64,000 nucleotides of DNA from the NCBI RefSeq assembly GCF_036634195.1, contig NZ_JAZIFY010000001.1, forward strand, positions 558,001 to 622,000, written 5' to 3'. Below the pieces are notes generated by a model. It did no database searches. It was not told the origin of the DNA and worked only from the letters and a program-made list of their open reading frames with translations. The DNA comes from Streptomyces sp. P9-A4. Its GTDB lineage: Bacteria > Actinomycetota > Actinomycetes > Streptomycetales > Streptomycetaceae. The translations under genes were made by a program, and so were the position numbers. Below, one piece after another: positions 1-64,000 of the stretch (its first letter is position 1; each line of letters opens with the position of its first letter).

Positions 1-390
1 CTTCTCCAGATAGGTGTCGGGAGCCTCGGAGAGGAAGAGCTGTATGGAGGGGTCGATTCCGCCGGACCGGTACTGACCGGCCGCCAGGCCGCCGATCCGC
101 TGGCGGAGTTCGTTGAGTTCGCCCTGCTTGCGGGCGGCCTCGTCCTGCACGACCGCGATCTGCTTCTTGAGCCGGTCCGCCCTCTCCTTGGCCCCGTTGT
201 ACTTCTCGGTGGCCTGGGTGGCCTGCTCGTAGAGGCGGTCCACCTGGGCCTCCACGCCCTTCTTGTTCGGGTCGGGCAGCGGGTCGGCCGAAGCGGACTG
301 CGTGCCGAACGCCACGGCCGCCGCCGTGGCCACGGTGAGGACGCCGGTGCATCGCGGACCGGACTGCTTCGGGCGGCGGTGGGAAGCCAC
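1..390 (-). CDS. NlpC/P60-type secreted peptidoglycan hydrolase, N-terminal part
   Basis: Only the first 130 codons lie in the window; the gene continues past the left edge. GTG start at 390 has an AAGGAG box about 8 nt upstream. The N-terminus (ASHRRPK...) leads into an Ala/Val-rich secretion signal ending near SASA, then a strongly charged coiled-coil with the patterns RLYEQATQATEKYNG and KQGELNELRQRIGGLA, followed by QYRSGGIDPSIQLFL. This order is what Streptomyces RipA-like C40 peptidases show before their C-terminal NlpC/P60 domain, which cuts peptide stems of peptidoglycan outside the cell. The catalytic Cys-His domain is not in the window, so the enzyme call rests on the N-terminal pattern. 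Confidence 0.8.
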   Translation of the reverse strand, partial: MASHRRPKQSGPRCTGVLTVATAAAVAFGTQSASADPLPDPNKKGVEAQVDRLYEQATQATEKYNGAKERADRLKKQIAVVQDEAARKQGELNELRQRIGGLAAGQYRSGGIDPSIQLFLSEAPDTYLEK

Positions 391-522
391 GGTGGAGCTC
401 CTTCTTCCTCGTCCGCCTTGCCGGGTCCGTACGGTGCCCCGGGGTCCGCGCGGGGACAGCGCGCACGGCGGTGCCCTCGGCGCCGCCCCGGACGGGCGAC
501 CGGCTGAGCGAAGGCTCCGCGA

Positions 523-552
523 ATACTAATCTGCTTAGAGGATTAGAAACAA
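523..552 (-). promoter_or_regulatory. Candidate promoter and inverted repeat upstream of the wall hydrolase
   Basis: On the minus strand, TTGTTT (547-552) and TAGTAT (523-528) are separated by 18 bp, a good vegetative promoter layout for the hydrolase starting at 390. It is an unusually AT-rich patch in GC-rich DNA. A perfect 6-bp inverted repeat (CTAATC 526-531, GATTAG 541-546) sits across the -10 and spacer, so it could be an operator. The implied leader is about 125 nt. The rest of 391-782 is GC-rich intergenic DNA with no gene that I can see. Confidence 0.5.
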
Positions 553-782
553 CGACCGTCGGGCCGCGAGGGCGGGATGGGGGCTTGGGCCTGGGGCCCG
601 GGGCCGGGGGCCCGGGGCCGGGGGCCGGGCCGGACGCGAAACGGAGGCCGGGCGGGACGGGAGCCGGGAGTCGGCCGCCCAGCCGGGTGACCACACCGCT
701 CGGACGATCCGGGGTCACCCCCGCCCCACGCGGCCGGACGTACGCTGCCGACTCTGACCATTCGTCACGAAAGGAGCGTTTT

Positions 783-1193
783 GTGGCCTCCCGTCTCAAC
801 CCGTACATCACCTTCACCGGTGAAGCGAAGCAAGCCATGGAGTTCTACAAGGAAGTCCTGGGCGGCAACCTGACCCTCAACACCTACGGCTCGTTCGGAG
901 CGAAGACACCGCCCGGTTACGCGGACAAGGTCATGCACGGCCTGCTGGAGACCTCCGCCGGATTCACGCTGATGGGCGCCGACAACCCGCCGGGGATGGA
1001 GAACAACCCCGGCAACAACTTCGCGGTGAGCCTCAGCGGCGACGAGGCGGCCGAACTGCGCGGCTACTGGGACAAGCTGTCCGCCGACGGTGCCGTGTCG
1101 GTGCCGCTGGAGAAGCAGATGTGGGGCGACGTGTTCGGCATGTGCACGGACAAGTTCGGCATCACATGGATGGTCAACATCAGCGAGCAGTGA
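783..1193 (+). CDS. VOC family protein, PhnB-like
   Basis: 136 residues, a normal length for the PhnB/glyoxalase-like branch of the vicinal oxygen chelate superfamily. GTG start at 783 is chosen because AAGGAG lies at 771-776 and the protein then opens with the family pattern LNPYITFTGEAKQAMEFYKEVLGG. Further family hallmarks are HGLLE, the GADNPP turn, and a C-terminal WGDVFGMCTDKFGITWMVN strand. These proteins fold as paired beta-alpha-beta-beta-beta units; most have no assigned substrate. It stands alone between two spacers, so context adds nothing to its function. Confidence 0.85.
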   Translation: MASRLNPYITFTGEAKQAMEFYKEVLGGNLTLNTYGSFGAKTPPGYADKVMHGLLETSAGFTLMGADNPPGMENNPGNNFAVSLSGDEAAELRGYWDKLSADGAVSVPLEKQMWGDVFGMCTDKFGITWMVNISEQ

Positions 1194-1332
1194 CCTCATC
1201 GCGGCACACCGACGCGTCGGCCCGAGCAGTACGGCCGGCGCGTTGCCCATGCCCGGGGAGCCGGGGCCGCGGCCGGGGCCGGCGCCGTCAGCTCGGCTAC
1301 TCTCGGCGCCATCTGACGTTCGTTCGATGATC

Positions 1333-1346
1333 CGGACATACGTCCG
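1333..1346. promoter_or_regulatory. Palindrome upstream of the binding-fold protein
   Basis: CGGAC-ATAC-GTCCG is a perfect 5-bp inverted repeat with a 4-bp centre, flanked on both sides by GATC/ATC sequence that nearly extends the symmetry. It lies about 38 bp before the start at 1384, a typical place for an operator. No regulator can be named. Confidence 0.35.
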
Positions 1347-1383
1347 ATCACCCACCCCAACGTCGCTCGGGAGACTCCGGCCC

Positions 1384-2496
1384 ATGACCACGCCCCCATC
1401 GCCGCCTGCATCCACACGGGCCGCCGAACCGGCCGTCCTGATCGGCGCACTGGTTCCGCTGACCCGGCCCGGCTGGGTCACGGCGGGGCGGCAGCTGCTC
1501 GCCGGCCTCGAACTGGCCGTCGAGGACGTCAACAACTCCGGCGGGATCGGCAGAAGGCCGCTGGAGCTGGTAGTCAGGGACACCGCGGCCGACCCGGAGA
1601 AGGCCTTGGCCGCCGTCGACGAGCTGGCCCACCTGGGGGTGGCCGCCCTGGCGGGCGAGTACCACAGCGTCGTCGCCCGCACCGCCGCCACCAGGGCCGA
1701 CGCCCTCGGTCTGCCGTACCTCTGCTCGTCGGCGGTGCTCGACGCGCTCACCGAACGGCCGACGGCACGGGTCGCGCGCATCGCCCCCGCGCAGTCCCAC
1801 GGCTGGCGGATCTACGCGGACTTCCTGCTCGAAGCGGGCCACCGGCACATAGCCGTGGCGGCCGACCCGAGCGTCTACTGGGCATCGGGGGCCCGCATCC
1901 TGCGCGACCGTCTCGCGCCTCGCGGCGGCGACGTCACCGAACTCGACACGCGCACGCTCACCCCCACGGCGCTGTGCGACGCCCTCGTCGACAGCGGCGC
2001 GACCGCCCTCCTCCTCCTGGTCGGCCACCCGGAGCCGGCGGTGCCGATCGTCAGGGCGGTCCGCCGGGACCGCCGCCTCGCCGACATCCTGATCGGCGCG
2101 CCGGCCGGGCAGCCGGAGTTCGCCGAGTGGGCGGCGCTGCTGGGCGACGACGGCGCCGCCATCCCGTTCCTGCGCTACCTGCCCGAACGCCCGGGCCCCC
2201 TCGGCACGCGCGTGGCGGCGACCCTCCGCGAACGGCTTGCCGAGGCACCCTCCTTCGTCGCCTTCGAGGGCTACGACACGATCACGGTCCTCGCGGACGT
2301 ACTGCGCTCCCACGGCGTGGACCGGTCCCGCATCGCCGAGTCCTGGCCACACGTGGCCGTCGAAGGCACCCGCGGCCAGATCCGCTTCTCCCGCCCGCCG
2401 GGCATCGACGTCCTGCAGTGGGCCTGGCCGCCCGTGCAGGTCGTGGACCGCGACCCGTCGGCACCCGACCGCTTCCGAATCCTCCACACCGGCTGA
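1384..2496 (+). CDS. Periplasmic-binding-fold (Leu/Ile/Val-binding type) protein without export signal
   Basis: 370 residues matching the type I periplasmic binding fold of branched-chain amino acid ABC receptors (LivJ/AmiC-like): an opening strand VLIGALVPLTRPGW, then GRQLLAGLELAVEDVNNSGGIGRRPLELVVRD, a GEYHSV loop, and a hinge region FEGYDTITVLADVLR near the end. The ATG at 1384 is preceded by a weak GGGAG. No signal peptide or lipobox is visible, and no permease or ATPase gene is adjacent. I infer a cytoplasmic ligand-sensing protein, or an orphan that lost its export signal. The ligand is unknown. Confidence 0.7.
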   Translation: MTTPPSPPASTRAAEPAVLIGALVPLTRPGWVTAGRQLLAGLELAVEDVNNSGGIGRRPLELVVRDTAADPEKALAAVDELAHLGVAALAGEYHSVVARTAATRADALGLPYLCSSAVLDALTERPTARVARIAPAQSHGWRIYADFLLEAGHRHIAVAADPSVYWASGARILRDRLAPRGGDVTELDTRTLTPTALCDALVDSGATALLLLVGHPEPAVPIVRAVRRDRRLADILIGAPAGQPEFAEWAALLGDDGAAIPFLRYLPERPGPLGTRVAATLRERLAEAPSFVAFEGYDTITVLADVLRSHGVDRSRIAESWPHVAVEGTRGQIRFSRPPGIDVLQWAWPPVQVVDRDPSAPDRFRILHTG

Positions 2497-2650
2497 CGCG
2501 CCGGCCCGCTCGGGGCGCCGGATCAGGGCCCACCGGACGAGCCGGGCGTCATGGAGGGCGACGCCCGCCCCGCCGGAGGCCGAGGCCGTCGCAGCGGCCG
2601 TTACCGAGGCAGCTACCGAGGCCCAGGCCGTTGCCGAGGCAGGCTCGATG

Positions 2651-4195
2651 TCAGCCTCGCGCCTCGCAGGTGAGGTCGTACGCGGGAAGCCTGCCCGTGT
2701 TCAGGTAGGCGTTGACGCGCGCGTCCACGCAGGCGTTGCCGTACTCGCCGTACAGGCCGTGCTGGCGGGCGCCCTTCACCGTGAGCAGGCGGGAGCTCGG
2801 CCATTGCTCGCGTATGGTCCGGGCACTGGCGTAGACGGTGCGGGGGTCGCCGGTGGCGGCCACGAGCAGGGCCGGGACGTCGTTGTCGAGCACCGTCGGC
2901 GGCTCCGCCGGCCGGTCCCAGAACTCGCAGGAGGTGATGTTGACGGCCAGCGGCCCTGCGAGGGGGTACCGCTCGCGCGACTCCTCGACCGCACGCCAAT
3001 AGGCGGCGGCACCGCGCCGCTCGGCCACGTCGCCACAGATGATCGCGGTCATCTGGCTCGCGGGAGCGGAGCCCGCCGAGGTCAGCAGGAACTCCAGCTG
3101 CCCCGCGAACTCTTGGGACGGCTCGACCGGCTCCCTGTCCGCGGCACGCGCGAGGAGGCCGACGGTCGCGGCCAGGTCGGCGCGCCGTACGTCGAGGTCG
3201 CTGCCGAGGCCGCCGATGAGGACGGCGGGGAGGACGTGCTCGTCCAGGAGGTACGCCTTCCCTATCCGTAGCGGCTCCTCTTCGGCGGCGGCGAGGATCC
3301 GGTCGACCGTCGCCAGGACCTCGGCACGTGTGGCACCCAGCCCGTAGGTGCCGTGCCGCGCGGCAGCCCACGACGCCCACGCGCGCAGGGCCCCCTCGTT
3401 GGCCGCCTCGGCGCCGTGCAGCAGCGCCGTACCGTAGCGGTCCGGGGACATCACGCCGTCGAGCACCATGCGGTCGGTGCGGCCGGGGAAGAGCTGCGAG
3501 TAGACCTCGCCGAGGTAACTGCCGTAGGAGTAACCGAGGTAGGAGAGGGTGTCCGCGCCGAGGGCGGCGCGGATGACGTCCATGTCGCGGGCGGTGTTGC
3601 GGGTGGTGACGTACGGCAGCACATCGCCGTGGGCGCGCTCGCACCGCCCGGCCAGGTCACGCGCGAGGGCGACTTCCTCGCGGTACGCCGCCCGGTCGGC
3701 GCCCGCGGAGCGCATGGGGGCCGAGCCGATGTCCCAGCCACAGTCCAGCGGGGTGCTCCGGCCGACGAAGCGCGGGTCCATGCCGATCAGGTCGTAGCGG
3801 TCGGCGACCTCCCCCATCACCTTCGACACGGACAGCGGCATGTGGAGGCCGGCGCCGGCCGGTCCCCCGTCGTTGAGCAGCAGCGGGCCGACGCGGTGCT
3901 CGGTGTCGGTGGCCTTCAGGCGGGACACGGCGACGGAGATCGTACGGCCGCCGGGGTCGGCGTAGTCGAGCGGCACGGTGATGTCGCCGCAGTCGGCGCC
4001 CGCGGCGTCCAGCGCCCGGCCGACCTCGTCGTCCGCGCCGAGGGCGCAGGCGTGCCAGTCGACGTGCCGGCCGTGGAACCGGGCTAACGGGTCCGGATCG
4101 ACGGCGACTGCGGTAGTGGTGGTGGCCATCGTGGTGGTGGCGGCGAGTACGGCCGCGCAGAGAGCGAAGGTCTTGATGTGTCGGAATCGTGGCAT
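2651..4195 (-). CDS. Secreted alpha/beta hydrolase, tripeptidyl aminopeptidase (TAP/SlpD) family
   Basis: 514 residues with an N-terminal signal (FALCAAVLAATTTMATTTTAVAVDP). The nucleophile elbow GYSYGSYLG supplies the catalytic serine. The preceding oxyanion-loop region is NDGGPAGAGLHMPLS, where the family usually has NPGGPG. A C-terminal TAP-like module contains PALLVAATGDPRTVY (Asp) and GARQHGLYG (His), completing the triad. Such enzymes release N-terminal di- or tripeptides in the medium. It converges with the binding-fold gene across 154 bp that contains a few short GAGGC-type direct repeats but no clear hairpin. ATG at 4195 is the first in-frame start before the signal sequence. Confidence 0.88.
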   Translation of the reverse strand: MPRFRHIKTFALCAAVLAATTTMATTTTAVAVDPDPLARFHGRHVDWHACALGADDEVGRALDAAGADCGDITVPLDYADPGGRTISVAVSRLKATDTEHRVGPLLLNDGGPAGAGLHMPLSVSKVMGEVADRYDLIGMDPRFVGRSTPLDCGWDIGSAPMRSAGADRAAYREEVALARDLAGRCERAHGDVLPYVTTRNTARDMDVIRAALGADTLSYLGYSYGSYLGEVYSQLFPGRTDRMVLDGVMSPDRYGTALLHGAEAANEGALRAWASWAAARHGTYGLGATRAEVLATVDRILAAAEEEPLRIGKAYLLDEHVLPAVLIGGLGSDLDVRRADLAATVGLLARAADREPVEPSQEFAGQLEFLLTSAGSAPASQMTAIICGDVAERRGAAAYWRAVEESRERYPLAGPLAVNITSCEFWDRPAEPPTVLDNDVPALLVAATGDPRTVYASARTIREQWPSSRLLTVKGARQHGLYGEYGNACVDARVNAYLNTGRLPAYDLTCEARG

Positions 4196-4268
4196 GCCTC
4201 CACGCTAGGAGCGGCGGACGCCTCGGCGCACTCCGGGAGATCCCGGAAACGTGCTGGGGTCGCCCCCT

Positions 4269-4326
4269 AGGGCCTGTCGTCACACTCCCGTCGTCCCCCG
4301 CAGGCGGGAGTGTGACGACAGGCCCT
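4269..4326. repeat. 22-bp perfect inverted repeat with 14-nt loop
   Basis: Arms 4269-4290 and 4305-4326 are perfectly complementary (AGGGCCTGTCGTC... against its reverse complement), with TC/GG able to extend the stem into the loop. It lies between divergently transcribed genes (hydrolase start 4195, thioredoxin-like start 4419), so a simple transcription terminator for either gene is unlikely. It resembles a dispersed REP- or MITE-type palindrome. There is no T-run. Confidence 0.8.
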
Positions 4327-4418
4327 GGGAGAACCAGCTCGCGCGGTGCGGGTTTCGTGCTCGTTCCACGCGAGGGATCATGGGGCTGGAACGACGGAAC
4401 ACGAGGTCAGGAGCATTC

Positions 4419-4757
4419 ATGGCGAAGCGGGTTCACCAGCCCCGAGAGGACGCGGAGTTCGACTTCGTCCTCAGGATGAGCGGAGTGCCGGTCCTCGCGT
4501 ACTTCACCGGGACCTGGCCCAAGGCGATCGAGAACTGCCGGGCCATGGACCTCGTCGTGGGTGGCATCGCCGACGAGTACGCGGACCGCCTGACGGTCGT
4601 CCGTACCGACATCACGCGCTGCCCGGCCGCGACCGAGCGGTACGGGGTCACCGGAGCCCCCTCCTACGTCCTGTTGAAGGACGGAGAGGCGGTGGCGCAC
4701 GGCACGGGGGTCATGACGACCGTCGAGGTCCGGGAGTTGCTGGACGGCCACCTCTGA
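4419..4757 (+). CDS. Thioredoxin-fold protein lacking the CxxC motif
   Basis: 112 residues, the size of a single thioredoxin domain. The ATG at 4419 follows CAGGAG (4408-4413). The fold is recognisable from the central strand VPVLAYFTGTWPK, the TVVRTDITRCP strand and the cis-proline segment YGVTGAPSYVLLKDGE. Where thioredoxins have WCGPC, this protein reads WPKAIENC, so one cysteine remains, shifted several residues along the helix, and a classical dithiol-disulfide cycle is impossible. It may act as a binding or chaperone-like domain. No partner gene is adjacent. Confidence 0.8.
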   Translation: MAKRVHQPREDAEFDFVLRMSGVPVLAYFTGTWPKAIENCRAMDLVVGGIADEYADRLTVVRTDITRCPAATERYGVTGAPSYVLLKDGEAVAHGTGVMTTVEVRELLDGHL

Positions 4758-4846
4758 GGGCGTACTGAGCCATCGGTACGGCCCCTCTGAGGCGTACGGA
4801 TTCCATCGGAGCACCACACCCCCCTCGGCACCGCATGCCCGGTGGG

Positions 4847-6931
4847 TCACGTGGGAGCGCCGGGAAGCGCCTGCTGCGACCACACCGTCTTGCCCCGGGC
4901 CGCGTAGCGCGTGCCCCAGCGGTGACTGAGGCTCATCACCAGGTACAGACCGCGCCCGCCCTCGTCGGTGTCGCGGGCGCGCCGCATGTGCGGCGAGGTG
5001 CTGCTGCCGTCGGTGACCTCGCAGGTCAGGTACCGGTCCCGGATGAGGCGGAGCCGCACCGGCCCGTTTCCGTAGCGGATGGCGTTGGTGACCAGTTCGC
5101 TGACGATCAGTTCGGTCTCGAAGGCGAGGTCCCTCAGCCCCCAGGCCGCAAGCTGGCGTTCGGTGAGGGCGCGGGCGGTGGAGACCACCGAGGGGTCGGC
5201 CGGGAGGTCCCATTGGGCGACCTGGTCCTCGGTGAGCCCGTGGGTGCGGGCCAGCAGCAGGACGGTGTCGTCCTCGGCGTGCTCGTCGGCCAGTGCGTAG
5301 GCGACCGCGTCGACCGTCTCCGACAGCGCCCGGTCCGGGTACGCGAGGACCCGCCGGAGCGTGTCCTTGGCGTCGTCACGGCCCCCGAGCAGTCCGTCGG
5401 TGTAGAGGCAGAGGACCGCGCCGTCGTCGAGGTCGCAGAAGACCGTCTCGTACGTGCCGTGGCCCGTGCCGAGCGGAGGACCCGCATCGATCCCCACGGT
5501 CGTCACCTCGCCCGCCGGCGAGACGAGCAGAGGGGCGCGGTGCCCGGCGGACGCGAGGGAGAACCGGAGCGTGACGGGGTCGTAGACCGCGTACGCGCAG
5601 GTGGCGACCGCCGTGCCGGTGCCGGTGCCGGTGCCGTCTCCGTGCCCGTCACCGTCGGCGCCCTCCCGGGCGAGCCGGGCGGCGATCTCGTCGAGGTGCG
5701 TCAGCACTTCGTCCGGCTCCAGGTCCAGATCGGCGAGTGTGCGCAGCGCGGTACGGAGCCGTCCCATGGTGGCCGCCGTCTCGATGCCGTGTCCGGTGAC
5801 GTCTCCGACGACGAGGCCGACCCTGGCCCCGGACAGTTCGATCACGTCGAACCAGTCCCCGCCGGCCGTCAAGGGCAGGTACAGGTGAGCCGTCTCGACG
5901 GTCGTCAGCCGGGGAGTGCGGCTCGGCCGCAGATGCCGCTGGAGGGCGGTGGCCGTGTTCCGCTCGCGCGCGTAGCTGGAGGCGTGGTCGATACCGAGGG
6001 CGGCCCGTGAGGCGACCTGGGCGGCGAGGTCGAGGTCCTGTCGCGTGTACGGCTGGGTCCGCTCCGAGCGGTACAGCGTGACGACTCCGAGCACCGCCTC
6101 GGGTACGGCGAGGGGGACGGTCATCACCGAGTGGACCCCGGCGGCGGCGAGGGCGCGGGCGTGCTCGGACATCTCGGGGGGCCAGGTGCCCGCCGCGTCC
6201 AGCCGTGCCACCAGGCGTGGCGTGCCGTCTTCGAGGGTCCTGGTGAACGGGGTGGCGAACGGGAGCGTCTCCAGGACCGTGTCCCTTTCCTCGGGGCGCG
6301 CCCCGGGTCCGGCCAGGAAGGCCGTTCTGCGCAACGGCTGCCCGGCGTCCACCGGGCCGGGGCGGCGCCGCTCGCCGCGCAGTACGGCGTCCACGATGTG
6401 TACGGTCACGGCGTCGGCGAGGGCCGGTACCAGCACCTCGGCCAGTTCACGCGCGGTGACCGTGGCATCCAGCGTCGTGCCGATCCGGCGGTGCGCGTCG
6501 TGGAGGAGGTCCAGCCTGGCGCGGGCGGCCTCGCGCTCGGTCACGTCCTCGACCGCCATCACGACCCCGGGTCGCCCGTCGGCGGCTTCCTCCACGCGGA
6601 ACAGCGAGACCGACACCGCCATCTCCCGATCCGGCCGGCCGACGGGGCTGCCCTTCACGGTGTGGTGGATCACGGAGTGGCCCGTGCGCAGCGTCTCCCC
6701 CGCGAGGACGACGAGTTCGGTCGTGTCGAAGCCGGTGTCGACCTCAGCGAAGGTACGTCCGATCACCTCTTCCGCCGAGATGCCGCTGAGGCCGCGGGGA
6801 CTGGCGTTGTAGCGGCGCACGCGCAACCGCTCGTCGAAGAGGAAGAGGCCCAGCGGGGACTGCGTGAACAGGGCTTCCAGCACGGCGGAGTCCGGCCCCT
6901 CCCCACGCCCCTCGGTATCGGCTCCACCCAC
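4847..6931 (-). CDS. PAS-GAF-SpoIIE PP2C phosphatase with HATPase domain
   Basis: 694 residues if started at the GTG at 6931, chosen because GGGAGG lies 7-8 nt upstream; the open frame runs further but without coding character. Order: PAS (about 15-135, LFLFDERLRVRRYNASPRG), GAF (about 150-310), SpoIIE-type PP2C (about 330-560, with GGDWFDV and LVVGDVTGHG carrying metal-binding Asp residues), then a GHKL ATPase (about 565-690, ELVTNAIRYGNG and DEGGRGLYLV). Streptomyces carry many such proteins; they dephosphorylate or phosphorylate anti-anti-sigma factors in response to signals. A small Gly/Thr/Asp-rich repeat (DGHGDGTGTGTGT) interrupts the PP2C domain. No sigma or anti-sigma gene is adjacent. 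Confidence 0.9.
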   Translation of the reverse strand: MGGADTEGRGEGPDSAVLEALFTQSPLGLFLFDERLRVRRYNASPRGLSGISAEEVIGRTFAEVDTGFDTTELVVLAGETLRTGHSVIHHTVKGSPVGRPDREMAVSVSLFRVEEAADGRPGVVMAVEDVTEREAARARLDLLHDAHRRIGTTLDATVTARELAEVLVPALADAVTVHIVDAVLRGERRRPGPVDAGQPLRRTAFLAGPGARPEERDTVLETLPFATPFTRTLEDGTPRLVARLDAAGTWPPEMSEHARALAAAGVHSVMTVPLAVPEAVLGVVTLYRSERTQPYTRQDLDLAAQVASRAALGIDHASSYARERNTATALQRHLRPSRTPRLTTVETAHLYLPLTAGGDWFDVIELSGARVGLVVGDVTGHGIETAATMGRLRTALRTLADLDLEPDEVLTHLDEIAARLAREGADGDGHGDGTGTGTGTAVATCAYAVYDPVTLRFSLASAGHRAPLLVSPAGEVTTVGIDAGPPLGTGHGTYETVFCDLDDGAVLCLYTDGLLGGRDDAKDTLRRVLAYPDRALSETVDAVAYALADEHAEDDTVLLLARTHGLTEDQVAQWDLPADPSVVSTARALTERQLAAWGLRDLAFETELIVSELVTNAIRYGNGPVRLRLIRDRYLTCEVTDGSSTSPHMRRARDTDEGGRGLYLVMSLSHRWGTRYAARGKTVWSQQALPGAPT

Positions 6932-7139
6932 CGGTGTACCTCCCGTCCCGCGACAAGTGCACCATAAGCGCCATTGGCGAAGATATGCCAACGGGAGCCT
7001 CCGTACCGGCCGACTGGAGCCTCCGCCCCGACCAACGGGACACGGACGGACCCGGCCGACTGGACACGGACGGATCCTTCCGCGTGGCTGTCCTCGGACC
7101 CCTCCTACCCCTGCACCCATGCCGCGACCCGGGCCGCCA

Positions 7140-7850
7140 TGAATCCGTGGCGGGACCTCGCCGCGGGCGAGAGGGGCCGCGCGCAGGCGTGTGGGTTCAC
7201 CCTGACGGTCAGTGCCGTCGTGGCGGATGCGCACGTCGTGGGCGGGCCACATGGTGCGGAAGTCGGGGCCGAAGGTGGACGGTTCGCCGACCAGCTCGCG
7301 CAGGGCGCGGTCATGGGGCTAGCGGCCCGCCTCGGAGCACAGCAGCGCGACGGTGGCGGCGGCGCCGGAGTCCCAGTCGACGAAGAAGTCCCGGGAGCCG
7401 CCGTCGGGGAAGTGGTCGCGGGCGAAGGTGGGCCGACCGCGCTTGTCGGTGGTGGGGCTGTCAAACATCGGCGCGTGCAGGGCCCGGCCGAGCGCGTTGT
7501 GGGCGATGACGTCCAGGCGGCCGTTGCGTACGAAGGCGGCGGACATCGTGATCGAGTCGAGCAGCCGGTGGACGCGGGGCGGGACCTCGACGTCCCGGCG
7601 GCGGGACGGCGGGCGGGCCGGGCGGCCCGACCCAGGTCGAACAGGTAGGTGCGCTCGTCCTCGTCCAGCTGCAGCGCGTCGGCGACCGCGGCGAGCACCT
7701 CGTCGGACACGCCGCTGATGTGGCCCTTCTCCAGCCGGGTGTACCACTCGGTGCTCACGCCGGCGAGGACGGCGACCTCCTCGCGCCCCCGGGACCCGGC
7801 GCCGGCCGCTGGTGGGCAGCCCGGCCTGCTCCGGGGTGCTCTTGGCGCGG
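7140..7850 (-). pseudogene. Frameshifted MmyB-type helix-turn-helix regulator
   Basis: Pieces of one XRE/MmyB-family regulator appear in order but in three different frames of the minus strand. First comes STPEQAGLPTSGRRRVPG, then in another frame REEVAVLAGVSTEWYTRLEKG and VADALQLDEDERTYLFDL (the HTH), then back to the first frame for the ligand-binding part (SAAFVRNGRLDVIAHNALGRAL, RDFFVDWDSGAA), which ends at a stop after EAGR. The expected continuation (RELVGEPSTFGPDFRTMW, HDVRIRHDG) follows in a third frame. At least three frameshifts and a missing C-terminal end mean it cannot make a full protein, unless the assembly is wrong here. Confidence 0.75.
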
Positions 7851-7898
7851 CGGGCCGGCGGGCCCGCGCCTGCCGTGCGATCGCGCCTCGGCCTGCGT

Positions 7899-9209
7899 CT
7901 ACGCGGGCAGCGCGGGGAACACGACCACCGAGCCGTCCTCGTAGCGCGCGATCTCAATCGCCACGTCCGTCGTGCGGCTGTTGACGGTGACGCCCTCGCC
8001 CAGCTTGTGAATCCGGTGTGCCGCGCTCATGAGGCGATCGACTTCACCGGTCGTGAAGACGGGTCGCAAACCGTTCGGGCGGGCCAGCTCAAGTGCCGAC
8101 AGGCGTACCAGGACATCGGCGATGCTCGATTCCCGTTCGTCGAGGCGCTGCTGATCGCGGCTGAGAGCGCGGGTGAAGTTCTCGAACGGATTGCCGGGCT
8201 CGCTCTGGGCGTGGTCGACGGCCTGAAGGACGACCACTCGCCGCATCAGCGCGATGGCCAGGGAAGCGAGTTCGAGGTGGGTGCGGAACATGCCGCCCTG
8301 GTCATCGACGCCGGGGAACGACTTGGTCAACGTACTGAGTTCGACGGCCTCGCCCTCGGACAGTCTGTCAAGTGCGCTCTGCCAGCGGGCAAGGCGGCGG
8401 TCGGTTCTGCTCAGCGCCGTATTGATGGCATGCACCGCCGAGTCGAGTCCCAGCGAGACACCGATCCTGCCCTGGTCGAGCAGAATGGCGGTGGCCTTGT
8501 CGATGGCGTTGCGGCAGGCGTCGAGTTCGCTGAGCTCGTCGTCGAGCTTGTCCTCATGAAGTTGCTCGAGCAGTCCCGTGATGTGTTCGATGGCCTGCTG
8601 GCGCTTGTGGTCGGCGTGCGCGCTCACCCCCACCGCCACGGCCATCAGCACGAGCGGAGCGGCCACGGTGAGCGCGGTGCCGCCGACGGCCGCGGCACCG
8701 GCGGTCACACCGGCCCCGCCGACCGTGCCCGCCGCTGCCGCTCCCCCGACCGGCACGAACCGCGCTTGGGCGGCGATCGTGCCCGTCGAGTTCACGAGCC
8801 CACCGAAGATGCCACCGGCACCCCCCTTGGACACCATCGGGCGAACGAGGCCCTGCCCGAACTGGGCGGCGACCTTCGCCGGAACCACCATGCGATACAG
8901 GCTCTCGCCGGAAGTGGTCGCTCTGGCCACCGTGAGGGAACTTCGCGCCGATTGCGTGACGATCTGGGAGAGGTGCTGCGCCAGGGGACTCACGACGTCG
9001 AGCGGAATGCCGCGGCCTCGGTCGATCTTGTCGGGCAGCGGATGCACCTCAAGTGTGACGATCGGCTCGTCGGCCAGGACGGCCAGCACTCCGCGCAGTT
9101 CAGCCAGACGCTCAGCCGTCATGGACTCGCCCGCGGTCAGCCCTGCCATTCGGACATCAGCGGTTGCCAGCGTCCACACGGGCACAGTCGTCTTGCGGTC
9201 GTCAGTCAT
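7899..9209 (-). CDS. Hypothetical protein with Gly/Ala-rich membrane-like centre
   Basis: 436 residues, no family recognised. The N-terminal third is soluble-looking (TLATADVRMAGLTAGESMTAERLAELRG). Residues about 140-205 are Gly/Ala/Val-rich (GGAGVTAGAAAVGGTALTVAAPLVLMAVAVGV), consistent with one or two membrane segments or a glycine-zipper hairpin. After it come long amphipathic helices (HKRQQAIEHITGLLEQLHEDKLDDELSEL and later RVVVLQAVDHAQ) resembling coiled coils. The layout recalls proteins that insert into membranes through a glycine-rich hairpin, but that is only a resemblance. ATG at 9209 is preceded by a G-rich stretch. The upstream neighbour in transcription is a gene-poor stretch and the downstream one a pseudogene. 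Confidence 0.7.
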   Translation of the reverse strand: MTDDRKTTVPVWTLATADVRMAGLTAGESMTAERLAELRGVLAVLADEPIVTLEVHPLPDKIDRGRGIPLDVVSPLAQHLSQIVTQSARSSLTVARATTSGESLYRMVVPAKVAAQFGQGLVRPMVSKGGAGGIFGGLVNSTGTIAAQARFVPVGGAAAAGTVGGAGVTAGAAAVGGTALTVAAPLVLMAVAVGVSAHADHKRQQAIEHITGLLEQLHEDKLDDELSELDACRNAIDKATAILLDQGRIGVSLGLDSAVHAINTALSRTDRRLARWQSALDRLSEGEAVELSTLTKSFPGVDDQGGMFRTHLELASLAIALMRRVVVLQAVDHAQSEPGNPFENFTRALSRDQQRLDERESSIADVLVRLSALELARPNGLRPVFTTGEVDRLMSAAHRIHKLGEGVTVNSRTTDVAIEIARYEDGSVVVFPALPA

Positions 9210-10130
9210 CGTCCCCCCAGGTTCTCCGCCAGGAGAATACGCCTGACGTCACACACGAACGGCGCATGGTCGCCATCGGCGGATCACACCGCCCCTGGCG
9301 TCCGCCGCCGGACACCGGAGCGTTCCGGAACCGGGTCGACCTCCTCGCATGCCGGCAGCCGAAGTGCTCCCGTCTCCGCGTCTCCACCCACCCGTCCAGC
9401 TCCTCCGAATGCCGCGGCACCCGACTCCCGTGCCGGCCCGACACCAGCCTTTCCCAGGCACTGGTGATCACGGCGTACGACGCGATGCGCAGGGCGACGT
9501 TCCCCGTCGGCCGAACAGGCTCCGTGGAGCCCGGCCCGGCGCGAGGCGTACGCGAACGACCGGGACAGCCCTGACACCCTGACTGCCGTCACTGCGGCTT
9601 CCGACCGCTCCAAGAGGGTCAAGTACTCTGCCGTCGACACCGCCATGCCGACGACTCCAGGCGATGATGCTGGCGGGACAGGAGCCCGTCGAGGTACGGG
9701 CGGCCCGCGTCGTGCTGAAGCGGGACACGGAGGCTCCCACTCGGCGATTTCTACGCGCCGCCGGACCTCGCACCACGGAACCGGGCCTGGTCGCCCGACT
9801 GACGGGTGAACTGCACGACCTGCTCACCTTGCCCCTGAAGGAGGACCGGCTCGTACTCGCCCTCGCCGAACTCGGCATGGAGGTGGCCCCCCTGCCCCCT
9901 ACACCTCCGGCGCCTGGATGAGCGAGCCGGCCGCCCGGCTGCGTGCCTGAGGGGTGTCTTGTGGACAAGGCGGGCGTCCGGGAGGGAAGGGGCGGCCTGC
10001 TGCGGCCGAAGCGGGTCCGGCCGGCGTGGCACGGGCCGGGCCCGGCGCCGCCCCGTGGCGCGGTGGCGGGGCTCGGCCGACGGGGTGAGGATGGCGACGA
10101 CGGGCAGTCCCCCACGAAGGCGGTGCGCGC
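9210..10130. other. Gene-poor interval
   Basis: About 920 bp without a convincing gene. On the minus strand near 9200-9480 a frame reading AVITSAWERLVSGRHGSR and ELDGWVETRRREHFG looks protein-like and may be a decayed gene. A short plus-strand frame at 9664-9921 is listed separately. The remainder, about 9930-10130, is GC-rich spacer before the DUF1254 gene. Confidence 0.5.
9664..9921 (+). CDS. Possible small hypothetical protein or gene remnant
   Basis: 85 codons with high GC at the third position, typical of coding DNA here, and a plausible helical content (LVARLTGELHDLLTLPLKEDRLVLALAELGMEV). It starts ATG-ATG but has no clear ribosome binding site, and I recognise no family. The protein-like sequence does not obviously extend upstream in another frame. 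It could be the tail of a lost gene, given the decayed neighbourhood. Confidence 0.3.
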   Translation: MMLAGQEPVEVRAARVVLKRDTEAPTRRFLRAAGPRTTEPGLVARLTGELHDLLTLPLKEDRLVLALAELGMEVAPLPPTPPAPG

Positions 10131-11468
10131 ATGACGGAAGATCTCGAACAGCTTGCGACCGAGGCGTACGTCTACGGCTTCCCGCTGGTCTTCGACCTCG
10201 AGCAGGTGTCCCGCTTCGTCCAGGACGGGATGTCCGCGCTGCCCGCGGCCCCGTTCAACGTCCTCAGTCACGCCAGCGCGCTGGCCGGGCCCCGGGACAC
10301 CTTCGTCAGCGTCAACAACGACACCGTCTACTCCTTGGCCCAGCTGGATCTCAGCGGAGGGCCGCTGCTGCTGCGGGTGCCGGACACGGCCGGGCGCTAT
10401 TACGTGATGCAGTTCGTCGACGCCTGGACGAACAACTTCGCCTACCTGGGGCGACGGGCCACCGGCACCGGAGCGGGCGCCTTCCTGCTGACCGGACCCG
10501 GCTGGACCGGCGACGTTACCGACGGAATCCGGCAGATTTCCGCCCCGACCTCGGTGGCCACGATCGTGGGCCGCTGGGCCTGCGCGGGGCCCGACGACGT
10601 CGCCGCCGTACGGGCCCTGCAGCAGGCCACGACCCTGGAGCCGTTCGGCGCACCCGGTCCCGTGGACGGTCTGCCCGTGCCGGACGCCGGCGTGGACGAG
10701 GACCTGCGGTTCTTCGAAGAGCTTCGCGTGTGGATGCGGGCCTTCCCTCCGTCGCCCACCGACCTCGCGTACCAGCAGCGCTTCGCACCTCTGGGGCTGC
10801 TCGAACCCTCCACGCCCTACGCCGAGCCCGACGACGCCCTGGCGCGGGCGCTGCGGGCGGGGCTCCAGGCCGGCCGGAGACTTGTGGAAGGCGGACTGAT
10901 GGGCGGAGCGCACGCGCCGGGGACCGGCTGGGAACTCAACATCCACGCCTTCGACTACAACCGCGACTTCTTCGAGGTCGGCACCCTGGACGACCCGCAG
11001 TGGATCATCAAGGACGACGAGGCCGCCCACCTGCAGCGCGCCGGCGCCGCCCGCGCCGGTCTGTGGGGCAACCACGGCTACGAGGCCGCCTACGCCATCG
11101 TCCACAAAGACGGGGACGGACACCCTCTGGACGGCAGGAAGGCGTACACCCTGCGCTTCGACTCTCCGCCCCCGGTGGACGCCTTCTGGTCGCTGACCAT
11201 GTACGACACCCCGGACTACTACCTCGTCGAGAACCCGATCGACCGCTACTCCATCGGCGACCGCACCCCCGGCCTCCACTACGCCGACGACGGCGCCCTG
11301 ACCCTGTACCTCCAGCCCGACCGGCCCGTCACCCCCGAGGCGGCGGCAAACTGGCTGCCTACTCCGTCAGGAGCCTTCCGTCCCATCCTGCGTATGTACC
11401 AGCCGCGGCCCGAAGTCCTCGACGGCACGTACGACCCGCCGCCGATCACCGGCGCTTCCCCTGCCTGA
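10131..11468 (+). CDS. DUF1254/DUF1214 domain protein
   Basis: 445 residues. The N-terminal half shows DUF1254 features: AYVYGFPLVFDL, then FVSVNNDTVYSLAQLDLSGGPLLLRVPDT and RYYVMQFVDAWTNNFAYLGRR. The C-terminal half shows DUF1214: YTLRFDSPPPVDAFWSLTMYD, a LVENPIDRYSIGDRT strand and DGALTLYLQPDRP. The family is widespread, often exported, and its biochemical role is not established; here no signal peptide is visible, so it is probably cytoplasmic. ATG at 10131 lacks a strong ribosome binding site. It is a single gene flanked by decayed DNA on both sides. Confidence 0.85.
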   Translation: MTEDLEQLATEAYVYGFPLVFDLEQVSRFVQDGMSALPAAPFNVLSHASALAGPRDTFVSVNNDTVYSLAQLDLSGGPLLLRVPDTAGRYYVMQFVDAWTNNFAYLGRRATGTGAGAFLLTGPGWTGDVTDGIRQISAPTSVATIVGRWACAGPDDVAAVRALQQATTLEPFGAPGPVDGLPVPDAGVDEDLRFFEELRVWMRAFPPSPTDLAYQQRFAPLGLLEPSTPYAEPDDALARALRAGLQAGRRLVEGGLMGGAHAPGTGWELNIHAFDYNRDFFEVGTLDDPQWIIKDDEAAHLQRAGAARAGLWGNHGYEAAYAIVHKDGDGHPLDGRKAYTLRFDSPPPVDAFWSLTMYDTPDYYLVENPIDRYSIGDRTPGLHYADDGALTLYLQPDRPVTPEAAANWLPTPSGAFRPILRMYQPRPEVLDGTYDPPPITGASPA

Positions 11469-11797
11469 GCCGACTACTAGCCGGTCAGATCCGCTGCTGG
11501 CCACGGCGGACGGACCGCACGAGATGCTGACCCTGTGGTGATTCAGGGCAACCGGGTGCTTCACGTGCGCTATCGGGTGCGCCGTTGACCGATCTGAGCG
11601 GGTACGCGAAGAAGTTCGCTGCGAACGGTGACACGAGATCGGGCCTCCGGCTGCGTCTGCGCATCGCTGTCGCTGGTCGGGCAGCCGACGCCGTTCCGGC
11701 CCAGCACCCCGTCTGCGGCAACTTCAACTCAAGATCACTGGTTGCCGGTTTCCGTCGTATCTTGGCCGACCCCCAGCAGGAGCAAGCCGGTAGACCG

Positions 11798-12010
11798 TCC
11801 ATCGCGACGATCTCCACGGCCTCGCGCCACCGCCTGGGCGCGCTGGATGAGCCAGGCCTTGAACGCGGCCTTGGAGCGGCCCGGGATCATGTCCAGCAGC
11901 CTCGCCGGACCCGTACCGGCGTGAGATCGATGATCACGGTGCCGCACTTGTCCCTGCGGCGGGTGTGGCGCCACACCTGCCCACACCCGGTGCACCGGTA
12001 CCGGCGGATC
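11798..12010 (-). pseudogene. ISL3-family transposase remnant
   Basis: Fragments of the central DDE region of an ISL3 (IS204/IS1001/IS1096/IS1165) transposase occur in order on the minus strand but in shifted frames: WRHTRRRDKCGTVIIDLTPVR, then GTGPARLLDMIPGRSKAAFKAWL, then EIVAMDG. The intact family reads through these blocks continuously, with the Asp of MDG being catalytic. A preceding RYRCTGCGQVW resembles the zinc-ribbon part. The C-terminal half is missing and no terminal inverted repeats are visible, so the element is dead. The rest of 11469-11797 holds no recognisable gene. Confidence 0.75.
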
Positions 12011-12059
12011 GTCACCGGCAGGGTGGCCGGTCGCCGGCCCAGCGGCTCGCGCGCCAGCC

Positions 12060-12185
12060 CCCGAGCCGGTCGCGGACCAGGTGCTCGAACGCGGCTAAGT
12101 GGTCCACGAGCCAGCTCAGGTAGAACAGCCCCTGGTTGATCACACCCGGGTCCGTGCCGCGCTTGTTCTCGACCTCGCGGCATAA
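12060..12185 (-). pseudogene. Fragment of a restriction-nuclease-like/DUF5655-type protein
   Basis: About 42 codons read EVENKRGTDPGVINQG followed by LFYLSWLVDHLAAFEHLVRDRLG. This matches the E-x-K active-site strand and following helices of PD-(D/E)xK nuclease-like proteins found beside DUF5655 domains, where the usual text is EFKRG...QALSYLDWL. The fragment is joined directly to the transposase remnant, with neither start nor end of its own, so it is the debris of an insertion or deletion. Confidence 0.45.
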
Positions 12186-12214
12186 ATCGGAAGTGGGGAC
12201 CTCAAGGTGTCGCT

Positions 12215-13081
12215 TCAGCAAGAAGCGACACCCTCGCGGTCGACAAGATTCCTGGCCGTGAACCCCAGGAGTCTGCGCGCCGCCGAGGTGTCGACCGGGG
12301 CTGCGCGGCCCGGCAGCGGGCCGCGCAGCACGGTGCCGGGGTGGTAGCGGCGCAGCAGTTCCTCCGTCGGGTACGGGACGATGATCTCGGGGGCGCAGAG
12401 GTGCACCGCGTGCGCGCCGCTGCCACGCACGTCCAGCGCGAGCAGTGCCGCTCTCGCCGCGTCGTGGACCTCTAGGTACGTCCACAGGTCCCTGGCGCCG
12501 GCGGCCGGGTCGGCCGTGAGCCGGGCGGCGTGCGCGAGCAGCCGTTCCTCGAAGCCGCCCACGTACGGATAGCGCAGGCACACCACGCTCATGCCGTGCC
12601 GTCGCGCCATCATCCCCGCGGTCAGCTCGTCGACCTGCTTGGACAGGCCGTAGGCGTCGGCGACCTGGGAGTCCATCGCCTCGTCGACCGGAACGTACGG
12701 CGGATGCGGATTCTCGGCCGCCGTCCAGGGCAGACCGGTGACGCCCCACGAGCTCGCCAGTGCCACGTGCCGGATCCCGGCCCGACCGGCCTCCTCCAGC
12801 ACGGTGAAGGTGGTCAGGCTGTTGGCCGTGAAGACCTCACGTGCGCTGTTGCGTTCGGGAGTTGGGATCGCGGCCAGGTGGACGACCGCGTCGGCGCCGT
12901 CGATGGCCGCCTGTACGGTCTTCGGGTCGGCCGCGTCACCGGTGACGACCAGGCGTGCCGCGAGATCACCGGGATCGTCGAGAACCAGAGCGTTCGCCTC
13001 GGTCCCACGCTCGGCGAGCAGTGCGAGGACGGCTCGCCCGATGCGCCCGGCGGCCCCGGTGACCAGCACTCTCCTGACCAT
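12215..13081 (-). CDS. NAD-dependent epimerase/dehydratase (extended SDR)
   Basis: 288 residues. The N-terminal Rossmann motif is VLVTGAAGRIGRAVLALL (GxxGxxG), followed by VTGDAADPKTVQAAIDGADAVVHLAAIPTP. The catalytic pair is YGLSK (YxxxK) with the upstream serine in LASSWGVTG. C-terminal substrate-domain features are WTYLEVHDAARAALLAL and AARRLLGFTAR. Uronate dehydrogenase-like or nucleotide-sugar epimerase activity fits the family. It begins 4 nt after the FAD oxidoreductase stop, and is the last gene of the minus-strand sugar operon, so I infer oxidation of the liberated sugar or uronate. The substrate is not determined. Confidence 0.85.
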   Translation of the reverse strand: MVRRVLVTGAAGRIGRAVLALLAERGTEANALVLDDPGDLAARLVVTGDAADPKTVQAAIDGADAVVHLAAIPTPERNSAREVFTANSLTTFTVLEEAGRAGIRHVALASSWGVTGLPWTAAENPHPPYVPVDEAMDSQVADAYGLSKQVDELTAGMMARRHGMSVVCLRYPYVGGFEERLLAHAARLTADPAAGARDLWTYLEVHDAARAALLALDVRGSGAHAVHLCAPEIIVPYPTEELLRRYHPGTVLRGPLPGRAAPVDTSAARRLLGFTARNLVDREGVASC

Positions 13082-13085
13082 CGCG

Positions 13086-15317
13086 TCACTCCCCCGCCGC
13101 GTAGGCGCGTACGGCGACGAGGTGCGCCGAGTCCGTGCCGTTGGTGGCTTCGACGACGATCCGGATCGCCGATGTGGTGACCGGACCGGCCAGTGCGTGC
13201 GTGACGCGGCGCCGTCGGTTCTGTGCCGCGCGCGCGATCACGCGCCAGGTGCCGTCCGCGTCCCGCGCCTCGACGCGGTAGTCGCACAGGAGGGTGGGGA
13301 GGGTGTCGAAGGGGGTGCGGTGGTGGTGGAGGTTGATCAGGTCCTCGTTGACGTCGTCGTCGGCGATGACCTCGATACGGCCCAGGGTGACCGGTTCGGG
13401 CCAGGTCAGCGAGAGCCAGGGCGAGGGATCGTCCGCCAGGGGTGCGGAGACCCACATGTGCGGTCCCGCGTACGGGCGGGCGTAGCCGTCGACGGCCTTG
13501 GCCGGGGCGTACGCCGCCGTCTCCCCCGCACGGAAGCAGAAGGTACGGCGCAGCAGACCGGCGTCCGTCCACTCGCGCAGCAGCTGTGGGGATTCGTCCT
13601 GGGGACGCAACGGGACACGTGTGAAGCACAGGACGCCGGGGGTCGGCCGGTCGGCGCGGTGCAGGGCGATCGCGTCATTCGCGCGGATGACGAGGAAGGC
13701 GTTGCGCGGGGTGTCCGGGGACCAGTCCAGGCCGGTCTTGAGCCATTGTCGGCGGCCGGCGGCGACCGGCAGGGTGGTGGAGGTGACGAGGCGGCGCGGG
13801 ACGTAGTTCTGGCCGAGTTCGGGGTCGTACAGGTCGATCACGAGCTCGGTCTCGCGGTCGGCGTCGACGAGGAGTTCAAGGCCGGTGAGGTCCGGGTCGA
13901 CGGGGAGAACGAGTCCCGCGTCAGCCGTGAGCGGCCACAGTTCGTCGGAGTCTTCAACTGCCAGGCAGGACAAGGCAGATGATGCGGTTGCGGTTGCCCG
14001 CTGCGCCTGGTCCTCCGGGTCCGTCGAAGCCAGCCCGATGAGCGAGGCGTCCTGACGCAGCAGCACCCGGTGCAGCTCGGGTACGGAAAGTTCGCGCGGC
14101 GCGACCTCCTCGGCAGCGCACAGCGCCGCCGCCGTGCCCGCCGCCTGCCCGATCGTGGCGCAGGTCGCCATGACCCGGGTCGAGCCGAACGCGACATGGC
14201 TGGCGGAGATGTTCCGCCCGGCGAACAGCAGGTTCTCGGTGTTCACCGAGTACAGGCTGCGGTACGGGATGTGGTAGATCCCGTCCGCGTAGAGCTGCCG
14301 GGCCCCCGACTCGGTGGCGTACATACCCTGCGGCGGATGCAGATCGATCGACCAGCCTCCGAAGGCAACCTGGTCGGCGAACTCCGTCTGCCCGAGAATG
14401 TCCCCCTGGTGCAGCACGTAGTCACCGAGAAACCGCCGGTACTCCCGCTTCCCGGGCACCGACCCCACCCACTCCAGCGTCATGTTCGCCGCGTCGAACT
14501 CGCCCGAATTCTTGATGTGGTCCCAGATCCCGTAGATCACCGACCACAGCTCGTCCCGGATCCGCTCGTTGTCGTGCACCGTGTCCAGCTCTCCGCCGAA
14601 CTCGATCCACCAGTACGCACACCCGTTGTCCCCCGCCTTGATGATCCGCCGCTGCGGGATGGAGGTGGTGCTGATGTCCTTGGCGAAGTCCGGGGGCACG
14701 AACTTCACCGGTCGCCCGGCGTCCTTCGTGTAGAAGAGCAGCGTGGAGCCGAGAGTGATGCCGTCGGCCGACTCCGGGGCCCACGCCTCCTCGAATTCGT
14801 TACGCGCCTCCCGGCCGATGCGGTGGTGGGCGCCGGCGAGGTGGCCGATCAGGCCGTCTCCCGTGCAGTCCAGGAAGACGGGGCTCTCGAAGCGGATCCG
14901 GCGCTCGGAGCCCATCATCCAGCCGGTGGCCGAGGTGATCCGCCGCGCGTCGTCCGGGCCCTCGGCCTCGACCTCGCGCACATCGGTGTTGAGGTAGAGC
15001 GTGATGCCGGGCTCGGCACGTACCGCGTCCAGGACCACGGCGTCCCAGTAGTACGGGTTCCCGTCCGGGTTGCGGTACTGGTTCTCCACGAGCAGCTCGC
15101 CCATGATGCCGCCCTCGCGGGCGTTGTGGTTCTTGCCGTGGCCGGTCGCGCCGCATACCCAGACGCGGACCTCGCTGCTCGAATTGCCGCCGAGGACCGG
15201 CCTGTTGTTGATCAGTGCGACGGTCCGACCGAGGCGGGCCGCGGCGATGGCCGCGCAGACCCCGGCCAGGCCGCCGCCGACGACGGTGATGTCGTGCCGT
15301 GCGGTTTCGTTCCTCAT
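13086..15317 (-). CDS. FAD-dependent oxidoreductase with discoidin-like C-terminus
   Basis: 743 residues. The dinucleotide-binding motif DITVVGGGLAGVCAAIAAA opens the protein, and the FAD_oxidored family signatures NRPVLGGNSSSEVRVWV, FLDCTGDGLIGHLAG and LLFAGRNISASHVAFGSTRVMATCATIGQAAGT follow. After about residue 560 a beta-rich tail (YARPYAGPHMWVSAPLADDP, PWLSLTWPEPVTLGRIEVIADD) resembles an F5/8-type carbohydrate-binding domain. ATG at 15317 overlaps the stop of the upstream glycoside hydrolase as ATGA, implying translational coupling. No export signal is visible. In this operon it probably oxidises a sugar or sugar derivative delivered by the ABC transporter; the substrate cannot be named. 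Confidence 0.8.
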   Translation of the reverse strand: MRNETARHDITVVGGGLAGVCAAIAAARLGRTVALINNRPVLGGNSSSEVRVWVCGATGHGKNHNAREGGIMGELLVENQYRNPDGNPYYWDAVVLDAVRAEPGITLYLNTDVREVEAEGPDDARRITSATGWMMGSERRIRFESPVFLDCTGDGLIGHLAGAHHRIGREARNEFEEAWAPESADGITLGSTLLFYTKDAGRPVKFVPPDFAKDISTTSIPQRRIIKAGDNGCAYWWIEFGGELDTVHDNERIRDELWSVIYGIWDHIKNSGEFDAANMTLEWVGSVPGKREYRRFLGDYVLHQGDILGQTEFADQVAFGGWSIDLHPPQGMYATESGARQLYADGIYHIPYRSLYSVNTENLLFAGRNISASHVAFGSTRVMATCATIGQAAGTAAALCAAEEVAPRELSVPELHRVLLRQDASLIGLASTDPEDQAQRATATASSALSCLAVEDSDELWPLTADAGLVLPVDPDLTGLELLVDADRETELVIDLYDPELGQNYVPRRLVTSTTLPVAAGRRQWLKTGLDWSPDTPRNAFLVIRANDAIALHRADRPTPGVLCFTRVPLRPQDESPQLLREWTDAGLLRRTFCFRAGETAAYAPAKAVDGYARPYAGPHMWVSAPLADDPSPWLSLTWPEPVTLGRIEVIADDDVNEDLINLHHHRTPFDTLPTLLCDYRVEARDADGTWRVIARAAQNRRRRVTHALAGPVTTSAIRIVVEATNGTDSAHLVAVRAYAAGE

Positions 15318-17626
15318 GCGGTACGTCCCCTGCTTCCGGGCTTGCGGTCGGGATCGGCCGCGAGGCCGTAGTAGATGCGCGGGGCGCCGTCGACGGTGAG
15401 TGCGATCTTGCCGCCGGAGGCCTTCAGGGAGCGTTCCTGGCCGATGCAGTTGAGCTCGCGCACGGTGCCGGCGGCCGCTTGGGCCACGACCTCGGTCCTG
15501 GTCGTCCAGGTGTCGACCCAGGGCTCCGGCGACGCGTACCAAGGATCCTCACCGTGTTCGGAGTTGAGGATGTAGCCGTCCTTGCGGCTCCAGATGATCG
15601 AGATCGGGCCGTCGGGGGTGGTGAAGAGCAGGCCCTTGATGTCCTGGTCCTCGAAGGCCAGATGGCGGACGAATTCGGCCTGGTCCAGGACCCTGGCGGC
15701 GGTCGCGAAGGCGAGCAGCGACGGCTTGGCGCTGGTGTCGCGGTTCATCAGGCCGTAGTGGTACTCGGGGTTGGCCGGGTCGGCCTCCTGCGGGTGGTGG
15801 ATGATCGAGTCGTGCAGCTGGTACCAGTTGACGGAGCGCACGTTCTCCGACTTGGCGAGGGCGAGCGAGAGCAGCGTGTTCTCGGCGGCGTGCCGGTAGG
15901 TGTCGCCCCACCAGACGTTGGGGCGGGTGGGCGCGTACGCCTCGGTGAGCCAGAGTTCCTTGTCACCGCCGTATTCCGCCATGACCTGCCGCGCCTTGCG
16001 CAGGGCGCCGAGGAAGTTCCAGTACGTGCCGGACGAGCCCTGGGTCCACTCCTCCGGCGGCGGTGCGAAGTCGGGTGTGAAGTTGCCGCGGCCGGGGTGG
16101 AAGGCGAAGACGTCGATGAGGTCCCAGCCGCCCGCGTCGTGGAAGTTCTTGGTCCAGATGTGGTCCATGCCGCCGAGGCCGGCGTTCATGACCTTCATCG
16201 TGGAGCCGGCTGCGGCGAGGCGGGTGGTGACCTGGCGCAGGCCGTCGCGGACGTAGGCGTCGGCGCCACGGCCGGACATCCAGGGCTGGTTGACCTCGTT
16301 GCTGACCTCGAAGTACGCGGCGTCGGCGGCGATGGCCTTGGCGACGTTGGTGTCGGCCCAGGCGGCGATCTGCTCGGGGCTGCCACCTACGGGGATGCCA
16401 CTGAGCTGCACGTTGTGGCCGATGCCGTTGGCGTCCAGGGTCGCGATGTCGATGCCGGGGGCGCCCGCGTAGGCGATCCGGATCCACTTGATGCCGAGCG
16501 TCTTGACCAGGCCGAGTACGGCATCCTTGCTGGGCTGGAGCAGCCAGGGGTAGTTGGCGAGGCCGAACATCGACTCCTTTCCGGCCTGGTAAGTGAACTC
16601 CGGGAGCACGCTCAGATTGGTGCGGGCGATTGCCCGGTCAGCGCCGCTGACCGCCTCCACTCCGGTGAACACGATGTTCTGCGAGGGAGAGGTCAGAGGG
16701 AAGGAGGCATTCCAGGCGGCGCCCGCCGCGAGGTCCTTGCAGAGGGTCCCGCCGCCGATCTTCTTGCCGCCGAAGTCCCGTGCCCACCAGGTCAGGGTCA
16801 CCTTCCGGGCCGCTCCCGACCCGTTGACGACCTGCGCCTTGAGCGTCATCGTCTGCCCGGCCGACTTGTAGAGGTTGAACGGCTGGTCGGTCCACACCTC
16901 CACGCCGAGCGGTCGCTTGGCTGCGATCGTTCCCGCCGCGCGCGGCCGCAGGTCGCCGAGGACCAGATCGGCCTGGGTGACGGCGGTGCTCGCGCCGGTC
17001 GAGGTGCCGGGCGCATGGATCCATGTGGCGTTCGTACTGGCGGGGTTGGTGGAGGAAAGGCAGAAGAAGCCCTTCGCTCCCTCCCACGTCTCGACGTACG
17101 TACCGCCCGCGTTCACCTCGTACGGGATGCCGCCCCGGGCGTCCCGCTCCCAGACGGTCAGCGCTTCGTACGACTCCGGCGCGCTCGCCCCGTACACCGT
17201 GCGGGAGAACTGGAAGCCGGACGGGGTGAGCGTGCTGGAGCCCGCGACCTCCCACTTCAGGTGCGCCTTGCGCGCGGTGACGTCGAAGGTGCCGCGCACG
17301 GTGACTCCGGGCGCGCTGCTCCCCATCGTGTACGTGACCTGGATCGCGGGCCGTCCGTCGGGGAGTGTGATCAGGGCGGGGCTGCCGCCGAAGGTGCGCT
17401 GCTGGCCGAGTGCGGTGTCCTTGATCATGAAGTGGCTGAGGAGGATGCGGTCGGTTCCCGCACCGTCCTGGACGAGGACGCTGCCGTCGCTGCGGCCGAC
17501 CAGTCTGATGCCGTCGGCCTCGACGGTGACCGGGTCGGCGGCTGCGTACGCGGGAACGTTCGGCAGGAGTGCGGCGCCGGCGGCGAGGGCCGTGCCCTGG
17601 ATGAGTCTGCGTCGGGCGACTGACAT
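15314..17626 (-). CDS. Exported clan GH-A-like glycoside hydrolase
   Basis: 770 residues. The N-terminus SVARRRLIQGTALAAGAALLP is a twin-arginine signal ending near PAYAA. A beta-sandwich region (about 40-370) precedes a TIM-barrel. In it, FEVSNEVNQPW carries the NE pair typical of the acid/base glutamate at strand 4, and ELWLTEAYAP supplies a candidate nucleophile glutamate on strand 7; DVFAFHPGRG and VNWYQLHDS are further barrel strands. This is the GH-A clan layout (GH39/GH5-like), but the exact family and sugar are uncertain. It is in operon with an ABC sugar importer, so it likely releases the imported sugar outside the cell. Confidence 0.7.
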   Translation of the reverse strand: MSVARRRLIQGTALAAGAALLPNVPAYAAADPVTVEADGIRLVGRSDGSVLVQDGAGTDRILLSHFMIKDTALGQQRTFGGSPALITLPDGRPAIQVTYTMGSSAPGVTVRGTFDVTARKAHLKWEVAGSSTLTPSGFQFSRTVYGASAPESYEALTVWERDARGGIPYEVNAGGTYVETWEGAKGFFCLSSTNPASTNATWIHAPGTSTGASTAVTQADLVLGDLRPRAAGTIAAKRPLGVEVWTDQPFNLYKSAGQTMTLKAQVVNGSGAARKVTLTWWARDFGGKKIGGGTLCKDLAAGAAWNASFPLTSPSQNIVFTGVEAVSGADRAIARTNLSVLPEFTYQAGKESMFGLANYPWLLQPSKDAVLGLVKTLGIKWIRIAYAGAPGIDIATLDANGIGHNVQLSGIPVGGSPEQIAAWADTNVAKAIAADAAYFEVSNEVNQPWMSGRGADAYVRDGLRQVTTRLAAAGSTMKVMNAGLGGMDHIWTKNFHDAGGWDLIDVFAFHPGRGNFTPDFAPPPEEWTQGSSGTYWNFLGALRKARQVMAEYGGDKELWLTEAYAPTRPNVWWGDTYRHAAENTLLSLALAKSENVRSVNWYQLHDSIIHHPQEADPANPEYHYGLMNRDTSAKPSLLAFATAARVLDQAEFVRHLAFEDQDIKGLLFTTPDGPISIIWSRKDGYILNSEHGEDPWYASPEPWVDTWTTRTEVVAQAAAGTVRELNCIGQERSLKASGGKIALTVDGAPRIYYGLAADPDRKPGSRGRTA

Positions 17627-17663
17627 GGAGGTGCCCTTCTGTTGGTCCGGGTGTGGGTGGGGC

Positions 17664-18545
17664 TCAGCCCTTGACGCCGGTGAAGCCGAGCCCGGCGACG
17701 ATGTACTTCTGGCAGACGACGAAGACAAGGACCGGCGGGGCCACGGCCAGCACCATCGCGGCGATCAGCTGGTCCTGTGGGGCCTGCGTGGCGAGCTGCG
17801 CCAGCGCGACGCTGATCGGCTGCTTCTCGGGGTCGGTGATGGCGACCAGCGGCCAGATGAAGTCCTTCCAGGAGTGCATCACCGCGAGCAGGCTGATCAC
17901 GGCGAGCACCGGCTTGCTCATCGGCAGCACGATCCTGGTGAGCAGCTGCCGGGTGCTCGCCCCGTCGACCCGTGCCGCGTCGAACAGCTCCCTGGGCAGG
18001 GCGTCGAAGAACTGCTTGGCGAGCAGCACCGTGAAGGCGTTCGTGCCGGCCGGCAGCCAGATCGCCCAGTACGTGTCGCCCAGGTTGAGGTGCAGGAACG
18101 GCACGTCGATCACGGTCATGAAGAGGCTGACCATGTTCACCGTGTACGGCACGAACATGGTGGCCAGGATCGCCCCGTAGACGACCTTGCCGAACTTCGG
18201 CCTGAGCGCGGAGAGCGCGAAACCCGCCGTGGCCGAGACGAAGAGCTGCACGAACCACGATCCGCCGACGACCAGGAAGGTGTTCATCAGATAGCGGCCG
18301 ACGCTGAGGTCGGTGTACGCGGTGGCGAAGTTGCCGAGGGCCGCGCGGTCCGGCCACAGGGCGAGCGGTTGCGTGGTGAGTTCGGTGGGCGGGGAGACCG
18401 CGCCCTTGAGCATCCAGTACAGGGGTCCGATGCCGATGAGCAGCAGCAGGATCAGGGTGAACCCCTGGATGGAACGTACGGCGGCGCGGACGCCGGGCCG
18501 TTGCCGGTCGTTCGTCGAGACGAACGTGGTGAGTGCTGTGGTCAT
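17664..18545 (-). CDS. Carbohydrate ABC transporter permease, MalG type
   Basis: 293 residues with six membrane segments (for example FTLILLLLIGIGPLYWML near the N-terminus and LIAAMVLAVAPPVLVFVV near the end). The cytoplasmic EAA loop FDAARVDGASTRQLLTRIVLP contacts the ATPase. The ATG at 18545 overlaps the stop of the MalF-type gene by 4 nt (ATGA). No ATPase gene lies in the operon, as is common in Streptomyces, where a shared MsiK-like ATPase energises many sugar importers. Confidence 0.92.
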   Translation of the reverse strand: MTTALTTFVSTNDRQRPGVRAAVRSIQGFTLILLLLIGIGPLYWMLKGAVSPPTELTTQPLALWPDRAALGNFATAYTDLSVGRYLMNTFLVVGGSWFVQLFVSATAGFALSALRPKFGKVVYGAILATMFVPYTVNMVSLFMTVIDVPFLHLNLGDTYWAIWLPAGTNAFTVLLAKQFFDALPRELFDAARVDGASTRQLLTRIVLPMSKPVLAVISLLAVMHSWKDFIWPLVAITDPEKQPISVALAQLATQAPQDQLIAAMVLAVAPPVLVFVVCQKYIVAGLGFTGVKG

Positions 18546-19492
18546 GACGTGCTCCAGCTGCGGGTGGCCCGCAGATAGACCGCGGAGAGCAGGGCGAGGG
18601 CGAGCACCATCAGGAAGGAGAGGGCGGCTGCCTGGCCGTACTCGCCGTCCTGGAAGGCGTATCGGAAGATCAACAGCAGGACCGTGAGGGTGGCGTTGTC
18701 GGGTCCGCCGCCGGTGAAGACGTACGGCTCGGTGAAGACCTGGACCGTGTTGATCAGCTGGACAAGTAGCAACAGGCCGATGACGGAGCGGAGTTGGGGC
18801 AACATGACGTGCCAGATGCGGCGCCAGATGCCGGCGCCGTCGACCTCGGCGGCCTCGTAGAGTTCGCCGGGGATGGAGACCATGGCGGCGAGGTAGATGA
18901 GGACGGCGCCGCCCATTCCGGCCCAGGTGGCTTCCAGGACGAGCGAGAGCATGGCGCTGTCGGAGGACTCCAGCCAGGGGTACGGGCCGAGGCCGATCTT
19001 GCCGAGGATGTTGTTGAAGAGGCCGCTGCCGGGGTCGTAGAACCATTTCCAGAGCAGGATCGCCACGACCGGCGGGATGACGACGGGCAGGTAGACGAGG
19101 AAGCGGTAGACGCCGGCGCCGCGTCGCACGGTCGACATGACGGCGGCGAGGACCAGTGGCGCCGGGAAGCCGATCAGCAGGCCGAGGGCCACGAAGAAGA
19201 GGGTGTTCCCGACGGCGGTGGCGAGCAGCGGATCGTCGAAGAGCGTACGGAAGTTGTCCAGGCCGACCCAGACGGCCGGCTCCACGAGGTTGGTGCGCTG
19301 GAAGCTGAGGAGCAGGCTGCGCACGATCGGCCACCAGGCGAAGAGCCCGAAGACGAGCAGTGCGGGGACGAGGAACAGCCAGGCCGTGAGCTGTTTGCGG
19401 GCGCCGGTGCCACGCTTCCGCCGCATCGGCGACTTCGGCACGGGCTCCTTGGACACCGCGGCGGGGCTCCGGGAGGGAGTGAGCAGAGTCAT
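18542..19492 (-). CDS. Carbohydrate ABC transporter permease, MalF type
   Basis: 316 residues from the ATG at 19492; an in-frame ATG at 19528 would overlap the binding-protein gene and adds a basic, unlikely N-terminus. Neither start has a strong ribosome binding site. Membrane segments include LTAWLFLVPALLVFGLFAWW and GVYRFLVYLPVVIPPVVAILL. The EAA loop is LYEAAEVDGAGIWRRIWHVMLP. A basic cytoplasmic stretch (MRRKRGTGARK) precedes the first segment. It pairs with the MalG-type permease immediately downstream. Confidence 0.9.
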   Translation of the reverse strand: MTLLTPSRSPAAVSKEPVPKSPMRRKRGTGARKQLTAWLFLVPALLVFGLFAWWPIVRSLLLSFQRTNLVEPAVWVGLDNFRTLFDDPLLATAVGNTLFFVALGLLIGFPAPLVLAAVMSTVRRGAGVYRFLVYLPVVIPPVVAILLWKWFYDPGSGLFNNILGKIGLGPYPWLESSDSAMLSLVLEATWAGMGGAVLIYLAAMVSIPGELYEAAEVDGAGIWRRIWHVMLPQLRSVIGLLLLVQLINTVQVFTEPYVFTGGGPDNATLTVLLLIFRYAFQDGEYGQAAALSFLMVLALALLSAVYLRATRSWSTS

Positions 19493-19499
19493 CGGCGGG

Positions 19500-20876
19500 C
19501 TACTTCTGGTCCGCGGCGAGCTGCGCATTGACGTCCTTCTCGGCCGAGGCGAGGAGGGAGTCGATGTCGGCGTCGCGCTTGGTGAGCACGGCCTGGACCA
19601 CCGGGTCGAGCGCGGTGTACAGCTTCTGCGCCTGGTACGGCGGCTCCGGCTTCAGCTCCAGCGTCGCGAGCCCGTCGATGTACGGCTTGAAGTGGTCCAG
19701 CTTCACGTTCACGTACGGCTTGATCGCGGCGTTGATCTCGGTCTGCCGCTTCTGGTCGAAGACCGGCAGGGTCGGTACGCCCACCGCGGACTTCGGGTCG
19801 GCCGAGAGCGCCTTGGCCTGGGCGGCGGCGATCTCGGTGCTGTACTGCGGCTTGGCGTAGGCGAAGGTCAGCCACTCGACGGCCGCTGCCGCGTGCTTCT
19901 TGTCGGCGGACTTCGGGACCATGTAGACGTCGCCGCCGATGAGGGTCGCGTCGCCGCCGGACTGCGGCATCGGGGCGGCCCCGAAGGCGTCGGGGTTCTC
20001 CATGCCGAACTGCATCTTCGCCAGCCGGTACGTCCCCGGGCTGCCCATGAACATGCCGACCTGTCCGGCCGCGAACTGCTTGATCACATCGTTCTGGTTG
20101 ACCAGCAGCGTCTTGCCGAGCGAGTCGTCCTTCCAGCGCATGTCCTTCAGCAGCCGCAGCGCCTTCTTCGTCGGCTCCCCGGTGAGCGTGGCGGTGTACT
20201 TGCCGCCCTCCTGCTTCTGCAGCTCGCCGCCGAAGGCGTACGAGAGCATGGTCAGCTGCCAGCCGCCCTGGTTGTCCTTGGACTCGTGGACGAAGCCCGC
20301 CTTTCCGGTCTTCTCGCTGATCCGCTCGGCGGCGGTACGGACCTCCTCCCAGGTGGCCGGCGGCTTGTCGGGGTCGAGGCCGGCCTGCTCGAACAGCTCA
20401 CGGTTGTAGACCAGGCCCTGGGCGTAGGGGTTCTGCGGCACGCCGTAGACATCGCCGCCGTCGGTGAGCTGCTGGAGCACCTGCGGGTTGAACTCCTTGA
20501 AGTGCTGCCACTCCTTGAGCTGACCGGTGATCGGCTGGACCTGCTTCTGCCGGATGAGGCGCTGCGGCTCGGTCAGCGGCACCTTGATGACGTCCTCGAC
20601 GTTGCCGCCGGAGAGCTTGGCGGAGAAGGTCAGCGGGTCGAAGACCGTGGTGGAGCCCTTGACCTTGATGCCGGGGTGGGCCTTCTCGAAGTCGGCGACC
20701 TGCTTCTTGAAGAGGGCGAGGCCCGGCTTGTCGGTGGCCGGGGGCATCCCCTGCACCCGGAGGACGAGATCGCCGGAGGCGTCGGCGCTGGTCGGAGTGA
20801 GGGAGGAACAGCCGGCGAGGGTCACGGTCAGGGCCATGGAGCCACATATGGCGGCATAGCGGAAGTTTCTGTGCAT
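19500..20876 (-). CDS. Lipoprotein sugar-binding protein of an ABC importer
   Basis: 458 residues. A lipobox (TLAGC) ends the signal sequence, so the mature protein is lipid-anchored on the outer face of the membrane. The family 1 binding-protein pattern follows: FEKAHPGIKVKG, DVYGVPQNPYAQGLVYNRELFEQAGLDPDKPPATWEE and GQVGMFMGSPGTYRLA. ATG at 20876 has TTGGAG upstream. The stop is 7 nt before the MalF-type start. The sugar is unknown. Together with the two permeases and the exported hydrolase, it takes up a mono- or oligosaccharide. Confidence 0.92.
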   Translation of the reverse strand: MHRNFRYAAICGSMALTVTLAGCSSLTPTSADASGDLVLRVQGMPPATDKPGLALFKKQVADFEKAHPGIKVKGSTTVFDPLTFSAKLSGGNVEDVIKVPLTEPQRLIRQKQVQPITGQLKEWQHFKEFNPQVLQQLTDGGDVYGVPQNPYAQGLVYNRELFEQAGLDPDKPPATWEEVRTAAERISEKTGKAGFVHESKDNQGGWQLTMLSYAFGGELQKQEGGKYTATLTGEPTKKALRLLKDMRWKDDSLGKTLLVNQNDVIKQFAAGQVGMFMGSPGTYRLAKMQFGMENPDAFGAAPMPQSGGDATLIGGDVYMVPKSADKKHAAAAVEWLTFAYAKPQYSTEIAAAQAKALSADPKSAVGVPTLPVFDQKRQTEINAAIKPYVNVKLDHFKPYIDGLATLELKPEPPYQAQKLYTALDPVVQAVLTKRDADIDSLLASAEKDVNAQLAADQK

Positions 20877-20931
20877 GACGGCTCCAAGAAGGGCAGGGGT
20901 GAGCTCGGTGCGGTGCTTTGTTCGCTGGGGA

Positions 20932-21933
20932 TCAGTGGGTGGGCGCGGGGCCCGTCGAAGCACGGGGGATCAGGCGGGAGCCGATCTCCACGAAGGGGGA
21001 CGTGACATCACGTCCCTTTGTGTCACGTCCCGTTGAGCCGGCGATCGTCTCGATCAGGAGGTCTCCCGCACGGGTGGCGATCTCCTCGGGGTCGATCCTG
21101 ATCGTGGTGAGGCCGGGGGTGGAGACGGAGGCGAGCAGGGTGTCGTCGATGCCGATGACGCTCACGTCGCGGGGCACGCTCATGCCGAGGTTGGCCATCT
21201 GGTGCAGCACGCCGAGGGCGACCAGATCGTTGTGGGCGATCACGGCGGTGGCTTCGTGAGCGGCGACCAGGGTGGCGGCGTGCACGCCCGTCTCGAACCT
21301 CGGCTCGTACGGGCCGAGTTCGTGCAGCGAGAGGTCGAGCGCCTCGAAGGACTCCTGGATGGACTTGCCGCGGCTCAGTTCGGCACGGGAGGCGTTGACG
21401 AAGACGCAGCGCCGGTGACCGTACGCCTTCAGCAGCTCGGCGGCCTGGGCGATCCCGGCGGAGAGTGAGATGCGGACCTCGGGGATGCCGGGGACGTGGC
21501 GGTTCACCACCACCAGCGGCATCCGGCCCGCGAGTTCATGGAGGCGATCCTCGGTGAGGGTGGAGGCCCACAGGATCAGGCCGTCGACCCGCTTGGACAC
21601 GGCCGCGATGACGGCCAGTTCGTCCGCCTCGCGTTCGTCGCTGTCGGCGACCAGGACCGTGTAGCCCAGACGGCGGGCGCGGGCCTGCATCGCCTTGATG
21701 ATCGGCGGGAAGAACGGGTTGGCGATGTCCGGCACGATCAGGCCGAGGGTTCCGGTGGAGCCGCCGCGCAGCGAACGCGCCGCCGGATTGGCGGAGTAGC
21801 CCAGCTCGGCCGCGGCCTCGAGGATGCGCTGCCGGGTCGCCGGCTGCACCTGGTCGGGCGCGGTGAACGCACGGGACACCGTCGAGACGGAGACCCCGGC
21901 GGCACTCGCCACCTCCCGGATCGTGACTCCCAC
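20932..21933 (-). CDS. LacI-family transcriptional regulator
   Basis: 333 residues. The N-terminal HTH VTIREVASAAGVSVSTVSRAF and hinge helix NPAARSLRGG are canonical. The effector domain has the periplasmic-binding fold (GTLGLIVPDIANPFFPPIIKAM and VSVIGIDDTLLASVSTPGLTTIRID). It is the first gene of the minus-strand sugar operon and divergent from the dehydratase; two matching palindromic sites lie in the shared spacer. I infer that it represses both transcription units until the imported sugar or a derivative binds. Confidence 0.93.
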   Translation of the reverse strand: MGVTIREVASAAGVSVSTVSRAFTAPDQVQPATRQRILEAAAELGYSANPAARSLRGGSTGTLGLIVPDIANPFFPPIIKAMQARARRLGYTVLVADSDEREADELAVIAAVSKRVDGLILWASTLTEDRLHELAGRMPLVVVNRHVPGIPEVRISLSAGIAQAAELLKAYGHRRCVFVNASRAELSRGKSIQESFEALDLSLHELGPYEPRFETGVHAATLVAAHEATAVIAHNDLVALGVLHQMANLGMSVPRDVSVIGIDDTLLASVSTPGLTTIRIDPEEIATRAGDLLIETIAGSTGRDTKGRDVTSPFVEIGSRLIPRASTGPAPTH

Positions 21934-21978
21934 GGACGGCCTCCTCGTCGTCTGAAACCTGCTAACGCGGTTGATGCT

Positions 21979-21992
21979 TGCGAACGTTCCCG
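21979..21992 (+). promoter_or_regulatory. Candidate LacI operator 1
   Basis: TGCGAACGTTCCCG is centred on AACGTT with partial two-fold symmetry, as LacI-family sites are. It lies about 46 bp upstream of the lacI-type start at 21933. The same 14-mer with two changes occurs inverted at 22111-22124. Confidence 0.6.
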
Positions 21993-22110
21993 GGAAGTGT
22001 CAAGACGTGCGACACGACTTGATCGTCGAATAGATCCAGCTCACGCAAGGGTCTTGCGCTGGAGCACGACTGCCCCCAATGATGCGTTCCCGAGAATGAT
22101 GCTGATGTTG

Positions 22111-22124
22111 CGGGAACGTTTTCA
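22111..22124 (-). promoter_or_regulatory. Candidate LacI operator 2
   Basis: Read on the minus strand this is TGAAAACGTTCCCG, matching operator 1 in 12 of 14 positions. It ends 12 bp before the dehydratase start at 22137, where a bound repressor would block initiation. The spacer also holds a TCAAG...CTTGA inverted repeat at 22000-22022. Confidence 0.6.
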
Positions 22125-22136
22125 TAGAGGAGCGGA

Positions 22137-23279
22137 ATGAAGATCACCGGCCTGGAAGTGCTGACTCTCCCCGACCACGGCGACAGCATGATGCTGGTGG
22201 TGGTCGACACCGACGAGGGCATCCACGGTCTGGGCGAGGTCGGCATCAGATCGCGGCAGCGGGCGGTCGCGGGGGGGCTGGAGCATCTCGCGGAGCTGAT
22301 CGTCGGCGAGGATCCGCGGCGGATCGAGCATCTGTGGCAGGTGATGTTCCGGCGGGGCTTCTTCCCCGCCGACCGCTTCCTCGGTGCCGCCATCGCGGCG
22401 GTCGACGTGGCCCTGTGGGACATCCGCGGCAAGGCGCTCGGCGTACCGGTCCATGAACTTCTCGGCGGCCGGGTACGTGATCACGTCCCGGCCTACGTGC
22501 ACGTCGGGGACGGTTACCACGACCGTCCGTGGTTCCTGGACCGCTGCCGCGAGTTGGTCGCCGAGGGCTGGCGCCATCTGCGGTTCGCCTCGCCGCACGA
22601 CGCGGACGACACCCTCGATGCCCGCCGTTGCCTGCGGGACTCGGTGGAACTCTTCCACCAGGTGCGGGACACGGTCGGCGACGAGGTGGAGCTGATCCTC
22701 GACGTCCACACGCGGCTTGATCCGCCGGAGGCGCTGACGCTGTGCCGCGAGATCGAGGCGGCCCGCCCGTACTTCGTCGAGGACCCCCTGCGCTGCGAGA
22801 ACCCGGACAGCTACCGGATGCTGCGGGCGCGTACCGGCGTGCCGCTGGCGGCAGGCGAACAGTACGGTTCCAAATGGGAGTTCAGGACCCTGATCGAGAG
22901 CGACCTGATCGACTACGCCCGTGTGGACATCGGGGTGGCCGCGGGCCTGACCGAGGCGAAGAAGATCGCGGCGATGGCGGAGACCCATCACATCAAGCTC
23001 GCCACCCACAACCCGCTCGGGCCGGTCACCGCCGCCTCCTCGCTCCAGCTCAACCTGGCCTGCCCGAATGTGGCGATCCAGGAGCACCAGACCGACCCGG
23101 ATCCGGAGATCGCCGCCCTGTTCACCGCACGGCCGACCATCGTTCCGGGGCGGGTGGAGATGAGCGAACTCCCGGGCATCGGCGTCGACATCGACCGGGA
23201 GGCCGCACGCCGCTACCAGGCCACCGCGGCCGAGCGGCCCCATCTGCGCACGGCGGACGGGGCGTTCACCAACTGGTGA
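22137..23279 (+). CDS. Mandelate racemase/enolase superfamily sugar-acid dehydratase
   Basis: 380 residues, normal length for the superfamily. The metal-binding set is visible in order: ILDVHTRL (Asp), FVEDPLRCEN (Glu), AAGEQYGS (Glu); ATHNPLGPVTAAS carries the C-terminal His. This layout is that of galactonate/mannonate-dehydratase-like members rather than mandelate racemase itself. The RBS TAGAGGAG lies just before the ATG. It is divergent from the LacI-led sugar operon, so I infer that it dehydrates the aldonic acid produced by the oxidoreductase or dehydrogenase to a 2-keto-3-deoxy sugar acid. Confidence 0.85.
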   Translation: MKITGLEVLTLPDHGDSMMLVVVDTDEGIHGLGEVGIRSRQRAVAGGLEHLAELIVGEDPRRIEHLWQVMFRRGFFPADRFLGAAIAAVDVALWDIRGKALGVPVHELLGGRVRDHVPAYVHVGDGYHDRPWFLDRCRELVAEGWRHLRFASPHDADDTLDARRCLRDSVELFHQVRDTVGDEVELILDVHTRLDPPEALTLCREIEAARPYFVEDPLRCENPDSYRMLRARTGVPLAAGEQYGSKWEFRTLIESDLIDYARVDIGVAAGLTEAKKIAAMAETHHIKLATHNPLGPVTAASSLQLNLACPNVAIQEHQTDPDPEIAALFTARPTIVPGRVEMSELPGIGVDIDREAARRYQATAAERPHLRTADGAFTNW

Positions 23280-23339
23280 CCTGCCGTGTCCGGACATCGA
23301 GTACGCAATCCCGATCCAGGAAGTGAGGCGAATTCCATC

Positions 23340-25493
23340 GTGACGTTCACCGCAGCCACGAGGAGACCGGCCCGGCTGGGCCTTGCCGGTCTGGCGATCA
23401 TGGGCGTACTGGTCGGCGCGACAGCGACGCCGGCCAGCAGCCTGGAAGGCGGGCAGCTCCAGGTGACCGCCCTGTCGTCACGGCCCGGCACGGTGTCGGG
23501 CGACGACGCCCTGATACGCGTCGAGGTGCCCGCGTCGACACCGGCCGGCACGGTACGGGTCGAGGTGGGCGGCCGGGATGTGACCTCGGCCTTCCGGCCC
23601 TCCGGCGACAACGCGCTGACAGGCCTGGTCAAGGACCTGTCCCAAGGTGACAACCTCCTCACGGCGAGCGCCCCGGGAGCGGAATCCGGGCAACTGACCC
23701 TGAAGAACCACCCGGTCACCGGCCCGGTCTTCTCCGGACCGCACGAGCAGCCGTTCGTCTGTGACACCGCCGAGTTCAAGACGATCACCGGCGTCACCCT
23801 CGGGCCGCCGCTCGACCAGGACTGCTCGATCAAGACCCGCGTCGACTACATGTACCGCACCACGGCCGGCAAGTTCGTCCCCCTGCCCGACCCGGCCGTA
23901 CGCCCCGCCGACCTCGCGACCGCCACGACGAGTACCGGCGCGAAGGTCCCGTACATCGTCCGCGTCGAGACCGGCACCATCAACCGCGCCATCTACGAGA
24001 CGGCCGTACTGCACGATCCGCAGTCCCCCGACCCCGACCCGCTGCAGCGCGGTCCGGGCTGGAACGGGCGCCTGGTGTACGGCTTCGGCGGGGGCTGTTC
24101 GGGCGGCTGGTACGTCCAGGGCCGCAACACCGTCGGCATCATGAACGACGCGTATCTGAGCAAGGGGTACGGCGTCGCCTCGTCCTCCCTCAACGTCTTC
24201 GGCAACAACTGCAACGACGTCCTGGCCGCCGAGACCATGAGCATGGTCAAGGAACACTTCGTGGAGACGTACGGCGAACCGGCCTTCACCATCGGCAACG
24301 GCTGCTCCGGCGGCTCGTACCAGACCCATCAGATCGCCGACAACTACCCGGGGCTGCTCGACGGCATCCTCTCCGGCTGCAGCTTCCCCGACGTCGGCTT
24401 CGGGACGGTCCAGACGCTCAGCGACGCACAGCTCCTGAACCACTACTTCACTCAGGTCGCGCCCGACGCGTTCACCCAGGAGCAGCAGCGGGCGGTCTCC
24501 GGGTTCGGGAAGTGGGAGAGCATCGGCAGCCTGGCCAGGGCGGCCGGACGGATCGACCCGACGGTGTACTGCCCGGCCCAGCTGCCCGCGGCACAGCGAT
24601 ACGACCCCGCGACCAACCCGGGCGGTGCGCGCTGTGACGTCTACAGCCACACCGTGAACGTGTACGGCAAGGACCCGGAGACCGGGAAGGCGCGCAGGCC
24701 GCTGGACAACACGGGGATCCAGTACGGGCTCCAGGCCCTGAACGACGGAACCATCGGCATGGACCAGTTCATCGACCTGAACCGGCGTATCGGCGGACTC
24801 GACTCCGACGCCAAGCCGGTCGCTGCGCGTACCGCCGCCGATCTCGCGGCGGTGCGGCTCGCCTATCGCACGGGCCGTCTGCTCAACGGCGGTGGCGGGC
24901 TCGCGAACGTGCCGATCATCGACTACCGCGACTACGTGGACGACGCGGCGACCGGTGACATGCACATGCGTTTCCACTCCTTCTCCACCCGGGCACGGCT
25001 GGACAAGGCCAACGGCACCCACGCCAACCAGGTCATGCTGACCCGCTCCAGCGGGCACGGGTTCACGCTCGCCGGGATGGTGTCCGACATGGACCGGTGG
25101 CTGACCGCGATCAAGGGGGACGCGGGGGACGGCGCCCCCATCGACAAGATCGTCCGGAATCGGCCGGCGGGGCTCACGGATGCCTGCTGGACGCGCGGCA
25201 TCGGCGCGCAGAAGATCGAGGAGCCGCAGGTGGAGGGCATCGGCAATACGGCGTGCAACACGCTCTACCCGGTGTGGACCTCGCCTCGGATGGTCGCCGG
25301 GGCCGATGTGGCCAACGACATCGTGAAGTGCCGTAAGCGGCCCGTGACCCCTGAGGACTATCACGTGCCGGTGACTGACGGGCAGTTGAGCGCACTGAAG
25401 GTGATCTTCCCGTACGGCGTCTGCGACTGGTCCGTTCCCGGGGCGGGGCAGCAGGGGCTCGTCGGGACATGGCTCTCCTTCGGCACGGGCTGA
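23340..25493 (+). CDS. Secreted DUF6351-type (tannase-like) protein
   Basis: 717 residues from GTG 23340, chosen because it gives a standard signal peptide (RRPARLGLAGLAIMGVLVGATATPA). A beta-sandwich N-terminal part (VRVEVGGRDVTSAF) is followed by a catalytic-looking part with GRLVYGFGGGCSGGW and the nucleophile-elbow-like GNGCSGGSYQTHQI. Paired cysteines throughout suggest disulfides outside the cell. The overall pattern is that of DUF6351 proteins, related to tannase/feruloyl esterase-type alpha/beta hydrolases. It starts 60 nt after the dehydratase, in the same direction, so co-transcription is likely; it may remove esterified aromatic or acyl groups from a plant sugar polymer. Confidence 0.7.
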   Translation: MTFTAATRRPARLGLAGLAIMGVLVGATATPASSLEGGQLQVTALSSRPGTVSGDDALIRVEVPASTPAGTVRVEVGGRDVTSAFRPSGDNALTGLVKDLSQGDNLLTASAPGAESGQLTLKNHPVTGPVFSGPHEQPFVCDTAEFKTITGVTLGPPLDQDCSIKTRVDYMYRTTAGKFVPLPDPAVRPADLATATTSTGAKVPYIVRVETGTINRAIYETAVLHDPQSPDPDPLQRGPGWNGRLVYGFGGGCSGGWYVQGRNTVGIMNDAYLSKGYGVASSSLNVFGNNCNDVLAAETMSMVKEHFVETYGEPAFTIGNGCSGGSYQTHQIADNYPGLLDGILSGCSFPDVGFGTVQTLSDAQLLNHYFTQVAPDAFTQEQQRAVSGFGKWESIGSLARAAGRIDPTVYCPAQLPAAQRYDPATNPGGARCDVYSHTVNVYGKDPETGKARRPLDNTGIQYGLQALNDGTIGMDQFIDLNRRIGGLDSDAKPVAARTAADLAAVRLAYRTGRLLNGGGGLANVPIIDYRDYVDDAATGDMHMRFHSFSTRARLDKANGTHANQVMLTRSSGHGFTLAGMVSDMDRWLTAIKGDAGDGAPIDKIVRNRPAGLTDACWTRGIGAQKIEEPQVEGIGNTACNTLYPVWTSPRMVAGADVANDIVKCRKRPVTPEDYHVPVTDGQLSALKVIFPYGVCDWSVPGAGQQGLVGTWLSFGTG

Positions 25494-25588
25494 CCTGAAC
25501 CGACAGGGGCAGGCGGTCGGGGACCGCGCACGGGAACGGGTGTCATGCACCTTCGCACCAGTAGATCGCCGACCGGTCCGGCGTCGCT

Positions 25589-25774
25589 GTGCTGTCCGCC
25601 CCTGTCGTCCGGTCCACCCTTCCCGCCGTCGGCGCGGCGATCGGGGACATCACCGAACTCTTCCACCGGAAGCTGATCACCGTCGACTGGGAACCGGGCA
25701 ACACCCCCGCGATGGATTCCCTCACCCACCAGGGAATCCGCCGCGTGGAGGCCGAAGAGGAAGAACACGGCTGA
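25589..25774 (+). CDS. Possible small protein or truncated gene
   Basis: 61 codons from a GTG, preceded in frame by a stop 21 nt upstream. Text such as STLPAVGAAIGDITELFHRKLITVDWEPG is well formed and has high GC3, unlike most noise frames. The C-terminus is very acidic (VEAEEEEHG). No family recognised and no clear RBS. An AT-rich near-palindrome (GTACAATTGAAC, 25826-25837) lies downstream. The rest of 25494-25944 contains no recognisable gene. Confidence 0.3.
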   Translation: MLSAPVVRSTLPAVGAAIGDITELFHRKLITVDWEPGNTPAMDSLTHQGIRRVEAEEEEHG

Positions 25775-25944
25775 GCCGGACTGCCCGGTGGCCCGCTGCT
25801 CTCCTGCCGTGCCCGGCCCACAGTCGTACAATTGAACATGGATCGAGCACGCTCACGTGTGGCGATCCGGAAGGGCGGCCTCGGCGGAGTGAATGCGCTG
25901 GGGCCGTTGTGACGACCGCCGCCACGAGGCCCGCGCACCCGCCA

Positions 25945-26775
25945 TCATGGCGCCGCCCGGTGCTGGTGACCCACCTCGCGCGCGAGGTCCAGTCCGAGGA
26001 CTCGGTCGAGGAAGGCGAACGTCTCGAACTTGGCACCGGCCGGTACGTCGGCGCGCGTCGCCACGTCGGCCAGCGTCTCCAGGACAGCGGGGACGCCGAG
26101 ATCGTCAGCCAGCACGTCACGGGCGTCTCGCAGCACATCGGCGGGGATTGGCCTGGACGGCTCCTGTGCCCAGTCGGCGACCAGCTGCCGCCAGTCCCTC
26201 AGCGCCCGCCGGGCCTCCTCCAGCGCAGTACCGGTGACCGTGACCGGCGTGCGGTAAGGGTGGCCGAGCACCAGCAGCCTCACAGCCAGCGGATCGGTTC
26301 CCTCCAGGGTGACGGCGTCCAGGAGACCCGGGGCCAGGAGGTGGGCACGGTCCGCGACGCCCCCCTCCGTGGATGCCGGGCCGACCTCGCCCACCTCGAT
26401 GCGGACCCCTCCGACCGCGTCCTGTGCGGCGGTCCCGTACGCGCAGACGTGCACGTCGGCAGCGGCGCAGAGGGTTCCGTTCGGACGGTGGACACCGGCG
26501 TCGGCGGGCGGGTGGATGCCAAGAGCGGACATGGCACGACCGAGCGCCTCGGCCTGCTCCTGTGGCAGGTCCGGCCCGGTGAGGAACGTGCGGGACTGCA
26601 GGCCGTGCAGCTCCGCTGTACGCGCCAGTACGTCACCGACCAGGAGCGCCCGCAGATCCATCAGGCCGATCCCGGCGTCTCCGCCCGGCAGATGGACACA
26701 GATGCTCAGCAGATGGCGGCGTACGGAGGGAATCCCCACGAGGTGGCCGGAACGGGTGTCGACGATACGCAGCAT
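25945..26775 (-). CDS. Cysteinyl-tRNA-synthetase-like protein without catalytic motifs
   Basis: 276 residues from ATG 26775. The N-terminus LRIVDTRSGHLVGIP and ICVHLPGGDAGIGLMDLRALLVGDVLAR aligns in layout with the opening of CysRS (YDTxT...YVCGPT...HIGH...DVLRR), and the C-terminal part LAVRLLVLGHPYRTPVTVTGTALEEARRAL plus DVLADDLGVPAVLETL matches the CysRS helical region. The HIGH motif is replaced (GIGL region), no KMSKS motif is seen, and the length is about 60% of a CysRS. The zinc/substrate cysteine position is kept (ICVH). It cannot be a normal aminoacyl-tRNA synthetase. Neighbours give no clue to its role. Confidence 0.55.
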   Translation of the reverse strand: MLRIVDTRSGHLVGIPSVRRHLLSICVHLPGGDAGIGLMDLRALLVGDVLARTAELHGLQSRTFLTGPDLPQEQAEALGRAMSALGIHPPADAGVHRPNGTLCAAADVHVCAYGTAAQDAVGGVRIEVGEVGPASTEGGVADRAHLLAPGLLDAVTLEGTDPLAVRLLVLGHPYRTPVTVTGTALEEARRALRDWRQLVADWAQEPSRPIPADVLRDARDVLADDLGVPAVLETLADVATRADVPAGAKFETFAFLDRVLGLDLAREVGHQHRAAP

Positions 26776-27029
26776 GATGTGGAGGCTAGTCGTGGAAACC
26801 CCCGGCAACGGGGAGGACCTGACATGGGATTTCAGTCAGCACCAAACCGGCACGGGAGTCAGCGCCGCACCACCAAGACATGCCCGATCAGCACAACCCG
26901 GACAGCTCCTCTCCGGGCGCATCGAAGGCCTTCGGCAGGGGCGCGACAGCAGGCCATGGAGGCCGGGCGCACACGGCACACCCGAACTATGGTGTCCCAC
27001 CACATACGCCCCTGACCTGGCCCTTCCTA

Positions 27030-27045
27030 CGGTGTGGCGACACCG
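27030..27045. promoter_or_regulatory. Palindrome upstream of the MFS transporter
   Basis: CGGTGT-GGCG-ACACCG is a perfect 6-bp inverted repeat. A second, imperfect one (TATGGTG / CACCACATA, 26988-27006) lies 25 bp upstream. Both precede the transporter start at 27079, so they may be operators, perhaps for the PucR-type regulator at 28517-30418. The rest of 26809-27078 holds no gene that I can support. Confidence 0.4.
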
Positions 27046-27078
27046 AATCGTCCCCGCACTTGCCTGGAAGTGGTGCAC

Positions 27079-28446
27079 ATGGCCGCCGCAACAACCTCCC
27101 CCACCCCACCCGGTTCCCTCAAGCGGATCGTCGCCGCCAGCCTCATCGGCACCACCATCGAGTGGTACGACTTCTTTCTGTACGGGTCCGCCGCCGCGCT
27201 CGTGTTCAACAAGCTGTTCTTTCCCGACTCCGATCCGCTCGTCGGGACGCTGCTGTCCTTCCTGACGTACGCGGTCGGGTTCGCCGCGCGGCCGCTCGGG
27301 GCGCTGGTGTTCGGGCACTACGGGGACCGGCTCGGGCGGAAGAAGCTGCTGGTCCTGAGTCTGCTGATGATGGGCGGGGCGACGTTCGCCATCGGGTTGC
27401 TGCCGACGCACGCGACCGTCGGGTCCGCCGCTCCCGTGCTGCTGACCGTGCTGCGGCTGGTGCAGGGCTTCGCGCTCGGCGGTGAGTGGGGCGGGGCCGT
27501 ACTGCTGGTGTCCGAGCACGGGGACGCCAAGCGGCGCGGCTTCTGGGCCTCGTGGCCGCAGACCGGGGCGCCCGCCGGGCAGTTGCTCGCGACCGGTGTG
27601 CTCTCCGCGCTGACCGCGCTGCTCTCGGACGCCTCCTTCGTCTCCTGGGGCTGGCGCGTCCCCTTCCTCCTCTCCGGCGTCCTGGTGATCGTCGGCCTCT
27701 GGATCCGGCTCTCCGTCGACGAGTCGCCCGTCTTCAAGGCGGCCCTCGCCGCCGCCGAGCAGCGCACGTCCGATGAGGGCACGGCCGAGAAGATGCCGCT
27801 GGTCGCCGTCCTGAAGCACCACTGGCGCGACGTGCTGATCGCGATGGGTGCCCGTATGGCCGAGAACATCTCGTACTACGTGATCACCGCGTTCATCCTC
27901 GTCTACGCGACCACCCAGGTCGGCCTGTCCAAGCAGACCGCCCTCAACGCCGTCCTGATCGGCTCCGCCGTTCACTTCGCGGTGATCCCGCTCTGGGGCG
28001 CGCTGTCCGACCGGCTCGGCCGCCGCCCCGTCTACCTGATCGGCGCGGTCGGTGTCGGTGCCTGGATGTTCCCGTTCTTCACCCTCATCGACCGGGGCAC
28101 CTTCGGCAGCCTGCTGCTCGCCGTGACGGTCGGTCTCGTCCTGCACGGGGCGATGTACGCGCCGCAGGCCGCGTTCTTCTCCGAGATGTTCGCGACCCGG
28201 ATGCGCTACTCCGGGGCCTCCATCGGAGCCCAGTTCTCCTCCGTGGCCGCCGGCGCGCCCGCGCCGCTCATCGCGACCGCGCTCCTCGCCGACTACGGCA
28301 GCTCCACCCCGATCGCCCTGTACGTGATCGGCGCCGCGCTGCTCACCGTCGTCGCCATCGCCTGTGCCCGCGAGACCCGTGACCGCGACCTCGGGGAGAT
28401 CGAGGACCGGACCCCCTCGGACACCAAGGTGGGCGCCGACGTCTGA
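27079..28446 (+). CDS. MFS transporter, metabolite:H+ symporter type
   Basis: 455 residues, 12 membrane segments. Family hallmarks are IVAASLIGTTIEWYDFFLYG at the N-terminus, the loop GHYGDRLGRKKLLVLSLLMM and the mid-protein ALSDRLGRRPVYLIGA. The ATG at 27079 (GGAAG upstream) is preferred to the GTG at 27034. The MHS group (ShiA, KgtP, ProP) imports small organic acids or compatible solutes with protons. The neighbouring 3-hydroxybutyrate dehydrogenase and PucR regulator suggest a short hydroxy acid as substrate; that is an inference. Confidence 0.88.
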   Translation: MAAATTSPTPPGSLKRIVAASLIGTTIEWYDFFLYGSAAALVFNKLFFPDSDPLVGTLLSFLTYAVGFAARPLGALVFGHYGDRLGRKKLLVLSLLMMGGATFAIGLLPTHATVGSAAPVLLTVLRLVQGFALGGEWGGAVLLVSEHGDAKRRGFWASWPQTGAPAGQLLATGVLSALTALLSDASFVSWGWRVPFLLSGVLVIVGLWIRLSVDESPVFKAALAAAEQRTSDEGTAEKMPLVAVLKHHWRDVLIAMGARMAENISYYVITAFILVYATTQVGLSKQTALNAVLIGSAVHFAVIPLWGALSDRLGRRPVYLIGAVGVGAWMFPFFTLIDRGTFGSLLLAVTVGLVLHGAMYAPQAAFFSEMFATRMRYSGASIGAQFSSVAAGAPAPLIATALLADYGSSTPIALYVIGAALLTVVAIACARETRDRDLGEIEDRTPSDTKVGADV

Positions 28447-28467
28447 GCCCGGCACCCGTGACGTACT

Positions 28468-28509
28468 CGGCCCCGTGCCCCGCTCGCCGACGAGCGGGGC
28501 ACGGGGCCG
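28468..28509. terminator. Bidirectional terminator hairpin
   Basis: A perfect 19-bp stem (28468-28486 with 28491-28509) closed by a 4-nt loop CCGA sits exactly between the convergent stops of the transporter (28446) and the PucR-type regulator (28517). There is no T-run, which is usual for high-GC terminators. Confidence 0.85.
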
Positions 28510-28516
28510 TCCGGGG

Positions 28517-30418
28517 TCAGGTGCCGGTGACCGCGTCCGAGAGGGCGTGCAGACGCAGGGCCAGCTGGATCTCCAGGGCGCGGGCCGGGGACTGCCAGTC
28601 GGGGCCGAGGAGCCGGCCGACCCGCTCCAGGCGCTGGGCCACCGTGTTGACGTGGACGTGGAGTTCGTCCTTGGTACGGGCGGGGCTCATGCCGCTGGCG
28701 AAGTAGGCGTCCAGGGTGCGGACCAGGTCCGTGCCCCGGCGCAGGTCGTAGGCGACGACCTGGCCCACGGTCCGGTCGACGAAGCCGTCGATGTCCCGGC
28801 TGTCCGCCAGGAGGAGTCCGAGGAAGCCCAGGTCCTCCGCCGCGGCGCCCTGGCCCGAGCGGTGCAGGAGCCGCAGCGCGTCCAGGCAGCGGCGGGCCTC
28901 CTCGTACGCCCCCGCCACCTGGTCGGGGCGGTCGAGCGGGGCCCGCACCGGGGCGGAGGCGCCGACGGTGACGGGTTCGCGCAGGGTGCCGCCGAGGCTC
29001 CGCGCGGTCTGGCGGGCCAGGTCGGCGGCCTTCTCCCCCGGGCCGAGCGGCAGCAGCAGGACCGTCCCGCCGTCGCGCGCCGAGGCGAGTCCGTGGCGGG
29101 TGGCGGCCAGGTGGGTGGCCGCCGACCAGAGGCGCTGCCGGTCCGCGCTCTCGCGTCCGCCGGAGTCGGCCGCGTCGGTCTCGGCGGCTCCGCCCGCCCG
29201 GTCGATCCGGGCGGCGAGCACGACGTGCGGGGCGGCGCTGTCGGCCCGGAGCCGGGCCGCGCGCTCGCGGAGGAGGCGGCGGTCCCGGTCGGGTGCGTCG
29301 AGGAGGTCGTCGAGGAGTTCGCCCCGTACCCGCTGTTCGGCCTCGCCTGCGGAACGGCGGGCGAGCAGCAGCAGTGAGGTGACCAGGGCGGCCCGCTCCA
29401 GGGTGCGCTGGTCGACGGGGTCGAGGTCGGGCTGCCCGTGGAGCACCAGGGCGCCCAGGGTCTCGCCGCCGGCGGAGACGGTGGCCACCCAGTCCTCGCC
29501 CTCGCGGACCGCGTGGCCGCCCGCCTGGCGTACCGCTCCCGCGCCCTGCTCGGTGAACTCGACGGTGCCGCCGAGGACTTCGGAGACGGCCTCGGCCACG
29601 TCGTGGACGCCGCCGCCGTGCAGGACCAGTTCGGAGAGCCGGTCGTGGACCTCGGAGGCCCGCTCGATGACCCCGCTGTGCTCGCGGATGATGTCGTTGG
29701 CGCGCTCCAGCTCCGCGAGGGCGGAGCGGGTCTCGGCGAGCAGATTCGCCGTGTCGATGGCGACGGCGGCGTGCGCGGCGAAGGAGCCGAGCAGCGCGAC
29801 CTGCTCGCGCTCGAAGACCCTGGCCCTGCGGTCGGCGGCGAACAGGACGCCGATCACCTGGCTGCCGAGGCTGAGGGGTACGCCGAGGATGGCGACGAGG
29901 CCCTCGTCGCGCACCGCCGCGTCGATGGTGCGGGTGTGCTGGAAGCGCGGGTCCTCGAAGTAGTCGTCGGTGACGTACGGGCGGGCGGTCTGGGCCACGA
30001 GGCCGCCGAGGCCCTCGCCCATGCCCAGGCGGACCTGCTGGAAGCGGGCGGAGACCGAGCCCTCGGTGACCCGCATGTACGTGTCGCCGGCGGCCGGGTC
30101 GTTGAGGCTGAGATAGGCGACCTCGGTGCCGAGGAGCGCGCGGGCGCGCTGGACGATGGCGCGCAGCACGGCGTCGAGGTCACGGAGTCCCGCGAGGTCG
30201 TGGGCGGTGGCGAAGAGCGCGGAGAGCTCCGCCTCGCGCCGTCGCCGCCCCTCCAGCTCGGCCCGGACCCGCAGGGCGAGCTGTTTGGCCTCTTCGAGCC
30301 CGGCCAGCGCCTCGGGGCCCGCGCCGCTCGCACGGGCGAGCAGCACGGGCCTGTCGTAGGCCTCCGTCGCCGCTCCCCGCGCGAGGAGTTCCAGGTAGGA
30401 GACGTGTTCGTGGGACAT
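28517..30418 (-). CDS. PucR/CdaR-type regulator with GAF domain
   Basis: 633 residues from ATG 30418. An N-terminal helical region (VSYLELLARGAATEAYDRPVLLARA) leads to a GAF domain (about 65-220, with LGTEVAYLSLNDPAAGDTYMRVTEG), a coiled-coil linker (ALAELERANDIIREHSGVIERA), a GGDEF-like middle and the C-terminal PucR HTH (TLDAYFASGMSPARTKDELHVHVNTVAQRLERVGRLLG). Such proteins activate catabolic genes when the GAF domain binds a small metabolite. It converges on the MFS transporter and follows the 3-hydroxybutyrate dehydrogenase by about 100 bp in the same direction. Confidence 0.87.
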   Translation of the reverse strand: MSHEHVSYLELLARGAATEAYDRPVLLARASGAGPEALAGLEEAKQLALRVRAELEGRRRREAELSALFATAHDLAGLRDLDAVLRAIVQRARALLGTEVAYLSLNDPAAGDTYMRVTEGSVSARFQQVRLGMGEGLGGLVAQTARPYVTDDYFEDPRFQHTRTIDAAVRDEGLVAILGVPLSLGSQVIGVLFAADRRARVFEREQVALLGSFAAHAAVAIDTANLLAETRSALAELERANDIIREHSGVIERASEVHDRLSELVLHGGGVHDVAEAVSEVLGGTVEFTEQGAGAVRQAGGHAVREGEDWVATVSAGGETLGALVLHGQPDLDPVDQRTLERAALVTSLLLLARRSAGEAEQRVRGELLDDLLDAPDRDRRLLRERAARLRADSAAPHVVLAARIDRAGGAAETDAADSGGRESADRQRLWSAATHLAATRHGLASARDGGTVLLLPLGPGEKAADLARQTARSLGGTLREPVTVGASAPVRAPLDRPDQVAGAYEEARRCLDALRLLHRSGQGAAAEDLGFLGLLLADSRDIDGFVDRTVGQVVAYDLRRGTDLVRTLDAYFASGMSPARTKDELHVHVNTVAQRLERVGRLLGPDWQSPARALEIQLALRLHALSDAVTGT

Positions 30419-30522
30419 GGACACAGGGATACCTGCCGTACGTGTGGTCGCACCACCCCTGTGGACAACCTTCCCGGGGGCCGGCGGCCCGGGCCGGGGC
30501 TCCGGGGGCACAGGGGCGGCGC

Positions 30523-31344
30523 TCAGTGGGCGGTCCAGCCGCCGTCGAGGGCGAGGGAAGTGCCGGTGATGAACGAGGCCTGGGGGGTGCAGAGGTAGAG
30601 GACCGCCTCGGCGACCTCCTCGGGCTCGATGAGGCGCTTGAGCGCCGAGTCCTTGAGCATGACCTCGGTGAGGACGCGTTCCGGGGGGATGCCGTGCGCC
30701 GCCGCCTGGTCGGCGACCTGCCGTTCGACCAGCGGGGTGCGTACGTAGCCGGGGTTGACACAGTTGGAGGTGACCCCGTGCGGGGCGCCTTCGAGGGCGG
30801 CGGTCTTGGAGAGCCCCTCCAGGCCGTGCTTGGCCGACACGTACGCGGATTTGAAGGCGGAGGCCCGCAGCCCGTGGACGGAGGAGAGGTTGACGATCCG
30901 GCCCCAGCCCTGCGCGTACATGTGCGGCAGGGCGCCCCGGATGAGCCGGAAGGGCGCTTCCAGCATCACGGTGAGGACGGTGTGGAAGACCTCCGGCGGG
31001 AACTCCTCGATGGGCCGGACCAGCTGGAGTCCGGCGTTGTTGACGAGGATGTCGGTGCCCGCCGCGGCGGCTTCCGCGGCGTCCAGGTCGGTGAGGTCGA
31101 GCAGGCGGGGTTCGAGGTCGCCCGGGAGCCCGGCGGCCTCCTCGGCCAGGCTCTCCAGGCCCTCGGCCGCCCGGTCGACGGCTCTGACCGTGGCCCCGCA
31201 GGCGGCGAGCCGCAGGGCGCAGGCGCGCCCGATGCCGCCGGCCGCGCCGGTGACGAGCGCGGTGCGGCCGGTGAGGTCGAGGACGACGGCACGGGGCAGG
31301 GGCTCGGTGGAGCCGGATCCGAGGGCGGTGTTGGGGGCGCTCAT
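30523..31344 (-). CDS. 3-hydroxybutyrate dehydrogenase (classical SDR)
   Basis: 273 residues. The NAD site GRTALVTGAAGGIGRACAL, the NNAGLQLVRPIEEF strand, the catalytic SSVHGLRASAFKSAYVSAKHG (Ser, YxxxK) and the C-terminal EEVAEAVLYLCTPQASFITGTSLALDGGWTAH match D-3-hydroxybutyrate dehydrogenases, whose family text includes NLSSVHGL and NAGIQHV. It interconverts 3-hydroxybutyrate and acetoacetate. ATG at 31344 is chosen over an upstream in-frame start that adds a basic, non-conserved extension. It is probably expressed with the PucR-type gene. Confidence 0.85.
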   Translation of the reverse strand: MSAPNTALGSGSTEPLPRAVVLDLTGRTALVTGAAGGIGRACALRLAACGATVRAVDRAAEGLESLAEEAAGLPGDLEPRLLDLTDLDAAEAAAAGTDILVNNAGLQLVRPIEEFPPEVFHTVLTVMLEAPFRLIRGALPHMYAQGWGRIVNLSSVHGLRASAFKSAYVSAKHGLEGLSKTAALEGAPHGVTSNCVNPGYVRTPLVERQVADQAAAHGIPPERVLTEVMLKDSALKRLIEPEEVAEAVLYLCTPQASFITGTSLALDGGWTAH

Positions 31345-31399
31345 GTTCCGCACCCTATGAAGGGGCCTCTCCCTCACCCATGTGTGTCCAGCCCATAGT

Positions 31400-31882
31400 T
31401 CAGTCGGTTGCTGTGGTGCGGAACCATGTGGGTTCGTCGGCGAGTGCCTTCTCGATCCGCAGATACGAGAAACGCTTCATCTCCGGCAGGTCGTCCACGT
31501 CGAACCAGCCGACCTCGGTGGACTCCTCGTCGTTGACCCGCGCCTCGCCGCCCACCGCGCGACAGCGGAAGGAGACGTCCAGGAACTGGCACTGGTCGCC
31601 GTTGGGGTAGACGACGGGCTTGCGCAGGGTCTCGACGAGCACGATCCGCTCGACCTCGCAGCGCACCGCGGTCTCCTCGAACACCTCGCGGACCGCGCAG
31701 TCGGCGGGCTGCTCACCGGGTTCGACGATGCCGCCGATGACCGCCCAGCGGCCGTTGTCGGACCGCCGGCCGAGCAGCACCCGGCCCCGGTCGTCGAAGA
31801 CGACGGCGCTCACCCCGGGCAGGAAGAGAAGCTGCTGGCCGGCCGTCTCGCGCAGGGCGCGGATGAAGTCAGGGGTAGGCAT
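31400..31882 (-). CDS. Nudix hydrolase
   Basis: 160 residues. The Nudix box is GIVEPGEQPADCAVREVFEE, giving Gx5Ex7REUxEE; the next glycine of the canonical motif is alanine here (EETAV). Flanking strands LLFLPGVSAVVFDDRGRVLLGRRSDNGRW and a C-terminal DVDDLPEMKRFSYLRIEKAL are typical of ADP-ribose/NTP-clearing members. It hydrolyses a nucleoside diphosphate linked to some group; the substrate cannot be predicted. It ends about 55 bp before the dehydrogenase start. Confidence 0.88.
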   Translation of the reverse strand: MPTPDFIRALRETAGQQLLFLPGVSAVVFDDRGRVLLGRRSDNGRWAVIGGIVEPGEQPADCAVREVFEETAVRCEVERIVLVETLRKPVVYPNGDQCQFLDVSFRCRAVGGEARVNDEESTEVGWFDVDDLPEMKRFSYLRIEKALADEPTWFRTTATD

Positions 31883-31900
31883 GGACCCGACCCTAGATCA

Positions 31901-33499
31901 TCAGTTCGCCCGGGACCGGCGGGCTCGTACGGAACGGAGGGCCGACCAGCCGAGGCCGACCGCCGCGAGCGCGACGAGCAGGGCCTCCGGCAGGGTGCCC
32001 ATCCGGGTCGCCGGGGTCAGCGAGGAGCGCAGCGGCACCTTCTCGACCAGGACGTCCGGGGTGAACATCTTCGTCTGCGCGACGATCTCGCCGTCGGGGC
32101 GGATGACCGCGCTGACCCCGCTGGTGACGGGGACGACGACCGACCGGCTGTGCTCGACCGCCCGCACCCGGGACATCGCGAGCTGCTGGTAGGTCATCTC
32201 GCTGCGGCCGAAGGTGGCGTTGTTGCTGGGCACGGAGATGAGCTGGGCGCCGTGGGTGACGGTGTCGCGGACCGCCCAGTCGAAGGCGGCCTCGTAGCAG
32301 GTGGCGAGCCCGACCTTGGTGCCGGCCAGGTCGAAGACGCCGACCTTCGTACCGGCGCCGAAGTCTCGGCTGACCCGGTCGACGTTGCTGTTGAAGAGGC
32401 GGACGAAGGAGCGCATCGGGATGTACTCGCCGAAGGGCTGGACGTGCCGCTTGTCGTAGGTGGCGACCGGTCCGCGCCGCGGGTCCCACTCGATGAGGGT
32501 GTTGCGGAGCTTGCCGGTCTCGGGCGTCACGACCGCGCCGATCACGGTCGGTACGCCGATGGCGCGGACGGCGCCGTCGATGACGTCGGCCGCGTCGGCG
32601 TTCGCGTAGGGGTCGATGTCCGAGGAGTTCTCGGGCCAGAGCACGAAGTCGGGCTGCGGGGCGCGGCCCGCCTTGACGTCGGCGGCGAGTTCGCGGGTGC
32701 GGGCGACGTGGTTGTCGAGGACGGCCCGGCGCTGGGAGTTGAAGTCCAGGCCGAGGCGGGGCACGTTGCCCTGGACGGCGGCGACGGTCGCGGTGCCGTC
32801 CTCGGCCGAGTCGTCGACGAGCGGGAGCGCCGCGAGGGCGCCGGTGACCGGGAGGAGCACGGAGAGCGCGGCGGCGGCGAGCGGGCCGCGCGGGACGGTG
32901 CCGGTGGCGCGGTAGACCCGGACCCGGCGGTACACCTCGTACAGACCGAAGCCGCAGAGGGCGACGGCGAAGCCGAGCACGGGGGTGCCGCCGACGGCCG
33001 CGAGCGGCAGGAAGACGCCGTCGGCCTGTCCGAAGGCGATCTTGCCCCAGGGGAAGCCGCCGAAGGGCACGCGCGCGCGTGCCGCCTCCGCGAGGATCCA
33101 CACCCCGGCGGCGAAGAACGGCCACCACGGGAGCCGGGACACGGCGGCGATGCCGAGTCCCGCCGCGGCCACGAACAGTGCCTCGACGGCGGCGAGCGCG
33201 AGCCAGGGGCCGGCCCCGACCTCTTCACCGGTCCAGACGAGGAGGGGAAGCAGGAAGCCGAGCCCGGCGAGGTATCCGAGGCCGAACCCGGCGCGGAGCC
33301 GGCGGCCCCGCAGGGTCCAGCCGAGCAGGGCGAAGGCGGGCAGCGCGAGCCACCAAAGGGGGCGCGGCGGGAAGCTCAGGTAGAGCAGGAACCCGGACAG
33401 CAGGGCCGTCCCGGGTCGCACGAACCGCAGCAGCCGGGAACCCGGCGTGGGTGCGGTGTCGGCTCCGGACACGTCGACGGGGGTGATGGTGGCGCTCAC
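31901..33499 (-). CDS. lnt: Apolipoprotein N-acyltransferase
   Basis: 532 residues. About seven membrane segments fill the N-terminal 230 residues (from LLSGFLLYLSFPPRPLWWLALPA on), followed by a nitrilase-like domain. The catalytic triad is visible as FVLWPENSSD (Glu), KRHVQPFGEYIP (Lys) and GLATCYEAAF (Cys), and a final membrane segment closes the protein. It transfers a third acyl chain to the N-terminal cysteine of lipoproteins at the membrane's outer face. ATG at 33499; the gene ends 18 nt before the Nudix start. Confidence 0.92.
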   Translation of the reverse strand: MSATITPVDVSGADTAPTPGSRLLRFVRPGTALLSGFLLYLSFPPRPLWWLALPAFALLGWTLRGRRLRAGFGLGYLAGLGFLLPLLVWTGEEVGAGPWLALAAVEALFVAAAGLGIAAVSRLPWWPFFAAGVWILAEAARARVPFGGFPWGKIAFGQADGVFLPLAAVGGTPVLGFAVALCGFGLYEVYRRVRVYRATGTVPRGPLAAAALSVLLPVTGALAALPLVDDSAEDGTATVAAVQGNVPRLGLDFNSQRRAVLDNHVARTRELAADVKAGRAPQPDFVLWPENSSDIDPYANADAADVIDGAVRAIGVPTVIGAVVTPETGKLRNTLIEWDPRRGPVATYDKRHVQPFGEYIPMRSFVRLFNSNVDRVSRDFGAGTKVGVFDLAGTKVGLATCYEAAFDWAVRDTVTHGAQLISVPSNNATFGRSEMTYQQLAMSRVRAVEHSRSVVVPVTSGVSAVIRPDGEIVAQTKMFTPDVLVEKVPLRSSLTPATRMGTLPEALLVALAAVGLGWSALRSVRARRSRAN

Positions 33500-33650
33500 C
33501 TTGCGGAGTCTACGGGTCGCCCCTGTGGGCGCGGAGGCCGGTGCGACGGGGGTACGGGAACTGGGGTGGCCCCCCGGTCGAAGCGGATGACCTGCCCGGC
33601 CCCCGCCCGTGCGCCCGGGGGCGCGTGTCCCGCGCGGCGTTTCCGGGGGC

Positions 33651-34217
33651 TCACGCCCCGGTCGGTGTGGGCGGTCCGGGCGGGACCGGGTGGGCGAGGC
33701 GGTCCCGGATGACCCGTACCGCGGATTCCGCGTCGTCGACGGTCACCGTGAACGTACGCCCGTCGCCGAGGCGCAGGACCAGGCCCTCGCCCCTGCGGAC
33801 GACCACCGCCGTACCCATCTCGGGGCGCCAGCGGTAGCCCCAGCCGCCCCAGTGGCGCGGGGTGACGCTCGGCTCGAAGTCGGCGCCGACGACATGGGAG
33901 AGGGGGATGCGGCGGCGCGGCACACCGATGTGGCCGCAGCGGACCTCCATCGCGCGGTCGTCGACCTTCACGGCCACGTGGACGAAGGCAAGCGTGCCGA
34001 AGAGGACGAGGAGTCCGGCGGCGACGCAGCCGATCACGGCCATGAGGAGGGGTGCGATGCCGGAGGTCCAGGCCGATTCGACGGCGAGGGTGATGCCGAG
34101 GGCCATGCAGGCGGCGCCGGCGGCGGCCGCGACCCACTGGAAGCGGTTGGTGGCGCGGCCGGTCCAGACGGCGGGGGTCCGCTCGTCGGCACGCGGTTTC
34201 CGGGCATGCTGCCTCAT
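33651..34217 (-). CDS. Membrane protein with PH-like domain
   Basis: 188 residues from ATG 34217. Two membrane segments near the N-terminus (WVAAAAGAACMALGITLAV and LLMAVIGCVAAGLLVLFGTLAFV) precede a bacterial PH-like domain with VKVDDRAMEVRCGHIGVPRRRIPLSHV, a WGYRWRP loop and GEGLVLRLGDGRTFTVTVDDAESAVRVI. Streptomyces encode several small proteins of this type; their role is not established. The 150-bp gap to lnt and the 128-bp gap to the racemase gene show no clear hairpin. Confidence 0.75.
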   Translation of the reverse strand: MRQHARKPRADERTPAVWTGRATNRFQWVAAAAGAACMALGITLAVESAWTSGIAPLLMAVIGCVAAGLLVLFGTLAFVHVAVKVDDRAMEVRCGHIGVPRRRIPLSHVVGADFEPSVTPRHWGGWGYRWRPEMGTAVVVRRGEGLVLRLGDGRTFTVTVDDAESAVRVIRDRLAHPVPPGPPTPTGA

Positions 34218-34345
34218 ACCGGGAAGAATACCCAGGATCGCCCCGCGCAGCGCGCCGGAGCGAAGCGGTCCGCTCACGCTCGGTGAGCACGGGTGGAGGG
34301 TGTACGGGGAGGGCGGGCGGCCTCGTGACGGTCGGGGGGCGACGC

Positions 34346-35140
34346 TCAGTGCGCGGCCGCCACCGTCCCGAGGGTGCGGCCTTCGGCGTAGCCGAGGGCG
34401 GTGGCGGGGAGCGTGCCGGGGCGCCCGCTGAGCAGGACGGAGAGGGTGCCGGTGGGGTCCGCGTCGGGGGCGGGTTCGGAGCCGACCCGGCGCAGCGCCT
34501 GGGCGGCGACGGCGTCGGCGGAGCCGTGGAAGACGAGCGGGGGCAGTCCGGCGCGGCCACGGGCTTCGAGGGCGGCGAGGATGCGCTCCTCGACCAGTTC
34601 GTAGTGGGTGCAGCCGAGGACGACGGTGTGGACGTCGCGGGGGGTGAGCGCCGCGGCGGCGGCGACCGCGCGGTCCACGGCCTCGGGGTCGGCGTGCTCC
34701 ACGGCGTCGGCGAGTCCGGGGCAGGGCACCTCGGTGACCTCGGCGCCGTCGGCGAAGTCGCGGATGAGCCCTCGCTGGTAGGCGCTGCCGGTGGTGGCCG
34801 GGGTGGCCCAGATGGCGACCTTGCCGCCACCGGCGGCGGCGGGCTTGATCGCGGGCACGGTGCCGATGACGGCGATGTGCGGTTCGAGGGCGGCACGGAT
34901 GGCGGGCAGGGCGTGCACGGTGGCGGTGTTGCAGGCCACGATCAGCGCCTGCGGGTCGTGCTCGGCCGCGGCGAGCGCGACGGCGAGGGCGCGTCCGGTG
35001 AGGTCCTCGGGGGTACGAGGGCCCCACGGCATGCCGTCGGGGTCGTTGGAGAGCAGCAGATCGGCGTCGGGCCGGAGGCGCCGCACCGCGGCCGCTGCCG
35101 GGAGCAGGCCGATTCCGGAGTCCATGAGCGCGATCTTCAC
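34346..35140 (-). CDS. Asp/Glu racemase family protein
   Basis: 264 residues. The two catalytic cysteines are visible in ALIVACNTATVHALP and VVLGCTHYELV, and IALMDSGIGLLPAAAAV is the N-terminal FDSGVGG-like strand (glycine pair replaced by GLL). GTVPAIKPAA and ATPATTGSAYQRGL are further MurI landmarks. The family makes D-glutamate for peptidoglycan. The deviating first motif suggests a paralogue rather than the housekeeping MurI. It is divergent from the glycosyltransferase by 58 bp. Confidence 0.82.
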   Translation of the reverse strand: MKIALMDSGIGLLPAAAAVRRLRPDADLLLSNDPDGMPWGPRTPEDLTGRALAVALAAAEHDPQALIVACNTATVHALPAIRAALEPHIAVIGTVPAIKPAAAGGGKVAIWATPATTGSAYQRGLIRDFADGAEVTEVPCPGLADAVEHADPEAVDRAVAAAAALTPRDVHTVVLGCTHYELVEERILAALEARGRAGLPPLVFHGSADAVAAQALRRVGSEPAPDADPTGTLSVLLSGRPGTLPATALGYAEGRTLGTVAAAH

Positions 35141-35198
35141 CCGGTCACCCTAGCTGATGAGCCTCATATCCCCCGCGATCTGGGGCAGACTGCCGCGA

Positions 35199-36431
35199 AT
35201 GAGCACCCTCGCCTGGTTCGCGCTCGCTTCCCTGGCCGTCTGGGTCTGGCTGCTGCTGGGCCAGGGGTTCTTCTGGCGTACGGACCAACGCCTGCCATCG
35301 GCGGCTCGCGGGCCCGCGAGCGGGTCGGGCTCGGGCGGGGACGCACGCGGGTCGGTCTCGCGCGGGGACGCGGACCGGTGGCCGCGTGTGGCCGTCGTCG
35401 TACCGGCCCGGGACGAGGCCGGGGTGCTGCCGCTGAGTCTGCCGTCACTGCTCGCACAGGACTATCCGGGCGTCGCGGAGGTGGTCCTCGTGGACGACGG
35501 GAGTGCGGACGGGACGGGGGCGCTCGCGGTCGAGCTGGCCCGCCGGTGCGGCGGGCTGCCCCTGACGGTGGTGTCGCCCGGTGAACCCGAGCCGGGCTGG
35601 ACGGGCAAGCTGTGGGCGCTGCGGCACGGCATGGCGCTGGCACGCGCGCGTGGGCCGGAGTTCCTGCTCCTGACGGACGCGGACATCGCGCACGAGCCGG
35701 ACAGCCTGCGGCTGCTCGTGGCGGCGGCGGTGGGGCACGAACTGGACCTGGTGTCGCAGATGGCCAGGCTCCGGGTCGTGAGCCCGTGGGAGCGGCTGGT
35801 GGTGCCGGCGTTCGTCTACTTCTTCGCCCAGCTCTATCCCTTCCGGTGGATCAACCGGAAGCGCCCGCTGGCGACGGCGGCGGCAGGTGGCTGCGTGCTG
35901 CTGCGGACGGAGACCGCGGTGGCGGCGGGCGTTCCGGAGGTGATCCGGCAGGCGGTGATCGACGACGTGTCGCTGGCGCGGGCGGTGCGGCGGTCGGGCG
36001 GCCGGATCTGGCTGGGTCTCGCGGACCGGGTCGACAGCGTGCGCCCGTATCCGGGGCTCGGCGAGCTGTGGCGGATGGTGACGCGCAGCGCGTACGCGCA
36101 GTTGCGGCACAACCCGCTGCTGCTCCTGGGGACGGTGGCGGGTCTGGTGCTGGTGTACCTGGTGCCGCCGGTGGCCCTGGTGGCGGGGCTGGCGGGCGGG
36201 GACGGGGTGGCGGCGTGGGCCGGTGGCGCGGCCTGGGCGGTCATGGCGGGGACGTATCTGCCGATGCTCCGCTACTACCGGCAGCCGTCGTGGCTCGCAC
36301 CGCTGCTGCCGTTCACCGCGTTCCTGTATCTCCTGATGACGGTGGACTCGGCGGTGCGGCACTACCGGGGTGTCGGTGCGGCGTGGAAGGGCCGGACGTA
36401 CGCGCGCCCGGAGGCGTCTCCGGAGAGATGA
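35199..36431 (+). CDS. Glycosyltransferase family 2, HpnB-like
   Basis: 410 residues from ATG 35199. The GT-A motifs are VAVVVPARDEAGVLPLSLPSLLAQDYPG, VVLVDDGSADGTG and LLTDADIAHEPD (DxD-type). GWTGKLWALRHGMA, ERLVVPAFVYFFAQLYPF and the TAAAGGC strand match the hopene-associated HpnB family. One N-terminal and about three C-terminal membrane segments anchor it. No hopanoid genes are near. A Gly/Ser/Arg-rich insert (residues about 30-58, GPASGSGSGGDARGS) separates the first membrane segment from the catalytic domain. It is convergent with the PPTase gene. Confidence 0.8.
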   Translation: MSTLAWFALASLAVWVWLLLGQGFFWRTDQRLPSAARGPASGSGSGGDARGSVSRGDADRWPRVAVVVPARDEAGVLPLSLPSLLAQDYPGVAEVVLVDDGSADGTGALAVELARRCGGLPLTVVSPGEPEPGWTGKLWALRHGMALARARGPEFLLLTDADIAHEPDSLRLLVAAAVGHELDLVSQMARLRVVSPWERLVVPAFVYFFAQLYPFRWINRKRPLATAAAGGCVLLRTETAVAAGVPEVIRQAVIDDVSLARAVRRSGGRIWLGLADRVDSVRPYPGLGELWRMVTRSAYAQLRHNPLLLLGTVAGLVLVYLVPPVALVAGLAGGDGVAAWAGGAAWAVMAGTYLPMLRYYRQPSWLAPLLPFTAFLYLLMTVDSAVRHYRGVGAAWKGRTYARPEASPER

Positions 36432-36506
36432 CCGGCCCGGCCCGGCGACCCGTCCGGCCTCCGTGTCCTGCGCCCGCCCTGCGTCCGTCCTGGCCCCACG
36501 TACGGA

Positions 36507-37190
36507 TCAGACGACCGTGATCGCGGTGAGCAGGAGTCCGCGCTCGGCGAGCCAGCGCCCTTCGAGCCGGGCCGGCAGGTCCCGGCCCGGCGGGGCGAGG
36601 GGCAGGATGCGGGCCGTGAAGGCGCCGCGGAGGCGGCTGCCGCTGTCGTCCGTGCCCTCGTCCAGGGTGAAGGTGAGGGCCGCGTCCTCGAAGCGCAGGC
36701 GCTGACCGGTCCAGGGGTACCAGGACTTGTACACGGCCTCCTTCGCGCTGAACAGCAGCCGGTCCCAGCGGACTTCCGGCTCCGCCCGCGCCAGCTCGCG
36801 CAGATGCCGCTGCTCGCCGGGCAGGGCGATGGCCCCGAGGACGCCGTCGGGCACGGGTTCGTTCGGTTCGGCGTCGATGCCGAGGGCGGCGACGCCGGGC
36901 GAGCGGGCGGCGACCGCCGCGCGGAAGCCCGCGCAGTGGGTGATGCTGCCGAGGGTGCCCTCGGGCCAGACCGGTGCGCCGTGCGGGCCGGGGAGCAGCG
37001 GCGCGGCGGGCGCGCCCAGGGCCGCCAGGGCCTGCCGGGCGCACCGGCGGGCGGTGGTGAACTCGCGGCGCCGGGTGTCCACGGCCTTCGCTATCAGCGC
37101 GGACTCCTCCGGGTGGAGGTCGCCGGGCTCGGCGATGTCCTCGAAGGCGTCCACGGCGACGACGCTCTCCGGCACGAGGCGTTCGATCAC
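36507..37190 (-). CDS. 4'-phosphopantetheinyl transferase, Sfp/EntD type
   Basis: 227 residues. Signature blocks in order: TTARRCARQALAAL, GSITHCAGFRAAVAAR, LGIDAEPNEPVP (Mg-binding Asp and Glu) and LLFSAKEAVYKSWYP, then FTLDEG. It converts apo carrier proteins to holo form by adding phosphopantetheine. The GTG at 37190 overlaps the TGA of the metallophosphoesterase gene (GTGA), so it is translationally coupled. As the only PPTase seen beside the PKS, it is a good candidate for arming the ACPs at 45678-64000; it may equally be the cell's general PPTase. Confidence 0.92.
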   Translation of the reverse strand: MIERLVPESVVAVDAFEDIAEPGDLHPEESALIAKAVDTRRREFTTARRCARQALAALGAPAAPLLPGPHGAPVWPEGTLGSITHCAGFRAAVAARSPGVAALGIDAEPNEPVPDGVLGAIALPGEQRHLRELARAEPEVRWDRLLFSAKEAVYKSWYPWTGQRLRFEDAALTFTLDEGTDDSGSRLRGAFTARILPLAPPGRDLPARLEGRWLAERGLLLTAITVV

Positions 37191-38077
37191 TTGCGCTCCC
37201 CGGGCTTGCGTTCCCCGTGCTCGCGTTCCCCGTGCTCGCGCTCCTCGGGGAGGATCCGGCGGAGGCCGACCTCCGGGTGGCGCGGCCGGCTCCACTCGCG
37301 CGGGTAGCCGACCGACACCTCCTCGAAGCGCACCCCGTCGTGCCAGGTCGTCCGGGGGATGTGCAGATGGCCGTAGACGACCGCGCGGGCCCGGAAGCGG
37401 AGGTGCCAGTCCGCGGTCCGTTCCGTGCCGCACCACTGCGCGAAGTCGGGGTGGCGCAGGATCCGGGTGGGTTCGCGGACGAGCGGGTAGTGGTTGACGA
37501 GCACCGTCGGCAGCTCCGGGTCGACGGCCGCGAGGCGCTTCTCGGTCAGCGCGACGCGGGCCTCGCACCAGGCCTCGCGGCTCGGGTACGGGTCGGGGTG
37601 GAGGAAGAACTCGTCGGTGCAGACGATGCCGTTCTCCTCGGCGCGGGCGAGGGACTCCTCCTTGGTGGTGACGCCGGGCACGCGGAACGAGTAGTCGTAC
37701 AGCACGAAGAGCGGCGCGACCGTGACCGGGCCGCCCACGCCGCGCCACACGGGGTACGGGTCCTCGGGCGTCAGGACGCCTAGGCGGCGGCACAGGGCGA
37801 CCAGGTGCTCGTACCGCTCCTGGCCCCGCAGTTGGACCCGGTCCTCCTTCGGCGTCCACAGTTCGTGGTTGCCGGGTGTCCACACCACCTGGGCGAAGCG
37901 CTCGCTCAGCAGGGACAGGGCCCACTCGATGTCCTCGGACAGCTCGCCGACGTCTCCGGCTACGAGCAGCCAGTCGTCGTCCGTCGTGGGGCGCAGCGAC
38001 TCCACGATCGCCCGGTTCTGCCGGTAGGCGACGTGCAGGTCGCTGATGGCCAGCAGGCGGCCCTTGCTCTCGGTCAT
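37187..38077 (-). CDS. Calcineurin-like metallophosphoesterase
   Basis: 296 residues. The metal-binding motifs are LAISDLHVAYRQN, LLVAGDVGELSED, VVWTPGNHELW, PTVLVNHYPLV and VVYGHLHIPRTTW (GHLH), i.e. the complete calcineurin-like phosphoesterase set. The substrate is unknown. The C-terminus carries a charged repeat (EREHGEREHGERKPGERK) that is not part of the domain. ATG 38077 is the start that precedes the first motif. Its stop overlaps the PPTase start, a gene pair that I recall as common in Streptomyces, so the pairing need not be cluster-specific. Confidence 0.88.
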   Translation of the reverse strand: MTESKGRLLAISDLHVAYRQNRAIVESLRPTTDDDWLLVAGDVGELSEDIEWALSLLSERFAQVVWTPGNHELWTPKEDRVQLRGQERYEHLVALCRRLGVLTPEDPYPVWRGVGGPVTVAPLFVLYDYSFRVPGVTTKEESLARAEENGIVCTDEFFLHPDPYPSREAWCEARVALTEKRLAAVDPELPTVLVNHYPLVREPTRILRHPDFAQWCGTERTADWHLRFRARAVVYGHLHIPRTTWHDGVRFEEVSVGYPREWSRPRHPEVGLRRILPEEREHGEREHGERKPGERK

Positions 38078-38180
38078 GCCGTCGTTCCTGTCGTCGGTCG
38101 GTTCCGGTGCGGCCCGAGGCCTGGCCGGACGGGCGTGGCCGGAAGGGCCCGGCCGGACGGCGGTGCACACGCGGTGGTCA

Positions 38181-39851
38181 TCACGAGGTCAGGAAGACCG
38201 CGTCCCAGTCCGTGGGGAGCCCGTCGGCGGCCCCGGCCGGGGCGGTCGGGTCCGTGGCGGCCCCATCCGTGGTGACCCCGTCCACGGTGGCCGGGGCCCT
38301 CGGCCTTTGGGCCCGCGCCGCCTCCGCGTAGCCGAGGAGGGTCAGGGCGACGCCGGCGGCGCCGTCGATGAGCGACGGGCTCTCCAGGACGACCGTACCT
38401 CCGGGAGTCCGTACCAACTGGCGGTATCCGAAGGCGGATTCGGTGTCGTGGAGGGAGACCAGCGCGTCCGCGAGGCGGTCGGAGCCGCGCCAGAGCGCCG
38501 GCTCGCCGGTGCGTTCGGCGAGCCGGACGGCGGCGTGCAGGACGCCTGCGAGGCCGTGGCAGAAACCCGGGTCGTCGCCGCCGAGTTCGGCGAGCGGCCG
38601 GGCGAGGAGGGCGGTCATCGCGTCGACGGCCAGGCGGGAGACCGCGGGGTCGCCCAGCTCCGTGCCGGCCAGGTGGAGCGCGCCGGCGATGCCGGCGGTG
38701 CCGTAGCACCACCCGGCCCGCGTCGTCGCGCCCCGGGCGGGCGGCGCGGCGCCGGTCTCCTCGTCGAAGGCGACCCGGCCGGGCCACGCGACCGCGCCGT
38801 GCCCGTCCTCGTACGCGTGACCGCCCACCCAGTCGGTGATCCGCCGGAGCGCGTCGGGGGTGCCCGGCACGCCGTGGCCGGCCCGGTGGGCCAGTGACAG
38901 GAGGGCGAGCGGGCCGCAGACGCCGTGGGCGGCGCCCGCGTTGAAGTCGCCGCGCGGGTAGGCGGCCCGGTCGCGGGGCACCGCGTAGCGCTCGGGGGCG
39001 CACCACCAGCCCGGGACCTCGATGCCGTCGACCCGCCGCGGCTCGGTGAGCGCGACGAGCAGGGCGAGGACGTCCTCCAGGGCCTCGGCGGCCCGCTCGT
39101 CGCCCCGGACGGCCGCCGCGAGGAGCACCCTGCCCTGGCCGGTGAGACCCGCGACGACGTCGTAGTCGAGGTACGAGAGCCCGGTGTCCCGGCGCTCGCG
39201 CAGCGCGGCGGCCCGGGCCCGGGCGTGCCCGGCGAGCACGCCGGTGCCGCGTTCGAGCAGCCGGGTGTAGCCGCCGGTGGACTCGGCGCCGAGCAGCGCG
39301 GGCAGCAAGAGGTTCCCGACGGCCGCGGGTCCCTCACGCGGGGCGAGCGCGGTGGCGGCGGCGAGATGCGCGTGCGCGGGCGCGCGCCACGCGTCGTCGT
39401 GCCGCGCGCAACGGTCGTGCAGCAGACCGACGCCGGGATGCCCGAGCAGCACGGAGGCCGGCTGCCACCCGGGCAGCATCAACTCCCCCGGCACCCCGGC
39501 GAACTCCTCTGCGGTGACCCCGGCGACCCGCTCGGGATCGCGGAGCCGCTCGGCGACGTCGAGGGCGACGCGGAGTGCGGAGTCGCGTGAGTTTGGGCGG
39601 TGAGTGGGATTGGCGGCGGGGTCGGGGCTGGGGGCCGGAGTACGGGCCGGGGTCGGGGGCGGGGCCGGGGCCGGGGGCGAGGCCGAGGCCGGAGTCGGGG
39701 GCGAGGGCGAGGGCGAGGGCGAGGACAGGGTCGAGGCCGGTGCGGAGGCCAAGACCTGGCCTGGGGCCGAAGCCGAAGCCGGGGCCGGGGCCGGGGCCGA
39801 AGCCGGAGCCGGGGCTTTCTCGTTCCGGTTGTCTCGGTGGGCTTGGGTCAT
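38181..39851 (-). CDS. lanC: Lanthionine synthetase C (LanC)
   Basis: 556 residues. The cyclase domain (about 110-530) shows the LanC set: NAGAAHGVCGPLALLSLA, TRAGWCYGTAGIAGALH and DDPGFCHGLAGVLHAA; the Cys of GWCYG and the Cys-His of FCHG are the three zinc ligands, so it should be active. It catalyses Michael addition of cysteine thiols onto dehydrated Ser/Thr. ATG 39851 overlaps the LanB stop (ATGA). Residues about 15-90 form a Pro/Ala/Ser tract (PAPASAPAPAPASASAPG and similar) absent from ordinary LanC proteins. About 100 bp without a clear terminator separate it from the metallophosphoesterase. Confidence 0.9.
   Translation of the reverse strand: MTQAHRDNRNEKAPAPASAPAPAPASASAPGQVLASAPASTLSSPSPSPSPPTPASASPPAPAPPPTPARTPAPSPDPAANPTHRPNSRDSALRVALDVAERLRDPERVAGVTAEEFAGVPGELMLPGWQPASVLLGHPGVGLLHDRCARHDDAWRAPAHAHLAAATALAPREGPAAVGNLLLPALLGAESTGGYTRLLERGTGVLAGHARARAAALRERRDTGLSYLDYDVVAGLTGQGRVLLAAAVRGDERAAEALEDVLALLVALTEPRRVDGIEVPGWWCAPERYAVPRDRAAYPRGDFNAGAAHGVCGPLALLSLAHRAGHGVPGTPDALRRITDWVGGHAYEDGHGAVAWPGRVAFDEETGAAPPARGATTRAGWCYGTAGIAGALHLAGTELGDPAVSRLAVDAMTALLARPLAELGGDDPGFCHGLAGVLHAAVRLAERTGEPALWRGSDRLADALVSLHDTESAFGYRQLVRTPGGTVVLESPSLIDGAAGVALTLLGYAEAARAQRPRAPATVDGVTTDGAATDPTAPAGAADGLPTDWDAVFLTS
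39610..39830. repeat. Low-complexity tandem tract in lanC 5' region
   Basis: Imperfect 6- and 12-nt repeats of the type GGGGCCGGGGCC and GAGGGCGAGGGC encode the Pro/Ala/Ser tract near the LanC N-terminus. Copy number in such tracts tends to vary between strains and to be mis-assembled. Confidence 0.8.
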
Positions 39852-42800
39852 CGGTTGTGCCTCATCCTGCTGAGGGCGAGGGCCAGGCCTTCGCGGGCCG
39901 TCACGTGTGCGAGGACCTCCTCCTCGCGGCGGGGGCCGATCAACCGGTTGCAGTGCATGTGCGCGAGGCTCAGCGCGACCGGGGCCCTGCGGTACGGGGC
40001 GAGGGCGGCGCGCAGGGCCGTCAGCGTCTCGGCGAGGGCGGCGCGCGGCGCGGAACCGGCGGCGCCGGAGAAGAGGCCGGCGACGGCCTCCTTCGTGGCG
40101 CGGGCTACCTCCGAGCGCCGGGCCAGGAAGCGGGGGTCGCCGAGCCAGTCGAGGGCCTCCTCCGGGCTGCCGAGCCCGGTGAGGAGGTCGAGGATGCCGA
40201 GCGCGGCCCGCTTGACCACCGGCAGCCCGCCGCCGTCGCCGCCACCCGCCAGCTGCGCCAGCACGCCCGCGCTGTCCGCGTGGAAGACCCGTTCGGCGTG
40301 GCCGAGCGCCGCCGGGCCTCCGTACCGCTCCGTCTCGGGGTCGTACGTGTCGAGCACCAGCCGGTCCGTCAGGCCGACGTCCCGCAGCTCCTCCGCCCAC
40401 TCCCGTACGGCCGGCAGCAGCACCGGCCACAGGGTCTCCGGCTTGCCCCGGAAGCGCAGGCGCAGATGCGGATCGGGGTCCGCGTAGCGGAGGAAGAACC
40501 AGCCTTCGGGCCCGGCGGCGCGCACCGCGTCCGAGTCGACGAGCCGGCTCAGGTGCCGGGAGAGGACCTGGTCCTGGAGGCCTTCGGGGACGTACACCTT
40601 GGCGTACAGCCACTCGCCGCCGGGCAGCACGGCCCGCCGACCGGCGTGCGCCTGCGCGGCGGCTGGCGGCACGGCCGGGGCAGCCGCGGCGCGGGGCCGG
40701 CGGGCGAAGAGCGGGACGACCAGTTCGCAGGCGTGCGGGCCGTCGGGCCCGGCGAACCAGCCCGTGCCGTCCGGGCCGCCGTACCACTCGTTGATCACCA
40801 GGCCCCTCGGCCGCTTCACCTCGTCGTGCAGGACGAGCAGATGGCGCGGGTCGTCGAGGTCGACCGTGACCCGGTTGTCCGCCCGCGCGAGCAGCACGTA
40901 CCGGGGTACCCCGAGGCGCAGTCGCCACCCGGCGACGGCCTCGCGCCAGCCCGGGCCCGTGCCGTCGGTACGGGCGGCGGCGTCCTCGCGCAGCGCGCTG
41001 TCCGGGAGCCAGCGGGCGGGCGCGAGCACGGTGCGGCCCAGCCGGACCCGGGGCAGGGCCGGGGCGGCGGCCCAGGAGCCCCAGTTCCAGGGGGCGCACC
41101 AGTCGTGGCCCTCGTAGCCGAGTTCGAGCAGGAAGCGTGCCACGTACGGCAGATGACCGCTGCCGGGATTGAGCATCGAGTGCGACACCGGGCGCACCGC
41201 CCGGCCCGTCGGCGTGTGGACGATCCACATCCGGTTCAGGTCGGCGTGGACGGCAAGGTCCTCGGGGCGCAGGTCCGTGGTGTCGTCGCGGGCGGCGGAG
41301 GCCGGGACGCCGAGCGGGATGCGGTACGGGAGCAACGGGGGCACGGTGGCGACGTTCGCGGAACGGGCGACGCGGGGCCGGTACGCGACGGTGGCGACCA
41401 GTTCGCCCGTCGGGGCGCGGGGCACATCCGCCGAGGGAGGCCGCACCGGGTCCACCGCCGGGTCCTCGGCGGACCGGCTCTCCGCGTCCACCGCGGACCC
41501 ACCCACCGAGTCCAGAGCGGACCGGCCCGCCTCACCATCTGCGGAACTCCCCGCCGGATCCCCCGCGGACCGGCCCGCCGAGTCCACGTCGGGCCGCCCT
41601 GTCTCACCCTCCGCCGACCGCCCCGCCTCGCCCCCCGCCGACCGGCCCGCCCCGTCCCCCGCCGACTGCCCCGCCAGCCCCTCCGCCCGCGCGACGATCG
41701 CCGCGAGTGCCGCGCCGCCGTCGGCCAGGACCGGTGCGAAGCGGCCGAACGTGGCGCCCGCTCGGGGCGAGCCGGGGTTCGCGCCCAGGACCAGGTGGAA
41801 GTCGCCGGCGAGCAGGGCCTCCCAGCTCCGGGCGGCGAGTTCGGCGCCCAGTTCGAGCGAGGTCGGCACTCCGCGCTCCGGGGCGCTGCCCTCCGTCGAC
41901 TCGCCCAGCGCCTCCAGTGTCGTGTCGTCGAGGACGATCTCGGCGGGGCTGTCCCCGCCCCCGTCCGGGCTCCGCAGGGCCGCCTGCAACAGCTCTCCGA
42001 GGAACTGGTCGCGGCGGCGGCCGTCCGCCGAGGGGGACGTCGGCTCGGCCGGTGTGCCGTCCGCGCCCGCGCCGCTCCGGTAGGACTCGGGGAGGCCGAG
42101 GCCGCGCGCCTCGTCGAGGAGTTCGAGCAGCGGCACGGCCCGCTCGGTGCCGTACCGCTCCAGGAAGGCCAGGTGGTACGCGCGCAGGTGCGGCATGCCC
42201 GGGCGGGTGGCCGTGGTCCGCCAGAGGGCGGCGGCTGCCCGCTCGGCCTGCCGGCCGACCTCGGCCGGCAGGACGAGCCGCGCGTCGAGCCGCAGGTCCG
42301 ACTGGATCAGGTCGTCGGCCTCGCGCAGCGCCCGCATCCGGGCGGTGACCTCGGCGAGCGCCGGGCCACGCCCGGCGGGCGGTGCCGTGTCCAGGGCGGC
42401 GAGCCCGGCACGTATCCCGGCGAGGGCCCGGGGCAACGGGTGGGCGACGCCCGCGAGACGGTCGAGGACGTGGTCGAGCGGGGCCGTGTGGTCGGGCGGC
42501 GGCATCAGGTCGCTCAACAGGAAGCCACCGCCCACCAGTTGCGCCACCGTCCGCTCGACGGTCGCCGCCGGGGCCTGCGGGAAGCTCTCGGCGAGTCCGG
42601 CGACCAGCTCGGGCCAGGCGACCGGCTCGGCGGCGCGCTCCAGGACATGGGCGACGACCGCGCTGGACCGCACGGAGTGCGCCAACTGGTGCTTCCCGCC
42701 GGGATCGTGGTGGTCGACGAGGACCACGCGGCCGTCGCGTACGGTGCGCAGCGGGTTGGCGGTCAGGGCGGCGCGCTCGCGCAGTCCCGGGGTCGTGACG

Positions 42801-43261
42801 ACCTCGTCGGCGAGCAGGCCGTGCAGCCAGGCCGCGTCGGGCCGGCTCGCGCTCCGGTGCGCGTCGCCCACCTCCCGTACGACGTCGGTACCGGTGCCGA
42901 TGTCGGTACCGGCGAGCGCGACGCCCGCGAAGTGGCCGAAGGGGGTGGCCCGGAAGGTGGCACGGAGGCGGTACTTGGTGAGCGAGACGACCGTACGTAC
43001 GAGTCGCCTGCGCTTGGTCGGGGCCCCGGCCCGTACCTTCTCGGCCTCGTCGGCCAGGCTCGGGCTGGCGAGCCGTACCGCCGCGAGGAAGACCGGGTCG
43101 CCCGCGAGCCGCACGACCTCGGCCCGCAGCTCCTCGTCGGAGGCGAAGTCGAGGTCGACGGCGCCGCAAGCGGGGGGCGCGCCGTCGGCGGGTGGCACGG
43201 GGCGGGCGGCGGCGCGCAGCAGCACCGTCCCGGCGGCGTCGAAGATCTCGCTGTCCGTCAC
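39848..43261 (-). CDS. lanB: Full-length class I lantibiotic dehydratase (LanB)
   Basis: 1137 residues from GTG 43261 (GGGGA upstream). The N-terminal glutamylation domain (about 40-720) contains KYRLRATFRATPFGHFAG and, near its end, NVATVPPLLPYRIPLGV and HSMLNPGSGHLPYVARFL. The C-terminal elimination domain (about 815-1120) contains EWLYAKVYVPEGLQDQ, GWFFLRYADPDPHLRLRFRG and LVLDTYDPETERYGG. Both halves are in one polypeptide, so this is a canonical class I enzyme that glutamylates Ser/Thr with Glu-tRNA and eliminates glutamate, not a split thiopeptide-type pair. A 90-residue Ala/Gly/Ser/Asp-rich insert lies at about 525-615. Its target is the precursor at 43396-43542. Confidence 0.92.
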   Translation of the reverse strand: MTDSEIFDAAGTVLLRAAARPVPPADGAPPACGAVDLDFASDEELRAEVVRLAGDPVFLAAVRLASPSLADEAEKVRAGAPTKRRRLVRTVVSLTKYRLRATFRATPFGHFAGVALAGTDIGTGTDVVREVGDAHRSASRPDAAWLHGLLADEVVTTPGLRERAALTANPLRTVRDGRVVLVDHHDPGGKHQLAHSVRSSAVVAHVLERAAEPVAWPELVAGLAESFPQAPAATVERTVAQLVGGGFLLSDLMPPPDHTAPLDHVLDRLAGVAHPLPRALAGIRAGLAALDTAPPAGRGPALAEVTARMRALREADDLIQSDLRLDARLVLPAEVGRQAERAAAALWRTTATRPGMPHLRAYHLAFLERYGTERAVPLLELLDEARGLGLPESYRSGAGADGTPAEPTSPSADGRRRDQFLGELLQAALRSPDGGGDSPAEIVLDDTTLEALGESTEGSAPERGVPTSLELGAELAARSWEALLAGDFHLVLGANPGSPRAGATFGRFAPVLADGGAALAAIVARAEGLAGQSAGDGAGRSAGGEAGRSAEGETGRPDVDSAGRSAGDPAGSSADGEAGRSALDSVGGSAVDAESRSAEDPAVDPVRPPSADVPRAPTGELVATVAYRPRVARSANVATVPPLLPYRIPLGVPASAARDDTTDLRPEDLAVHADLNRMWIVHTPTGRAVRPVSHSMLNPGSGHLPYVARFLLELGYEGHDWCAPWNWGSWAAAPALPRVRLGRTVLAPARWLPDSALREDAAARTDGTGPGWREAVAGWRLRLGVPRYVLLARADNRVTVDLDDPRHLLVLHDEVKRPRGLVINEWYGGPDGTGWFAGPDGPHACELVVPLFARRPRAAAAPAVPPAAAQAHAGRRAVLPGGEWLYAKVYVPEGLQDQVLSRHLSRLVDSDAVRAAGPEGWFFLRYADPDPHLRLRFRGKPETLWPVLLPAVREWAEELRDVGLTDRLVLDTYDPETERYGGPAALGHAERVFHADSAGVLAQLAGGGDGGGLPVVKRAALGILDLLTGLGSPEEALDWLGDPRFLARRSEVARATKEAVAGLFSGAAGSAPRAALAETLTALRAALAPYRRAPVALSLAHMHCNRLIGPRREEEVLAHVTAREGLALALSRMRHNR
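41420..41685. repeat. Low-complexity tandem insert inside lanB
   Basis: Degenerate repeats of about 18-30 nt (for example GCCGACCGCCCCGCC variants) encode AGRSAGGEAGRSAEGETG, SAGRSAGDPAGSS and similar in the middle of the LanB glutamylation domain. The reading frame is kept throughout. Confidence 0.8.
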
Positions 43262-43331
43262 GTGTCCGTCCCCGGTCCGTTCTGTGCGTGCGTACATGTG
43301 TACGTGCGTACGTGGTGGCAGTGGCATGGGT

Positions 43332-43374
43332 GCGCCGGGCGGCGCGGGCCCCGGAGGGCCGTGCCGCCCGGCGC
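43332..43374 (-). terminator. Hairpin between lanA and lanB (attenuator)
   Basis: A perfect 12-bp GC stem (43332-43343 with 43363-43374), extendable inward by several pairs, lies 22 bp after the lanA stop and about 70 bp before the lanB start. In lanthipeptide operons such a hairpin often stops most transcripts, giving abundant precursor and little modification enzyme. No T-run follows. Confidence 0.65.
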
Positions 43375-43395
43375 GCGATCAGCCGGTGGGGCCGA

Positions 43396-43542
43396 TCAGC
43401 AGTGCCAGGACGTGACCGGGCAGGAGAGACAGGTGCCGGTGCCCGTGAAGGACTTGGCCTCCGTCGCCGGGGCGTCCTGGACGACGACCTCCAGGTCGAG
43501 GTCGAGGTCGAACTCCAGCTCTGCGGAAAGTGCGGTCGCCAT
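43396..43542 (-). CDS. lanA: Class I lanthipeptide precursor peptide (LanA)
   Basis: 48 residues, too short for usual ORF cut-offs. ATG 43542 follows a strong GGAGG six nt upstream (TTGGAGGAACAC). The acidic leader (about residues 1-32) contains LEFDLDLDLEV, the F-x-L-D type motif that LanB enzymes recognise. The core (about 33-48) reads TGTGTCLSCPVTSWHC: six Ser/Thr that can be dehydrated and three Cys (38, 41, 48) for up to three (methyl)lanthionine rings. It precedes lanB and lanC in the same direction. The leader cleavage site, and thus the core N-terminus, is inferred; no leader protease or exporter gene is seen in this window. It is close to the FxLD lanthipeptide type but lacks the methyltransferase often found with it. 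Confidence 0.88.
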   Translation of the reverse strand: MATALSAELEFDLDLDLEVVVQDAPATEAKSFTGTGTCLSCPVTSWHC

Positions 43543-43695
43543 GTGTTCCTCCAAGGAATCGCGGTCGCCGAGACGGCCGGGTCGGCCGGCCGCCGTTCAC
43601 GCCGTTGCGCGGACCAAGATCTAGGCGGGCTCGCCAAACCACGACTTAAGAGGGCCTAACCCCGCTCTGACGCCGCTCCCCTCGCACCGAGATCC

Positions 43696-43732
43696 GCAAG
43701 ACCCGGCATAGGCGGCTGCAAGGGCGGCTTTA
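43696..43732 (+). promoter_or_regulatory. Direct repeats two helical turns apart in the divergent spacer
   Basis: GCAAGACCCGGCATA (43696-43710) and GCAAGGGCGGCTTTA (43718-43732) start 22 bp apart and share 10 of 15 positions; TAGAAC at 43731 could be a -10. Spacing in whole helical turns is typical of SARP or OmpR-type activator sites. No regulator gene of the cluster is in the window. The rest of the 43543-43785 spacer shows no further clear signal except AT-rich TAGATCTTGG on the minus strand near 43615. Confidence 0.35.
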
Positions 43733-43785
43733 GAACGCTCGCCAAGCATGGCCGACGTCGCACCCGACGTACGGGAGAGCTGGGA

Positions 43786-45681
43786 ATGGTCGAGAAGACG
43801 GACGACGACGGCACGCTGCGGTCGCTGCACGAGCGGGGCCGGGTGGCCGCCGAGTACCCGCGGGTTCGGGCGCTGGTCGGCGCCACCGACACCGCCGGGC
43901 GGCGCCGGGCGGGCAACCTGCTGGCCCGCGTCGGCCCGGACGCCGTGCTCGCCGAACACCCGGGCACACCGGTGGTGTCGGTGGCCTTCACCGGGCACAG
44001 CACCGTGTCCGGTCTCGTCGCGCCGGTCACCGCCGAGCTGGCCCGGCACGGACTGCTGCTGCGCCCGCACGTGTCCGACTTCGACAGTTACGTCTTCGAC
44101 CTGTCGGACACGGGGAGCGAGCTGTACGCGGCGAAGCCCGACGCCGTCGTGTGCCTGCTGGACGCCTCCGTCGTCTTCGACGAGGTCCCGCTGCCCTGGC
44201 GGCCCGAGGACGTGGCCCGGGTCTTCGACGAGAAGCTGCGGCTGCTCGGCGGGCTCGCCGGCGTGTTCGACGGTGTGGGCCGCGGCACCCTGGTCCTCAA
44301 CACCCTTCCGCTGCCGCGCGAGTGGCCGGCGCAGCTGGTCGCGCTGCGCGACCGGGCGCGGCTCGGCGCGGTGTGGCGGGAGGCCAACGCGCGCCTGCTG
44401 CGCCTGATGGACGAGCACCCCTCGCTGACCGTCCTCGACCTCGACCCGCTGCTCGGCGCGGAGCTGCCGCTGCGCGACGACCGGCTCGGCGTCTACACGC
44501 ACACCGAGCTGTCACCCGAGGCGCAGGCGGCGTACGCGGGCGAGCTCGCCGGCGTGTTCCGCGCGACCGCCGGGCGGGCGAAGAAGGTCCTGGTCCTCGA
44601 CCTGGACAACACGGTGTGGGGCGGGATCCTCGGCGACGACGGGATCGAGGGCATCGAGGTGTCCGGCTCCTACCGCGGCGAGGCCTTCCGCAAGCTGCAA
44701 CGTTCGGCGCGGCAGATCGCCTCGCAGGGCGTGCTGCTCGCCGCGGTCAGCAAGAACGACCTGGAGCCGGTGCGCGAGGTGCTCGGCTCGCACCCGGACA
44801 TGACGTTGCGCGAGGACGACTTCGTCCGCGTGGTCGCCAACTGGCGTCCCAAGCACGACAATCTGCGCGAGCTGGCCGCCGAGCTGAACCTCGGCGTCGA
44901 CAGCTTCGTGTTCGCCGACGACAGTCCGTACGAGTGCGGCCTGGTCACCCGTGAGCTGCCGGACGTCGCGGTGGTCGCGCTCGACGACGAGCCGGCGCTG
45001 CACGTCGAGAAGCTGCTGCGAGACGGCTGGTTCACCGTACGGGACGTCACGGCCGACGATCTGAAGCGCCCCGAGCGGTACCGGGAGGATCTGGACCGCA
45101 AGGACTTCCTGGACAGCTTCTCGTCCCTCGACGACTACCTGCGCGAGCTGGAAGTCCAGGTGCGGTTCGCCGACGCCTCACCCGCAGAACTGGCCCGGGT
45201 CTCCCAACTGACCTTGCGCACGAACCAGTTCAACCTGACCACCGAGCGGCTCCAGGAGGCGGAGGTGGCCGAGCGGGCGGCAGCGCCGGGCTCGCTCGTC
45301 CTGACCATCCGCTCGGGCGACCGGTTCGGCGACAACGGCGTCGTCGGCGCCGTCCTCGCCCACCGCGACGACGACGCCCTCGTCATCGACAACTTCCTGC
45401 TCAGCTGCCGGGTGTTCGCCCGCGGCATCGAGCAGGCCTGCCTGTCGGCGCTGCTCGGCCACGCTCGTGAGCAGGGTCTGAGCACGGCACGGGCCGGCTA
45501 CCGGCCGTCGGCCAAGAACGGCAAGGTGCGGGACTTCTATCCCGCCAACGGCTTCGCGCCGGCCGCCCCGGGCGCCGGCCCCGACAGCTCGCCCGTCCTC
45601 TTCCGTCACGACCTGGCGGACATCACCGCGCCGCCGGAACACGTCCGGCTGACCCTGAGCCTGGGAGGGCTGCACCAGTGA
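43786..45681 (+). CDS. FkbH-like HAD-superfamily acyl transferase
   Basis: 631 residues. An N-terminal region of about 260 residues with VVSVAFTGHSTVSGL precedes the HAD-IIIC domain, with KVLVLDLDNTVWGGILGDDG (nucleophile and acid/base Asp), LLAAVSKNDLEPVREVL and VFADDSPYECGLV. The C-terminal GNAT-like domain has SQLTLRTNQFNLTTERL and DNFLLSCRVFARGIE. FkbH proteins dephosphorylate 1,3-bisphosphoglycerate and load glyceryl onto an ACP. Here the ACP follows with a GTGA overlap, but the usual oxidoreductases for methoxymalonyl-ACP and the KASIII for tetronates are absent, so glyceryl-ACP or lactyl-type loading is likelier. The ATG follows CGGGAGAGC. Confidence 0.9.
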   Translation: MVEKTDDDGTLRSLHERGRVAAEYPRVRALVGATDTAGRRRAGNLLARVGPDAVLAEHPGTPVVSVAFTGHSTVSGLVAPVTAELARHGLLLRPHVSDFDSYVFDLSDTGSELYAAKPDAVVCLLDASVVFDEVPLPWRPEDVARVFDEKLRLLGGLAGVFDGVGRGTLVLNTLPLPREWPAQLVALRDRARLGAVWREANARLLRLMDEHPSLTVLDLDPLLGAELPLRDDRLGVYTHTELSPEAQAAYAGELAGVFRATAGRAKKVLVLDLDNTVWGGILGDDGIEGIEVSGSYRGEAFRKLQRSARQIASQGVLLAAVSKNDLEPVREVLGSHPDMTLREDDFVRVVANWRPKHDNLRELAAELNLGVDSFVFADDSPYECGLVTRELPDVAVVALDDEPALHVEKLLRDGWFTVRDVTADDLKRPERYREDLDRKDFLDSFSSLDDYLRELEVQVRFADASPAELARVSQLTLRTNQFNLTTERLQEAEVAERAAAPGSLVLTIRSGDRFGDNGVVGAVLAHRDDDALVIDNFLLSCRVFARGIEQACLSALLGHAREQGLSTARAGYRPSAKNGKVRDFYPANGFAPAAPGAGPDSSPVLFRHDLADITAPPEHVRLTLSLGGLHQ

Positions 45682-45920
45682 AGAACCTCGACGACTTCCT
45701 CACCCTCGTGGAGAGCGAGATCGGTCTGTCCCTCACGCCCGCGACGGTCGGCGCCGGATTCGACGAACTGCCCGGCTGGGACTCGCTCCACCTGCTGACG
45801 CTGCTGACCGCGATCGAGCGGGAGACCGGGCAGCGGGTGCCGATGACGCAGGTCCTGGAGTCGACCAGCCTCCACGACATCTTCGCGCTCACGGCGGCGG
45901 CACGGACGGTGGGGACATGA
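45678..45920 (+). CDS. Free-standing acyl carrier protein
   Basis: 80 residues; the phosphopantetheine serine is in LPGWDSLHLLTLLTAIE, and ESTSLHDIFAL matches the last helix. GTG at 45678 overlaps the FkbH stop and its own stop overlaps the thioesterase start, so the three are translationally coupled. It should carry the three-carbon unit loaded by the FkbH-like protein. The partner PPTase is plausibly that at 36507-37190. Confidence 0.92.
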   Translation: MKNLDDFLTLVESEIGLSLTPATVGAGFDELPGWDSLHLLTLLTAIERETGQRVPMTQVLESTSLHDIFALTAAARTVGT

Positions 45921-46762
45921 CCGGCGCCTCCGTCGGGTCCGGTACGACCGTGCCGGCCCGCCGGGGCTCGGCCCCGGGCCCGGCCCGTTCGGCGTATCTG
46001 CTGCCCCGGCAGCCCGACCCGACGCGGGCGCCGCTGCGACTGTTCTGCTTCCACCACGCGGGCGGCGCGGCCTCCTCGTTCTCCGGCTGGCAGGAGCGTC
46101 TGGGCGGCGCCGTCGCCGTCGTACCGGTGCAGCTGCCCGGCCGCGAGCACCGGGTCAAGGAGCCCAGGCTGCGGGAGTTCGCGCGGCTCGTCGACGAGCT
46201 CGACGAGGCGCTCGACCCGCTGCTCGACGCTCCCTACGCCTTCTACGGGCACAGCATGGGCGGCATCGTCGCCCACGCGCTGACCCGGCGGCGGATCGAG
46301 CGCGGTCTCACCCCGCCCCGGCAACTCCTCGTCGGGGCCTGCCCGCCGCCGCACCGGCCGCACCTGGACGACGGCGTCCCCCCGCAGCGGCGCACCGACG
46401 AAGAGCTGACGGCATGGATGGCCGGCCTCGGCGGGCTGCCCGAGCTGGTGCGGCGCTACCCGGAGTGGCTCCGGCTCGCCGTCTCCGTGCTGCGCGACGA
46501 CCTGAGCCTCGTGCACAGCCACACCTCCGGCCGGGGCGCCACCACGGCGCTCGACCCGCTGCCGGTCCCGATCCGCGCGCTCGCCGGGTCGAGCGACCCG
46601 CTGGTGACACCACGGCTGGCCGCCGAGTGGGCCCGCCACACGACGGCCGACTTCCGGGTGTTCACCCTGGCCGGCGGGCACTTCTTCCACCGCTCGACAC
46701 CCGGCATCGTCCTCCGGCTGGTCGCCTCGCTGCTCGGCGCCGAGCACAGCGCCCGGTCCTGA
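45917..46762 (+). CDS. Type II thioesterase
   Basis: 281 residues. The alpha/beta hydrolase set is visible: LRLFCFHHAGGAASSF, YGHSMGGIVAHAL (catalytic Ser), RALAGSSDPLVTP (Asp) and LAGGHFFH (His). Such enzymes remove aberrant acyl groups from PKS or NRPS carrier domains. About 25 extra residues rich in Gly/Arg/Pro precede the core. Its start overlaps the ACP stop. The three-gene block FkbH-ACP-TE lies about 200 bp before the PKS. Confidence 0.92.
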   Translation: MTGASVGSGTTVPARRGSAPGPARSAYLLPRQPDPTRAPLRLFCFHHAGGAASSFSGWQERLGGAVAVVPVQLPGREHRVKEPRLREFARLVDELDEALDPLLDAPYAFYGHSMGGIVAHALTRRRIERGLTPPRQLLVGACPPPHRPHLDDGVPPQRRTDEELTAWMAGLGGLPELVRRYPEWLRLAVSVLRDDLSLVHSHTSGRGATTALDPLPVPIRALAGSSDPLVTPRLAAEWARHTTADFRVFTLAGGHFFHRSTPGIVLRLVASLLGAEHSARS

Positions 46763-46774
46763 GGGCGTCGGCCC

Positions 46775-46850
46775 GGGGCCTGAGGGCACCGTCCCGGGTC
46801 CCGAGACCGCCGGTCCGGGTCCCGAGGGCGCCGTCCCGGACCTCGGACCG
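46775..46850. repeat. Short imperfect direct repeats before the PKS
   Basis: Units of about 25-30 nt containing GAGGGC, CCGTCCCGG and GGGTCCCGAG recur about three times between the thioesterase stop and the PKS start. The remaining spacer up to 46966 is C/A-rich with AATTCGGAGACGG ahead of the PKS ATG. Confidence 0.6.
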
Positions 46851-46966
46851 CGCCGTAACCCCACGCCCTGCGCACCCTCCACACCCCCCTCACCCCGCAC
46901 CCCCTGGTCCCCTCCACTCCAGCTCGACCTGAAGCCCCGCACACCGAAATTCGGAGACGGTAGACG

Positions 46967-49900
46967 ATGACTGCTGCACCCCGCCCCGTCGTACTGTGGC
47001 CGGTCTCGGCGCCCGGGCCGGCCTCGCTGCGAGCCCGCGCCGCCGCTGCCGGGGAACTGCTCGACAGCCTCACCGGCCTGTCCCCGGCGTCGGCCGCGGC
47101 CGCGCTGACGGCGGCCGACGAGGCGGCCGGCCACCGGGCCGTGGTCCTCGGCCGGGACCGCGACGAGCTGCTCACGGGGCTGCGGGCGCTGGCGGCCGGC
47201 CGGATCGAGGACGCCGGCACGGAGGTACGGCGGGGCCGGCTGCCGGAGGACGGTGCGGCGCCCGGGGCCGTCTTCGTCTACTCCGGATTCGGCGCGCACT
47301 GGGACGGCATGGGCGTCGACCTGCTCGACGGCTCCGAGGCGTTCCGGAACAGTCTCACCGCCTGCGCCGACGAGCTGCGCCCGCTGGTCGGCTGGGACCT
47401 GCTCGATGTCCTGCGGGGCGCCGAGGGCGCCCCGGAGCTGGAGTCCGCGGCCGTCGTGATGCCGGCCCTGGTGGCCGTCATGATCGCGCTGACCGAGGAG
47501 TGGCGCTCGCTGGGCGTCGAGCCGGTCGCGGTGGTCGGGCACAGCATCGGCGAGATGGCCGCCGCGCACGCGTGCGGGGCGCTGCCGCGGGCCGAGGCGC
47601 TGCGGATCGCGGCGGTGTGGGGTGCGGCCCTCACCGACGAACTCGCGGGTGGGCACGGCATCGTGGCGGTGCTGCTGCCCGCCGAGGAGATGCGGGAGCG
47701 TCTCGCGCCGTGGGGCGGCCGGCTGGGTCTCGCCGCCGTCAACGGTCCCCGCTCGGTGACCGTCTCGGGCGAGGAGGAGGCGCTCGGCGAGCTCCTGGCG
47801 GCGCTGGCCGCCGAGGGCGTACGCACCCGCCGGATCCGGTCCGACGTACCGGTCCACGTGGCACAGGTGGACACGATCATGGACCGGCTGCTCGCGGAGC
47901 TGCGAACGGTACGGCCTGCCGCGTCCCGGATCCCGTTCTACTCCTCCGCGCTCGGCGCCTCGGTGGACACGACGGAGCTCGACGGGCCCTACTGGGCGGG
48001 CCAGTTGCGCCGTCCGGTGCGGTTCGAGTCGGCGGTACGCGCGCTGCTCGCGGACGGTCACGGCGCGTTCCTGGAGGCCGGACCGCATCCCGTGCTCAAG
48101 CTGGCCGTCGAGGAGACGGTCGAGGACACCGGTCTCGCGGCGGACGTCGTGGTGGCCGGGTCGCTGGTGCGCGACCGCGACGGGCGGCAGGCCCTGTCGG
48201 CGGCGTTCGCCGACCTGTGGACGCACGGCCTGCCTGTCGACCTGACCCGGGCGGCGACCCTTCACCAGGCCCAGGACGCGGGCAGCGAAGACCAGGGCCG
48301 GGAAGACCGGGACACCGAAGACCTGGGCGGGGAGGACCAGCGCAGGGATGACCTAGGCGGAGAAGGCCGGGGCGCCGGTGGGCCCGCGCGTCTGGAGCTG
48401 CCTCCGTACGACATCGCCGCGGACGCCGCCGAGGCGGCCCGCTCCGTATCCGAACTCCGCTCCGAAATCGATGCGTTGACCGAGGTTGAGCGCCTTCGGC
48501 GCCTCCTGGAGGTCGTACGGGAGCAGACCGCCGACGCGCTCGGAGCGGGCCGGGGCGCCGCGATCGGGGCGCCCGGCGACACGTTCCGCGACCTCGGCCT
48601 GGAGTCCTCGGCCGCGGTCGTGCTGCGCAACCGTCTGGCCCAGGCGCTCGGGCTTCGTCTGCCCGTGGCCGTCGCCTTCGACCACCCCACGCCCGACGCG
48701 CTCGCCACGCATCTGCACGCGCTGCTGTACGAGACGGCCGCGACGCCCGGGAGCACGGGCCGCCGCGCGGACGTCGATCCCGGCGAGCCGATCGCGATCG
48801 TCGGCATGGCCTGCCGCTACCCGGGCGGGGTGTCCTCGCCCGAGGACCTGTGGAAGCTGGTCCGCGAGGGCACCGACGCCATCGGCCCGTTCCCCCGGGA
48901 CCGGGACTGGGACGAGGACCTGTACGACCCGGACCCGGAGGCCGTCGGCAAGTCCTCGACCGCCCGAGGCGGATTCCTCTACGAGGCGGGCGGGTTCGAC
49001 GCCGGCTTCTTCGGCATCAGCCCGCGCGAGGCGACGGGCATGGACCCGCAGCAGCGGCTGCTCCTGGAGACGGCCTGGGAGACCTTCGAGCGGGCCGGCA
49101 TCGACCCGACGACCCTGCGCGGCAGCGACACCGGCGTCTTCGCCGGCACCTACGGCTTGGAGTACGGGCCTCGGCTCGCGGACGCCGCCGAGGGCGGCGT
49201 CGACGGCTACCTGCTGACGGGCCAGTTCGGGAGCGTCGCCTCCGGCCGCATCGCCTACACCCTGGGCCTCGAAGGCCCGGCGATCACGGTGGACACGGCC
49301 TGCTCCTCGTCCCTGGTGGCGCTGCACCTCGCGGTGCGGTCGCTGCGGCAGGGAGAGTGCTCGCTCGCGCTTGCCGGTGGCGCCGCGATCATGGCGAGCC
49401 CCGGGATGTTCGTGGAGTTCAGCCGCCAGCGCGGACTGTCCCCGGACGGCCGCTGCAAGGCGTTCTCCGCGACGGCCGACGGCACCGGCTGGAGCGAGGG
49501 CGTCGGCCTGCTGCTCGTCGAACGGCTCTCCGACGCCGTCCGCAACGGCCACCCGGTCCTCGCCGTCGTACGTGGCAGCGCGGTCAACCAGGACGGCGCG
49601 AGCAATGGCCTGACCGCACCAAGCGGTCCTTCGCAGGAGTCCGTCATCCGCCAGGCCCTGGCCGACGCGGACCTCAGCGCGGGCCAGGTCGACGCGGTCG
49701 AGGCCCACGGCACGGGGACCCGCCTGGGCGACCCGATCGAGGCACAGGCACTCATCAACACGTACGGCACCGGACGCGACGCCGAACACCCGCTGTGGAT
49801 GGGCTCGTTGAAGTCCAACATCGGGCACACGCAGGCCGCCGCGGGCGTCGCGGGCGTCATCAAGATGATCATGGCGATGCGGAACGGGGTGCTGCCCCGG

Positions 49901-52900
49901 ACCCTGCACGCGGAGGACCCGACGGACCACGTCGACTGGTCCGACGGCACGGTACGGCTGCTCACGCAGGAGCGCGCCTGGGACGCGAGGGGTGACGAGC
50001 CGCGCCGCGCGGGCGTGTCGTCGTTCGGGATCAGCGGAACGAACGCGCACGTCGTGATCGAGCAGGCACCCGAGGAAGCCCCCACGGTCACAGACGGGGC
50101 CGAACCCACCGCTCTTCCCTGGCTGTTGTCGGCGAAGAACGAGCAGGCACTGCGCGACCAGGCACGCCGGCTTCACACGTACGCCACCGAACACCCCGAC
50201 ACCCCGGTACGAGACGTCGCAGGGGCGCTCGCCGCACGTGCCCGCTTCGATCACCGCGCCACCATCGACACCACCGGCGACCGCACCGCGCTCCTCGCCG
50301 CCCTGGACGCCCTCGCCGAAGGCCGCGAGGCACCTGGTCTGACCACCGGCACCACCCTCACCGGAAAGACCGCCTTCCTCTTCACCGGACAAGGCAGCCA
50401 GCGCCTCGGCATGGGCCGCGAACTCCACGAAGCCGAGCCGGTGTTCGCCGCCGCCTTCGACGAGATCGCCACCCTCTTCGACCAGCACCTCGACCAGCCC
50501 CTGCGCCACGTGATGTGGGGCGAGGACGCCACCACCCTCAACCAGACCCAGTACGCACAGGCAGCCCTCTTCACCCTCCAGACCGCACTCCAGCGCACCC
50601 TGGAACACCACGGCCTCACCCCCGACACCCTCATCGGCCACTCCATCGGCGAGATCGCCGCCGCCCACGCCGCCGGAGTCCTGGATCTGCCAGACGCCGT
50701 CACGCTGGTCGCGGTCCGCGGCCGGCTCATGCAGACCGCCCGCAACGACGGCACCATGCTCGCCATCCAGGCCACCGAAGACGAGATCGCACCCTTCCTG
50801 ACCGAGGGCGTGGACATCGCCGCGCTCAACGCGCCCGGCTCGCTCGTGGTCTCGGGCGATGCGGAGAAGGTCGCCGCAGTTCAGGAGCACGTCACGGCGC
50901 TGGGCCGGAAGACCTCGCGCCTGACGGTCAGCCACGCCTTCCATTCGGCGCACATGGACGAGGTCCTGGACGAGTTCCGGACCGCGATCAGCAGCCTGAC
51001 CTTCCACGCGCCCACGATCCCGGTCATCTCCAACGTGACCGGCCTGCCCGCCACCGGCGACGACCTCCGCTCCCCCGACTACTGGGCACGGCACATCCGC
51101 GGAACCGTCCGCTTCCACCCCGGCATCCAACACCTCGAAACCAACGGCACCACCCGCTACCTCGAACTCGGCCCCGACGCCGTGCTCACCGCCCTCGCCC
51201 AGCAGACCCTGGACGGGCCTGCGGTCGTCCTCGTACCCACCCTGCGCAAGAACGCACCCGAACCCACCACCCTCGCCACCGCGCTCGCCCGCCTCCACAC
51301 CACGGGCCACACCCCCACCACCTGGCAGCCCCAGACGCCGGCGCCGACCGTGGAGGACCTGCCCACCTACCCCTTCCAGCACGAGCACTACTGGCTCTCG
51401 TCGCGGCGGGCCGGCACGGACGTCACGGCCGCCGGGCTCACCGCCACGGATCACGCGCTGCTCGGTGCGGTGGTGACGCTCGCCGACACCGACCAACTGG
51501 TCCTCACGGGCCGGATCTCGCTGCGCACCCACCCCTGGCTCGCCGACCACACCATCTCCGGCACCGCCCTCCTGCCCGGCACCGCCTTCGCCGACCTGGC
51601 CCTCCACGCCGCCGGGCTCGCGCAGGTCCGGACGGTGGAGGACCTGACCCTGGAGTCTCCCCTCGCCCTGGGCGCGGACACCGCGGTCACCCTCCAGGTG
51701 GCGGTGGAGGCGGCGGACCCGGCGGGCCGCCGGGCGATCACCGTGCACTCACGCACGGACGAGTCGGAGCCGTGGACCCGGCACACCTCGGGCACGCTCA
51801 CGGACGCCGCCCCGGCTCCCGAGCCGATCGCGTGGCCGCCGCCGGGTCAGCGGGTCGACCTCTCGGGCGCGTACGAGCGGCTCGACGCGCACGGATACTC
51901 GTACGGCCCGGCATTCCAGGGTCTGACCGCCCTCTGGCGCGACGGCGACGAGCTCTACGCCGAGATCGAGCTCCCCGAGGGCGTCGACATCACCGGGCAC
52001 ACCCTTCACCCCGCCCTGCTCGACGCCGCACTCCACCCGCTGGTCGACGGAGCCGAGGGCCTGCTGCCGTTCGGCTTCGGCGGCGTGACCCTGTACTCGA
52101 CGGGTGCGACCCGGCTGCGGGTGCACGCGACCCCGTCCGCCGACGGCGGTGTCACGCTGCGTCTGGACGATCCGGCGGGCGCGCCGGTCGCGGTCGTCGA
52201 GTCGCTGGTGCTGCGCCAGGTGGAGGCCGGGCGGCTCGCGGACGGTGCCCGCCGTCAGCCGCTGTTCACGGTCGAATGGCAGCCGTCCCCGGCCGCCGGA
52301 GCCGCAGGCCACGAGGACCGCGACGACCGTGAGCAGCGGGTGGTGCTCGGTGCCTCGCCCGAGGCCGGGGAACTCGCCGTCGCGCTCGGCGCCGAGGCGT
52401 ACGCGTCGCTGGACGCGCTGCGAACGGCTCTGGACGCCGGCACGGCGACCGTGCCAGGGCTCGTCGTGCACGCGGCCGTGACGGCCGGCGCCGGCCCGGC
52501 CTTCCCGTCGGCCGAGGCACGCGGAACCGCGCACGAGGCCCTGGCGGCGGTGCAGGCGCTGCTGGACGACGAGCGGCTCGCGGACACCCGGATGCTGGTC
52601 GTGACGCGGGACGCCGTGGGCACCACCGCGCAGGCCCCGGCCGTGGGCGTGGCTCCCGAGGTGACGGCGCGGGGACTGGTCGCCGCACCGCTGTGGGGCC
52701 TGCTGCGTTCGGTGCAGTCCGAGTACCCCGGCCGTTTCGCGCTCGTCGACGTCGACGGAGCCGCCGAGTCGTGGCAGCGGCTGCGGACCGTGATCGCGGG
52801 CGGGGAGCCGCAGAGCGCGGTCCGCGCGGGCGAGATCCGGGTGCCCCGACTGGCCCGGGTCGAAGAGGACACGCGGATCGGAACGGACGCCCGGGTCAAA

Positions 52901-55900
52901 GCGGACGCCCGGACCGAGGCGGACGCGCCGACCGCCTCCCCCGCGCCCCTCTCGCCCCTCTCGCCCCTCGCGCCCCTCGTGCCTCTCGCGCCCCTCACTC
53001 CCCTCGCCGCCGACGGCACCGTCCTCATCACCGGCGCCTTCGGAAGGCTCGGCCGGCTGCTCGCCGAGCACCTGGTCGTCCGGCACGGCGTACGGCATCT
53101 GCTGCTCACCAGCCGGCGCGGTCCCGAGGCGCCCGGTGCGGACGAACTCGTCGCCCGGCTCGCCGATTCGGGTGCCGAGGCGCGGGTCGTGGCCTGCGAC
53201 ACCGCCGACCGGGAGGCGCTCGCCGCGCTGGTCGCTTCGGCGCCCGCCGAGCACCCGCTGACGGCCGTCGTGCACACGGCCGGTGTCCTCGACGACGGCG
53301 TGGTGACCGCGCTGACGGCGGAGCGGCTCGACACCGTGGTACGCCCGAAGGCGGAGGCCGCCTTCCACCTCCACGAGCTGACCGCGGGCCTGGACCTGGC
53401 GGCGTTCGTCGTCTACTCCTCGGTGTCGGGTCTGATCGGCGCGGCCGGTCAGGCGAACTACGCCGCCGCGAACACCTTCCTCGACGCCCTCGCCCACCAC
53501 CGCCACGCGCTCGGTCTTCCGGCGACCGCGCTGGCGTGGGGCCTGTGGGGCGAGGGCGGCATGGGCGAGAAGCTCGGCGGCTCCGACCTGGCCCGGATGG
53601 CCCGGTCCGGAGTGGTGGCGATGACGGAGGCCGAGGGCCTCGCGCTGTTCGACGCGGCCTTCGGCCGTCCGGAGCCGCTGCTCGTGCCCGCGCGGCTCGA
53701 TCTGGCGGCGGTACGGTCACGGGCGGCGGCCGACGGCGTGCCGCCGCTGCTGCGCGGCCTGGTCCGCGCGCCGCTGCGGCGGGTCGCCGCCGCCGCGCCG
53801 GCCGGTGGGGGCGGTCTCGCCGCGGAGCTCGCCGGTCTCGACGAGGCAGGGCAGCGGCGCAGGATCACGGAGCTGGTGCGGGAGCAGGCGGCGGCGGTGC
53901 TCGGTCACGCTTCGGCGTCGGCCGTCGAGGTCACCACCGGGTTCAAGGACCTCGGCTTCGACTCGCTGAGCGCGGTGGAGCTGCGCAACCGGATCAACAC
54001 GGCGACGGGGCTGCGGCTTTCGGCCACCCTGGTCTTCGACTATCCGTCGCCGCAGGCACTGGTGGCGCATCTGCGGGAGCGGCTCACCTCCTCCGGGGCC
54101 CCGGGTGCTTCCGGTGGTTCCGCGCTCGCCCCGGCGGCGCGGGCCGTGGCCGGGAGCGGGGCGGCCGACGCGTACGAGCCGATCGCGATCGTCGGCATGG
54201 CCTGCCGCTTCCCTGGCGGGGTGGCCTCGCCCGAGGATCTGTGGCGGCTGGTGAGCGAGGGCACGGACGCGATCGGGCCGTTCCCCGAGGACCGCGACTG
54301 GGATCTGGAGAACCTGTACGACCCGGATCCGGAGGCGGTGGGAAGGTCCAGTACGGACCGGGGCGGATTCCTTTACCGCGCGGGCGAGTTCGACGCCGAG
54401 TTCTTCGGCATCAGCCCGCGCGAGGCGACGGCCATGGACCCGCAGCAGCGGCTGCTCCTGGAGACGGCCTGGGAGACCCTCGAACGCGCCGGTATCGACC
54501 CGGGCGAGGTGCGCGGCAGCGACACGGGTGTGTTCGCGGGCACGATGTACCACGACTACGCACCGCATGTGCAGCACATGCCGCACGAACTCGAAGGCAT
54601 CCTCCTGACGGGGACGCTCGGGAGTGTGGTGTCGGGCCGTATCGCCTACACCTACGGCCTGGAGGGGCCGGCGATCACCGTGGACACGGCGTGCTCGTCG
54701 TCGCTGGTGGCGCTGCACCTGGCCGCGCAGTCGCTGCGGCAGGGCGAGTGCTCGCTCGCCCTGGCGGGCGGCGCGACGGTGATGGCGACTCCGGGCACCT
54801 TCGTGGAGTTCAGCCGGCAGCGCGGTCTCTCGCCGGACGGCCGCTGCAAGTCGTTCTCCAGTGCCGCCGACGGCACCGGCTGGAGCGAGGGCGTGGGTCT
54901 GCTGCTCCTGGAGCGGCTCTCCGACGCCCGCCGCAACGGGCACCAGGTGCTCGCGGTCGTCCGGGGCACGGCCACCAACCAGGACGGCGCGAGCAACGGT
55001 CTGACCGCGCCGAACGGGCCCTCGCAGGAGCGCGTGATCCGTCAGGCCCTCGCCAACGCACGCCTGACGGCCGCCCAGGTCGACGCGGTCGAGGCCCACG
55101 GCACCGGCACCCGGCTCGGCGACCCGATCGAGGCGCAGGCGCTCATCAACACGTACGGCATGGAGCGCGACGCCGAACACCCGCTCTGGCTCGGATCGTT
55201 GAAGTCCAACATCGGGCACTCCCAGGCCGCTGCCGGTGTCGGCGGCGTCATCAAGATGATCATGGCGATGCGGAACGAGGTGCTGCCCCGGACCCTGCAC
55301 GCGGAGGATCCGACGGACCACGTCGACTGGTCCGACGGCACCGTACGCCTGCTCACCGAGAACCGGCCCTGGCAGCCGGCCGGCCGGGAGCCGCGCCGCG
55401 CGGGCATCTCGTCCTTCGGCATCAGCGGCACCAACGCCCACGTGATCATCGAACAGGCACCGGAAGAGACCGGCGCCGGGGAGGAAGAACTCCCGCACCT
55501 GCCCTGGCTGTTGTCGGCGAAGACCGGCGAGGGCCTCAAGGAACAGGCGCGCCTGCTCCACACGTACGCCACCGAACACCCCGAGGTGCCGGTACGGCAG
55601 GTCGCGGCCTCGCTCGCCGCCCGCGCACGCTTCGGCCACCGCGCGGTCGTCGAGGCCGACGACCGGGACGCGCTGCTCACCGCCCTCACCGCCCTCGCCG
55701 AGGAGGCCGAGGCCCCGGGTCTGACCGCGGGCACCGCCCTCAGCGGCGGCACCGCGTTCCTGTTCACCGGTCAGGGCAGTCAGCGGCTCGGCATGGGCCG
55801 CGAACTCCACGAAGCCGAACCGGTGTTCGCCGCCGCACTCGACGAGACGCTGGCGGCGCTCGACCGCCATCTCGACCGGCCGCTGCGGGAGGTGATGTGG

Positions 55901-58900
55901 GGCGAGGACGCGGAGCTCCTGAACCGTACCGAGTACACCCAGCCGGCCCTCTTCGCCCTGCAGACGGCGCTCTACCGGGCGCTCGAGCACCGGGGCGTCG
56001 TCCCCGACCAGCTGGCGGGCCACTCCATCGGCGAGATCGCCGCCGCGCACGCCGCCGGCGTCCTCGGTCTGAACGACGCGGCCCGGCTCGTCACGGTCCG
56101 CGGCCGGCTGATGCAGGCGCTGCCTGCCGGCGGCGCGATGATCGCCGTCCAGGCGACCGAGGAGGAGGTGCTGCCGCACCTCACCCCGGGTCTGTCCGTC
56201 GCCGCGCTCAACGCCCCGGACTCCACCGTGGTCTCGGGCGCCGAGGAGGACGCGCTCGCGGTGCGCGACGCGTTCGCCGCGCTCGGCCGGCGCACCACCC
56301 GGCTCAAGGTCAGCCACGCCTTCCACTCGCCGCTCATGGAGCCGATGCTCCGTGAGTTCGGGGAGGCCGTCGCGGGGATCCGTTTCCGGCAGCCCTCGGT
56401 CCCGCTCGTCATGAGCGGCGACCCCACGACCGCCGCGCACTGGACGGCGCACATCCGCGACACGGTCCGCTTCACCGACCACGTCCGCGTCCTGGAGGAG
56501 CGCGGCGTCGTGCGGTACGTCGAGCTCGGCCCGGACGCGATCCTGACGGCCCTGGCCCGGCAGTCGCTGTCCGGTCCCGCCGTGCTCGCCCCGGCCCTGC
56601 GCCGCGGCGGCGACGAGGCGGCCACGTTCGGCGCGGCCCTGGCCCGGCTGCACGTCGGCGGGCTCTCCCCCACGAACTGGCGGCCGGACCGCACCCCGGC
56701 GCATCCCGAGGACCTGCCGACCTACCCCTTCCGGCAGGACCACTTCTGGCTCACCCGCCGCACGGAGCGGACGGGCGGCGCCGGATCCGGGCACGCGCTG
56801 CTGGACACCGCGGTCCGGCTCGCCGACGACGGTTTCGTGCTGACCGGACGGCTGTCCCGGCGTAGCCACCCATGGCTGGAGGAGCACGCCGTCGGCGGGG
56901 CGGTGCTGCTGCCCGGCGCGGCCCTGGCCGACCTGGCGCTGCACGCGGCGGACCTCGCCGCGGCCGGGTCGGTCGACGACCTGACCCTGGAGGCCCCGCT
57001 GTTGCTGCCCGGGTCGGGCGCCCTCGACGTCCAGCTGAGGGTCGGCGCCCCCGACGAGGCGGGCCGCAGGCCGCTCACCGTGCACTCGCGCCCGGCGGAC
57101 GTCGGCGAGGAGACCGCAGGGGGCCGGGCCGGTGACGGGACGGACTGGGCCCGGCACGCGACCGGCACCCTCGGCGCCGACGCGTCCGACGGCGCGTCCC
57201 CGGACCATCTCGCCTGGCCCCCGGCGGGCGAGCCGGTCGACCTCACCGACGCGTACGACGCGCTCGCCGCCCGCGGGTACGCGTACGGGCCACTGTTCCA
57301 GGGCCTCACGGGCCTGTGGCGCGACGGCGACGACCTGTACGCCGAGGTCGCCCTGCCGGACGACGCCGAGGACGACGCCACCGTGGGTCATGTGCTGCAT
57401 CCCGCGCTGCTCGACGCCGCGCTGCACGCCCTGCTGGTGGCCGACCCCGAGGCACCGCCCCGGGTGCCGTTCAGCTGGTCCGGCATCTCCGCGTACGCCG
57501 AGGGTGCCCGGGCGCTGCGGGTGCGGCTGCGCGGGACGGGGCCGGACACGGCAGCCCTGACCCTGGCCGACACGACCGGCGCGCCGGTGGCCGAGGTGGC
57601 CGAACTGGCCCTGCGCGCCGTGGACCTGAGCGCGCTCGCCGGGGCCTCGGCGGGCTCGCGCGATCCGCTCTACGTGCTGCGCTGGCGGCAGGTTGCGGCG
57701 GAGCGGCCGACGGATCCGGACGCGCCGGCCGCCTCGTGGGCGACGCTCGGCAAGGACGGCGACGCGGTGGCCGGACGGCTCGGCATCCGGGCCCGGCACG
57801 CGGACCTGGCGGGGCTGCGGGCCGCGCTGGACGCGGGCGAGGCGGTGCCGTCGGTGGTCGTGCTGCCCTGGCGGGAGGACGGCGACGACGTGCTCGCCAC
57901 CGCCGACGCCACGGCGGTCGACGCGCTCGCCGTGGTGCAGGAGTGGCTGTCCGACGCACGCCTCGCCGACACCAGGCTCCTCATGGTCACGAGCGGCGCC
58001 GTCGCGGCTGGGCCGGATCCCCGGGTGACCTCACCGGGTGTGTCGACGCTGTGGGGCCTGCTGCGGACCGCGCAGCAGGAGACCGAGGGCCTGTTCACCC
58101 TGGTGGACCTCCCGCCGACCCCGGACACCGATGGTGCCGTGGGCGGGTTCGAGGACGACTGGGCGGCGGAGGCGGAGTCGCTGCCCGCCGTGGCCGCCAC
58201 AGGGCGTGGCGAAATTGCCGTACGGAACGGGCAGTTGTTCGCCCCGACGCTGGCCCGCGCCGAGCTGGACCCCTCGGCCGAGGTGGCCTCGGGCACCGAA
58301 GGCGCGCCGACCGCGGGGGTGTTCGATCCGGAGGGAACGGTGTTGATCACCGGAGGCACCGGCGCACTCGGCAGCCTCCTCGCCCGCCACCTCGTCACCC
58401 ACCACGGCGCACGCCACCTCATCCTCACCAGCCGACGCGGACCCAACGCCCCCGGCGCCACCCAACTCACCCACGAACTCACCCAACACGGCGCCCACAT
58501 CCGCATCGAAGCCTGCGACACCACCAACCCCCACAACCTCACCCAACTCCTCAACACCATCCCCACCCAACACCCCCTCACCACCGTCATCCACACCGCA
58601 GGCACCACCCACGACACCCCCCTCCACAACCAAACACCCACCCACCTCCACACCACCCTCAACCCCAAAGCCCACACCGCCTGGCACCTCCACACCACCA
58701 CCCACAACCACCCCCTCACCCACTTCCTCCTCTACTCCAGCCTCTCCGGACTCACCGGCACCCCCGGACAAGCCAACTACGCCGCCGCCAACACCTTCCT
58801 CGACGCCCTCGCCCACCACCGCCACACCCAAGGACAACCCGCCACCAGCCTCGCCTGGGGCCTCTGGAACCACCACAGCACACTCACCGAAAACCTCACC

Positions 58901-59695
58901 GACACCGACCTCACACGGTTGCGCCGCTCAGGGATCGTGCCGATGTCGTCGGAGGAGGCACTGCGGATGCTGGACACGGCGCTCGGCTCGACGGAGCCGC
59001 TGCTCTACCCGGCGCGGCTCGACCTGAACGCCCTGCGGACCCTCGCGGCCGCCGGTACGGGCCCGGAGCCGCTGCTCGGGCTGGTACGCGGCGGGCCGGC
59101 GCGGCGCGGTGCGGCGGCGGGCCCCGGCGCCCGGACCGCCGGCGGTGCGGTGCCGCTCGCGGAAAGGCTCGCGGCGACGCCGGCCGAGGGGCGCGAGGAG
59201 CTGGTGCTCGGTCTGGTGCGGCAGCAGGTGGCGGCCGTCCTCGGGCACGGCTCGCCGGACCGGATCGACGCCGAACGGGGGCTTCTGGACCTCGGCTTCG
59301 ACTCGCTGACGGCGGTGGAGTTCCGCAACCGGCTCAACGCCGTGACGGGGCTGCGGCTGCCCACGACGGTGGTCTTCGACCACCCCACGCCGGCGGCGCT
59401 CGCCCGCCACCTGCTCGACGGGCTGGCCGTGACGGCCGCTCCGGCGGGGCCCGCGGGCCCGGCCGATCCCCTGGAGGCGATCGAGCGGCTGGAGGAGCTG
59501 CTGCGGCAGCACTCGGCAGGCGCCGCCGCCCGGGACGCGGCGGAGGCGGCCGAGATCACCCAGCGGCTGCAGTCCGTGCTGCAGGGCTGGCACGGACTGA
59601 CCGCCTCCCTCGGGGAGCCGGCGGCCGACGACCTCGGCTCCGCGACGGACGACGAGCTGTTCGACGCCCTCGACAAGGAGCTCGGCCTGTCCTGA
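46967..59695 (+). CDS. Type I modular polyketide synthase, loading module and modules 1-2
   Basis: 4242 residues. Loading AT (102-400, GHSIGE; Trp218 replaces the Arg that binds malonyl carboxylate; VPVH replaces HAFH), a repetitive acidic linker, loading ACP (512-590, Ser547). Module 1: KS (607-1031, Cys779), AT (1137-1430, GHSIGE, HAFH, malonyl type), DH (1496-1760, [10 protein letters not shown] and DAALH), KR (2016-2270, VLDDG, B-type), ACP (2297-2370, Ser2333). Module 2: KS (2404-2830), AT (2931-3220, HAFH), DH (3276-3550, [10 protein letters not shown]), KR (3790-4030, GGTGALG, THD in place of LDD), ACP (4080-4150, Ser4113), then a C-terminal docking domain (about 4165-4242, [13 protein letters not shown]). 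No ER is present, so each module leaves a double bond. The loading AT should take a non-carboxylated starter. Confidence 0.95.
52943..53008. repeat. 9-nt tandem repeat in the DH-KR linker of module 1
   Basis: About seven copies of a 9-nt unit near CGCCCCTCT encode [18 protein letters not shown] between the DH and KR regions. The frame is kept. It adds to the other low-complexity tracts of this locus. Confidence 0.85.
58340..58915 (+). other. Segment of foreign base and codon use inside KR2
   Basis: From about 58340 to 58915 the coding strand becomes very C- and A-rich and G-poor: nearly all codons end in C, with runs of CAC, ACC, CTC, AAC and CCC (protein [31 protein letters not shown]). Both sides return to the ordinary G/C mix within a few codons. 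The reading frame and KR fold are intact. Similar, shorter patches occur near 50340-50680, 51060-51400 and 62470-62600. Confidence 0.75.
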
Positions 59696-59763
59696 TCTCC
59701 GCCCCGGCGGCCGGTGCCGCCCTGTCCATTCCTCTTTTCGACAGCAGTGAAGGTTGAGCTCCC

Positions 59764-64000
<4,237 letters not shown>

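Follow-up and report, generated by a model that had tools for sequence, protein, structure and literature searches.

The window, meaning the whole 64-kb stretch of DNA that was analysed, carries on its minus strand a short frame, lanA, followed by genes for a lantibiotic dehydratase (LanB) and a lanthionine cyclase (LanC), and on its plus strand the beginning of a polyketide gene set (Table 1). The lanA frame lies between lanB and the FkbH gene. Its product, MATALSAELEFDLDLDLEVVVQDAPATEAKSFTGTGTCLSCPVTSWHC, comprises an acidic leader that contains EFDLDLDLE and a probable core, SFTGTGTCLSCPVTSWHC. Within the core, the stretch TGTGTCLSCPVTSWHC contains three Cys and six Ser/Thr residues, and the preceding Ser31 makes seven Ser/Thr. 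The preliminary description of this DNA had proposed a 48-residue lanthipeptide precursor on this strand, with a perfect GGAGG ahead of it, an acidic leader with FDLDLDLEV and a core of three Cys and six Ser/Thr; the sequence agrees with each of these particulars, the coordinates being exact. A GGAGG is also found upstream of the lanA homologues at loci L002, L003, L014, L015 and L017.

Table 1. Features at the precursor locus and in the adjoining polyketide gene set (positions are those of the window).
Feature	Position	Strand	Basis and remarks
lanC, lanthionine cyclase	38181 to about 39845 (5' end uncertain)	-	Pfam LANC_like
lanB, full-length lantibiotic dehydratase	39848..43261	-	Pfam; open from ATG 43327, GTG 43261 preferred by the gene caller
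lanA, predicted class I lanthipeptide precursor, 48 aa	43396..43542	-	ATG at 43542, stop ending at 43396; homologues
Probable LanA core, residues 31-48	43399..43452	-	Silent-only changes compared with V1I1; cleavage point putative
LanA leader, residues 1-30, with FDLDLD box F11-D16	43453..43542	-	Leader/core boundary putative
GGAGG, ribosome-binding site of lanA	43548..43552	-	5-nt spacer to ATG
FkbH-domain protein, first gene of the predicted tetronate cluster	43786..45681	+	TIGR01686, 305 bits; 79% to V1I1
Acyl carrier protein (ACP), predicted tetronate cluster	45678..45920	+	PF00550; 74% to V1I1
Thioesterase	45917..46762	+	PF00975; 68% to V1I1
Type I polyketide synthase (PKS), stretches 3 AT/2 KS/2 DH/2 KR/3 ACP	46967..59695	+	72% to V1I1 over 1346 aa
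Second type I PKS	59764..64000, continues past the window end	+	

LanB contains both the glutamylation and the elimination domain expected of a class I enzyme, with Pfam scores of 538 bits for Lant_dehydr_N (PF04738) and 169 bits for Lant_dehydr_C (PF14028). Its relatives of known structure are 5ehk (E 1.4e-110), 9g04 (3.5e-58) and NisB (PDB code 4wd9, 5.8e-30). LanC matches LANC_like (PF05147) with 119 bits, and its WCYG and CHG motifs, which presumably provide the zinc ligands (Cys and Cys-His, correspondingly), align with those of 8byk and NisC. The earlier statement that intact LanB and LanC adjoin the precursor is thus borne out.

Beyond lanC, Pfam identifies a metallophosphoesterase, a phosphopantetheinyl transferase (PPTase), a glycosyltransferase, a racemase, an Lnt-type acyltransferase, a NUDIX protein, a short-chain dehydrogenase and a PucR-type regulator, and the protein encoded at 33651-34217 has no Pfam match. 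The scanned window genes on this side include no protease, transporter, immunity gene or decarboxylase, which leaves the maturation of the peptide without an explanation and counts against the cassette model. The PPTase and the metallophosphoesterase form a pair just past lanC, at 36507-38077. The PPTase was considered as a cassette gene and rejected: its position differs between the window and Streptomyces sp. V1I1, and both genomes contain two copies (E<=1e-5). In V1I1, 4.7 Mb separate the counterpart of the metallophosphoesterase from the cassette.

The lanA frame is beyond chance, since the precursor pattern is unique against randomized controls and the core residues stay the same in homologues whose codons have changed. 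A lenient pattern, which asks for 25-80 residues, an F[DN]LD motif among the first 30 of them and no fewer than two Cys and four Ser/Thr among the last 20, is matched in the 64-kb window by the lanA frame alone, with two starts; 20 equally long first-order Markov sequences gave no match. In a precursor search of its own genome (7.5 Mb, two contigs) at E<=10, lanA is the single match. No competing precursor with a better leader was therefore found, either by the pattern in the window or by the search in the genome; such a precursor was one of the findings that, according to the preliminary description, would speak against this frame.

A precursor search of 5.8 billion proteins returned seven close homologues, from Streptomyces where the source is named, all of which terminate in SFTGTGTCLSCPVTSW[HN]C, position 47 being His or Asn. 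Six are annotated as “hypothetical protein” and one is unnamed. The expectation that standard gene calling would miss such a gene was overstated, since all seven are called proteins in public sets, although the window's own LanA was not returned by the search. A profile built from 11 precursors retrieved 32 proteins, mostly from Streptomyces with one from Kitasatospora, and two tail types, SFTGTGTCLSCPVTSWHC and KLMTQVCPxTSWxC, dominate the family. The core, originally described as unrecognised, is unusual but not unique, since a small family of Streptomyces peptides shares this tail. The 31 precursors aligned in A2 all have the F11-D16 leader box unchanged; that of L016, which stands outside this alignment, is missing the Phe of the box.

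The comparison with V1I1 shows five silent changes and no replaced codon among the 18 codons of the core, and five silent changes and eight replaced codons among the 30 codons of the leader. The core permits 162 single changes, of which 41 are silent, so that five silent changes out of five would have a chance of about 0.001 in an unselected sequence if the changes are treated as independent.

The family is sparsely distributed. A survey of 392 genomes of the genus with the single-sequence query (E<=0.001) gave five matches, the own genome included, and a second, overlapping draw of 394 genomes of the family searched with the profile (E<=0.01) gave 11, among which G668 is matched in two pieces only and G551 across positions 3-41. 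The single-sequence search is not fully sensitive, because it missed the profile matches G088, G335 and G372. In a draw centred on V1I1, four of 362 genomes match, none of them new, and in a draw of 61 relatives the own genome alone was matched.

LanB and LanC accompany the precursor in nearly all of its other occurrences. Among the 13 other loci found via the precursor, LanB adjoins it in 12 and LanC in 11; the exceptions are L016, which ends inside LanB, and L075, which has neither. Both enzymes are also present at L002 and L003, which were fetched via LanB. The preliminary description had proposed comparing homologous LanB/LanC loci for a short frame in the corresponding position, and the frame is indeed there. 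Gene families around the precursor were counted in 14 loci where it could be located, the window being one of them; L075 and L076, in which the pattern found no precursor, are left out, and the locus contexts of P0002-P0006 lie outside the comparison. LanB occurs in 14 of these loci, LanC in 13, a MurB-like protein in six, a TPR-type protein in five and an MFS protein in four. Several further genes are common only to the close species L017, L069, L070, L072 and L073. Since LanB and LanC alone recur throughout, the constant unit is lanA-lanB-lanC. The LanB-based search gave short frames with the FDLD pattern in six of eight loci, a pattern that yields some chance frames there too; L004 and L007 have none, which counts against the cassette model.

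Several of these loci show individual features. In L017, the LanC relative (9321-10772) is in two separate pieces, which could reflect a broken gene or an assembly error. L075 contains, at about 9940-10081, a precursor-like sequence split across two frames; LanB and LanC relatives are absent from the 20 kb covered there, and the sequence is probably a decayed orphan copy. In V1I1 (locus L014), a gene for a trypsin/alpha-lytic-type protease adjoins lanC (13228-14352); it is a possible leader protease and recurs in none of the other compared loci. Among the loci reached through LanB, that of Clostridium ihumii (L008, 15011-19707) has 12 short frames with FDLD or FNLD leaders downstream of the LanB relative, and that of Thermotalea metallivorans (L006, 9456-9706) has two tandem FDLD precursor-like frames ahead of a LanB relative.

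The MurB-like gene adjoins the cassette in L017 (14574-15569), L068, L069, L070, L072 and L073, and its product contains the Pfam domains FAD_binding_4 and MurB_C. All six genomes also encode a housekeeping-like MurB elsewhere, with 41-43% identity to the cassette-linked protein, while the other eight of the 14 genomes tested, those of the window and V1I1 included, have the housekeeping-like MurB only; there is no second MurB in the window. Five of the six MurB-linked loci are from close species. L068 stands apart (70% identical) and has the block inverted, which indicates at least two arrangements. On one reading the cassette-linked MurB would be a spare target enzyme giving immunity, and on another it is a plain neighbour. 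Its presence in six of 14 genomes hints at a cell-wall target for the peptide.

The leader of the FxLD type, the core rich in Ser, Thr and Cys, and the adjoining genes for a two-domain LanB and a LanC together make it very probable, as judged from the sequences, that lanA-lanB-lanC is a small class I lanthipeptide cassette of the FDLD type. The reading of lanA as a lanthipeptide precursor, made from the sequence alone, likewise gains support from the conserved leader box and core and from the position of lanB and lanC directly downstream. The NCBI model for the FDLD family of class I lanthipeptides, NF038155, gives LanA 10.7 bits, below its cut-off of 20, which counts against this assignment. 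The relative P0017 from S. roseoverticillatus, with the same class I setting and FDLD leader, is so named by NCBI, and 16 of 31 members of the LanA family match the model at E<=1. With its small, strongly conserved core, LanA extends a leader family that is only partly covered by the NCBI model. The model for SCO0268-type class II lanthipeptides (TIGR04451) gives 18.4 bits, below its cut-off of 40, and the enzymes encoded here are LanB and LanC, not LanM. It is barely credible that LanB is instead a peptide-aminoacyl-tRNA ligase or thiopeptide-type enzyme acting on a carrier peptide: NCBIfam does call its C domain thiopeptide-type and two of 31 relatives weakly match the TglA carrier model (best E 0.46), but LanB has both domains and is followed by LanC, and the conserved core holds three Cys and its six to seven Ser/Thr.

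As a class I cassette, lanA-lanB-lanC resembles the nisin and subtilin systems, where LanB and LanC have their homologues NisB and NisC. The FNLD leader box of those peptides is similar to the box in LanA, and their Thr-x-Thr-Cys-...-Cys pattern, which forms rings D and E in nisin, is also similar. The LanA tail differs in having 18 residues and, if the pairing proposed below is right, a second ring larger by one residue; moreover, no LanT, LanP or immunity gene was found beside lanA in the window. The best solved relative of LanB, 5ehk, is entitled “Lantibiotic dehydratase” and is taken here to be MibB, the microbisporicin enzyme. Microbisporicin clusters carry tailoring enzymes, whereas none was found beside lanA, and the core is a different one.

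The variation of the tail across the family suggests how the rings may be formed. The 32 proteins, the window and the 13 loci, less P0030, which has no anchor, make 45 rows with 28 distinct tails. Cys41 is kept in all 28, and Thr44 and Cys48 in 26 each. Among the 26 tails with both Thr44 and Cys48, Ser45 is replaced in seven, which favours a Thr44-Cys48 ring over a Ser45-Cys48 ring, and the former is the best supported of the predicted rings. Cys48 is terminal in the window; one or two residues follow it in 11 of the 26 tails, which argues against an aminovinyl-cysteine (AviCys) end. Such an end, of the epidermin type, would join Ser45 to a decarboxylated C-terminal Cys48. AviCys rings require S-x-x-C spacing at the C terminus, which the S-W-H-C at the extreme end of LanA fits. 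However, both features of the tail table speak against this reading, and no LanD-type flavoprotein decarboxylase was found among the scanned window genes or the scanned recurring neighbour families, so that an AviCys ring is disfavoured and highly unlikely.

Besides the Thr44-Cys48 ring, two further rings would connect Thr35 and Thr37 (or Thr33) to Cys38 and Cys41. In the long-type tails, Thr33, Thr35, Thr37, Cys38 and Cys41 are kept in eight of eight, and Ser40 is changed to Ala in two, so that Cys38 and Cys41 probably pair with Thr residues. In nisin, which ends in Thr-x-Thr-Cys-x-Cys, rings D and E overlap, and by analogy a Thr35-Cys38 ring might overlap with a Thr37-Cys41 ring. Three conserved Thr for two Cys leave the pattern ambiguous and allow other pairings, which counts against the model.

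By analogy with known class I enzymes, LanB would bind the FDLDLD box of the leader, glutamylate Ser and Thr of the tail with glutamyl-tRNA and eliminate glutamate to yield Dha and Dhb. LanC would then couple each of the three Cys to a dehydrated residue, so that a compact peptide with three rings results, and in the window genome the removal of the leader at the putative cleavage site and the export of the predicted product would rely on proteins encoded elsewhere. The three-gene set lends itself to easy testing by co-expression.

The genes on the other side of lanA appear by sequence to be an abyssomicin-type tetronate cluster, separate from the peptide cassette. The first PKS is probably a loading AT-ACP followed by two modules. 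Within about 40 kb past the window, genes were identified for a LuxR-type regulator, a luciferase-like oxygenase, a 2-oxoacid acyltransferase (A4), a KSIII and a P450, together with a homologue of AbyA5 (PDB code 4ywf, E 6e-105); an MFS protein, a SARP, a peptide-type ABC transporter, a ferredoxin and more PKS are named from gene order and start residues only. The abyssomicin-type set of FkbH, ACP, KSIII, A4 and AbyA5 is therefore present by sequence, and FkbH, which was considered as a peptide tailoring gene, was rejected as such, since it belongs with this set. The likeness to the aby and abm clusters extends to the A5, PKS, P450, LuxR and luciferase-like genes; the flanking genes named in the text of the abm paper (PMC5819245) are different ones.

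The junction of the two gene sets is found again in V1I1, where the genes for the precursor, LanB and LanC adjoin those for FkbH, ACP, thioesterase and PKS in the same divergent arrangement. A PPTase gene lies in between, and the counterparts of the AbyA5, A4 and KSIII genes beyond the window also follow in the same order. The outer flanks differ: the metallophosphoesterase adjoins lanC in the window and lies at 0.74 Mb in V1I1, where the cassette is at 5.47 Mb. Of the 392 genus genomes surveyed, 50 have an AbyA5-like gene (E<=1e-40); the homologue of the window cluster is most similar to that of V1I1 (71%), and no other match listed exceeds 56%. By the single-sequence search, only two of these 50 genomes have a precursor match, namely those of the window and V1I1, so the junction belongs to one subtype. 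The LanC tree joins the window and V1I1 (91/98). Inheritance of the junction as a unit, in at least two species, is most likely. Two observations count against it: the LanB tree places the window, V1I1 and L016 in one group without resolving which are sisters, and the identity between the window and V1I1 is lower for LanB and LanC (59-64%) than for the PKS-side genes (68-79%).

A common inheritance does not by itself imply a common function. Two independent clusters, brought together by chance or hitch-hiking, is the account towards which the evidence leans on balance: the cassette is without FkbH in 14 of 15 relative loci, and most AbyA5-bearing genomes are without the cassette. It has to be set against the junction and orientation, kept in two species despite the differing outer flanks, and against the LanC tree. 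It is doubtful, although conceivable, that the cassette works as a single unit with the abyssomicin-type cluster. The lanthipeptide would then be produced alongside a folate-pathway inhibitor and support it, e.g., as a second antibiotic directed at the cell wall, or a free Cys would link it to the polyketide at the reactive enone. The cell-wall variant is suggested because the cassettes of relatives carry a spare MurB, possibly an immunity gene.

A hybrid product, with the polyketide attached to the lanthipeptide as in the class III lipolanthines, is very improbable indeed. The two gene sets are adjacent and divergent, their junction is common to two species with different outer flanks, and PKS or fatty-acid genes are mentioned in lanthipeptide clusters of all four classes in a passage of Walker et al. 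(PMC7268733). However, the PKS side is equipped with a tetronate set of its own (FkbH, ACP, A4, A5 and KSIII), 48 of the 50 AbyA5-bearing genomes are without a precursor match, and the three other genomes with a precursor match are without an AbyA5-like match, as are the profile-only genomes G088, G335 and G372. A class III LanKC, by which a lipolanthine would be recognised, was not found among the scanned window genes.

In the literature searched, neither the core and family strings nor a linkage of a lantibiotic dehydratase to an abyssomicin cluster was found, although an earlier listing in the supplement of Walker et al. (PMC7268733) is possible. The strings “lanti” and “lanthi” are absent from the main texts of the abm paper (PMC5819245) and of a survey of abyssomicins (PMC7176366), and the term “FDLD” occurs in PMC9889658 and PMC3930743. 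The lanA frame is genuine and conserved, and would encode an uncharacterised class I lanthipeptide, whose linkage to a tetronate cluster was not found described in that literature. Two linkages make its function testable, the abyssomicin-type junction in two species and the second MurB in six of the 14 genomes. Another cassette of the lanA family, that of L068, has ketosynthase-like genes about 8 kb beyond the precursor.
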